DNA of 64,000 nucleotides from Actinophytocola algeriensis (lineage in GTDB: Bacteria; Actinomycetota; Actinomycetes; Mycobacteriales; Pseudonocardiaceae), in NCBI RefSeq assembly GCF_014203735.1, contig NZ_JACHJQ010000006.1:186001-250000 (forward strand). Reading direction: 5' to 3'. The translations under genes were made by a program, and so were the position numbers. Below are positions 1-64,000 of this stretch, in pieces. Within the stretch, counting starts at the first letter, position 1, and each line of letters begins with the position of its first letter. The notes beneath the pieces were generated by a model that saw only the letters and a list, made by a program, of their open reading frames with translations, ran no database searches and was not told where the DNA came from.

Positions 1-891
1 CCCCCGCACACCCGGCGCGACCCACGCCGCCTTCGCCGCGCCGTCGTGGTTGACCGCCCAGCCGCGGATGACGCCGTACACGCGGTCCCCGTCGGCGACC
101 GCGTCGGCGAGCCTGCGCAGCACCACGACCCCGAGGCCGTTGCCGGTGCCGTGCGGGGTGCCCTCGCCCGCCTCGTCGAAGGCGCGGCAGCGGCCGTCCG
201 GGGACGACGTGCCACCAGGCTCGTACCGGTAGCCGACGCGGTGCGGCACCTCGATCGCGACCCCGCCCGCGAGCGCGACGTCGCACTCGCCGGTCAGCAG
301 GCTGGTGCAGGCCACGGACACCGCGACGAGCGAGGTCGCGCAGTACGCCTGCACACCGACGCTCGGGCCGGTCAGCCCGAGCGTGTGCGACACCCGGCTG
401 GTCAGGGAGTCCTTGTCGTTGCACAGCCCGATCGCGAGCTTGCCGGCCCCGGCGACCAGTTCCTTGTGCTGGATCAGGTTGTAGATCATGTACGTGCTCA
501 TCTGGCTGCCCGCGAACACGCCGACGAGCCCCGGCGCGCGGTCCGGGTCGATCCCGGCGTCCTCCAGCGCGTGCCACGCGTTCTCGAGGAACAACCGCTG
601 CTGCGGGTCCATCAACGCGGCCTCGTGCTCCGGGTAGCCGAAGAAGCCCGCGTCGAACAGCTCGATGTCGTCGAGCACGGCCGCGGCGGGCACGTAGGAC
701 GGGTCGGCGATCAGCTCCGGGTCCTCACCGGCGGCGAGGAGTTCTTCCCGGCTGAACCAGGTGACGCATTCCTTGCCGTCACGCAGGTTCCGCCACAGCT
801 CGTCGGTGTCCCGGCTGCCGGGGAACTGCCCGGCCATGCCGACGATGGCGATGTCGGTGCCGGAGTCGGCCGGGGCGCGCTCGGTCGTCAC
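1..891 (-). CDS. PKS G: hybrid-type ketosynthase, N-terminal part only (gene runs off the left edge)
   Basis: Reads leftward from a GTG at 889-891, with AGGGGG just upstream as ribosome binding site, and has no stop before base 1. The visible 297 residues are the N-terminal part of a ketosynthase: IAIVGMAGQFPG near residue 14, then MDPQQRLFLENAWHALEDAG. The nucleophile region reads AYCATSLVAV instead of the TACSSSLVA seen in the other PKSs here, so the cysteine is kept in an altered setting. The DELWRNLRDGKE and FDAGFFGYPEHEA segments are, from family knowledge, typical of KS domains in PKS/NRPS hybrid or trans-acting lines rather than ordinary macrolide modules. There is no N-terminal coiled-coil docking helix. 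It overlaps PKS F by GTGA, so the two are probably translationally coupled and act in sequence. The catalytic histidines, the other domains and chain release lie outside the window. Confidence 0.9.
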   Translation of the reverse strand, partial: MTTERAPADSGTDIAIVGMAGQFPGSRDTDELWRNLRDGKECVTWFSREELLAAGEDPELIADPSYVPAAAVLDDIELFDAGFFGYPEHEAALMDPQQRLFLENAWHALEDAGIDPDRAPGLVGVFAGSQMSTYMIYNLIQHKELVAGAGKLAIGLCNDKDSLTSRVSHTLGLTGPSVGVQAYCATSLVAVSVACTSLLTGECDVALAGGVAIEVPHRVGYRYEPGGTSSPDGRCRAFDEAGEGTPHGTGNGLGVVVLRRLADAVADGDRVYGVIRGWAVNHDGAAKAAWVAPGVRG

Positions 892-3314
892 GCTGCCCCC
901 TTCCTGGCCTGCGCGATGGCCCGCCGCCGCGCACCCCGCGCCGCCTGTGCGTCCACCGCGGTGGGCCGCGGCGCGGCGTCCGCGGTGTTCTCGGTGCCCA
1001 CGGTGTTCTCGGTGAGCGAGTCGAGCAGCTCGGCGAACTGGGCGGGTGTCGGCCGTTCGAACAGGCTGGCCGCGGACAGCTCGACGTCGTACTCCTTCGC
1101 CAGCCGGGTCACGACGGCGAGGCCGATCATGGACGTGCCGCCCAGTTCGAAGAACGGGTCGTTGACGCCGATCGCGTCGATGCCGAGGTGCTCCTCCCAG
1201 GCCTGGGTGACCGCGCGCTCGGTCGGGGTGCCGGCGGGCAGGAACGGCGCGCGCAGGTCGGGCCGCGGGAAGCGCTCGACGTTGACGTGCTCCTCCCGCG
1301 CGAACGGCGTCGGAGTGTGGTTCGGCCAGAACCTGGTGCGCTGGAAGGGGTAGGTCGGCAGGTCGACGAACTGTCCGGCACCGGCCCAGCGCACCGGCAC
1401 ACCCAGCTCCCACAGCCGTCCGAGCGTGGCGAGCCACTCCGGCCTGCCGTCGGTGCGCAGCGCGACCTGACCGGCGCCGGGGTCGGCCGCGAGGACCACG
1501 TCCACGCGTCCGGCCAGCTCCTCGGCGGTACCGGACGCGGCGATCGGCAGCAGCCTGCCCAGCGCGGCGACCGGGTCCGCGGCGTCGAACGCGGGCTCGA
1601 CGGCCGCCAGGTCCGCCGCCCACGCGGTGTCGCCGACGACGAAACCCAGTGCCTGCTTGCCTGCCGCCGCCTGCGTGCCGGTGAACCCGGACCGCAGCCG
1701 CGCGACGGCGTCGGCGACGTCCCGGCACACCAGCGCCCGCCGCACCCGCAGCGCCGACCGTCCTTTCTGGACGGTGTGGGCCACGTCGGCGAGCGCGAGG
1801 TCCGGGGTGGACTCGAGGTGGTCGGCGAGTGCCGTGGCGAGCGCGGCCAGGCCGGCCTCGCTCCCGGCGGACAGCGTGAGCAGCTGCCATTCCTCGTCGG
1901 GGGTGACCGCCTGCTCGGTGGCAGGTGCCTGCTCGATGATCACGTGTGCGTTGGTGCCCGACCAGCCGAACGCGCTGATCCCGGCACGGCGAGGTGCGCC
2001 CGGTGCGCTGGGCAGCGGCTGGTTGCCCAGCACGGGCCGCACCGGCCCGTCGAGCGTGACGACCGGGTTGGGCGTGGTGAGGTGCAGGTTCCCCGGAACC
2101 GCACCGTGTTTGACCGCCTGGATCGCCTTGACCAGGCTCGCCAGCCCGGACGACGCGACGAGGTGCCCGATGTTGGCCTTCACCGCACCCACCAGCAGCG
2201 GGTGGTCGGCGGCCCGGTCACCGAAGACCTCGAGCAGCGCGCCGAACTCGATGGCGTCGCCGAGCGCGCTGCCGGTGCCCTGCGCTTCCAGGAAGTCGAG
2301 GTCGTCCGGCTTCAGGCCGGCGTTGGCGAGCGCGGACCGCAGCACCGCGATCTGCGCGACCTTGTTCGGCGCGGTGAGCCCGTTGCTGCGGCCGTCGGAG
2401 TTCACCGCCGACCCGCGGACCAGCGCGTGCACCCTGCGGTCACCGGCGTCCGAGGCGCGGGTCAGGATCACCGCACCGCCGCCTTCGCCCAGCGTGTAAC
2501 CGTTCCCGGCCTCGTCGAACACCTTCGCCTTGCCGTCCGGGGCGAGCATGCCCATCTTGGCGAACTGGACGAAGTAGACGGGATGGATGATCGCCGAGCT
2601 GGAGCACACGATGGCGCGGTCGATCTCGCCGCGGCGCAGGCTCTGCACCGCGAGGTCGAGCGCGACCAGCGACGACGAGCACGCCGTGTCGACGGTCATG
2701 ACCGGGCCGCGCAGGTCGAACTGGTAGGCGAGGCGCCCGGCGGCGGCACTCGCCGACCCGCCCATGGTGAGGTACGGGTCGTCGATGCTCGCCACGCCTT
2801 CGGCCTCGGCCTCCAGCTGCAGGTACTGCCGCGAGTCGACCAGGCCGAGGAACACGCCGGTCTTGCTGCCCCGCAACGACTCCGCGGGGATCCCCGCGTC
2901 CTCCAGCGCCTCCCAGACCAGCTCGAACAGCAGCCGGTGCTGCGGGTCGATGCGCAGCGCCTCCTGCGGGGAGATGCCGAAGAACGCCGCGTCCCAGCCC
3001 GCGATGTCGCGCAGGAACCCGCCGCGCTGCGTGTACGCCTTGCCGGGCGCGGTCGGGTCGGCGTCGAAGTAGTCGGCGGCACGCCACCGGTCGGCGGGCA
3101 CCTCGGCCATCGCGTCGACGCCGTCGGTGAGCGCCTGCCAGTACCGGGCCGGGGTGTCGCCCCCGCCCGGCAGCCGGCAGGACATCCCGACCACGGCCAG
3201 CGGCTCGGCGGCCGCGGCGGCGACCGCGGCCAGCCGCTCCTTGGCCTCGACCAGGTCGCCGGTAACACGCTTGAGGTACTCGACCAGCTTTTGTTCCCGG
3301 TCCTGGTCTGCCAT
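888..3314 (-). CDS. PKS F: aberrant KS-(AT remnant)-ACP module
   Basis: 808 residues from ATG at 3314, which overlaps the PKS E stop as ATGA. An earlier in-frame start exists but lies inside PKS E and lacks a ribosome binding site. The N-terminus is a docking helix (LVEYLKRVTGDLVEAKERL). The KS follows: the nucleophile is intact (DTACSSSL, Cys about 212), but the first catalytic histidine motif reads EAQGTGS instead of EAHGTGT (Gln 345); the second histidine (KANIGH) is present. After the KS-AT linker only about 100 residues remain of the AT, with no GHSxG and no HAFH, and then the usual post-AT segment [10 protein letters not shown] carrier domain follows (ELGGTSMIGL) that looks more like a hybrid PKS/NRPS carrier than the GFDSL carriers elsewhere in the cluster. 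The C-terminus is Ala/Arg-rich (RGARRRAIAQARKG). The module cannot load its own extender; it may pass the chain on unextended, use an AT in trans, or do specialised chemistry. Function is inferred only. Confidence 0.9.
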   Translation of the reverse strand: MADQDREQKLVEYLKRVTGDLVEAKERLAAVAAAAAEPLAVVGMSCRLPGGGDTPARYWQALTDGVDAMAEVPADRWRAADYFDADPTAPGKAYTQRGGFLRDIAGWDAAFFGISPQEALRIDPQHRLLFELVWEALEDAGIPAESLRGSKTGVFLGLVDSRQYLQLEAEAEGVASIDDPYLTMGGSASAAAGRLAYQFDLRGPVMTVDTACSSSLVALDLAVQSLRRGEIDRAIVCSSSAIIHPVYFVQFAKMGMLAPDGKAKVFDEAGNGYTLGEGGGAVILTRASDAGDRRVHALVRGSAVNSDGRSNGLTAPNKVAQIAVLRSALANAGLKPDDLDFLEAQGTGSALGDAIEFGALLEVFGDRAADHPLLVGAVKANIGHLVASSGLASLVKAIQAVKHGAVPGNLHLTTPNPVVTLDGPVRPVLGNQPLPSAPGAPRRAGISAFGWSGTNAHVIIEQAPATEQAVTPDEEWQLLTLSAGSEAGLAALATALADHLESTPDLALADVAHTVQKGRSALRVRRALVCRDVADAVARLRSGFTGTQAAAGKQALGFVVGDTAWAADLAAVEPAFDAADPVAALGRLLPIAASGTAEELAGRVDVVLAADPGAGQVALRTDGRPEWLATLGRLWELGVPVRWAGAGQFVDLPTYPFQRTRFWPNHTPTPFAREEHVNVERFPRPDLRAPFLPAGTPTERAVTQAWEEHLGIDAIGVNDPFFELGGTSMIGLAVVTRLAKEYDVELSAASLFERPTPAQFAELLDSLTENTVGTENTADAAPRPTAVDAQAARGARRRAIAQARKGAA

Positions 3315-6300
3315 CAGCTCGCCTTTCCGAGTTCTGAGTCGATCAGGTCGAACAGGTCGTCGGCCGACGAGGCGGTCGACAGGCGTGCCTTGAGCCCGTC
3401 GGTGCGCTGCGGCTGCAGTGCCTGCCACGCCGCGACCAGTTCCTGCAGTGCCGTGTCGACGCGGGCCCGCACATCCTCGTCCTCGACCGCCACCCCGCTG
3501 AGTGCTTCCGCGACGCGGCCCAGGTCGGCCAGCACCGGCACCGGCACGGCCACGTCGCCGGAGACCAGGTCGGTGAGGAGCTGTTCGGCCAGCGCGACCG
3601 GGGTCGGGTAGTCGAAGACCAGCGTGGGCGCCAGCTTCAGGCCGGTGATCCCGTTGACGCGGTTGCGCAGCTCGACCGCGGTGAGCGAGTCGAACCCGAT
3701 CTCCTTGAACGGCCGCTCCGGCTCGACGGTGTCCGGGTCGGCGACGCCGAGCACGGCGGCCACCTGCACGCGGACCAGGTCGAGCAGCATCCGCTCGCGC
3801 TCCGCGGCCGGCATCACGGACAGCCGCTCGACGAGCGTGGTGTCCTTGGCGATGCCGGCGGCCGCGGCACGGCGGCCGTTGCCACCCGCGAGTGCCCGGA
3901 ACAGCGGCGGCACCACACCGCCCCTGCGCAGCGCACCAGCGGCGAACGCGACACCCAGCAGGATCGCGTGGTCACCCGCCATCGCGTTGTCGAACATCGT
4001 CATGCCCTGCTCGAGCTGAATGGGCTCCATGCCGCTGCGGGCCATGCGCGCCAGGTCGGCCTCGTCGAGGTGACCGGTCATGCCGGACCGCTCGGCCCAG
4101 ACACCCCACGCCACCGAGGTGGCGGGCAGACCCTGGTCGCGGCGGTGCTGGGCCAGTGCGTCCAGGAACGAGTTCGCGGCCGCGTAGTTGGACTGGCCCG
4201 GTCCGCCGAGGATGCCCGCCGCCGAGGAGAACAGCACGAACGCGGACAGGTCCAGGTCCTTGGTGAGCTCGTGCAGGTTCCAGGCCGCGTCCACCTTCGG
4301 CTTCATGACCTTGGCGAGCGTGCCGGCGTCCTGCGACGCGAGCACGCCGTCGGACAGCACACCGGCGGTGTGGATCACCGCGGTGAGCGGGTGTGCCAGC
4401 GAACCCAGCAGCGTAGCGAGCGCGTCGCGGTCGGCGGCGTCGCAGGCCTCGATCCGGACGTCGGCACCCAGCTCGGTCAGTTCCGCGGCCAGTTCGGGAG
4501 CCCCGTCCGCCGCGAGACCGCGGCGGCTGGTGAGGACGAGGTGCTTGATGCCGTGCTCGGTGATCAGGTGCCGGGCGACCGCGGCCCCGAGGGTGCCGGT
4601 GCCGCCGGTGATCAGTGCGGTGCCGTCCGTGTCGACCTCGCGCGGCACGGTGATGACGACCTTGCCGATCTGCTTGGCCTGGCTGAAGAACTGGAACGAC
4701 TCCTGCGAGCGGCGCACGTCCCACGCGGTGAACGGCAGCGGCGTGATCTCACCCTTCGCCGCCAGCTCCGCGACCGAGGACCAGCCCGGCGCGATGACCG
4801 CGATCGGCGCGCCGAACAGCTCGAACGGCAGGTAGCTGATGTGCGGGTGGGCCTTCGCCACGTCCTCGGGGTCGCGCAGGTCGGCGATGCCCATCTCCAG
4901 GAACCGCCCGCCCGCGCGCAGCAGCCGGAACGAGGACTCGATGAACTCGCCGGTCAGCGAGTTCAGGACGATGTCGACGCCCTCGCCGTTCGTCGCGGCG
5001 CGGAAGCGGTCCTCGAACTCGGTGGTGCGGGAGTCGCCGATGTGGTCGTCGTCCAGGCCAAGGGCACGCAGGGTGTCCCACTTGCCCTTGCTGGCCGTGC
5101 CGAACACCTCGACACCGCGGGCCTGCGCCAGCTGGATCGCGGCCAGACCGACACCGCCTGCGGCGGAGTGGATCAGGAGCCGCTCGCCCGCCTTCATGTG
5201 CGCGAGGTTCAGCAGACCGTGGTAGGCGGTGGTGAACACCAGCGGGATCGACGCGCCCTCCGCGAAGCTCCAGCTCGCGGGCAGCGGCGCCAGCATCTCC
5301 TGGTCGGTCACCGTGACCGGGCCGATCGAGCCGGGGAACATGCCCATCACGCGGTCGCCCGGCTTCAGGTCCGTCACGGCCGAGCCGACCTCGAGGACGA
5401 TGCCCGCGCCTTCCTGGCCGAGACCGTTGTGCATGGGCGCGAGGCCCAGCACGTTGAACACGTCGCGGAAGTTCAGCGCGCACGTGCGGATCGACACGCG
5501 GACCTTGGTCGGCAGCAGCTCGCCGTCGAACCGGTCGTCGGCCACCAGCTCCAGGTCGGAGATGGTGCGGCCGGTGGTGTGCAGGCGCCACACGTCGGTG
5601 CCGGGTGCCTCGAGGCCGGGCGTGCGCCGGGCCAGGCGCGGCACGAGGACGTTGCCCGCGCGGACCGCCGCCTGGTCCTCGCCGGTGGCGAGCGCGGCGG
5701 CCACCGCGTCGGCGGTGGCGTCCTTGTCGCCGAGGTCGACGAGCGCGAACCGCTCCGGGTTCTCGGTCTGTGCACTGCGCAGCAGGCCCCACAGCGCCGA
5801 CGACGGCAGGTCGCGGACCTTCTCGCCGCCGTTCACCGCGACCGCGCGGCTGGTCAGCACGACCAGCTTGGACTCGGCGAACCGCTCGTCGGCGAGCCAG
5901 GCCTGCAGGTGACCGAGCACGCGCAGGCTCTCGGCGTGCACCTCGGCGGGCAGGCCGGCCGTGTCCGTCGTGGCGTGGACCGCCGCGGGCAGCAGGACCA
6001 CCTCGGGCACGTCCGTGATCGCGGCGACGTCGGCGTAGGAGGTGAGGCCGCCGAAGTCGCCGATGACCGCCCAGCCGTCGGTCGGGCCCGGCTCCTCGGT
6101 CTCCGTGGGAGCCACCCAGTCCAGCGCGAACAGCGGGTCGTCGTTGCCGCCGCTCTTGCGCAGCGCGGCCAGCTGTTCCGCGGAGATCGGCCGCAGCAGC
6201 AGCGACTCGATCTTCGCGACGGGTGCGCCGTTCTGGTCGAGCAGGTCGAGGCGGACGGTGTCCGCACCGGCCGACGACACCCGCACCCGGAGCGTCCGGG

Positions 6301-9300
6301 CGCCGGTCGCGTACAGCGACACACCGGTCCAGTGGAACGGCACGTGCCCGGCGCCGTCGAGCAGCGCGCCGGCGCCGATGGCGTGCAGCGCCGAGTCGAG
6401 CAGTGCGGGGTGCAGCCCGAAGTTCGCGGCCTCGTCCCGCTGCTTGCCGGACAGCGTCACCTCGCCGAGCACCTCGTCACCCGCGCGCCACGCGGCACGC
6501 AGGCCCTGGAACGCCGGGCCGTACTCGTAACCGGCGTCGGCGAGGTTCGGGTACAGGTCGGCCACGTCGATCTCGGTGGACCCGGGCGGCGGCCAGGACG
6601 CGAACGTCGGCACCAGCGCGGGCACCTGGTTCGACAGGGTGCCCGCCGCGTGGCGGGTCCACTCCTCGCCATCGGCGCCCTCCCCGCCGTCCGGTCGCGA
6701 GTGGACGGTCACCGAGCGCACGCCGTCGTCGTCCGGCGCGGACACGTTGACCTGCAACTGGGTCGCCTGGCCCTCGGTGAGGACCAGCGGGTTCTCGATG
6801 ATCAGCTCGTCGAGCTGCGCGGCGCCCGCGACGGTGCCCGCCTTGATCGCCAGCTCGACGAACAGCGTGCCGGGCGCGAGGGTGGCGCCCTGCACCGTGT
6901 GGTCGGCGAGCCAGGTGTGCGTCGACTGGCTGATCCGGCCGGTCAGCACGAAGCTGTCACTGTCCACAGGGGACACGACGGCGCCGAGCACCGGGTGCCG
7001 CGCGGTCTCGAGGCCCGCGGAGCGGATGTTGCCGCCGGTGCCGCTGGGGATGATCCAGTAGTGCTTGTGGTCGAACGCGTAGGTCGGCAGGTCGGCCAGC
7101 TCGGCGTCGGTGCCCGCGTACGGGGCGGTGCGGTCCACGGTCGCGCCGCGGGCCCACAGGGTGCTCGCCGCGGTCAGCACCGCGTGCGGCTCCTGGCGGT
7201 CCTTGCGCAGCGCGGCCACGAGGGCAACGGTGTCAGTGCCAATGCCGACGACATCGTCGAGGCACTCCTGCGCCATGCCGGTCAGCACACCGGACGGGCC
7301 GACCTCGACGAACGTGGTGACACCCGCGTCGGCCAGCGTGCGCACGCCGTCGCAGAACCGCACGGCGGCGCGGACGTGCTCGACCCAGTAGTCCGGGGAG
7401 GCCAGCTGCTCGGCGGTGGCGATCCCGCCGGTCACGTTGGACACCACCGGGATCGTCGGCTCGTGGTAGGCGACCCCGGCCGTGACCGTGCGGAACTCCG
7501 GCAGCATCGGGTTCATCAGCGCCGAGTGGAACGCGTGGCTGACGGTCAGGCGCTTCACGCGCCTGCCCTGCTCCTCGAAGATCCCCGCGACGGCCAGCGT
7601 GGCGGCCTCGTCGCCGGAGATGACGACCGAGGACGGGCCGTTGATCGCGGCGATCTGCACCGATCCCTCGCCGCTGTCGGGCAGGTGGGGGGTGATCTCG
7701 TCCTCGGTGGCCTGGATGGCGACCATCGCGCCTGCCGACGGCAGCGCCTGCATCAGCGCGCCGCGCGCGGCGACGACCACGCAGGCCTCCGGCAGGGTCA
7801 GCACACCGGACACGTGCGCGGCGGCCAGCTCACCGATCGAGTGCCCACACACGAAGTCCGGGGTGACACCCCACGACTCCAGCAGCCGGAACAGGGCGAC
7901 CTCGACCGCGAACAGCGCGGGCTGGGTGTAGCGGGTCTCGTCGAGCCCTTCGCCGTCGGCGATCACCTCGCGGATCGGGCGCTCCAGCAACGGGTCCAGG
8001 TGCTCGGCGACCTCGTCGAAGGCGGCCGCGAACGCCGGGAAGCGTTCGTACAGCTCGGTTCCCATGCCCGCGCGCTGCGCGCCCTGGCCGGTGAACAGGA
8101 AGGCGACCTTGCCGCTGCCGGGGTTGCCGGTGATGCCGCCGGCGCCGTCGCGCAGCGACTCCAGCCCGGACAGCAGCTCCTCGCGGGTCGTGCCGACGAC
8201 GGCCGCGCGGTGGTCGTAGGCGCCGCGGGAGCGGACGAGCGAGAGGCCGATGTCCGCGGGACGCAGCCGCTCGTCACTCGCCACGTGCGACCGCAGCTTC
8301 TCGGCCTGGTGGCGCAGCGACTCGGCGGTCTTGGCGGACAGCGTCCACGCCACCGGGCCCTCGTAGGGCGTGGCGCCTGCCTCGACGTCCTCGTGCGGCG
8401 CCTCCTCGATGATCAGGTGCGCGTTGGTGCCGCTGATGCCGAACGAGGAGACACCCGCGCGGCGCGGGGTCTCGCGGGACGGCCACGGCTGCGGGTCGGT
8501 CAGCAGCCGGACGGTGCCGGCCGACCAGTCGACCTCGGGGGTCGGCTCGTCGACGTGCAGCGTCGCGGGCAGCTCCTCGTGCTGCAGCGCGAGGACCATC
8601 TTGATCAGGCCCGCGACCCCGGCGCCCGCCTGGGCGTGGGAGATGTTGGACTTCACCGAACCGAGCCACAGCGGCCGGTCCGGCGAGTGCGACGAGCCGT
8701 AGCTCGCCATCATGGCCTGCGCCTCGATCGGGTCGCCGATGGACGTGGCGGTGCCGTGCGCCTCGACCGCGTCCACGTCACCGGGCCGCAGGCCGGCGTC
8801 GGCGAGCGCGTCGGCGATGACCCGCTGCTGCGCGGGCCCGTTCGGGGCGGTGAGGCCGTTGGACGCGCCGTCCTGGTTGACCGCGGAGCCGCGGATGACC
8901 GCGAGGATGCGGCGGCCGTTGCGCTGCGCGTCGGAGAGCCGCTCCAGCAGGACCACGCCGACGCCTTCGCCCCAGCCGGTGCCCTCGGCGCCCTTGGCGA
9001 ACGACCGGCACACGCCGTCGGGCGACAGGCCGCCCTGCTGCGAGAACTCGATGAAGCTGAACGGCTGGCCCAGCACGGTGACACCGCCCGCGAGCGCGAG
9101 CGAGCACTCCCGGTCGCGCAGCGCCTGCGTGGCGAGGTGCACGGCGGACAGCGACGACGAGCACGCCGAGTCCAGGACGATGGAGCTGCCTTCGAGACCC
9201 AGCGTGTAGGACACGCGGCCGGACAGGATGCTGCCGGTCGTGCCGGTGACGAGGAAGCCCGACAGCTGCTCGGGCATGTCGAAGTAGTCACCGATGTAGT

Positions 9301-9781
9301 CGTGGTACATGCAGCCCGCGTAGACCGAGGTCTTGCTGCCGCGCAACGCGGCCGGGTCGATGCGCGCGTTCTCGATGGCCTCCCACGAGGTCTCCAGCAG
9401 CAGGCGCTGCTGCGGGTCCATCGCGAGTGCCTCACGGGGGCTGATGCCGAAGAACTCCGGGTCGAAGTTGCCCGCGTTCTGCAGGAATCCACCCCGGTTG
9501 ACGTAGGTCTTGCCCTTCTGTCCCGGGGTCGGGTCGTAGACGCGCTCGATGTCCCAGCCGCGGTCGGTCGGGAACTCGCTCACCCCGGTGCGCTTTTCGG
9601 TGAGCAGATTCCACAGTTCACCGGGCGTGGTGACACCACCGGGCAGGCGGCACGCCATGCCGACGATGGCGATGGGTTCCCGCGCGTCACTGACCAGTCG
9701 CTGGTTCTCCTTCCGGAGACGGTCATTTTCCCTGATCGACTCACGCAGAGCTTCGACGAGCTGTTCAGCGGAAGTAGTCAT
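3314..9781 (-). CDS. PKS E: fully reducing module (KS-AT-DH-ER-KR-ACP)
   Basis: 2155 residues. The start is taken at ATG 9781 ([12 protein letters not shown]), which has GGAG six bases upstream; an ATG two codons earlier overlaps that site. Order of domains: coiled-coil docking helix (1-33), KS (about 35-460), malonyl AT (GHSIGE near 645, HAFH near 752), DH ([10 protein letters not shown] near 961; partner DSALH), ER (about 1400-1700, NADPH motif [11 protein letters not shown]), KR (TGGTGTLG near 1727, catalytic SNYAAAN near 1868, LSD in place of LDD, so probably B-type), ACP (EIGFDSL near 2032), C-terminal docking ([15 protein letters not shown]). It should add a malonyl unit and reduce the beta-carbon to methylene. 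The C-terminal docking type matches the N-terminus of PKS F, whose start codon overlaps its stop. Predicted module 8. Confidence 0.95.
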
Positions 9782-9932
9782 TTTCATCTCCAGTAGAACC
9801 GGCGGACCGCGTCTATGCTATCGAAAATCGGACATCGGGTTAACCGACGTAAATGCCGATTGCCCACTTTCGAGAAACCCCCCGGTAATTGTCCGCTTGT
9901 TCTTTTCCGGAGAAGCTCGAGATGAATTTTTC
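9782..9932 (-). promoter_or_regulatory. AT-richer intergenic region upstream of PKS E, probable promoter
   Basis: 151 bases between the PKS D stop and the PKS E start, noticeably AT-richer than its surroundings. It holds a CCGGTAAT copy (9882-9889) of a motif also found before other cluster genes, and a palindrome GGGTTAACCG at 9837-9846. The D-E junction is the only PKS gap here with room for a promoter. No clear hairpin terminator was seen. Confidence 0.45.
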
Positions 9933-15119
<5,187 letters not shown>

Positions 15120-15192
15120 CCGTTCCTCAATTCATGTCCTGATGGTTCGCTCCGCAAGCTCGCTCAGTGCTTGATGGCTCGCTCCGCATCGC

Positions 15193-18100
15193 TCACGCCA
15201 CCCCGAGGTCGTCGATGAAGGCGAACACGTCATCGGCGGAGGCAGCCTTGAGCTTGTCCTCCACCGAGGTGACGGTCCCGGTGTTCGCCTTGTCGTTCAA
15301 CGCACCCACCAGCGCCTGCAACCGGGCGACGATCCTGGTGCGTTCGATGTCGTGAGCTGGCAGCTCCGCGACGACCCGTTCCAGTGCGTCCAAACTGGAC
15401 AGAACCGGATCACCGGCTGCTTCGCCGAGCCCGAGCCGCGTGTGCAGGAAGGCGGCGAGTTCGGCCGGGCTCGGGTGGTCGAACACCATGGTGGCCGGCA
15501 GGGTCAGCCCGGTGGCGGCGGCGAGCTGGTTGCGCAGCTCGACCGCGGCGAGCGAGTCGAAACCCAGCTCGCGGAACGCCGAGTGCGGGGCGACCGCGTC
15601 GGCGGAGTCGTGCCGCAACACGACCGCGGCGCGGGCCCGCACCAGCTCGACCAGCTCCTGCTCCTGGTCGGCCGGGGACAGCTCTTCCAGCCGGGACACC
15701 AGCTCCGCGGCCCCGGCGTCCGGCTCGACGGCGTTCTCGGCGGCCAGCACGGCGACGGCGGCAGGCACTCCACGCAGCAGCGGACGGGGCCGGGCGAGCG
15801 TGTAGGTGGGTACGAACCGGGCCCAGTCGATGGCGGCGACCACCAGGTTCGGGTCACCCTCCCCGATCGCCCGCGCCAGCGCCGCGAGCGCGAGCTTCGG
15901 TTCCATGGCGTCGAGTCCGTAGCGACTGAGGTCGCCGTCGGCGGCCATCGTGTCGCCCGCCCAGGCACCCCAGGCGACGGAGGTCGCGGGCTTGCCCTGC
16001 GCCACGCGGCGCCGCGCGAGCGCGTCGACGTAGGCGTTCGCGGCGCCGTACGCGGCCTGCTGACCGCTCCCCCAGACCGCGGCACCGGAGGAGAACAGGA
16101 CGAACGCCTCCAGGTCACCGGTGAGCTCGTCGAGGTTGCGGGCGCCGTCGACCTTGGCGCGGCCGGTGGCGGTGAAGTCCTCGATCGTGGTCTCCCCGAT
16201 CGGCACGGGCACCGGCAGCGCGCTGGCCGCGTGGAACACGGCCGTCACGGGGTACACGTCGAGGAGCGCTTCCAGCGCGACCCGGTCGGCGACGTCGCAG
16301 GCGGCGATCGAGACGTTCACGCCGAGCGCGGTGAGTTCGGCGGTCAGCTCGGCCGCGCCAGGGGCGTCGGCGCCACGACGGCTGGTGAGCACGAGGTGTT
16401 CGGCGCCGTTCTCGGCGAGCCACCGGGCGAGGTGGGCACCGATGCCGCCGGTACCACCGGTGACGAGGACGGTGCCGCTTGGCTGCCACGGCGTGGCCGG
16501 TCCGGCGGGCGCGGGAACCATGCGGCGCGCGTACACCGCGCCGGCGCGCACGGCGAGCTGGTCCTCGTCCGGTGTGGACAACGCGGCGACGAGCAGGTCC
16601 GCGTCGGCGTCCGGCAGGTCGACGAGACCACCCCACCGGCCGGGCAGGTCGAGCGCGAGGACCGTGCCAAGACCCCACACCGCGGCCTGCTCGGGATCGG
16701 GTGCCTCGCCGGTCGCGTTGACGGTCACGCACCACAGCGGCGCGGTGACGTCACGTTCGCCGAGTTCCTGGACGAGCGTGACCGTGTCCGTCACGGGAAG
16801 CAGGGAGACGATGCCGGTGACGTCCCCGGTGGGGAGCGACCCGACCTCGCCCCGCACGACCTCGACGTGCTTCGCCAGCCCGGCGGCGAGCGCGTCGTCG
16901 GCGCCGACCACGAGCCAGCGGCCGTCGAGCGTCCCGGTCGGGTCGACGCGTTCCCAGTCGATCTGGTACCGCCAGGAGTCGGCGGTGGTGGCCGAGTCGG
17001 CGAGCTCGACCCAGTACCGCTGCCGGTCGAACGCGTAGGTGGGCAGGTCGACAGCCGACGCGCCGAAGGGGGCGAAGAAGGCGTCCCAGTCGACGGCGCG
17101 CCCTTCACAGTGCAGCGCGGCGAGAGCCTCGACCGCGGTCCGGTCACCGGGATGCCTGCGCCGCTGGGTGGCGAGGAAGGTACCGGTGGCGCTGTCGGCG
17201 GCCATCGCGGACAACACGGCGTCGGGCCCCAGCTCGACGAACGTGCTGACCCCCTCGGCCGCGAGGGTCGTGATCGCGTCGGCGAACCGCACGGTCTGCG
17301 CCACGTTGCGGATCCAGTACTCCGGCGTGGTCACGTCGGCGACATCGCCGGTGACGGTGGACACGACGGGAATCGCAGGCTCGGCGTAGGACACCGCGGC
17401 GGCGACACGTGCGAAGTCCGCGAGCATCGGCGTCATCAACGGCGAGTGGAACGCGTGGCTGACGGCGAGCCTGCTGGTCTTCCGGTCGGCGAACCTGGCC
17501 GCGACGGCGAGGACCTCCTCCTCGGGACCGGAAAGCACGACGGAGCCGGGCCCGTTGACCGCGGCGATGCCGACGTCACCGGTGACCGTCACCTCGTCCT
17601 CGCCCGCCTGCACGGCGACCATCGCGCCACCGGTGGGCAGCGCCTGCATGAGCCGCGCGCGGGTGGTGACGAGCAGTGCCGCGTCGGCGAGCGTCAGAAC
17701 ACCGGCGACGTGCGCGGCGGCCAGCTCCCCGATGGAGTGCCCGGTCACGTAGTCGGGCCGGACACCCCAGGACCGGAACAGCCGGTAGAGCGCGACCTCG
17801 ACCGCGAAGAGCCCGGGCTGGGTGTAGGTGGTCTGGTTGAGCAGGTCCTCGTCCTCGCCCCACAGGACGTCGCGCAGCGGGCGGTCCAGGTGCGGGTCGA
17901 GCGCGGCGAGCACCTCGTCGAAGGCCGCGCCGAACGCGGGGAAGGCAGCGGCGAGATCCCGGCCCATGCCCAGCTTCTGCGCCCCTTGCCCGGAGAACAG
18001 GAACGCGAGCTTCCCACTCGCCGGGGTGGCGGTGACGAGGTCGGTGCCGGTGACGAAGCCGCGGTGCTCGAAGTGCGTGCGCGTGGTGGCGAGCGAGAAA

Positions 18101-19608
18101 CCCACGTCGACGGCGGACAGCTCGGGATGCGCGGAGAGGTGGTCCCGCAACGCGACGGCCTGCGCGCGCAGCGCGGCAGGGGACTTGGCGGACAGCACCA
18201 ACGGCATCGCGGGCCCGTCACCGGTGGCGGCGGGCGCGGCGGCGGGAACGGCCTCGATGATCACGTGACTGTTGGTGCCGGACAGCCCGAACGACGACAC
18301 AGCGGCGCGACGCGGGCGGCCGGAGTCGGGCCACGGCTGTTCCTCGGTCAGCAACCGAACCGTGCCTGCCGACCAGTCGACCTGGGGGGTCGGCTCATCG
18401 ACGTGGAGGGTGCGCGGCAGAACCCCGTGCCGCAGCGCCTGAACCACCTTGATGATCCCGGCAACCCCGGCGGCGGCCTGCGCGTGCCCGAAGTTCGACT
18501 TGATGGACCCCAGCCACAGCGGCGACTCACGGTCACGGCCGTAGGTGGACAGCAGGGCCTGCGCCTCGATCGGATCCCCGAGGCGGGTGCCGGTCCCGTG
18601 TGCCTCGACCGCGTCGATGTCCGAAGTGGACAGACCGGCGTCGGCGAGCGCGGCCCGGATGACCCGCTCCTGGGAGGGCCCGTTGGGCGCGGTGAGCCCG
18701 TTGGACGCACCGTCCTGGTTGACGGCCGACCCGCGGACGATCGCGAGCACCCGATGCCCGTTGCGTTCCGCGTCGGACAGCCGCTCGAGCACCAGCACCC
18801 CGACACCCTCGGCCCAGGCGGTCCCGTCGGCCCCGGCGGCGAAGGACCGGCACCGCCCACCTTCGGCGAGCCCGCCCTGCCGGGAGAACTCGTTGAAGGA
18901 GCTGGGGGTGGACATCACGCTGACACCACCGGCGAGCGCCAGGGTGCAGTCCCCGCGCCGCAGTGCCTGAGCAGCGAGGTGCACGGCGACAAGCGACGAC
19001 GAGCAGGCCGTGTCGACGGTCAGAGAGGGCCCGGTGAGCCCGAGCGCGTAGGAAACCCGCCCGGAGGCGACCGCGGGCGTGGTGCCGGTGCTGATGTAGC
19101 CGCCGAGGTCCTCATCGGACATGAGGACGGGAATCCCGTAGTCCTCACCCATGAGCCCGGCGAAGACACCGGTGGTGGCACGACGAGCAGCGTCGGCGTC
19201 GATACGAGCGTGCTCCAACGCGGCCCAGGAGGTCTCGAGCAGCACCCGTTGCTGCGGGCTCATGGCGGTCGCCTCACGCGGGCTGACGCCGAAGAACCCG
19301 GCATCGAACTCCGTGGCCCGGTCGAGGAACCCACCCGACCCGGAAAGGACGGCGGACATCCCGAACGCCCGGGCGAAGACGTCCCACCCGCGATCGGCTG
19401 GCAGGGGCGAGATCCCGTCCCGCCCTGAACGCACCGCGTCCCACAAGGAGTCCGCGTCCGAGATCCCACCCGGGTACCGGCAAGCCATACCCACGATGGC
19501 GATCGGCTCGCGCGCGGCGGCGACAAGTTCCGCGTTCTCCCGCCGGAGGCCGTCGTTCTCCTTCAGCGAGGAACGCAGCGCCTCGACCAATTCGTCAGAC
19601 GTGGCCAT
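15193..19608 (-). CDS. PKS C: ketoreducing module (KS-AT-KR-ACP)
   Basis: 1471 residues. The start is set at ATG 19608 (MATSDELVEALR) with GGGGAC upstream; an earlier in-frame start would add 12 residues without a good ribosome binding site. N-terminal coiled-coil docking (VEALRSSLKENDGLRREN), KS (DTACSSSL near 200, EAHGTGT), malonyl AT (GHSIGE near 622, HAFH near 719), KR (TGGTGGIG near 1046), ACP (ELGFDSL near 1350), C-terminal docking (SADDVFAFIDDLG). There is no DH. The KR lacks the LDD motif and has Trp eight residues before the catalytic Tyr (WGSGQQAAY), the A-type signature, so an L-configured hydroxyl is predicted. This is the only A-type KR in the window and the only module that should leave an alcohol. 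The docking tail matches the N-terminus of PKS D. Predicted module 6. Confidence 0.95.
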   Translation of the reverse strand: MATSDELVEALRSSLKENDGLRRENAELVAAAREPIAIVGMACRYPGGISDADSLWDAVRSGRDGISPLPADRGWDVFARAFGMSAVLSGSGGFLDRATEFDAGFFGVSPREATAMSPQQRVLLETSWAALEHARIDADAARRATTGVFAGLMGEDYGIPVLMSDEDLGGYISTGTTPAVASGRVSYALGLTGPSLTVDTACSSSLVAVHLAAQALRRGDCTLALAGGVSVMSTPSSFNEFSRQGGLAEGGRCRSFAAGADGTAWAEGVGVLVLERLSDAERNGHRVLAIVRGSAVNQDGASNGLTAPNGPSQERVIRAALADAGLSTSDIDAVEAHGTGTRLGDPIEAQALLSTYGRDRESPLWLGSIKSNFGHAQAAAGVAGIIKVVQALRHGVLPRTLHVDEPTPQVDWSAGTVRLLTEEQPWPDSGRPRRAAVSSFGLSGTNSHVIIEAVPAAAPAATGDGPAMPLVLSAKSPAALRAQAVALRDHLSAHPELSAVDVGFSLATTRTHFEHRGFVTGTDLVTATPASGKLAFLFSGQGAQKLGMGRDLAAAFPAFGAAFDEVLAALDPHLDRPLRDVLWGEDEDLLNQTTYTQPGLFAVEVALYRLFRSWGVRPDYVTGHSIGELAAAHVAGVLTLADAALLVTTRARLMQALPTGGAMVAVQAGEDEVTVTGDVGIAAVNGPGSVVLSGPEEEVLAVAARFADRKTSRLAVSHAFHSPLMTPMLADFARVAAAVSYAEPAIPVVSTVTGDVADVTTPEYWIRNVAQTVRFADAITTLAAEGVSTFVELGPDAVLSAMAADSATGTFLATQRRRHPGDRTAVEALAALHCEGRAVDWDAFFAPFGASAVDLPTYAFDRQRYWVELADSATTADSWRYQIDWERVDPTGTLDGRWLVVGADDALAAGLAKHVEVVRGEVGSLPTGDVTGIVSLLPVTDTVTLVQELGERDVTAPLWCVTVNATGEAPDPEQAAVWGLGTVLALDLPGRWGGLVDLPDADADLLVAALSTPDEDQLAVRAGAVYARRMVPAPAGPATPWQPSGTVLVTGGTGGIGAHLARWLAENGAEHLVLTSRRGADAPGAAELTAELTALGVNVSIAACDVADRVALEALLDVYPVTAVFHAASALPVPVPIGETTIEDFTATGRAKVDGARNLDELTGDLEAFVLFSSGAAVWGSGQQAAYGAANAYVDALARRRVAQGKPATSVAWGAWAGDTMAADGDLSRYGLDAMEPKLALAALARAIGEGDPNLVVAAIDWARFVPTYTLARPRPLLRGVPAAVAVLAAENAVEPDAGAAELVSRLEELSPADQEQELVELVRARAAVVLRHDSADAVAPHSAFRELGFDSLAAVELRNQLAAATGLTLPATMVFDHPSPAELAAFLHTRLGLGEAAGDPVLSSLDALERVVAELPAHDIERTRIVARLQALVGALNDKANTGTVTSVEDKLKAASADDVFAFIDDLGVA

Positions 19609-19637
19609 ACCGTCCCCAAACGCGTCGATGTGAACTG

Positions 19638-19682
19638 CCCGCATACCTCTCGCGTCGAGACTACGGACGCGGGGTATGCGGG
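19638..19682. promoter_or_regulatory. Long dyad upstream of PKS C, operator or MMPL terminator
   Basis: The arms CCCGCATACC (19638-19647) and GGTATGCGGG (19673-19682) are perfect inverted repeats. An inner pair CGCGTC/GACGCG (19651-19656, 19666-19671) extends the stem. It lies 30 bases upstream of the PKS C start and after the MMPL stop on the same strand. The sequence GGGGTATGCG within it recurs upstream of the MFS operon at 43924-43933, which favours an operator. A CCGGTAAC motif sits beside it at 19693-19700. Confidence 0.45.
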
Positions 19683-19707
19683 CAGCCAGTTGCCGGTAAC
19701 TACCGGA

Positions 19708-21930
19708 TCAGTCCAGGGCAGGCGTCTTCTCGCGCTGTACTTGAACGTCCGCGCGCTGGGGGAGCTCCGGTGGCGCGGCCTCGGACAGACCGATCTTGTT
19801 GTGCAGTGCCCGCAACGGTTTCGGCGCCCACCAGGCAGCACGACCGAGCAACCGCATCCCGGCGGGCACAAGCACCCCGCGGATCAACGTGGCGTCCACC
19901 ATGATCGCCAGCCCGGCCCCGATCCCGAACATCTGCAGGAAACTGACCCCACCAGTGCCGAAGGCGAAGAAGTTCACCGCGATGAGCACCGCGGCCGTGG
20001 ACACGATGCGTCCGGTGTGCGAGAGCCCGTCCACCACGGCGGCCCGCCGATCCAGCCCGAGGTCATGCCCCTCCTTGATCCGGCTGAGCACGAACACCTC
20101 GTAGTCCATCGACAACCCGAACGCGATGCAGAAGAACAACATCAGCATGCTGGTGTCGAGCGGCATCGGCGTGAAGCCGAGGAACCCGGACAGCCACCCT
20201 TCCTGGAAGATCAACACCAGCACACCGATCGTCGCGGACAGGCCGAGCACGTTGAACACCAGCGCCCGGATCGGCTGCAACACGCTGCCGGTGAACAAGA
20301 ACAGCAGGATGAACGTCGACAACGCGATCAGGCCCGCAGCGAGCGGAAGCCGGCTGCTGATGGCCTCCTTGCTGTCGACCAACGTCGCAGCGGAACCACC
20401 GACCTGTGGGTCGGTACCCGCGGGCCCCGCGGTGTCACGAATGTTGTGCACCAGCTCCTGGGCGCCTGCCGACCGAGCGTCGTCCTCGGTGATCACCGCG
20501 AGCCGCTGCACCTCCGGCTTCCCCATGGCGGCAGCGGTGGGCGGCACCCCCTGAGCGGCGCCATCGGTGAAGATCCCGGCACTGGACTCGACCCGAGCCA
20601 CGTCGGGCAACGTGGACAGCCGTCCCGCGTACTCGGCGACCTGCCGCGCGGACACCTCGTCCTGGACGACGACCTGGATGGCCCGGCTGTTGTCATCGGG
20701 GAACTCGGACCGCAGGGTGTCACCGACGGTCCGGGTCTGCGTCGACTCCGGCAGCACCCGGTCATCCGGCGTCCCGAACTCGGACTTGAGCACCGGCGCC
20801 GCACCGAGCACCAACACGGCGATCACCGGCAGGGCACACAGGATCGGTCGCGCGGACACCACCGAGGCAACCCGCCGCCAGAACGGCGACACAGCGCTGG
20901 GCGTCTTCTTGAACCACGACAGCTTCCCGGCGTTGACCCGGTATCCCAGCACCTTCAACAGCGCGGGCAGCACCACGATCGACGTGACCATCGCGATGAG
21001 CACGACCCCGATACCGGAGTAGGCGAAGGACCGCAGGAAGAACAAGGGGAAGATGGTCAGAACGGCAAGCGCGACCGCCACCGTCAACGCGCTGAACACG
21101 ATCGTGCGCCCAGCGGTCTGCACGGTCCGCACCACGGCGTCCTCGACAGACCGCCCGCTCGACAGCTCCTCCCGGAACCGGCTCACCATCAGCAACGCGT
21201 AGTCGACAGCGAGGCCGAGACTCAGCGCGGTGGTCAGGTTGATCGAGTAGATGGACACGTCGGTGGCCGACGCGATCCCCGACAGGGCGGCGAACGTGCC
21301 GAACACCGTGGCGGCACCGATCAGCAACGGCAGGCTGGCGGCGACGAGGCTGCCGAACGCGAACACCAGGAGCACCAGGATGATCGGCACCGCGATGGCC
21401 TCTGCCAGCGCCAGGTCCTTGCCGACCTGCGTGCGGGCTTCGACGGAGGTCATCACGGGACCGCCGAGGGACACGTCGTAGGCGTCGGTCGACGCGTCCA
21501 CGAACCGGTCGCGGAACTCCTCGGCCGCGGTGAGGTCCTCGTCCTCCAGTTTGACGGCGATCATGCCGTGCCGGCCGTCCTCGGACTTCAGGCTCGGCGC
21601 GCCGGTCCCCCAGTACGACACCGCCTCGGCCACGGCGGGATCGTCGGCGATCCGGTCGGCCAGGTCAGTGGCGTCGGCAAGAACCGCGTCGTCGTCGACC
21701 GTGCCCGTCCTGGCGGACACCATGGCGACGACGTCGACCTGCCCGCCGAACTCGGCGTTGATGGCGTCGGTCACCTTCGACGACTCGGCCGCGGGGTCAG
21801 CGAACCCGTCTGGCTTGAGCTTGCCGAACACGGTGAACCCCACCGCGCCCGCCGCGATCAACCCGAGCAGGGCCACGACGAGTATCCCGCGGGCACGGGT
21901 GGCGGCGAAGCGCCCTATGGCAGTGAACAT
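19708..21930 (-). CDS. MMPL/RND-family membrane transporter
   Basis: 740 residues with the MMPL layout: one N-terminal membrane helix (ILVVALLGLIAAGAVGF), a large extracytoplasmic loop (about 45-180), a block of about five helices (180-350), a second large loop (about 390-540) and a second helix block (540-700). The motif GLAVDYALLMVSRFREE and its repeat GLSMDYEVFVLSRIKEG mark the two halves, the usual proton-relay helices of the family. Actinobacterial relatives export lipids, siderophores or polyketides across the cytoplasmic membrane. Its position directly upstream of PKS C on the same strand makes export of, or resistance to, the cluster product plausible, but the substrate is not shown by sequence. 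An imperfect dyad around 21953-21975, just before the start, may be regulatory. Confidence 0.92.
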   Translation of the reverse strand: MFTAIGRFAATRARGILVVALLGLIAAGAVGFTVFGKLKPDGFADPAAESSKVTDAINAEFGGQVDVVAMVSARTGTVDDDAVLADATDLADRIADDPAVAEAVSYWGTGAPSLKSEDGRHGMIAVKLEDEDLTAAEEFRDRFVDASTDAYDVSLGGPVMTSVEARTQVGKDLALAEAIAVPIILVLLVFAFGSLVAASLPLLIGAATVFGTFAALSGIASATDVSIYSINLTTALSLGLAVDYALLMVSRFREELSSGRSVEDAVVRTVQTAGRTIVFSALTVAVALAVLTIFPLFFLRSFAYSGIGVVLIAMVTSIVVLPALLKVLGYRVNAGKLSWFKKTPSAVSPFWRRVASVVSARPILCALPVIAVLVLGAAPVLKSEFGTPDDRVLPESTQTRTVGDTLRSEFPDDNSRAIQVVVQDEVSARQVAEYAGRLSTLPDVARVESSAGIFTDGAAQGVPPTAAAMGKPEVQRLAVITEDDARSAGAQELVHNIRDTAGPAGTDPQVGGSAATLVDSKEAISSRLPLAAGLIALSTFILLFLFTGSVLQPIRALVFNVLGLSATIGVLVLIFQEGWLSGFLGFTPMPLDTSMLMLFFCIAFGLSMDYEVFVLSRIKEGHDLGLDRRAAVVDGLSHTGRIVSTAAVLIAVNFFAFGTGGVSFLQMFGIGAGLAIMVDATLIRGVLVPAGMRLLGRAAWWAPKPLRALHNKIGLSEAAPPELPQRADVQVQREKTPALD

Positions 21931-22106
21931 GACAGCTGCGCCCCTGACGAAAGTTGGGGAGTGGGTAACTCCAACGCTCCCAGCCCCGATATCGCAGAGT
22001 CAACGCCAGGTCACTCTTTCGTGAGCTTGCGCGCGGCGCGAATATGAGTTCTTCACATACCGCACGTTAATGGTTCATGATCGCATCCTGACACATTCAC
22101 GGACAC

Positions 22107-22143
22107 GACAATGCCCGACATTCCACGAATGCCGGGCATTGTC
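22107..22143 (-). terminator. Hairpin terminator of the small membrane protein gene
   Basis: Two 17-base arms (22107-22123 and 22127-22143) pair with a single mismatch around a 3-base loop. The hairpin lies about 10 bases past the stop of the leftward gene at 22153, as expected for an intrinsic terminator in a GC-rich actinomycete, where the U-tract is often missing. Confidence 0.75.
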
Positions 22144-22152
22144 CGGTGACGA

Positions 22153-22626
22153 TCAGCCCTCTGGCTGCGTGGCCAGTTCCGTGGTCTCCCGCGCCGCGGC
22201 GCGCCGGTGCCTGCGGTGGTCGACGGTGTACTCGTCGAGGCGGAACAGCATCACCACGGCCATGGCGGGCACCATCAGCACGTGCCCGACGACCATGACA
22301 CCGGTGACACCGGCGACGCCCGCGAAGTAGAACGGGTACATGATCACGAACGGCACGTACATGGCCAGGCACATCTCCAGGATGGGCCGCCAGCGGTGCC
22401 CGCGGAACCGCATCCACAGCGCCATGCCGATGCTCATGTTCGTGGCCATCACGAGAGTCCTCGCGACCAGGTTCTCGATCATGAAGTCCCAGCCCAGGGC
22501 CTCCCACAGCAGGCGCACCGGCATGGCGAGCACACCCATGGCGATGAACATGGCCGCCGTCATCTCCAGCAGGTGCTGGATGAAATGGCGAGCCGGGCTG
22601 TGCCACCAGCTTTTCGCGCCGGTCAT
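22153..22626 (-). CDS. Small four-helix membrane protein, function unknown
   Basis: 157 residues from ATG 22626, chosen because GGAGG lies seven bases upstream; the frame is open further but without a start signal. About four hydrophobic segments: AAMFIAMGVLAMP, VARTLVMATNMSIGMALWM, ILEMCLAMYVPFVIMYPFYF, and VTGVMVVGHVLMVPAMAVVML. The N-terminus is short and cytoplasmic-looking (KSWWHSPARHF), and the C-terminal tail is charged, with Arg/His. I do not recognise the family. It diverges from the SRPBCC gene, with which it shares a 13-base inverted repeat. Confidence 0.8.
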   Translation of the reverse strand: MTGAKSWWHSPARHFIQHLLEMTAAMFIAMGVLAMPVRLLWEALGWDFMIENLVARTLVMATNMSIGMALWMRFRGHRWRPILEMCLAMYVPFVIMYPFYFAGVAGVTGVMVVGHVLMVPAMAVVMLFRLDEYTVDHRRHRRAAARETTELATQPEG

Positions 22627-22664
22627 GACGCACCTCCGGTTCCTCCGCGACGACTGATACGGAC

Positions 22665-22753
22665 AGTGTCGCATTTTTCGCCCATCATGGGGTAGTACAC
22701 CACATGAGTATCGAGCAACCCAGGCGCGCAGGATATCCGGAAAATGCGACACT
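22665..22753. promoter_or_regulatory. Divergent promoter region with a split 13-base inverted repeat
   Basis: AGTGTCGCATTTT at 22665-22677 and its exact reverse complement at 22741-22753 flank the gap between the two divergent genes. Each arm lies just before one start: 39 bases for the leftward gene and 6 bases for the rightward gene. T/A runs in such a GC-rich setting suggest a binding site or core promoter used by both genes. Confidence 0.5.
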
Positions 22754-22759
22754 CGCGCC

Positions 22760-23260
22760 ATGTTTCCGGGAGAGGTGTGGGGCGCTACGGCAGAGGAACG
22801 AGCCGCGAAGCTGCCCTGTGACGAAATTTTTCCGGGCGGACTCGCGGCCGACCGCGCCGTGTCCGTCGACGCGCCACCGGCGCTGATGTGGGCCTGGCTG
22901 TGCCAGATCCGTCTCGCGCCGTACAGCTACGACTACTTGGACAACTTCGGCAAGAAGAGCCCACCGGTCCGGACGCCGGATCTGGTGGACCTCGAGGTGG
23001 GCCAGAAGTTCATGCGCCTGTTCACACTGGCGTCCTTCGAACGGGACGACCACGTGACCATCCGCAGCAACCGCGTCGCCACGACGTACGCCGTCCGCCC
23101 GGAGGGAGCGGGCACCCGCCTGATCGCCCGAGCCGTCTTCCACGGCCCGAACGTCATCGGCCGCCCACTGGGCCTGATCGACATGATCATGATGCGCAAG
23201 CAGCTGCTGAACCTGAAGTCCCACGCGGAAAAGGAACACGCGGCGATCAACGCAGGCTAG
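22760..23260 (+). CDS. SRPBCC-fold (polyketide cyclase/START-like) protein
   Basis: 166 residues. An early VDAPPALMWAWLCQIRLAPYSYD segment, followed by beta-rich stretches (VGQKFMRLFTLASFERDDHVTIRS, TTYAVRPEGAGTRLIARAVF) and a closing helix (MMRKQLLNLKSHAEKEHA), fits the SRPBCC ligand-binding fold common in actinobacteria. There is no clear ribosome binding site before ATG 22760; the conserved 13-base arm ends six bases upstream, so the mRNA may be leaderless. Membership of SRPBCC does not show enzymatic cyclase activity, and these proteins often sit away from polyketide genes. A role in the pathway is unlikely but not excluded. Confidence 0.75.
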   Translation: MFPGEVWGATAEERAAKLPCDEIFPGGLAADRAVSVDAPPALMWAWLCQIRLAPYSYDYLDNFGKKSPPVRTPDLVDLEVGQKFMRLFTLASFERDDHVTIRSNRVATTYAVRPEGAGTRLIARAVFHGPNVIGRPLGLIDMIMMRKQLLNLKSHAEKEHAAINAG

Positions 23261-23366
23261 GGCTGCGCCCACCAACGCGTGGGGCGCAAGCCCCATACAC
23301 CACCCCCGAGGCTGCCTGCCTCTCCGGGGAGGACGCCCCGTCCGGCTAGGACAAAGCACCCCATGC

Positions 23367-23415
23367 CATGAAGGGCACCTTCGAGACGTTCACCGTCTCG
23401 AAGGTGCCCTTCATG
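23367..23415. terminator. Perfect 22-bp hairpin between convergent genes
   Basis: Arms 23367-23388 and 23394-23415 are perfectly complementary over 22 bases with a TTCAC loop. The hairpin lies between the stop of the SRPBCC gene and the stop of the leftward lipoprotein gene (23419), so it probably ends transcription from both sides. The arm begins CATGAAGGGCACCTTC, which looks like a dispersed intergenic repeat rather than a unique terminator. Confidence 0.8.
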
Positions 23416-23418
23416 ACG

Positions 23419-23952
23419 TCACGGCCGAGCCTGCGCGACCAGACTGTCCGCGGTGAAGCGAGCCGGCAGCTCGTCACTCGGCGCTCCCGTGAACTCGTAG
23501 CCACCGGACGACTCGCGGAAGACCCCCTGATCCCCGGTGATCACGAACGCCGGCACCGCTGACCGGGACCTCGCGGTGTACGGCTTGAGGAACAGCAGGT
23601 ACCGGTCCCCGTCCGCCAGCAGCGGCGACGTGTCCGGCGACGACACCGCGCTCCCGCCCAGCTGCACGATCTCCACCCACTCCGCGCCCGCCCCCAGGCC
23701 CGCGACGTGCTGGTCCAACCGCAGCCGCGTGAAGGTGACCGGCACCTTGTCGACCTCTTCCTCCCGCGACGTCGATGCGGTTCCCCGCACGACCATCGTG
23801 CTCTCCGCCCGCAGGTCGGCGATCGTGTAGTCCTTGACCCGGCTCATGTGCAGCTCTGTACTCGGCACGCTCTCCACAGTGGCCTGTCCGCACGCGCCGA
23901 CGAGGAACATGGCACCCACCGCCGACGCGATGGCGATCCGACGCAACCCCAT
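23419..23952 (-). CDS. Putative lipoprotein of unknown function
   Basis: 177 residues from ATG 23952, with GGGAGG upstream. The N-terminus is a lipoprotein signal: two arginines, a hydrophobic stretch, then the lipobox LVGAC with the lipidated cysteine near residue 21. The mature part is soluble and mostly beta by appearance (TMVVRGTAST, PVTFTRLRLDQHVAG, DGDRYLLFLKPY, VPAFVITGDQGVFRE). I do not recognise a family. It begins 12 bases after the stop of the matrixin-like protease gene and is probably co-transcribed with it, so the two may act together at the cell surface. No link to polyketide synthesis is visible. Confidence 0.85.
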   Translation of the reverse strand: MGLRRIAIASAVGAMFLVGACGQATVESVPSTELHMSRVKDYTIADLRAESTMVVRGTASTSREEEVDKVPVTFTRLRLDQHVAGLGAGAEWVEIVQLGGSAVSSPDTSPLLADGDRYLLFLKPYTARSRSAVPAFVITGDQGVFRESSGGYEFTGAPSDELPARFTADSLVAQARP

Positions 23953-23964
23953 GGTCCCGCCTCC

Positions 23965-24543
23965 CTAGTAGATCTGGTTGATGAAGGCGACGTCGGCGAC
24001 CGTCGGCTTGTACTTACGGCAGTCGTCGTAGCGCTTGGCCGTTTTCGGCTCCATGATGCTCACGTAGTTGCACGACGTGAACGACTCGTGGCCGAGGCCG
24101 AGTGCGTGACCGAGCTCGTGGACCATCACGGAGAGCTTCTTCTCGCCGGTGTAGTAGTCGGTGTAGGTCCGGTTCCACCAGACGTACATCCCCGTGGTCC
24201 AGTTGTGGTTGTACGTGCAGTTCTCCATCTGGCCGGCCGGGGTCCTGATCATCCCGTCGTAGCCGTCGGCGGAGGGGAGGTAGCCGTCGGCGATCACGAT
24301 GTTCGCCCCGGTCGTCACCGGGCTGAGCGTGATCGGCGTGTTGGTCTCCTGCCAGTAGCGGGCGGCCCACTGGGCGGGGTTCAGGTAGGCGGCGGTGTTG
24401 GTGATGGCCGTCTTGTAGTGGAGGTACGGCGTGCTGAACTGACAGCCCCACGGCGCGGCCGTGGCCGGTGCGGCAGGCACGACGAAGAGCGTCGTGAGCA
24501 CCGCACCGGCCACGATGGCGGCGAGCTTCCGGATTCGTCTCAT
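23965..24543 (-). CDS. Secreted matrixin-like zinc metalloprotease
   Basis: 192 residues with a cleavable signal peptide (RRIRKLAAIVAGAVLTTLFV, then APATAAP). The zinc motif HELGHALGLGHES near residue 140 is a full HExxHxxGxxH metzincin signature, and SIMEP about 20 residues later is the Met-turn. Size and motif fit small secreted matrixin/M10-type peptidases of actinobacteria. Cysteines at about 34, 108, 158 and 175 could form disulfides. It lies 40 bases downstream of PKS B on the same strand and is followed by the lipoprotein. It may receive read-through from PKS B, but a secreted protease has no obvious role in the pathway. Confidence 0.88.
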   Translation of the reverse strand: MRRIRKLAAIVAGAVLTTLFVVPAAPATAAPWGCQFSTPYLHYKTAITNTAAYLNPAQWAARYWQETNTPITLSPVTTGANIVIADGYLPSADGYDGMIRTPAGQMENCTYNHNWTTGMYVWWNRTYTDYYTGEKKLSVMVHELGHALGLGHESFTSCNYVSIMEPKTAKRYDDCRKYKPTVADVAFINQIY

Positions 24544-24583
24544 GCCCGGAGGCTCGCAGGGGGCCCTAATCAGCCGCTAACAC

Positions 24584-39583
<15,000 letters not shown>

Positions 39584-39643
39584 TGCGGTCTCCTCGATCG
39601 GGGTGCTTCGCCTGGCCGGAGATCAGCCGGTGGGTTCGTCAGG

Positions 39644-41266
39644 TCAGTCAGCGGGGTCGGTCAGCGGGTTCCGGGAGCGGGTGCCCCGCTCGACGGGCTG
39701 CACGGCAAGCAGTTCCGCGGCGAGGTCGCGCAGGGCGAGGCGCGCGGGTTTGCCCGCCCGCACCCGGGGCAGCTCAGGCACCCGGTACAGCTTCACCGGC
39801 ACCTTCGCGGGCGACAGCGCACGGCACGCCGTGAACACCGCGGCCGGGTCGACCCCGTCCGGCCCGGTCTGCAGGTACGCGACCGGCACCTCGCCGAGCG
39901 CCTCGTCCAGCTCGCCGACGACCACCGCGGCGGCCACGCCGTCGACACCGCGCAGCACGTGCTCGATCTCGCGCGGGTTGACCGGGGTGGCACCACGCGT
40001 GATCAGCTCGGCCATCCGGCCGGTGATCGTCAGGGAGCCGTGCGCGTCGCGGGTGGCGAGGTCACCGGTGTGGAACCAGCCGTCGCTGATCTCGGCGGCC
40101 TGCAGGTGGTAGCCGCCCGCGGTCACGTTCGGGCCGCTGACCCACAGCTCGCCCTCCTGCCCGACACCGGCGTCCTTGCCGGTCCTCGGGTCGATGACCC
40201 GCACGCTGACACCGGGGATCGGCAGCCCGCAGCCGTCGTCGGCCGGGCCGCTCACCGCGACCGGTCCGGTGGTCTCGGTGGTCATGTAGCTGTCCAGCAG
40301 CGGGTGGCCGAACCGCTCCTCGAACCGCGTGCGCAGCGCGTTCACCGAGGACGCGCCCGCGACGAGCGCGACCCGCAGCTCCGGCAGCTCGACGTCCACG
40401 TAGCTCGCCGCCCAGAGCATGTCCTGGTACGTGCTGGGGAGACCTGCGACGAACGTGATCCGCTGCCTGGCCAGGTCCGCGAGGAACGTGGTCCGGTTGG
40501 CCATCAGGTCGGCGACGTCCTCGGCCGCCGTCGGCGTGAGCAATCCGGTGGCGCCGGTGGCGAGCACACCGATCACGGCGACCTGCTGGGTGATGCCGTG
40601 CGCGAGCGGCAGTGGACAGGCCACCCGGTCCTCGGGCCCCAACCCCAGGATCGGTGCGTAGCAGGCGGCGATCGCCCACATCACGTTGCGCTGGCTGAAC
40701 AACACGGCGCGCGGGGCGCCCGTGACACCCGCGGTGTAGGTGAGGAACGAGAGGTCGTCCAGTCCGAGGTCGCCGTCGGCCGGAGCCTCCGACTCGACCT
40801 CGGCCAGTTCGGAGAACAGCGGGAACAACGGCAGGTCGTCGTCGAGGTCCTCGCCTTCGTGGTCGACCAGCACGACCGTCAGGTTCGGGAAGCCGCGGCG
40901 CACCCGGTTCACCTGGTGCGCGTGCGCGATGTCGGTGAAGATCGTGGTCGCGCGGCTCTCGGCGAGCAACGTCGCCAGCTCGGCGTCCCCCAGTCCGATG
41001 TGGATCGGTGCGCTGATGGCGCCGGCGCGCAGCACCGCGAGGTGGCTCTCCACCGCCTCCACCATGTTGTCCAGGTACAGCAGCACCCGGTCGGCGGGCT
41101 GCAGGCCCATGTCTGCCAAGTGACCGGCCACCCGCGCCGACCGCAGCTCCAGATCCGCCCACGTCACGCTGCGCCACGGGTCGACGAACGCCACCTTGTT
41201 CGGGGTCGCGGCGGCGTGCTGGCGGAGCAGCTCGGTCAGCGGCCGGATCAGATCGGTCCTCAACAT
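39644..41266 (-). CDS. Free-standing acyl-CoA ligase/adenylation enzyme
   Basis: 540 residues of the ANL (AMP-forming) superfamily. It is a clear paralogue of the PKS A loading domain: both begin xxRTxLxRPLxELL and share AGHLADxG and [15 protein letters not shown]. Motifs: A5 as YMTTETTGPVA, A7 as FHTGDL, A8 as TGRMAELI, and the A10 lysine kept (PRVRAGKPAR). The ATP-loop A3 is degenerate: YTAGVTGAPRAV in place of YTSGTTGxPKG, with Thr to Val, Lys to Arg and Gly to Ala. It probably activates the starter acid, with or without the loading domain. The start codon has GGGGAG upstream and lies 9 bases after the P450 stop; PKS B follows. The N-terminus resembles, from memory, loading ligases of aromatic-starter PKSs such as RifA; the substrate is unknown. 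Confidence 0.9.
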   Translation of the reverse strand: MLRTDLIRPLTELLRQHAAATPNKVAFVDPWRSVTWADLELRSARVAGHLADMGLQPADRVLLYLDNMVEAVESHLAVLRAGAISAPIHIGLGDAELATLLAESRATTIFTDIAHAHQVNRVRRGFPNLTVVLVDHEGEDLDDDLPLFPLFSELAEVESEAPADGDLGLDDLSFLTYTAGVTGAPRAVLFSQRNVMWAIAACYAPILGLGPEDRVACPLPLAHGITQQVAVIGVLATGATGLLTPTAAEDVADLMANRTTFLADLARQRITFVAGLPSTYQDMLWAASYVDVELPELRVALVAGASSVNALRTRFEERFGHPLLDSYMTTETTGPVAVSGPADDGCGLPIPGVSVRVIDPRTGKDAGVGQEGELWVSGPNVTAGGYHLQAAEISDGWFHTGDLATRDAHGSLTITGRMAELITRGATPVNPREIEHVLRGVDGVAAAVVVGELDEALGEVPVAYLQTGPDGVDPAAVFTACRALSPAKVPVKLYRVPELPRVRAGKPARLALRDLAAELLAVQPVERGTRSRNPLTDPAD

Positions 41267-41275
41267 GTCACTCCC

Positions 41276-42481
41276 CTAGGAGATGGTGACCGGCAGCGAC
41301 AGGGGCAGCCGGATGAGCGTGGACTCACGCCACTTGATGTCCTCGGCAGGCACGGCCAGCTTCAGGTTCGGGAACCGCTTGAACAGCTCCTGCAGCGCGA
41401 TGCCGTTCTCGATGCGGGCGAGCTCCGCACCCGGGCACGCGTGCGGGCCGCGACCGAACACCAGGTGCTTGTTCTCGGCCCGCTCGAAGTCCAGCTCGTT
41501 GGCGTTGGGGAACTTGTCCGGATCGCGGTCGGCGGCGCCGATGGACAGGAAGACGGTGTCGCCGGCGGAGATCTTCTGGCCACCCAGCTCCAGGTCCTCC
41601 CGCGCGAACCGGCGGAACCCGCGCTGGGTCGGGCTGTACATCCGGAACATCTCTTCCATCAGCTTGTGCAGCTCGTCCTCGTCGGCGGTCGCGAGACGCG
41701 TCGCGTACTCCGGCCGCTCCATCAGCGCGAGCGTGCTGCAGGAGAGCATGCCCATCGTGCTGTCGTACCCGGCGGCGAACATGATCAGCGCCATGTGCGA
41801 CAGGTCTTCCGGCGGCAGCAGGTTCCCGTCGTCGTCGGTCACCTCGGCCCACGTGGTGAGCAGGTCGTCCTGGGGGTTGGTGCGGCGCTCGACGAGCGCG
41901 CGGGCCATCGCGGCGCCGATGCCCTGCGGGTTGACGAGCTGCCCGGAGAAGACCAGCTCACCCCACTCGCGGACGTGCACGCGCTCCTCTTCCGGCATGC
42001 CGACGAGGTCGCAGATCACGGTGATCGGCAGGGGCGCGCAGAAGGTGTCCATCAGGTCGACGACGCCGCCGTCGGAACCCTTGGCCGCGATGTCGTCCAG
42101 CAGGCCCGCGACCAGCTCGTGGATCTTCGGCTTCAGCAACCGCATCCGCCGCGGCACGAACCCGAAGTTCACCAGGCGGCGGGACTTCGTGTGGTCCGGC
42201 GGGTCCTCCATGACGAGGCGCGACTGCGGCAGCCCCTCGGGCGGGAGGTGGTTGGTGTAGTCGGCGCCCGCGTACTTGCGGTGCCGGGCGAGGCGCTGGT
42301 CGCGCAGCGCGTCGTAGACCTCGGTGTAGCCGGTCACCAGCCAGACGGGGATGCCGTCGGGCAGGCAGACGCGGTGCACGGGACCCTGCTCGTGGAACTG
42401 GGCGTACGTGTCGAACGGCGCGTGCCAGTACTCTTCATCGAACGGCATGTCGTGGCCGTGCATGGGGCACTTGTCCGCCAT
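41276..42481 (-). CDS. Cytochrome P450 (first of two paralogues)
   Basis: 401 residues, the usual length of soluble bacterial class I P450s. I-helix motif FAAGYDST, ExxR motif EMFR, haem-binding loop FGRGPHACPG with the axial cysteine. GGAGGG lies upstream of ATG 42481. Its start overlaps the last 47 bases of the MFS gene and it ends 9 bases before the ligase, so it is an operon member and probably oxidises the polyketide or its starter. The N-terminus (MADKCPMHGHDMPFDEEYW) closely matches that of the P450 at 44197-45411, showing duplication. Redox partners are not encoded in the window. Confidence 0.95.
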   Translation of the reverse strand: MADKCPMHGHDMPFDEEYWHAPFDTYAQFHEQGPVHRVCLPDGIPVWLVTGYTEVYDALRDQRLARHRKYAGADYTNHLPPEGLPQSRLVMEDPPDHTKSRRLVNFGFVPRRMRLLKPKIHELVAGLLDDIAAKGSDGGVVDLMDTFCAPLPITVICDLVGMPEEERVHVREWGELVFSGQLVNPQGIGAAMARALVERRTNPQDDLLTTWAEVTDDDGNLLPPEDLSHMALIMFAAGYDSTMGMLSCSTLALMERPEYATRLATADEDELHKLMEEMFRMYSPTQRGFRRFAREDLELGGQKISAGDTVFLSIGAADRDPDKFPNANELDFERAENKHLVFGRGPHACPGAELARIENGIALQELFKRFPNLKLAVPAEDIKWRESTLIRLPLSLPVTIS

Positions 42482-43874
42482 TTTTCTTCCCTCCGTTTTG
42501 GTTCAGTCCGATGACGGCGACGACGATGGCGATCACAGTCAGGACCAGGCAGAACGTGAACACGTTCAGGTAGGACGACACGGTCCGGGCCCCACGGGCG
42601 TCCGTGCCGGACTGCAGGATGGTGGCGACGGCGGCCGCGCCGAGCGCCCCGCCGATCTGGCGAGCGGTGTTGTTGAGCGCACTGACGCTGGCGAACTTGG
42701 TGGCGGGCGCGGACTCGGCCGCGGCGGACATCGTGGCCATCATGGTGGCCCCGATCCCGAAGCCGACGAACACGCTGGCAGGCAACCAGATCGTCAGGAA
42801 CGCGCTCTCCCTGGTGAGGAAGAACAGGAGAAGGGCGGGCACCGCTGCGTGCGCGGCCATCCCGAGCACGGCAGCGAACCGGGGACCACCGAAGCGCCCC
42901 ATGACCTTCCCCATCACCACGGCACCGATGGCGGCGACGACAGCCCCGACGGTCTGCGCGAGTCCGGCCTCCAGCTCGGTGTAGCGCCAGATGTCGGTGA
43001 GGAAGAGAACGGCACCGAGCAACCAGGCGTACATGACACAGCCGTAGAGCAGGGCGACGACGTTGGCGGCGGCGAACGACCGGTTGCCGCGGAACAGGGA
43101 GAGCTCGAACGCGGGCGACGAGTGCCGGACGGAACGCATCACCGCCAGCACGAGGCACAGCACCCCGCCGACGAGACAGGCGAGCGTCCTGGTCGAGGTC
43201 CACTCCCAGGTGGTCCCGTTAGTGACGCCGAGCGTGAGCCCACCGATGCCGGCCGCGAGGAGGATCGTGCCGGCCAGATCGGGCAACCCACCGGTGGCGG
43301 GCGCCTTGTGCAGCACCCGCACCCCGGCGATCACCAGAGCGATGCCGACCGGAATGTTGATGAGGAAGACGGCGTGCCAGCTGAACGCCTCGACGAGCAA
43401 CCCACCAAGCCCGGGCCCCACCGCGGCGGCGACCCCACCGGCAGCGCTGAGCAGGGAGATCGACATGACCCGCTTCTGCGGCGAGGTGTCCATGAGCAAC
43501 ACGGAAAGCGAAGCGGGCACCATGACAGCGGCGCCGGCCCCTTGAAGAGCGCGGGCCGCGATGAGCAGTGGCAGGTTGGGCGACAGCGCGCAGAGCAGCG
43601 AAGCCAGCGTGAACAGGACGATCCCACCGAGGAAGATCCTCTTGCGTCCCAGGGTGTCCGCGATCCGCCCGCAGGGGGCGAGCAAGGCGGCGAAGAGGAC
43701 GGCGTAGGCGCTCATGACCCAGGAGAGGTCCGGCAGCGAAGCGGTGGGGAACTCGCGCGCGAGCGCGGGCATGGCGAGCATGGTGACCGTGGAGTCCAGC
43801 ATCGCGAGGAAGTTCGCACCGGACGCGGTCAGCACCACTGCCCAGTAGGAGGGCAGAACCCGTTCCGTGGACAT
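42435..43874 (-). CDS. MFS drug exporter, 14-helix DHA2 type
   Basis: 479 residues with about 14 predicted membrane helices. Family motifs: ANFLAMLDSTVTMLAMPALAREF in helix 1, GRIADTLGRKRIF between helices 2 and 3 (motif A), and AARALQGAGAAVMVPASLSVL (motif B/C region), all typical of the EmrB/QacA proton-drug antiporters. It is the first gene of the leftward operon that continues into P450, ligase and PKS B, so export of the product and self-resistance are the natural inference. Its last 47 bases overlap the P450 start. Confidence 0.94.
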   Translation of the reverse strand: MSTERVLPSYWAVVLTASGANFLAMLDSTVTMLAMPALAREFPTASLPDLSWVMSAYAVLFAALLAPCGRIADTLGRKRIFLGGIVLFTLASLLCALSPNLPLLIAARALQGAGAAVMVPASLSVLLMDTSPQKRVMSISLLSAAGGVAAAVGPGLGGLLVEAFSWHAVFLINIPVGIALVIAGVRVLHKAPATGGLPDLAGTILLAAGIGGLTLGVTNGTTWEWTSTRTLACLVGGVLCLVLAVMRSVRHSSPAFELSLFRGNRSFAAANVVALLYGCVMYAWLLGAVLFLTDIWRYTELEAGLAQTVGAVVAAIGAVVMGKVMGRFGGPRFAAVLGMAAHAAVPALLLFFLTRESAFLTIWLPASVFVGFGIGATMMATMSAAAESAPATKFASVSALNNTARQIGGALGAAAVATILQSGTDARGARTVSSYLNVFTFCLVLTVIAIVVAVIGLNQNGGKKNGGQVPHARPRHAVR

Positions 43875-43980
43875 GAATTCCCACCCGTCTGCCGATGTCG
43901 CGATGGGGCCAGTATGCCGAGAGGGGGTATGCGCTCAGTCGCCCTTCGTCAACCGCGGGACCACCGCCGGGTAATCGTTC
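43875..43980 (-). promoter_or_regulatory. Probable promoter of the MFS-P450-ligase-PKS B operon
   Basis: Read leftward, this holds GGTTGACGAA (within 43942-43954), the same ten bases found before PKS A, an ATTACCCGG site (43967-43975) and two GCATAC copies 15 bases apart (near 43914 and 43929). One of them lies in GGGGTATGCG, shared with the dyad before PKS C. These common elements suggest co-regulation, perhaps by the SARP. No transcription start can be fixed from sequence. Confidence 0.45.
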
Positions 43981-44033
43981 GGTCTCGTGGTTGGTTTCGC
44001 TGGTTGGGGCGCGCAGCGCCCGGGACGCCTTCG

Positions 44034-44147
44034 CCGTCAAAGGCGCGTTGACGGCACAGCCGGTGCCGTGAAAGGCGCTTTCACGGCCTTGAGTGACCTG
44101 AACGCGCCTTTCACAGCATCGCGGATGCCGTCAACGCGCCTTTCACA
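44034..44147. repeat. Array of four short palindrome-like intergenic repeats
   Basis: Four copies of an about 21-base element lie about 32 bases apart in the 322-base gap between the second P450 and the MFS gene. Copy 1 (44034-44054) pairs CCGTCAA with TTGACGG. Copy 2 (44066-44086) is a perfect CCGTGAAAG-GCG-CTTTCACGG hairpin. Copies 3 and 4 share AACGCGCCTTTCACA (44101-44115, 44133-44147). They may terminate P450 transcripts. No gene was seen in the gap. Confidence 0.7.
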
Positions 44148-44196
44148 ACAGTTCACCCTGCGCGCTGGTTCAGTGGCCCGGACTCACAGAAGCCGT

Positions 44197-45411
44197 TCAG
44201 GACAGGATCACGGGCAGCGTGCGCGGTACCCGGATGAACGTCGACTCGCGCCATTCCAGCTCCTCTTCCGGCACGGCGAGCCGGATGTCCGGGAACCGCG
44301 AGAAGAGGGCGTGCAGACCGATCCGGATCTCCAGTCGCGCGAGTTCCGCGCCGGGGCACACGTGCGGTCCGCGGCCGAACGCGATGTGCTGGTGCGGCGG
44401 CCGGTTGAAGTCCATCACGTCCGGGTCCGGGAACTGCTTGGGGTCCCGGTCGGCCGCGCTGACGTAGAGCATGACGGTGTCGCCGACGCTGATCTTGTGT
44501 CCGGCGATCTCCACCTCCTCGCGGGCGAACCTGCGGAACCCGCGGTGCACGGAACCGTTGCGCCGCAACAGCTCCTCGACCGCCGCGGGCACGAGGCCAG
44601 GTTTGGCCACGAACTCGGCGGTGTGCTCGGGGTGGTTCATGAGGTCGATGGCCGAGGAGGCGAGGGCGCCCAGCGTGCTGTCGAACCCACCGGTGTAGAT
44701 GCTGAGGATCAGCAGCATCACCTGCTCCGGCGGGATGACCTCGCCGTTCATGTCGGTCGCCTGCGCCCAGACGGAGATCAGGTCGTCCCTCGGCTCCGCC
44801 GTGCGTTCGGCGATGAGCCCGCGCAGGAGGTTCGCGAAGCCGACCTTGGCTTCGTAGTTCACCTCGTCGACACGGCCGAAGATGTCGTCGGTCCAGCGCC
44901 GGACGTCGTCCCACGACTCCTTCGGCACCCCGAGCATCTCGCTGACCATGACGATCGGCAGCGGTGCGCAGAACAGCCCGGCCAGGTCGACGACCTCACC
45001 ACCGGCGCCCGCCGCCTCGAGGTCGTCGAGCAGACCGGCCACGAGCGCGTCGATCTTGTCGCGCATCTGCGCCACCCGCTGGGGCATGAACGCGAAGTTG
45101 ACCAGCCTGCGCGTGTGGCCGTGCTCAGGCTGGTCCTCCATCACCAGTGGCGCGACCGGCACGCCTTCCGGTGGCACGTCGTTGGTGTAGTCCTCGTTCG
45201 CGAAGCTGCGGCGCCGGGCCAGCCGCTGGTCCCGCAGCCATCCACGAACCTCGTCGTACGAGGTCACCGCCCACACCGGAATACCATCCGGCAGACAGAA
45301 CCGGTGCACCGGACCGGCTTCGTTGAGCCGCGCGTACGTGGCGTAGGGGTTCGTGAAGTACGCGTCGTCCAACGGCTGCTCGTGTCCGTGCAGCGGGCAT
45401 TTCCCGGCCAT
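44197..45411 (-). CDS. Cytochrome P450 (second paralogue)
   Basis: 404 residues. I-helix YTGGFDST (Gly in place of the usual first Ala), ExxR as ELLR, haem loop FGRGPHVCPG with the axial cysteine. It is clearly paralogous to the P450 at 41276-42481, with the same N-terminal pattern (MAGKCPLHGHEQPLDDAYF) and similar C-terminus. It is transcribed leftward toward the MFS operon but separated from it by a 322-base gap with hairpins, and has its own promoter-like region upstream. It is probably a tailoring oxidase for the polyketide, acting at a different position from its paralogue; the site of oxidation cannot be read from sequence. Confidence 0.95.
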   Translation of the reverse strand: MAGKCPLHGHEQPLDDAYFTNPYATYARLNEAGPVHRFCLPDGIPVWAVTSYDEVRGWLRDQRLARRRSFANEDYTNDVPPEGVPVAPLVMEDQPEHGHTRRLVNFAFMPQRVAQMRDKIDALVAGLLDDLEAAGAGGEVVDLAGLFCAPLPIVMVSEMLGVPKESWDDVRRWTDDIFGRVDEVNYEAKVGFANLLRGLIAERTAEPRDDLISVWAQATDMNGEVIPPEQVMLLILSIYTGGFDSTLGALASSAIDLMNHPEHTAEFVAKPGLVPAAVEELLRRNGSVHRGFRRFAREEVEIAGHKISVGDTVMLYVSAADRDPKQFPDPDVMDFNRPPHQHIAFGRGPHVCPGAELARLEIRIGLHALFSRFPDIRLAVPEEELEWRESTFIRVPRTLPVILS

Positions 45412-45510
45412 GTGTTCTCCTTGGGAAACCGACGAAACCGCGGTCAGATAAGGAGATCATGTCCGATTCGGGTATTCGGCCGGTAACGTCAGGAGAACCG
45501 GCGCGTGGTC
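45412..45510 (-). promoter_or_regulatory. Upstream region of the second P450
   Basis: Between the P450 start and the stop of the ABA4-like gene on the same strand. Contains a CCGGTAAC site (45480-45487, GTTACCGG read leftward) preceded by CTGACG, and the tandem CCGAATACCCGAATCGG. The ribosome binding site is AAGGAGA, seven bases before ATG 45411. Confidence 0.4.
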
Positions 45511-45972
45511 TCAGGCAGAGACCGCGGTCCGCTCGCGAAGCTCCGCCGTCTGCTGCCCGGTACGGCCCAGCACACCGCGCAGGAGCAGGTACAGGGGCAC
45601 CGCGACGGGCGAGAACAGGATGGCCAGCACCAGCAGCGGCCCCATCACCAGCGGGTGGATGCCGCGCTCACGGCTGTCCAGGTACATCCAGCGGCCGACG
45701 AACAGGTCCCAGGCGATGACCTGTGCCCACACGGCGGTCATCGCGGCCGGGTCGGTCACCAGTTCCTGCCACGCGGCGAGGGTCGGCTTCGCGACCGCGG
45801 GCAGCAGGTCGGCGAGGTTGGGCAGTGCGAAGACGAACCAGAACACCAGCGGTGGAGTGACGGACCACGGCGACGACACGATCCGGCGGGTCCACCCCCA
45901 CGCGGGCGCGAAGATCATCAACGCCCAGAACGGCGCTGCGGCAACGAAGACGAGCGTGAACGCGGTGGACAT
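45511..45972 (-). CDS. ABA4-like (DUF4281) membrane protein
   Basis: 153 residues from ATG 45972, chosen because it overlaps the upstream stop as ATGA. Four hydrophobic segments. The stretch AQVIAWDLFVGRWMYLDSRERG and the early PFWALMIFAPAWGWTRRI match, from memory, the ABA4-like family, small membrane proteins named after a plant carotenoid-pathway factor but of unknown role in bacteria. It is translationally coupled to the membrane protein before it, and both are divergent from the MerR regulator, which suggests a small MerR-controlled unit rather than a part of the PKS pathway. Confidence 0.8.
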   Translation of the reverse strand: MSTAFTLVFVAAAPFWALMIFAPAWGWTRRIVSSPWSVTPPLVFWFVFALPNLADLLPAVAKPTLAAWQELVTDPAAMTAVWAQVIAWDLFVGRWMYLDSRERGIHPLVMGPLLVLAILFSPVAVPLYLLLRGVLGRTGQQTAELRERTAVSA

Positions 45973-46946
45973 CAGACCAGTGCCTCCTCGGGAACGGGCG
46001 ACCGCACCGGCATTCTCTTGCCTGCGCGGAGCGCACACGTGGCTGCGACCATGGTCCCCGCCACCAGTACACCGAACGCACCAATGGTCAGTAAGTCCGG
46101 ACTGGTGAACGGCTGACGCCGCAGCGCCTGCCACGCGGTCAGCACGAGCAGGCCGGCGCACAGGCCCCCGAACGTCCACACGAGACGAACGCGCACAAGT
46201 TCGTCGCGCAGCCGGGGCACACCCACCGCCAGGAAGCCGAGCGCCACCACGAACAGCGGCATGAGCTGCAGGCCGTGGACGCCGATGAAGTGTGGCACCC
46301 GCAGGTCACCACCGGTCGTGCTCCACCCCGTCACCGCCATGCCCGGCCCACCGTCCGGTACCCCGACACTGTGCGAGCCGATGATCTTCATCGGCCTGTT
46401 GGCGCGTTGTTCGTCGGTGCCCCACGTCATCAGGAACGCGATGGTCATCCCCCCGATCGTGATGAACGCACCGAGACGCAACGCGAGCAGCGCGGGGCGT
46501 TCGGCGTGCTTCTCCAACATCAGCAGGATCGTGCCGGCGAGGTTCACCACCCACAGCACCACGATGCTCGACCCCATGATCGTCCACATGGCGGTGTCGA
46601 ACGGGGTGGCGACGTTGAAGTGGCTGCGGTGCCCGCGCACGGTCTGCAGGAACACGACCGCCACCTCGAACGCGCACGCGATGGCGGCGAACGTACCGAG
46701 GTGCCAGCCGAGCCGCACGTGCCGTCGCTGGAGTGAGTGCATCCACGCCCACGTCACCGCGTACAGGCCGAACGAGAACGCGAACTTGCACGGCTTCGCC
46801 CAGATGGGCGCGCCGACCAGCATCCGGTCGTCGACCAGCAGGCCGACCACCGCCACACCCGTCACCGCCGCGGCGAACGCGGCGAACCACATCAGCGGTC
46901 TGTGCCAGGCGAACGCATCGCGGACCAGACCGGAAACGGTTCGCAT
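45972..46946 (-). CDS. Multi-pass membrane protein of unknown function
   Basis: 324 residues with about eight hydrophobic helices, starting at ATG 46946 with GGAGG upstream. Notable hydrophilic features: DDRMLVGAPIWAKPCKFAFSF after helix 1, RGHRSHFNVATPFD between helices, and a loop HFIGVHGLQ that places histidines at a membrane edge, as might bind metal or haem; this last point is speculation. I do not recognise the family by name. It contains a TTA codon (46092-46094). It is coupled to the ABA4-like gene and divergent from MerR, across a GATAG/CTATC dyad. Confidence 0.85.
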   Translation of the reverse strand: MRTVSGLVRDAFAWHRPLMWFAAFAAAVTGVAVVGLLVDDRMLVGAPIWAKPCKFAFSFGLYAVTWAWMHSLQRRHVRLGWHLGTFAAIACAFEVAVVFLQTVRGHRSHFNVATPFDTAMWTIMGSSIVVLWVVNLAGTILLMLEKHAERPALLALRLGAFITIGGMTIAFLMTWGTDEQRANRPMKIIGSHSVGVPDGGPGMAVTGWSTTGGDLRVPHFIGVHGLQLMPLFVVALGFLAVGVPRLRDELVRVRLVWTFGGLCAGLLVLTAWQALRRQPFTSPDLLTIGAFGVLVAGTMVAATCALRAGKRMPVRSPVPEEALV

Positions 46947-46967
46947 CAGGTTCCTCCAGCCGCTCCG

Positions 46968-47000
46968 GATAGCGATACTATCTGCTATCCATAGTGATAG
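46968..47000. promoter_or_regulatory. Double dyad between MerR and the membrane operon, probable MerR operator
   Basis: GATAG (46968-46972), CTATC (46978-46982), CTATC (46985-46989) and GATAG (46996-47000) form two back-to-back inverted repeats in the 87-base divergent gap. The AT-rich sequence stands out in this genome. A dyad next to a MerR gene is the usual operator position. Confidence 0.6.
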
Positions 47001-47033
47001 GCTCAGCTCCGCTGGTCAAGAAGGGGAGCCGCC

Positions 47034-47729
47034 ATGCGCATCAAGGAGTTGAGCAGCCGCAGCGGCGTGTCGGTGCCCACGATCAAGTACTACCTGCGCG
47101 AGGGTCTGCTGCCCGCAGGCGAGCTGGTCAGCAAGAACCAGGCGAACTACGACGGCGCCCACCTGCGCAGACTCCGGCTCATCCGCGCGCTCGTCGACGT
47201 CGGCGGGCTGACGATCGCGGCCGTGCGCGACGTGCTGGCGGCGGCGGACGCGCCGGGTGAGACGGTACGCAAGATCCTTTACACCGCACAAGAGAGCATC
47301 AGCGGAGAACCCGAGCTGCCCCGCGACGAGGCGTGGGCGGAGGCGGAACGGAAGGTGGCCGACCTCGTCGAGCGACGCGGCTGGCAGGTGAAACCCGAGA
47401 GCAAGGCGTGGCAGACCGTGGTCGCGGTGCTGGCGAGCGCACGACAGCTCGAACACGGCGTGTGGACACACAAACTGGACGTCTACGCCGACGCGTGCGA
47501 GCGGATCGCGACCGCGGACCTCGACTACGTCGCGGGCATCGCCGACGTGGACGCCATGTTGGAGGGCGTGGTGGTGGGCACGGTGCTCGGCGACACGCTG
47601 GTCACCGCGTTGCGCAGGCTCGCCCACCAGAGCGAGTCGGTCCGGCGGCTCGGCGACGGCACACAAGACGACGACACCCAGGGCGACGATACCCAGGGCA
47701 ACGACACACACCATGAGGACGCTCGCTGA
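47034..47729 (+). CDS. MerR-family transcriptional regulator
   Basis: 231 residues from ATG 47034 with AGGGGAG upstream. The N-terminal winged helix-turn-helix is clear (MRIKELSSRSGVSVPTIKYY, then LREGLLPAGE). It is followed by the MerR linker helices (LRRLRLIRALVDVGGLTIAAVRDVL) and a helical effector part without the cysteine pattern of metal sensors. The last 20 residues are an acidic repeat (TQDDD, TQGDD, TQGND) made by a 15-base tandem duplication. It probably controls the divergent membrane operon. It converges on the thioesterase gene with 6 bases between the stops. Confidence 0.92.
   Translation: MRIKELSSRSGVSVPTIKYYLREGLLPAGELVSKNQANYDGAHLRRLRLIRALVDVGGLTIAAVRDVLAAADAPGETVRKILYTAQESISGEPELPRDEAWAEAERKVADLVERRGWQVKPESKAWQTVVAVLASARQLEHGVWTHKLDVYADACERIATADLDYVAGIADVDAMLEGVVVGTVLGDTLVTALRRLAHQSESVRRLGDGTQDDDTQGDDTQGNDTHHEDAR
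47661..47720 (+). repeat. Four 15-base tandem units at the 3' end of the MerR gene
   Basis: Units at 47661, 47676, 47691 and 47706; the middle two share ACCCAGGGC followed by A/GACGA. They encode an acidic five-residue repeat (TQDDD, TQGDD, TQGND, THHED) at the C-terminus, probably a disordered tail able to change length by slippage. Confidence 0.75.
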
Positions 47730-47735
47730 AGCCCG

Positions 47736-48494
47736 TCATCTCGGCGACGCGGAGGAAACCGACCTGGCGTGCGTGCGGAGCTTCGCGAGAATGTCCGGCA
47801 CGACGTTGTTGAGGTAGAAGTGTCCGCCCGGGAACACCGACAGTTCGAATTCCGCTTCGGTGTGCTCGCGCCACGCCTCCACCTCCGCGACCGTCGCTTT
47901 GGGATCGTCGTCGCCGGTGAGCGCGAATATGGGGCAGCTGAGTTTCGGTCCGGCGCGGTGGGTGTACGTTTCCGCGGCCGTGTAGTCCGCGCGGATCGCG
48001 GGCATGACCATCGCCAGGACGTCCTCGTCGTCCAGCAACGCGGCCTCGGTGCCGCCGAGCTGCTTCATCGCGGCAAGCAGACCAGCGTCGTCGCGCAAAT
48101 GGGTGCGCTCCAACCGGCTGCGATGTGGCGCCGGACGGCCGGATGCGAACAGGGCGGTCGGTATGACCCCCGACTGCTCCAAACGGCGGGCAACCTCATA
48201 GCCGAGTGTCGCACCGAGACTGTGGCCGAAGATCGCGAGCGGCCGGCCGGTCAGTGGTGCGATGGCGGGCACCAGGGCGTCGGCGAGGTCGTGGATCGAG
48301 CGCAGGCACGGCTCGCGGAGCCGGTCCTGGCGGCCGGGGTACTGCACGGCCAGCACGTCGATCTCGGGGGCGAGAGCCCGTGACACGCCGAAGAAGTAGC
48401 TGGCGGACCCGCCCGCGTGCGACAGGCACAGCAGCTGGGTCTCGGCGTCGTCCGCCGGGTGGAACCGTCGCACCCACAGGTCGACCTCGGTCAT
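47736..48494 (-). CDS. Type II thioesterase (PKS editing)
   Basis: 252 residues of alpha/beta-hydrolase fold. The start is placed at ATG 48494 (MTEVDLWVRRF), with GAGGTGAG upstream; an earlier in-frame start has no such site. Nucleophile elbow FGHSLGATLG, conserved LSHAGGSASYF and VQYPGRQDR segments, and the catalytic histidine in FPGGHFYLNN all match the external thioesterases that clear stalled or mis-primed chains from PKS/NRPS carriers. This is consistent with its place in the cluster. It is downstream of the small peptide gene on the same strand, across a hairpin. Confidence 0.93.
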   Translation of the reverse strand: MTEVDLWVRRFHPADDAETQLLCLSHAGGSASYFFGVSRALAPEIDVLAVQYPGRQDRLREPCLRSIHDLADALVPAIAPLTGRPLAIFGHSLGATLGYEVARRLEQSGVIPTALFASGRPAPHRSRLERTHLRDDAGLLAAMKQLGGTEAALLDDEDVLAMVMPAIRADYTAAETYTHRAGPKLSCPIFALTGDDDPKATVAEVEAWREHTEAEFELSVFPGGHFYLNNVVPDILAKLRTHARSVSSASPR

Positions 48495-48548
48495 CTCGCT
48501 CACCTCGGGAGTTTGTTCGTGCAGGTCAGGAAGGTGCCAACAGGACAA

Positions 48549-48584
48549 TGGGCCCACCACCGGCCCGATCCGGTGATGAGCCCA
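48549..48584 (-). terminator. Hairpin between the small peptide gene and the thioesterase
   Basis: Inner stem CACCGG/CCGGTG (48558-48563, 48570-48575) around a six-base loop, with an outer TGGGC/GCCCA pair (48549-48553, 48580-48584). It starts 16 bases past the peptide stop. It could be a partial terminator that makes the peptide transcript more abundant than the thioesterase transcript. Confidence 0.55.
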
Positions 48585-48599
48585 CGGCTGTCTGTCGAC

Positions 48600-48785
48600 T
48601 CAGGACACGACGGTGGTGTTGCCCGCCGCGCGCCCGTCCGACCAGCTGATCGTGGTCGGGGCGGCGGCGGCCAGACCGGCGTTGGTCCAGCTGTCCAGTA
48701 CGTCGATGCTGATGTTACCGCCGGCCGGAGCCTCATCGCCGTTGAAGAAGAAGGAACGGAGAATCTCTGTCGTGGTGGTGGACAT
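48600..48785 (-). CDS. Small peptide gene, 61 residues, unknown; precursor-like
   Basis: From ATG 48785 with a strong GAGGAGA site seven bases upstream. The peptide begins MSTTTTEILRSFFFNGDEAP, then has AGGNISIDVLDSW and a Thr/Ser/Ala-rich C-terminal half ending GNTTVVS. It has no cysteine, no signal peptide and no membrane segment. The layout (short N-terminal helix, GDEAPAGG, small-residue tail) recalls small actinobacterial proteins near biosynthetic clusters, some annotated as DUF6229, but that resemblance is weak and unchecked. It lies between the SARP gene (divergent) and the type II thioesterase (same strand, after a hairpin). It could be a peptide precursor, a small accessory protein or a regulator; no modification enzyme typical of RiPPs is visible nearby. 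Confidence 0.7.
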   Translation of the reverse strand: MSTTTTEILRSFFFNGDEAPAGGNISIDVLDSWTNAGLAAAAPTTISWSDGRAAGNTTVVS

Positions 48786-49109
48786 GTGGAGTCTCCTCGG
48801 GGTTCGTATGCGATAGCGGGGAGCAACCGCTGGTCTCAAATCTGCGGCATCGGGGTACTCCGCGACAAGGTCCATGCTCATCATTCGCCCATGCTTTCTC
48901 ACCCGGACCAGGCATGAATCGCTCATATCGACACAGCGCAGCCGGTCGGTTACCGTGAGCGACCCGGTGGCGGGGCCCACCATGAAACGCTCATCGCATC
49001 CATTTCCGTTGTTCACACCGGAATGCGTGAGATGGCAATGTTCCTCCGGCGCGTGCCGAGTGAAAGCATTACCCGTGCCTGGGGGCGTTTCTGACTCGGA
49101 GTGAAGCCC
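48786..49109. promoter_or_regulatory. Divergent intergenic region between the small peptide gene and the SARP gene
   Basis: 324 bases with no convincing gene. Holds GGTTACCG (48948-48955) followed by TGAGCGACC, a combination also seen before PKS A. A near-identical 13-base direct repeat, ATGAATCGCTCAT (48914-48926) and ATGAAACGCTCAT (48982-48994), is 68 bases apart. These are candidate regulator sites for both genes. Confidence 0.5.
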
Positions 49110-49901
49110 ATGAGGTTTTCTGTGCTCGGGAGTATCGAGGTCACCAGCGACGCCGAACCGCTCGAACTGGGTGGTGTCAAACAACGCGCGATCCTCGGCT
49201 ACCTGGTGCTTCACGCGAACAAAGTGGTGCCGACCAGCCACCTGTTACAGGCCATGTGGGACGGTCCGCCGCCACCCACCGCGCGCAAGATGATCCAGAA
49301 CGCGGTGTCGGGGATCCGTCGTGTCCTTTCCGAACAGTCGCGCACGGGACGGCCGACGGCCGCACTGCACACCCACGCGCCCGGCTACCAGCTGCACGTG
49401 GACACCGAAACCGTTGACCTGCACCGGTTTCGCGCACTCGCGAAGGTCGGGCGGGCCGCGATCGCCGACGGGGAACCGGAACGGGGAGCCGAGCTGCTGC
49501 GTGCCGGGCTGTCGCTGTGGCGCGGCCGGGCACTCGCCGATCTGGTCGAGGCCGGCTACCGGTGGTCGGAGCTGACCGCCGTCGAGGACGAGCGGCTGTC
49601 CGCGCTGGAGGACCGGCTCGACGCGGAGCTCGCGTGCGGGCGGCACCGGGAGATCACGCCGGAGCTGGAGGTGCTGACCGCGACCGAACCGATGCGGGAG
49701 CGGCTGTGCAGGCAGTTCATGCTGGCGCTGTACCGGTCCGGCAGACAGGCGGACGCGCTGCGGATCTACCGGCGCACACGCGAGGCACTCGTCGACAGCC
49801 TCGGTCTCGAACCGGGCCGCGACCTCCAGGAGCTGCAACAGCAGATCCTCGACCACGACGCCACGATCCAGGTCGCCACGACGGCGTCACGAGCGGGTTG
49901 A
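49110..49901 (+). CDS. SARP-family pathway activator with a TTA codon
   Basis: 263 residues. The start is set at ATG 49110 (MRFSVLGSIEV), which has GGAG eight bases upstream and is where SARPs usually begin; a GTG three codons earlier overlaps that site. An N-terminal winged helix (KQRAILGYLVLHANKVVPTS, then GIRRVLSE) is followed by the bacterial transcriptional activation domain (about 95-240, ending REALVDSLGLEPGRDLQELQ). SARPs bind direct repeats and switch on biosynthetic clusters. Codon 46 is TTA (49245-49247), so translation may depend on a bldA-type tRNA and thus on developmental stage. It lies immediately upstream of PKS A on the same strand and is the only cluster-type activator in the window. 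Confidence 0.94.
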   Translation: MRFSVLGSIEVTSDAEPLELGGVKQRAILGYLVLHANKVVPTSHLLQAMWDGPPPPTARKMIQNAVSGIRRVLSEQSRTGRPTAALHTHAPGYQLHVDTETVDLHRFRALAKVGRAAIADGEPERGAELLRAGLSLWRGRALADLVEAGYRWSELTAVEDERLSALEDRLDAELACGRHREITPELEVLTATEPMRERLCRQFMLALYRSGRQADALRIYRRTREALVDSLGLEPGRDLQELQQQILDHDATIQVATTASRAG

Positions 49902-49926
49902 CGAACGGGTTACCGGGCAGTGAGCG
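49897..49926 (+). promoter_or_regulatory. Candidate promoter/SARP site before PKS A
   Basis: TTGACG (49898-49903) overlaps the SARP stop and resembles a -35 element. GGTTACCGGG (49908-49917) follows, with CGGGTT repeated 12 bases apart (49894, 49906). No good -10 is seen, as is common for SARP-activated promoters. GGTTGACGAA is shared with the MFS operon promoter. Confidence 0.45.
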
Positions 49927-49980
49927 ACCAGGGACAGCATGGGCCCTGGTACCACCGACTTTCTTTGCGAGGCCACTGAC

Positions 49981-52900
49981 ATGCCGCGTACCGAACTGCT
50001 CCGGCCCCTTCCCGAGCTGCTCTGCGAGAACGCGAGCCGGTACGGCGAACGGGTCGCGTTCGCCGACTCCCGGCGTGCGGTGACGCACGCCGACCTCGCG
50101 ACGCGCACCGCGCGGATCGCGGGTCACCTCGCGGATCTCGGCGTGTGGCCGTCGGACCGCGTCGCCGTGCTCGTCGACAACACGGACGGCGTGACCGCCG
50201 TCGAGAGCATCGTGGCCGTCAGCAGGGCGGGTGCGATCGCGGTGCCGCTCGACCCGGCGCTGGACGACGCGGAGCTGGCCCGGCTGATCACCGACAGCGG
50301 CGCCGACACGGTCATCACCACCGCGGCGCACGAACACCGGGTCACGGCACTGGACCCCGCGCCACTCAACGTGATCGTCGATGGCGGCACCGGCACGTCG
50401 TTCGAGGACCTGGCGACCACCGAACCCGGCGCGCAGCCGACCGACGACCTCGCGCTCGACGACCTGGCCTTCCTGGTCTACACGGCGGGCACGACCGGCC
50501 CCCGCAAGGGTGTCCTGTCCACGCAGCGCAACGCGCTGTGGTCGGCGGCCGCCGCGTACGCACCGGTCGTCGGGCTGTCCGAAGAGGACCGTCTGCTGTG
50601 GCCGCTGCCGGTGCACGACGGCCTCGCGCACCACCTCGCCGTGCTGGCCGCGATCGCGGTCGGCGCCACGGTGCGGTTCGCAGCGGACCCGACAGCATCA
50701 GCCCTGGCAGAAGCGGCCCTGACAGAAGTACTGGCCGAAGCACTGGCCGACAGCACCATCGTCGTGGGCACCACGGCGATCCTGCGCACCCTCCTGGACG
50801 CCGAGGCACCGGACCTGCGGGCGGGCCTCGTGGTCGGCGCGGCGAGCGACGCGGACCTGCGCACAGCGTTCGCCGCCACGTTCGCCGCGCCGCTGCTCGA
50901 CGTCTACACCACCACCGAGACCGGCCCGGTCGCGCTGACCTGGCCCCGCGGTGAGGACACCAGGGAGGCGCGCTGCCTGCCCGTGCCGGGCCTGAGCGTG
51001 CGCATCGTCGACCCGCTGACCGGCACCGACATGGGCACCGGCCAGGAAGGCGAGCTGTGGGTCAGCGGCCCGAACGTGATGGCGGGCGGCTACCACAACC
51101 TCCCCGACGCGACCGCGTCCGTGCTGCGCACCGGCTGGTACCGCACCGGTGACCTGGCCCGCCGCGACGAGTCCGGCTACCTGACGGTCACCGGCAGGCT
51201 CGCCGACGTCATCGTCGTCGGCGACGAGCGGGTGCGACCGGAGCGTGCCGAGGCCGTGCTGCGCGGGCTCGACGGCGTCACCGACGCGGCCGTGGCCGGG
51301 CGCCCGCACGACGACCTCGGTGCGACCGCGGTCGCGTACGTGGTCGGTGACCCGGACCCGACGACACTCCTGTCGCGGTGCCGTGACCAGCTGCCGCCCG
51401 CCGCGGTGCCGGTCGAGATCTTCACCGTGCCCGCGATCCCGCGCTCGGCGGCGGGTGCGGTCATCCGGCACCGGCTGCTCGACACCCCGGCCCGGCTGCT
51501 CGCGACGACCGTCACCGACGAGCTGTTCGCGCTGGACTGGGAGCCGGTCGGGAACGCGGTCGACACCGAGCCAGGCGACTGGGTCCTGGTCGGCCCCGGC
51601 GTGCTCGCGTCCGACACCGAGGCCTTCGCCGACACCTACCCGGACCTGCCCGCGCTGGCCGAGGCCGTCGCCTCGGGGCGGGCCGCCCCGGACGTCGCGT
51701 GCGTCGAGCTGGACGCCGACGGCATGCCACCCGGTGAGCCGCGGGCGTTCCTGGCCGACGAGCTGGTCGCGGTGACCCGCCTCGTGCTGCTGACCCGGGG
51801 TGCCGTGCACGCGGGCGGCTACTCCCCCGAGCCGGGGCTGGCCGCCGCGTGGGCGCACGCGCGGGAGATCCAGAAGCGCTACCCGTGCCGCATCGCGCTC
51901 GTCGACGCCGACGCCGCCACCGCACTCGTGCTGCGCGGCGCCGTGGCGTCCGGGCACGACGAGGTCGCGATCCGGTCGGAAACCCTGCTGCGGCCCCGGT
52001 TCTCGCCCGTGCCGGCGGCGACCGGCGGACCGGCGCTCGGTGGCACCGCCGTGCTGGTCGGCAAGGCGGACGAGTCACTGGCCCGGCACCTCGCCGAGGC
52101 CCACGGCACGACCGTCGTCACCGCGGAGGACGCCGCCGCGCTGGCCGCGGTCCTGGCCGACCGCAAGGACATCACGGCTGTCGTGTGCACCGACCCGGCG
52201 CCCTCGGTCGCGCAGTACGCGCACGAGCAGACCCTCGCTCTGGAGCTGTCGGCGTTCGTGCTCCTGACCACCGGCTACGACACCCCGTCGACCGCGTACG
52301 CCGACGCGCTGGCCCGCCACCGCGCGGTGCTCGGACTGCCCTCGGTGGCGATCACGTGGTCCCCCACCGGTTTCCTCACGCTCCCGGACGAGCGCCGCGC
52401 CGCCACGTTCGACCTGGCACTCGCGGCGGGCGCGCCGAGCGTGGTCGCCGCGCGCCGCAACGAGCTGGCCACCGGCTCGACCGCGATGCTGAACGCGCCC
52501 GGCGCGGAAGCGCGGCTCGCCGAGCTGGTCGAGCGTCTCACGGCACTGTCGGGTCCGGACCGCACGCGGACCGTGCTGGACCTGGTCCACACCGAGACGA
52601 TCGCGGTGCTCGACAGCCAGGCGCCTGCGATCCTGGACGCCGAGACCCCGTTCCGGCAGCTGGGTTTCGACTCCCTCGCGGCCGTGCAGCTGCGCGGCAG
52701 GCTGTGCGCCGCCACCGGCCTCGACCTGCCCGCCACCCTGATCTTCGACTACCCGACCCCCGACACGCTGGTGGAACACCTGCTGTCCGAGCTGGGTGTC
52801 GGCGCCACGGCCGAGCAGACCACCACGACCGTCACCGCCCGCTACGACGACCCGATCGCGATCGTCGGCATGGGCTGCCGCTTCCCCGGTGGCGTGACGT

Positions 52901-55900
52901 CGCCGGACGAGCTGTGGCGGCTCGTCGTCGACGGTGTCGACGCGGTGTCCGCGTTCCCCACCAACCGCGGCTGGGACCTGGCCGCGCTGTTCGACGGCGA
53001 CGGGCCGGGCACGATCAGCGCGCGGTACGGCGGTTTCCTGCACGACGCGGCCGACTTCGACGCGGAGTTCTTCGGCATCAGCCCCCGTGAGGCACTCGCG
53101 ATGGACCCGCAGCAACGGCTGCTGCTGGAGACCTCGTGGGAGGCGCTCGAGCGCGCGGGCATCGACCCGACCGCGTTGCGCGGCACCGACACCGGCGTGT
53201 TCGCGGGGGTTCCGGTGCAGCACTACGGCCGCGGCGGGCACGCGGAGGAGGACGGTGTCGAGGGCTTCCTCATCACCGGCATCGCGAGCAGTGTCGCGTC
53301 CGGCCGCATCGCGTACGTGATGGGGCTGGAAGGTCCCGCGATGACCGTCGACACGGCGTGCTCGTCGTCGCTCGTGGCGCTGCACCTCGCCGTGCAGGCG
53401 CTGCGGTCCGGTGAGTGCTCGCTCGCGATCGCGGGTGGTGTGACCGTGATGTCCGGGCCCGAGACGTTCACCGAGTTCTCCCGCCAGGGCGGGCTGTCGC
53501 CGGACGGGCGGTGCAAGGCGTTCTCCGACGACGCCGACGGCACCGGCTGGTCCGAGGGCGCGGGCATGCTCGTCGTGGAACGGCTGTCCGACGCGCGGCG
53601 CAACGGGCACCAGGTGCTGGCCGTGCTGCGCGGCACCGCGATCAACCAGGACGGCGCGTCCAACGGGCTGACCGCCCCGAACGGCCCGTCGCAGCAGCGG
53701 GTCATCCGGCAGGCGCTCGCCAACGCGGGTCTCGCGGCGTCCGATGTGGACGCGGTGGAGGCCCACGGCACCGGCACCATGCTGGGTGACCCGATCGAGG
53801 CGCAGGCGCTGCTCGCCACCTACGGGCAGGACCGGGACCGGCCGCTGTGGCTGGGGTCGCTGAAGTCCAACATCGGCCACGCGCAGGCCGCGGCCGGGGT
53901 GGGCGGTGTCATCAAGATGGTGATGGCGCTGCGCAACGGGATGCTGCCGAAGACGCTGCACGTCGGTGAGCCGACGCGGAAGGTCAACTGGTCGGCGGGG
54001 GCGATGACCCTGCTGACCGAGCCAACGACCTGGCGGGCCGGGAACGTGACGCGCCGGGCCGGCGTGTCGTCGTTCGGCATGAGCGGCACCAACGCGCACG
54101 TGATCATCGAGGAGGCGCCGCCCGCGACCGTCGCCGAGCCCGCGACCGGACCGTCGGTGGTGCCGTGGGTGCTGTCGGCGCGGACCGAGGACGCGCTGCG
54201 GGACCAGGCGCTGCGCCTGAAGTCCTACGTGGCGGCACGGCCGTCGCTGCGGATCGCCGACGTCGGGCGGTCGCTGCTCGACTCGCGGGCGCGGTTCGAC
54301 CACCGGATGGTGGTGACGGGCGCGGACCGCGACGAGCTGCTGGTGGGCCTCACGGCCGGGGCGCCGTTCACCGGCACGTCCGGGAAGCTCGCGGTGCTGT
54401 TCACCGGTCAGGGCGCGCAGCGGGTCGCGATGGGGCAGCAGCTGTACCGGGAGTTCCCGGTGTTCGCGGCCGCGTTCGACGAGGTGTGCGCGCGGTTCGC
54501 GGCCGACATCCGCGAGGTGATCGTCTCCGGTGCCGGGCTCGACGACACCGGCAACACCCAGCCCGCGCTGTTCGCGGTCGAGGTCGCCCTCTACCGGCTG
54601 CTGGAGTCGTGGGGCGTCCGGCCGGACTACCTGGCCGGGCACTCGATCGGTGAGCTGGCCGCGGCCCACGTCGCGGGGGTGTGGTCGCTCGAGGACGCCT
54701 GCAAGGTCGTGGTGGCGCGGGGTGCGCTGATGCAGGCGCTGCCCTCCGGTGGCGCCATGATCGCGATCCAGGCCACCGAGGAGGAGATCACCCCACACCT
54801 CACCGACGCCGTCGGCATCGCGGCCATCAACCGCGTCGACTCGGTCGTGATCTCGGGTGACGAGAGCGCCGCGCAAGCGATTGCGGCCGCGTTCACCGTG
54901 CAGGGCCGCAAGACCAAGCAGCTCACCGTCTCGCACGCGTTCCACTCGCCGCTCATGGACCCCATGCTCGACGACTTCCGCGCGATCGCCGAGAGCGTCA
55001 CCTACCACGAACCGGCCATCCCGATCGCCGGCGCCGAACCGACCGACCCCGAGTACTGGGTGCGGCACGTCCGCGGCACCGTCCGCTTCGCCGACAACAT
55101 CGCCGCACTCGAAGCCGCAGGTGTCCGCACGTTCGTCGAGGCCGGGCCGGACGCGGTGCTGAGCGCGCTGACCGACGGCGCGATCCCGCTGCTGCGGGCG
55201 GGCCGGGACGAGCTGCGGACCGTCGCCGACGCGTTCGGCCGCCTCGCCACCGTGACCACTGTGGACAGTCAGGCGTTCTTCCCCGGCGCGGCCGTGGTCG
55301 AGCTGCCGACCTACGCGTTCCAGCGCCGCTCCTACTGGCTGCGTCCCGCCGACCTCGGCGACCTCGGCGCGGCCGGGCTCACCGCGACCGGGCACCCGCT
55401 GCTCGGCGCGATGCTCGGTGTCGCCGACTCCGACCGGCTCGTGCTGACGTGGCGGCTGTCGCTGCAGGCGCAGCCGTGGCTCGCCGACCACGCCGTGCTC
55501 GACACGATCCTGTTGCCGGGCACCGCGTTCGTCGAGCTGGCGGGCCGGGCCGCCGACGCGACCGGGCACGCGGCCATCGAGGAGCTGACGCTCCAGGCGC
55601 CGCTCACGCTCACCCACGACAAGCCGGTCGACCTGCAGGTGTGGACCGGCAGGCCCGACGAGCACGGCCGCCGGACCGTCGAGGTGTACTCACGGCCAGC
55701 CGAAGCCGATGGTGAGTGGACCCTCCACGCGGCGGGTGTCCTCACCGACGACCAGACCCCGGCACCGGCCGCCGTGGACACGGAGTGGCCGCCGGCGGGC
55801 GCGGAACCCGCCACCGTGGGCGACTTCTACGACTGGCTGCTGTCCCGCGGCTTCACCTACGGTCCCGCGTTCCAGGGCGTGCAGGACGTGTGGCGGCGCG

Positions 55901-58900
55901 GAGAAGAGTTGTACGCGCAGGTCACGTTGCGCGAGGAGGAGCAGGCCGGCGCCGCGCGGTTCGGCGTGCACCCGGCACTGCTCGACGCGGCCCTGCACCC
56001 GGTCGTGCTGCACCTGGACGACAGCGACGGCGGTGAGCGGCGGGCGCAGGCGTGGCTGCCGTTCTCGTGGCGCGGGGTGCGGCTGCACCGCTCCGGCGCG
56101 ACCGTCCTGCGCGTCCAGCTCACCCCGGAGGGCACCAGCGCGGTCCGCGTGCGCGCGACCGACGCCGAGGGCAACCCGGTGCTGGACGCGGAGTCGGTGA
56201 CGCTGCGGCCGGTCTCGACCGACCAGATCGGCGGCGCCACGGCCCCGACGGCCGCGCTGTACACGACCGAGTGGGTCACCGTGCCCACCCCGGTCGACCG
56301 CGACGACCTCCCGGTCCACCTGGTCGAGGCGGGCACCCCGGTGCGGGAGGCCGTGCTCGGCACCCTCGCCGCTCTGCAGGAGGACACCGGCCGCCTGGCC
56401 GTGGTCACCCGCCCCGGCGATCTCGCGGGCTCGGCCGTGTGGGGGCTGGTCCGGTCGGCGCAGACCGAGCAGCCGGACAGGTTCGTGCTGGTCGAAACTG
56501 ACGGCGACCTCCTGGACGCGGCGATCGCGTCCGGCGAGGCGCAGGTCGCGGTCCGCGACGGCAACCTGACCGTCCCCCGCCTCACCAGGGCGGAGACGTC
56601 CACATCGGACACCCGCCTGTTCGACCCGGCGGGCACCGTCCTCCTCACGGGCGGCACCGGCGCGCTCGGTGGCGCGCTGGCCCGCCACCTGATCACCCAG
56701 CACGGCGCCACGAAGCTCGTGCTCACGTCCCGCCGCGGCCTCGACGCCCCGGGCGCGGCCGAGCTGCGGGACGAGCTGACCGAACTGGGTGCCCGTGTCG
56801 AGATCGCCGCGTGTGACGCGGCCGACCGCGACGCGCTCACCGCGCTGCTGGCGGACATCCTGGACCTGGTGGGTGTGATCCACGCGGCCGGTGTCCTCGA
56901 CGACGGCATCCTCTCCTCGCTCACCCCCGAGCGGGTCGAGGCCGTGCTGCGGCCCAAGGTCGACGCGGCGTGGAACCTGCACGAGCTGGCCGGTGACGTC
57001 GAGCTGTTCGTCCTGTTCTCGTCGGTGGCGAGCATCCTCGGCACCGCCGGGCAGGCGAACTACGCCGCCGCCAACGCGTTCCTCGACGGCCTCGCCGCGC
57101 ACCGGCACGCACAGGGCAAGCCCGCGATCGCGCTGTCGTGGGGCCTGTGGGCGCAGGACAGCGCGATGACCGCCAACCTCACCGACGCCGACCGCGCCCG
57201 TCTCAACCGCGGTGGTGTCCTGCCGCACTCCGTCGCGGACGGCCTCGCCCTGTTCGACGCGGCGTGCCGCTCGGGCGCACCGCACCTCGTGCCGGTCACC
57301 CTGGACCAGGCGGCCCTGCGCACGGCGACCACCGCGCCGCCACCGCTGCACGGCATGGTGAAGATCCCCCGCAAGCGCAAGAGCACCGGCGGCGCCGCGC
57401 TGACCCAGCAGCTCGCCGGTCGCACGGACGACGAGCGGCGCGTCTTCCTGCTGGACGTCGTGCGCACGCAGGTGTCGTCGGTCCTCGCGCTGCCGGACCC
57501 GGACGCGGTGACCGCGACGAACGCGTTCAAGCAGCTGGGTTTCGACTCGCTCACCGCGGTGGAGCTGCGCAACCGGCTCAACACGGCGACGGGGCTGCGC
57601 CTGCCCGCCACGCTCACGTTCGACTACCCCACACCCGAGGCACTGGTCGAGTTCCTGCTCGCCGAGCTGGGTGACGGCCAGGAACAGCAGACCGTCACAG
57701 CCGCGCCGGCACGGGTGACCGACGAGCCGATCGCGATCGTCGGCATGGCCTGCCGCTACCCCGGCGGGGTGTCCACACCGGACGAACTGTGGGCGATGCT
57801 CACCGCGGGCGTGGACGGCGTGACGCCGTTCCCCACCGACCGCGGCTGGGACCTCGCGAACCTGTTCGACCCGGACCCGGACACCCCCGGCACCAGCTAC
57901 GTCGACCAGGGCGGCTTCCTGCTCGACGCGGCCGAGTTCGACGCCGAGTTCTTCGGCATCAGCCCCCGCGAGGCACTCGCCATGGACCCGCAGCAGCGCG
58001 TGTTCCTGGAAACCTGCTGGGAGGCGCTCGAACGCGGCGGCCTCGACCCCGCCACGCTGCGTGGCTCGGCCACCGGCGTGTTCACCGGCCTCATGACCCA
58101 CGACTACGCGGCCCGCTCCAGCGCGGTGCCCGACGGCGTCGAAGGGTTCTGGGGCACCGGCACCGCGGGCAGTGTCGCGTCCGGCCGGGTCGCGTACACG
58201 CTGGGCTTCGAGGGGCCCGCGGTCACGATCGACACGGCGTGCTCGTCATCGCTCGTGGCACTGCACCTCGCCGCGCAGGCCTTGCGGTCCGGGGAGTGCA
58301 CGCTCGCACTCGCCGGTGGCGTGACCGTGATGGCGACGCCGGGCCTGTACGTGGAGTTCTCGCGCCAGCGCGGGCTCGCGAAGGACGGCCGCTGCAAGGC
58401 GTTCTCCGACGAGGCCGACGGCACCGCGTGGGCCGAGGGCGTCGGGGTGCTCGTCGTCGAACGGCTTTCGGACGCACGCCGCAACGGGCACCCGGTGCTC
58501 GCGCTGCTGCGGGGCTCCGCCGTCAACCAGGACGGCGCGTCGAACGGGCTGACCGCGCCGAACGGGCCGTCGCAGCAGCGGGTCATCCGGTCCGCGCTCG
58601 CGGGTTCCGGCCTTGCTCCGTCCGATGTGGACGCGGTCGAGGCGCACGGCACCGGCACGTCGCTGGGTGACCCGATCGAGGCGCAGGCACTCCTGGCGAC
58701 CTACGGGCAGGACCGGGACCGGCCGCTGTGGCTGGGGTCGCTGAAGTCCAACATCGGGCACACGCAGGCCGCCGCCGGTGTCGGTGGCGTCATCAAGATG
58801 GTGCTCGCCATGCGCAACAACGTGCTGCCGAAGACCCTCCACGTGGCCGAGCCGAGCCAGAAGATCGACTGGTCGGCCGGCGCGGTCGAGCTGTTGACCG

Positions 58901-61900
58901 AGCCGCGGTCGTGGGAGCGGAACGGGCGGCCGCGCCGGGCCGGGGTGTCGTCGTTCGGTGTCAGCGGCACCAACGCGCACGTGATCATCGAAGAGGCGCC
59001 GGAAGAGGCCGTGACCGCGCAGTCGTCCGCCGCGCCACCCGTGGTGCCGTGGGTGCTGTCGGCGCGCTCGGAACAGGCGTTGCTGGACCAGGCCGCCCGG
59101 TTGAAGTCCTTTGTGGAGGCACAGCCGTCGCTGCCGATCGCGGACGTCGGGCGGTCGCTCGTCGAGACCCGCGTCGGGTTCGACCACCGCGCGGTCGTGT
59201 CCGGCGCGGACCGCGACGAGCTGCTGCGCGGGCTGTCCGAGCTGTCCACGAACGTGGTGCGCAACGGCAAGCTCGCCGTCGTGTTCACCGGTCAGGGCGC
59301 GCAGCGGACCGCGATGGGACAGGAGCTGTACGAGGCGTTCCCCGTGTTCGCCGACGCGTTCGACGACGTCTGCGCCCACTTCGAGGCCGACATCCGTGCG
59401 GTGATCACCAGCGGCGAAGGTCTCGGCGACACGGGCAACACCCAGCCCGCGCTGTTCGCGTTCGAGGTGGCGCTGTACCGCTTGCTGGAGTCGTGGGGCG
59501 TCCGGCCCGACTACCTGGCGGGCCACTCGATCGGTGAGCTGGCGGCGGCGCACGTCGCCGGGGTGTGGTCACTCGAGGACGCGTGCACGGTCGTCGCCGC
59601 GCGCGGTGAGCTGATGCAGGCACTTCCCCGCGGTGGCGCCATGATCGCCATCCAGGCCACCGAAGAGGAGCTCACCCCGCACCTCACCGGCGAGGTCGGG
59701 ATCGCCGCCATCAACGCGCCCGACTCGGTCGTGATCTCCGGCGACGAGACGGACGCCGAGGCCATCGCGGCGCGGTTCGCGGACCGCAGGACCAAGCGGC
59801 TCACGGTGTCGCACGCGTTCCACTCGCCGCTGATGGAACCGATGCTCGACGAGTTCCGGGCGGTCGCGTCGAGCGTCACCTACCACGAGCCGGCCATCCC
59901 GATCATCGGCGCCGAACCGACCGACCCCGAGTACTGGGTGCGGCACGTCCGCGGCACCGTCCGCTTCGCCGACAACGTCGCCGCGCTCCAAGCGGCAGGT
60001 GTCCGCACGTTCGTCGAGGCCGGGCCGGACGCGGTGCTGACCGCGCTCGGCGGTGACGACTTCGTGCCGACCGCACGCCGCGACCGCGACGAGGTCCGCA
60101 CGGTCGTCGAGGCGCTCGGCACGCTGCACACCCGCGGCGTCCGCGTCGACCTGTCCGCGCTGTTCGCGGGTGCCGGCCGGGTCGACCTGCCGACCTACGC
60201 CTTCCAGCACCAGCGGTACTGGCTGATCACGCAGGAGTCGGCGGGCAGCGCCACCGGGCTGGGTCTCGGCGCGACCGGGCACCCGCTGCTCGGCGCGGCG
60301 CTCGGCCTCGCCGACTCGGAGCGCGTCGTGTTCACCGGCAGGCTGTCGCTGCGCGACCACCCGTGGCTCACCGACCACGTCGTGCTCGGCACGACCCTGG
60401 TGCCGGGTGCCGCGCTGGTCGAGCTGGCCCGCCGCGCCATGGAACATGTCGCACACACCGGCCTCGACGTGATCGAGGAGCTGACACTGCACGCGCCGCT
60501 CGTGCTGACCGAGACCGGCGCGGTGCACGTCCAGGTCGAGGTCGGTGAGCCGGAGGAGTCCGGGCAGCGGCCCATCAGGATCCACTCGCGGCGCGAAGGC
60601 ACGGACGACCCGTGGACCCAGCACGCGAGCGGCACGCTCAGCACCGGCGACCCCGCGCCCGCCTGGACCGGCGAGTGGCCGCCACCCGACGCGACCCCGC
60701 TGCCGGTGGACTACGACCGGATCGCGGACCTGGGCATCGAGTACGGGCCGGCGTTCCAGGGCATGACAGCCGTGTGGCAGCGCGGGGACGACCTGTTCGC
60801 GGAGGTGGCGCTGCCCGAGGGGTTGCGCGCCGAGCAGTACGGCATCCACCCGGCGCTGCTGGACGCGGCGCTGCACGCGATGCTGGTGCACGGCGAGCAG
60901 GTGATGCTGCCGTTCAGCTGGAGCGGTGTGCGGATCACCGGCACGAGCCCGACGGCGGTGCGGGTGCGGATCACGAAGACGGGCCAGGACGCGTACGCGC
61001 TGACGCTCACCGACCGCACGGGCGCGCCGGTGGCGAGCGTGGACACGCTGGTCGCGCGGCCGGTCAGCGCGGAGGCGCTGAACTCCGGCCCGGACTCGCT
61101 GTACCGGCTGGACTGGGTGCCGGCGGGCCCCGCGACCGGTGCCGAGAACACCGACGTGCTGCACGTCGAGACCGAGGACGTCCGCGAGGCGGTGCAGCAG
61201 ACGCTTTCCGCGCTGCGGCACGCGGACGACCGGCTGGCCGTGGTCACCCGCGGCGCGACGACCGGCGAGAACCTCGCGGGTGCCGCGGTGTGGGGCCTGG
61301 TCCGCTCGGCGCAGACCGAGCAGCCGGACCGGTTCACGCTGATCGACACCGACGTGGACGACCTCGACGCGGCACTCGCCTCCGGTGAGCCGCAGGTGGC
61401 GGTCCGCGACGGCAAGGTGCTGGTGCCCCGCCTCGCCAAGGCTCCGTCCACCGCGACGTCCACCGCGGCATCCACACAGGACGGACGACTGTTCGATCCG
61501 GACGGCACGGTCCTGATCACCGGCGGCACCGGCGCCCTGAGCGCCGCGCTGGCCCGCCACCTGATCAGCGAGCACGGCGCCAGGCACCTGGTGCTGACCT
61601 CCCGCCGGGGCCCGGAAGCACCGGGAGCGGCGGAACTGGCCGCTGAGCCGGGTGTGGAGATCGTCGCCTGCGACGCGGCCGACCGCGACGCGCTCAAGGC
61701 ACTGCTGGACGGCATCCCCAACCTGGTCGGCGTGATCCACGCGGCGGGTGTGGTCGACGACGGCACCATCGACTCGCTGACCCCCGAGCAGGTCGGCGCG
61801 GTGCTGCGCCCCAAGGTCGACGCGGCCAGGAACCTGCACGAGCTGGTCGGTGACGTCGAGTTGTTCGTCCTGTTCTCCTCCGCGACGGGCATCCTCGGCA

Positions 61901-62766
61901 CGGCGGGCCAGGCGAACTACGCGGCGGCCAACGCGTACCTGGACGGGCTCGCGGTCCACCGGCACGCGGCGGGTCTGCCCGCGGTGTCGCTGTCGTGGGG
62001 CCTGTGGGCGCAGGACAGCGCGATGACCGCGAACCTCACCGACGCGGACCTGGCCCGCATCAACCGCGGCGGCGTGCACGCGCACACCGTCGAGGAGGGC
62101 CTGGCGCTGTTCGACGCGGCGTGCCGCTCTGGTGAGCCGCACCTGGTGCCGGTGAAGCTGGACCCGCAGGCGCTGCGCACGGCGACGAACGTGGCGCCAC
62201 CGCTGCGGTCGTTCGTGCCGCGCCGCCGCACCGCGAAGGCGGCGGTGGTCCCGCTGGCACAGCAGCTGGCCGGCCGCACGGAGGACGAGCAGCGCGCGCT
62301 GCTGCTGGACCTGGTCCGCACGAACGTGGCGACGGTCCTCGCGCACGGCACGCCCGACACGATCGCGGCGGACCAGCAGTTCAAGCAGCTGGGCTTCGAC
62401 TCGCTCACCGCGGTGGAGCTGCGCAACCGGCTCAACACGGCGACGGGCCTGAAGCTGCCGGCCACGCTGACGTTCGACTACCCGACCCCGCAGGTCCTGG
62501 TCGCGCACCTGCTGTCCGAGGTGGGCGGCAGCCAGGCGAAGCAACGCCTCCGGACGGTGGTCGACACGATCGCGAAGCTGGAGACGGCGTTGGAGGAACT
62601 CGACTCCGACACGGACACCGACATCGCCGCGTCGCTGAACCGCCTGCTCACCAAGTGGCGCGACCGGACGCCGGAACCCGCGCCGGAGGAGAAGGACGAC
62701 CTGGACAAGATCACGGCCGACGACCTGTTCGACCTCCTGGACGACGAGCTCGGCGACGTGGCCTGA
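49981..62766 (+). CDS. PKS A: loading module plus two KS-AT-DH-KR-ACP extension modules
   Basis: 4261 residues. The start is taken at ATG 49981 ([10 protein letters not shown]), which has GAGG eight bases upstream and aligns with the ligase paralogue; an earlier ATG would add 14 residues. Loading: CoA-ligase/adenylation domain (1-510; A3 [11 protein letters not shown] at 167, A5 YTTTETG at 309, A7 YRTGDL at 387), but the A10 lysine is Ala 493 (RSAAGAVIR). Next comes a relic KR (about 520-830) without the TGGTG nucleotide motif, then ACP (Ser 898). Module 1: KS Cys 1127, malonyl AT (Ser 1555, HAFH), DH with [10 protein letters not shown] (Asp 1841 for Gly), B-type KR, ACP Ser 2523. Module 2: KS Cys 2754, AT Ser 3183, [14 protein letters not shown] with [10 protein letters not shown] Ser 4141. 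The C-terminal docking tail ([14 protein letters not shown]) fits PKS B. It should start the chain and make two double bonds. Confidence 0.96.
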
Positions 62767-62826
62767 CCGGCTGCAGCTTCGTGCCACGCGGCCCTGTCCC
62801 GCGTGGCACGCTGCTGCAATCGGTGC

Positions 62827-63462
62827 ATGACCGCGTACCCAGGGCATTTCCCAGCGATGAGTGGCATCGCCATGCCGATCGCTCCGGCACCGGCGATACC
62901 GAAGACCCGGCTGGTCGCGGCAGGGGCGGTGGGCCTCGCGGCGCTGCTCGTGCCCGTCGCGTCCTTCCTGCCGCTGTACACGGTGAGCGGGACGCCCGTC
63001 GACGACGAGAGTTTCGTCGTCTCGCTCACCAGCTGGGGCATCGACGATCCCGAGGCCGACGACGTATCAGTGCCGATCACCGGTCCTCTGCTCGTCGTCG
63101 CCACCGTGTTGTTGCTCGCGGCGGCCGTGCTGTGCGCGGTGACCGCGACGCGCTCCGCGACACCGGGCCTCCGGCGGGTGGCCGGCATGGTCACGGTCAC
63201 CGGCGCGACCTTCCTGACCAGCGGCGTCTGGGCGATCGTGGCGCAGGTTGTCGGTCTCGCCGCCGCCATCGAGGAACCCCGGGTCGATGACGAGGCGAAG
63301 GGGTTCGCAGAAGGGCCCGGTGCCGGGCTCTGGCTGCTGGTGGCCGGGGTGGTGGTCGCGCTGGTGGCCATGGTTCTCACCCTGCGGGCGACCTGGCGTG
63401 ACCCTCAGTCCGCCGACCGCAGTCCCGCCACGAGCAGCCCGACCATGTGGCGTGCGTCGTAG
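62827..63462 (+). CDS. Four-helix membrane protein of unknown function
   Basis: 211 residues if ATG 62827 is the start; ATGs at 62857 and 62872 are alternatives and none has a good ribosome binding site. Four hydrophobic helices (LVAAGAVGLAALLVPVASFL, LLVVATVLLLAAAVLCAV, MVTVTGATFLTSGVWAIVAQ, LWLLVAGVVVALVAMVLTL), with a polar acidic loop after helix 1 (GTPVDDESFVVSLTSWGIDD). The family is not recognised. It follows PKS A by 60 bases on the same strand and may receive read-through. Its 3' end overlaps the convergent TetR gene by 58 bases. Confidence 0.6.
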   Translation: MTAYPGHFPAMSGIAMPIAPAPAIPKTRLVAAGAVGLAALLVPVASFLPLYTVSGTPVDDESFVVSLTSWGIDDPEADDVSVPITGPLLVVATVLLLAAAVLCAVTATRSATPGLRRVAGMVTVTGATFLTSGVWAIVAQVVGLAAAIEEPRVDDEAKGFAEGPGAGLWLLVAGVVVALVAMVLTLRATWRDPQSADRSPATSSPTMWRAS

Positions 63463-63959
63463 CGGGACTTGCCGCCACCCGCGCACAGGCCGCCGACGCC
63501 GCGCATGAGTTCGTACGGGTCCTGGCCCTGGCGGATCTCCCCCGCGTCGGCGGCGGCCTCGAGCAGCTGTGCGCACACCGGCTCGAGCCGCTCCACGAAG
63601 TACGCGTGCAGCGGGTCGTAGCAGGGGTCGTCGGACTGCAGCACGGTCGCGAGGCCCTGCTTGGTGATCACGAAGTCCACGAACAGGTCGAGCCACGTCG
63701 CGAGCGCCGCGTACGGCGTCGGGCCCTTCGCCAGCAGCGCGGGACCGGTCTCGGCGAGCGTCTCGACCTGGTGCCGGTACACGGCCACGATCAGGTCGGC
63801 CCGCGTCGGGAAGTGCCGGTAGATCGTCGCCGTGCCCACGCCTGCCCTGGCCGCGATGTCTCGGATCGGCGCCTCCACCCCGGCCTCGACGAACACCGCC
63901 GCGGCCGCGTCGAGGAGGTTCTCCTCGTTGCGCCGGGCGTCCGCCCTCTTCGCGCGCAC
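63405..63959 (-). CDS. TetR-family repressor
   Basis: 184 residues from GTG 63959, with GGAGG six bases upstream. N-terminal helix-turn-helix of the TetR type (LLDAAAAVFVEAGVEAPIRD, then RAGVGTATIYRHFPTRADL), followed by a helical ligand-binding part. Just upstream lies a perfect 17-base palindrome, the probable operator. Repressors of this arrangement usually control themselves and a divergent gene, here outside the window to the right, often a reductase or exporter. Its link to the PKS cluster is uncertain and it may mark the cluster edge. Confidence 0.93.
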   Translation of the reverse strand: MRAKRADARRNEENLLDAAAAVFVEAGVEAPIRDIAARAGVGTATIYRHFPTRADLIVAVYRHQVETLAETGPALLAKGPTPYAALATWLDLFVDFVITKQGLATVLQSDDPCYDPLHAYFVERLEPVCAQLLEAAADAGEIRQGQDPYELMRGVGGLCAGGGKSRYDARHMVGLLVAGLRSAD

Positions 63960-63977
63960 CCCGCCCTCCTTTGCTAA

Positions 63978-63994
63978 ACGGGACAGTGTCCCGT
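63978..63994. promoter_or_regulatory. TetR operator palindrome
   Basis: ACGGGACA-G-TGTCCCGT is a perfect inverted repeat with 8-base arms about one central base, starting 19 bases upstream of the TetR start. The GGGACA-TGTCCC core is typical of TetR-type operators. The divergent target would lie to the right of the window. Confidence 0.75.
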
Positions 63995-64000
63995 ATCGTC

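Follow-up and report, generated by a model that had tools for sequence, protein, structure and literature searches.

The locus lies in a 64,000-nucleotide stretch of DNA (the window; C6:186001-250000) of a 9.7 Mb genome assembled in 23 contigs, and comprises the polyketide synthase (PKS) genes that we refer to as PKS A to PKS G (Table 1). PKS F is encoded by a reading frame (888-3314, minus strand) that is open throughout and specifies 808 aa counted from the ATG at 3314. This ATG has one base in common with the stop codon of PKS E (TGATG), and PKS G starts, with GTG, inside the end of PKS F, the two sharing four bases (GTGA). The protein is laid out as a docking helix, a KS, a KS-AT linker, relics of the AT edges, a post-AT linker, and an ACP, and it ends in a basic tail. 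At an E-value threshold of 0.001, Pfam returned the docking domain, both KS halves, the KS C-terminal extension, the KS-AT linker models, and PP-binding, and no AT, KR, DH, or ER. Two weak thiolase-fold matches were also recorded.

Table 1. Positions of the PKS genes, the PKS F domains and catalytic residues, and the free thioesterase in the window.
Feature	Position	Strand	Details and basis
PKS G, N-terminal part (638 aa in all)	1..891	-	runs 1,026 bases beyond the window, L034:4975-6891
PKS F CDS, 808 aa	891..3314	-	ORF and Pfam; ATG at 3314, stop 888-890
PKS F C-terminal basic tail, AARGARRR...	891..959	-	like tails of the family's module-1 proteins; helix 786-807, low model confidence
PKS F ACP, residues 701-764, Ser728 in GGTSM	1023..1214	-	PF00550; 2/27 clade-invariant columns changed
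PKS F ACP Ser728 codon	1131-1133	-	
PKS F AT remnant (edges only) and post-AT linker [13 protein letters not shown], residues 546-665	1320..1679	-	alignment with 16 relatives; model confidence low
PKS F KS end and KS-AT linker domain, residues 451-545	1680..1964	-	PF22621/PF22336; folded in model
PKS F KS domain; DTACSSS, EAQGTGS, NIGH	1965..3206	-	Pfam, KS tree, model
PKS F His384 codon CAC (second catalytic His, NIGH)	2163..2165	-	alignment
PKS F Gln345 codon CAG	2280..2282	-	His in 16/16 relatives
PKS F Cys212 codon TGC (acyl-binding nucleophile)	2679..2681	-	invariant in 29-row alignment
PKS F N-terminal docking helix, residues 1-36	3207..3314	-	PF08990, residues 7-33; model helix 2-36
PKS E: KS-AT-DH-ER-KR-ACP, presumed upstream chain donor	3314..9787	-	Pfam
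PKS D: KS-AT-DH-KR-ACP	9933..15119	-	
PKS C: KS-AT-KR-ACP	15193..19644	-	
PKS B: three KS-AT-DH-KR-ACP modules	24584..39583	-	
Free thioesterase, candidate for release from the F ACP	47736..48560	-	PF00975; putative role
PKS A: AMP-binding loading part, KR-ACP, two KS-AT-DH-KR-ACP modules	49939..62766	+	

The original prediction had described a KS with an intact Cys and a Gln in place of the first catalytic His (residue 345), an AT of which only the ends are left, and an ACP of hybrid type. All of this was borne out: both KS residues were read directly from their codons, the loss of the AT core was evident from the alignment with 16 relatives and from Pfam, and the ACP is of the LGGTS ("hybrid") type, as in its relatives. 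The neighbors of residue 345 (E343, A344, G346, and T347) occupy columns that are invariant across the 29 aligned rows. An origin of Gln345 from a single base error appears unlikely because the same KS also carries the adjacent changes S311T and T313S, together with A352S, A353S, and G357S in the NIGH loop (numbered on the KS fragment). Of the 54 blocks of ten residues that cover PKS F as far as residue 540 in an AlphaFold2 model, 45 had a pLDDT of at least 85, and the KS was confident apart from short loops. The AT relic (blocks 551 to 660) scored 55 or lower, and the ACP, which is unsupported there because the input alignment consisted of PKS F and KS stretches only, was also poor.

PKS G begins with a KS bearing the motifs AYCATS, EAHGTGT, and NLGH, in which the catalytic triad (Cys, His, His) is present; a linker, AT edges, a post-AT linker, and the stop codon follow, and the AT core, KR, and ACP are all absent from the 638 residues. 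The "otherwise regular cis-AT line" of the original prediction therefore extends up to PKS E and not beyond it, as PKS G, part of which lies beyond the window and so was out of view for that prediction, is AT-deleted and lacks an ACP. The "new late-stage reaction" envisaged between PKS E and PKS G likewise overlooked that PKS G is a truncated KS without an ACP. An aldehyde dehydrogenase gene follows PKS G on the same strand. Using five proteins of a related genome, G002 (the module 2-3 PKS, the module 4 PKS, a HAD protein, an acyl-CoA dehydrogenase, and FkbH), we searched by tblastn the stretch that starts 60 kb to the left of the window and ends within PKS G. Besides PKS G itself, the search matched PKS ORFs (C6:153.8-164.8 kb) and, in an A-T-reductase protein, the carrier domain. 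It also matched an acyl-CoA dehydrogenase (28.8%) and a 3-hydroxyacyl-CoA dehydrogenase (38.7% over 222 aa); the latter may be either a leftover hydroxymalonyl gene or a generic paralogue. FkbH gave no match in this region, where nothing resembling a relocated AT core, KR, or ACP of PKS G was seen either. The window also encodes two P450s, which could in principle act on a chain bound to PKS F.

To place PKS F within a family of modules, an F-like KS search was run across 390 genomes of the taxonomic family. Besides its own, 26 genomes contained an F-like KS of at least 625 bits (52-60% identity), and the next match scored 578 bits. Sixteen relatives were examined: 13 of those 26 (including G002 and G003), two genomes just below (G227 and G011, 578 and 576 bits), and the Streptomyces cattleya plasmid pSCAT. 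The KS phylogeny, which had been suggested as a check in the original prediction, comprised 115 KS domains and was built by a quick method with SH-aLRT support and no bootstrap. It placed the PKS F KS in a 17-row clade (SH-aLRT 100) of KSs that butyrolactol-type lines carry in their "first hydroxymalonyl module", a module built KS-(AT)-KR-ACP. The PKS G KS fell in a 17-row "second module" clade (SH-aLRT 99), in which each KS is the first of the protein encoded next after the F-type module. The S. cattleya locus, one of the 16 relatives, has its KSs in the same two clades; it was tied to the published accessions by organism and domain order, and the PLSDB table shows no genes there. Its identity to PKS F was 63% over 52% of the query (tblastn). 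No homolog above 60% identity was found among the matches listed for the 390 family genomes, for 397 genomes of the order (partly overlapping the family set), or for 246 genomes of the class, of which four, the own genome included, gave an E-value under 1e-150. A search for loci related to PKS F yielded 26 stretches, none of which was confirmed. The best PDB match, 7zma (547 bits), was not taken as special kinship because two KSs add up to its score (256 and 286 bits); among the other chains, CurL ranked first with 458 bits.

Butyrolactol A provides the closest described counterpart. Its carbons C-1 to C-8 were reported from labeling to derive from hydroxymalonyl-ACP, and the S. cattleya PKSs were named as homologs of its PKSs (PMC5355916). 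Orf10-16 is given as KS/AT/DH/ER/KR/ACP-KS/KR/ACP, Orf10-17 as KS/AT/KR/ACP-KS/AT/KR/ACP, and Orf10-18 as KS/DH/KR/ACP (PMC5932044). As far as these reports describe it, the second module of Orf10-16 followed by Orf10-17 resembles PKS F and PKS G in placing an AT-less module at the same position in the line, before a module-2 protein (PMC5355916, PMC5932044). The butyrolactol module, however, is described as part of a fused protein, with a KR and using hydroxymalonyl-ACP, whereas the line studied here lacks the KR, the His, FkbH, and the later modules. PKS F thus combines the KS clade and the dead or absent AT of a first hydroxymalonyl module of butyrolactol type with the lack of a KR and of the condensation His, and no FkbH-type supply was found in its draft genome (98% complete). 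All 16 F-type relatives have EAHGSGT and a KR; PKS F alone has the Gln, and PKS F alone is without a KR. These two losses are what is specific to PKS F among the 17.

The missing AT turned out to be common in the family rather than a special event of PKS F. We aligned the stretch from the KS to the linker for PKS F and its 16 relatives. An intact AT (GYSLG, HAFHS) was found in only two of the 17, L112 and L106, which form the first branch of the clade; nine have Gly for the nucleophilic Ser and a central deletion that takes out HAFHS, and in six, including PKS F, the AT is almost entirely gone. Because 15 of the 17 (14 of the 16 relatives) are without a working AT, in a graded series, we consider the loss to be ancestral in the module family. 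The AT after the G-type KS has GYS(V/I)G with HAFHS in 16/16 relatives (GYSVG in L106); GYSxG has been reported in ATs for ACP-linked extenders, namely GYSFG in ZmaA and GYSLG in ZmaF (PMC4207774). In nine of the 16, the G homolog is short, combines a dead KS with an intact GYS(V/I)G AT, and has no ACP, and the F homolog beside it has an EAHGSGT KS. These dead KSs have Ser at the Cys position (six of the nine have a Cys one place earlier) and Thr, Gly, Ser, or Asn replacing the HGTGT His. Their anatomy suggests that they serve the AT-less F-type module as dedicated trans-ATs. The own genome is reversed with respect to these nine: the triad of the G KS is present and the G AT is gone.

The supply of an extender was examined genome-wide. 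A first search for FkbH gave no match in the own genome; a second, which again missed the own genome, found it in 5/5 relatives tested, each with a copy no more than about 21 kb from its F-type module. A free-standing AT, another check that had been suggested, was sought among the 42 AT matches of this genome: a single match has an ORF of free-standing size (310 aa; ORFs of 984-1102 aa fall outside this count), none suited to PKS F was seen, and GYSxG occurred in 0 of the 34 AT motifs read among the 42. Since there is neither an FkbH match nor a GYSxG motif among these 34, hydroxymalonyl extension by PKS F or PKS G is very unlikely, as judged on a draft that is 98% complete.

The combination of residues in the PKS F KS has a known parallel. 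The HGTGT His is reported to be required for decarboxylative condensation, and its loss to be the mark of KS0 domains (PMC4661987), which with an ACP form a non-elongating pair described throughout trans-AT PKSs (PMC5764310). Transfer of an acyl chain onto the KS0 of MmpA has been reported in vitro (PMC10952193), and MmpE is described as a docked mini-module with a KS0 and an ACP, used for epoxidation (PMC7619045). PKS F resembles such pairs of phthoxazolin and mupirocin (MmpA/MmpE): its active Cys (C212) is kept, the HGTGT His is lost (Q345), and an ACP follows without an own AT or KR. We infer that the PKS F KS would transacylate without condensing.

We then scanned 84,980 genomes for DNA encoding EAQGTG(S/T)xLGD, as one exact 33-base pattern, and obtained 42 loci; no F-type KS was among them, in a scan that may omit the own genome and those closest to it. 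Of the 35 near-full-length KSs at these loci, 26 have EAQGTGS, followed by an ACP in 19 and by an AT in two; in the other five the stretch ended with no further domain seen. Membership of PKS F in a KS0-like, AT-less EAQGTGS clade of trans-AT PKSs was considered and rejected on the 115-row tree, in which the 21 proteobacterial EAQGTG rows form one clade far from PKS F, which stays in the hydroxymalonyl-module clade. PKS F thus shares the EAQGTGS motif with the proteobacterial AT-less clade but differs from trans-AT KS0-ACP pairs in its tree position, its cis-AT docking helix, and its AT relic, and the likeness is most readily read as convergence. Decarboxylating KSQ loading modules also have a Gln in the KS active site, where it replaces the Cys; PKS F keeps the Cys, and its Gln replaces the His. 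The KSX/ACPX of polyether PKSs was considered as a further precedent for PKS F, and our literature search found no paper supporting it in that role.

Conservation was used to compare function with drift. At the 134 columns invariant in the other 16 clade members, the PKS F KS deviates 15 times, a share that no other clade member reaches; the KS of L112, which branches deep, deviates at 12 of 131 clade-invariant columns. The PKS F changes affect 9 of the 34 columns near the catalytic loops and 6 of the 100 elsewhere (Fisher p 0.0027, with the loops picked after the data had been seen), and in each of the seven other members that deviate at all, no more than one change falls near these loops. 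In the ACP, PKS F and G003 each deviate at two of 27 clade-invariant columns and the others at none or one. A module in which condensation alone was relaxed, with its carrier and docking parts kept, would look like this. An initial count of 3/117 across all 17 rows had made the PKS G KS seem as conserved as its relatives and was discarded because that set held nine dead KSs. Against the seven triad-intact relatives alone, it deviates at 17 of 198 invariant columns, and these relatives at no more than 8 of 189, which makes it the most changed of the eight live module-2 KSs. Its changes include S171A, S174A, and T342P, adjoining the Cys and NLGH. PKS G may therefore be drifting, and PKS F along with it.

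With slightly better than even confidence, we read PKS F as a non-elongating KS-ACP relay, a KS0-ACP pair that is the reduced first hydroxymalonyl module of a butyrolactol-type line. Support comes from the tree placement of both KSs, from the erosion of the AT, and from the losses of the KR, the His, FkbH, the AT, KR, and ACP of PKS G, and the later modules; the recurrence of EAQGTGS in AT-less KS-ACP pairs, the overlapping genes, and the kept ACP are counted on the same side. PKS E would dock to PKS F, Cys212 would take the finished acyl chain, Gln345 would block decarboxylative condensation, and the chain would move unextended to Ser728 of the ACP, to be released from there or passed to the lone KS of PKS G. 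The transfer function that the original prediction had proposed between PKS E and PKS G is thus best supported as non-elongating, and the relay is best read as left over from the dismantling of a hydroxymalonyl tail whose later modules, next to PKS G, are also missing. Against it stand the share of changed invariant columns, the highest in their respective sets for both KSs, and the lack of an ACP in PKS G as acceptor after PKS F. That PKS F instead still elongates, with Gln345 in place and its ACP loaded in trans, would agree with the AT series, from which AT-less modules of this family must be loaded by another protein's AT; with the His and FkbH missing, the G AT deleted, no GYSxG motif in the 34 of 42 read, and a single AT in an ORF of free-standing size, we consider this highly improbable.

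The same observations bear on two further readings. PKS F and PKS G could be vestigial, the decaying end of a hydroxymalonyl section that was taken apart, in which case the free thioesterase would release the product from PKS E. The loss of the AT, KR, His, later modules, and FkbH fits such decay, as does the position of each KS as the most changed of its set. The comparison of PKS G with live KSs (17/198) shifted the odds toward decay, at the expense of both the relay and any joint action of the two proteins, and it is this count that makes a vestige a serious rival, doubtful as we find it. Both frames are nevertheless open and the genes overlap, the ACP Ser, the KS Cys, and the terminal tails are kept, and the concentration of PKS F changes at the catalytic loops is not what plain drift would produce. 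Alternatively, the two proteins might act as a joint terminal unit in which the PKS G KS works in trans on the PKS F ACP to condense, cyclize, or release the chain while the PKS F KS only docks or relays. PKS G does keep its Cys, His, and His, the PKS F tail resembles those preceding G homologs, and 9/16 relatives present the mirror image, a KS-dead, AT-live G protein without an ACP beside an EAHGSGT F homolog. An exchange of roles, in which PKS F supplies the sole ACP along with a relay KS, and PKS G a free KS with its triad, strikes us as improbable all the same, and the joint unit as a whole as quite unlikely, given that the PKS G KS is the most changed of the eight, also beside its Cys and NLGH, and that no AT is known to load the PKS F ACP. 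By sequence, a SalC-like cyclase was a weak candidate for PKS G, which is far from this stand-alone KS (308 bits versus 521 for 4wky). Conservation by itself does not separate a relay from a vestige, and we lean toward the relay.

KS0-ACP pairs are already known in trans-AT PKSs; we did not find the derivation of one from a hydroxymalonyl module described. In a literature search by title or start of abstract, with subscription papers mostly outside its scope, nothing appeared on such a derivation or on KS-dead AT proteins of the G type. The family shows the successive retirement of a module: the AT Ser is lost, the AT is deleted, and the neighbor becomes a dedicated trans-AT, as we read it, before the extender supply, the KR, and the condensation His are lost. 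These data suggest that cis-AT lines of actinobacteria can give rise to KS0-ACP pairs, which are usually a feature of trans-AT PKSs. Counting modules in this line would overpredict the product, and the locus illustrates how assembly lines are dismantled and, perhaps, re-used.

The PKS genes are flanked on both sides by SARP-like regulators, one on each side, and the two regulators share 67% identity over 259 aa. Because such similar regulators bracket the PKS genes, the cluster is suggested to extend at least 5 kb beyond the left edge of the window. The three L033 genes to the left of PKS G, the downstream neighbor of the AT-less PKS F, are possible candidates for release or for the supply of a side unit. 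Approximately 21 kb to the left of the window, two large ORFs, adjoined by a 101-aa ORF, look like a separate PKS. Within the window, the KS of PKS E, the upstream neighbor of PKS F, has the longest end branch (0.49) of the window's KSs in the KS tree.

Features of the window and of the stretches to its left on the same contig (L032, L033, and L034; C6, contig coordinates)
Feature	Location	Remarks
PKS E	window 3314-9787	Unusual KS motifs: SACSS, HGTAT, NISH (in place of NxGH)
SARP-like regulator	window 49101-49901	
SARP-like regulator	L034:408-1181	
A-T-reductase protein, 3-hydroxyacyl-CoA dehydrogenase, FabH-like synthase	L033:8268-13812	Encoded on the same strand, to the left of PKS G
Large ORFs of 1678 aa and 2205 aa	L032:7541-18752 (C6:153541-164752)	KS and AT of another kind

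In the same KS tree, 21 proteobacterial EAQGTGS KSs from the pattern-scan loci (L113-L154) form one clade, with hosts including Dyella, Luteibacter, Massilia, and Pseudoduganella. Most of these KSs are followed by an ACP, with no AT nearby.

In two relatives (G002, locus L067; G003, locus L070), the AT is also dead (GDGVG) or missing in the module preceding the PKS F homolog, and the final PKS protein (1204 or 1213 aa) is a KS-KR-ACP module without an AT; each line therefore has three modules without a working AT. At nine relatives' loci (L100, L101, L102, L103, L105, L107, L108, L110, and L111), short PKS G homologs have a dead KS. They lack an ACP, carry a live-looking AT (GYSVG), and adjoin an AT-less hydroxymalonyl-type module. 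These KS-dead proteins look like dedicated trans-ATs within cis-AT lines.
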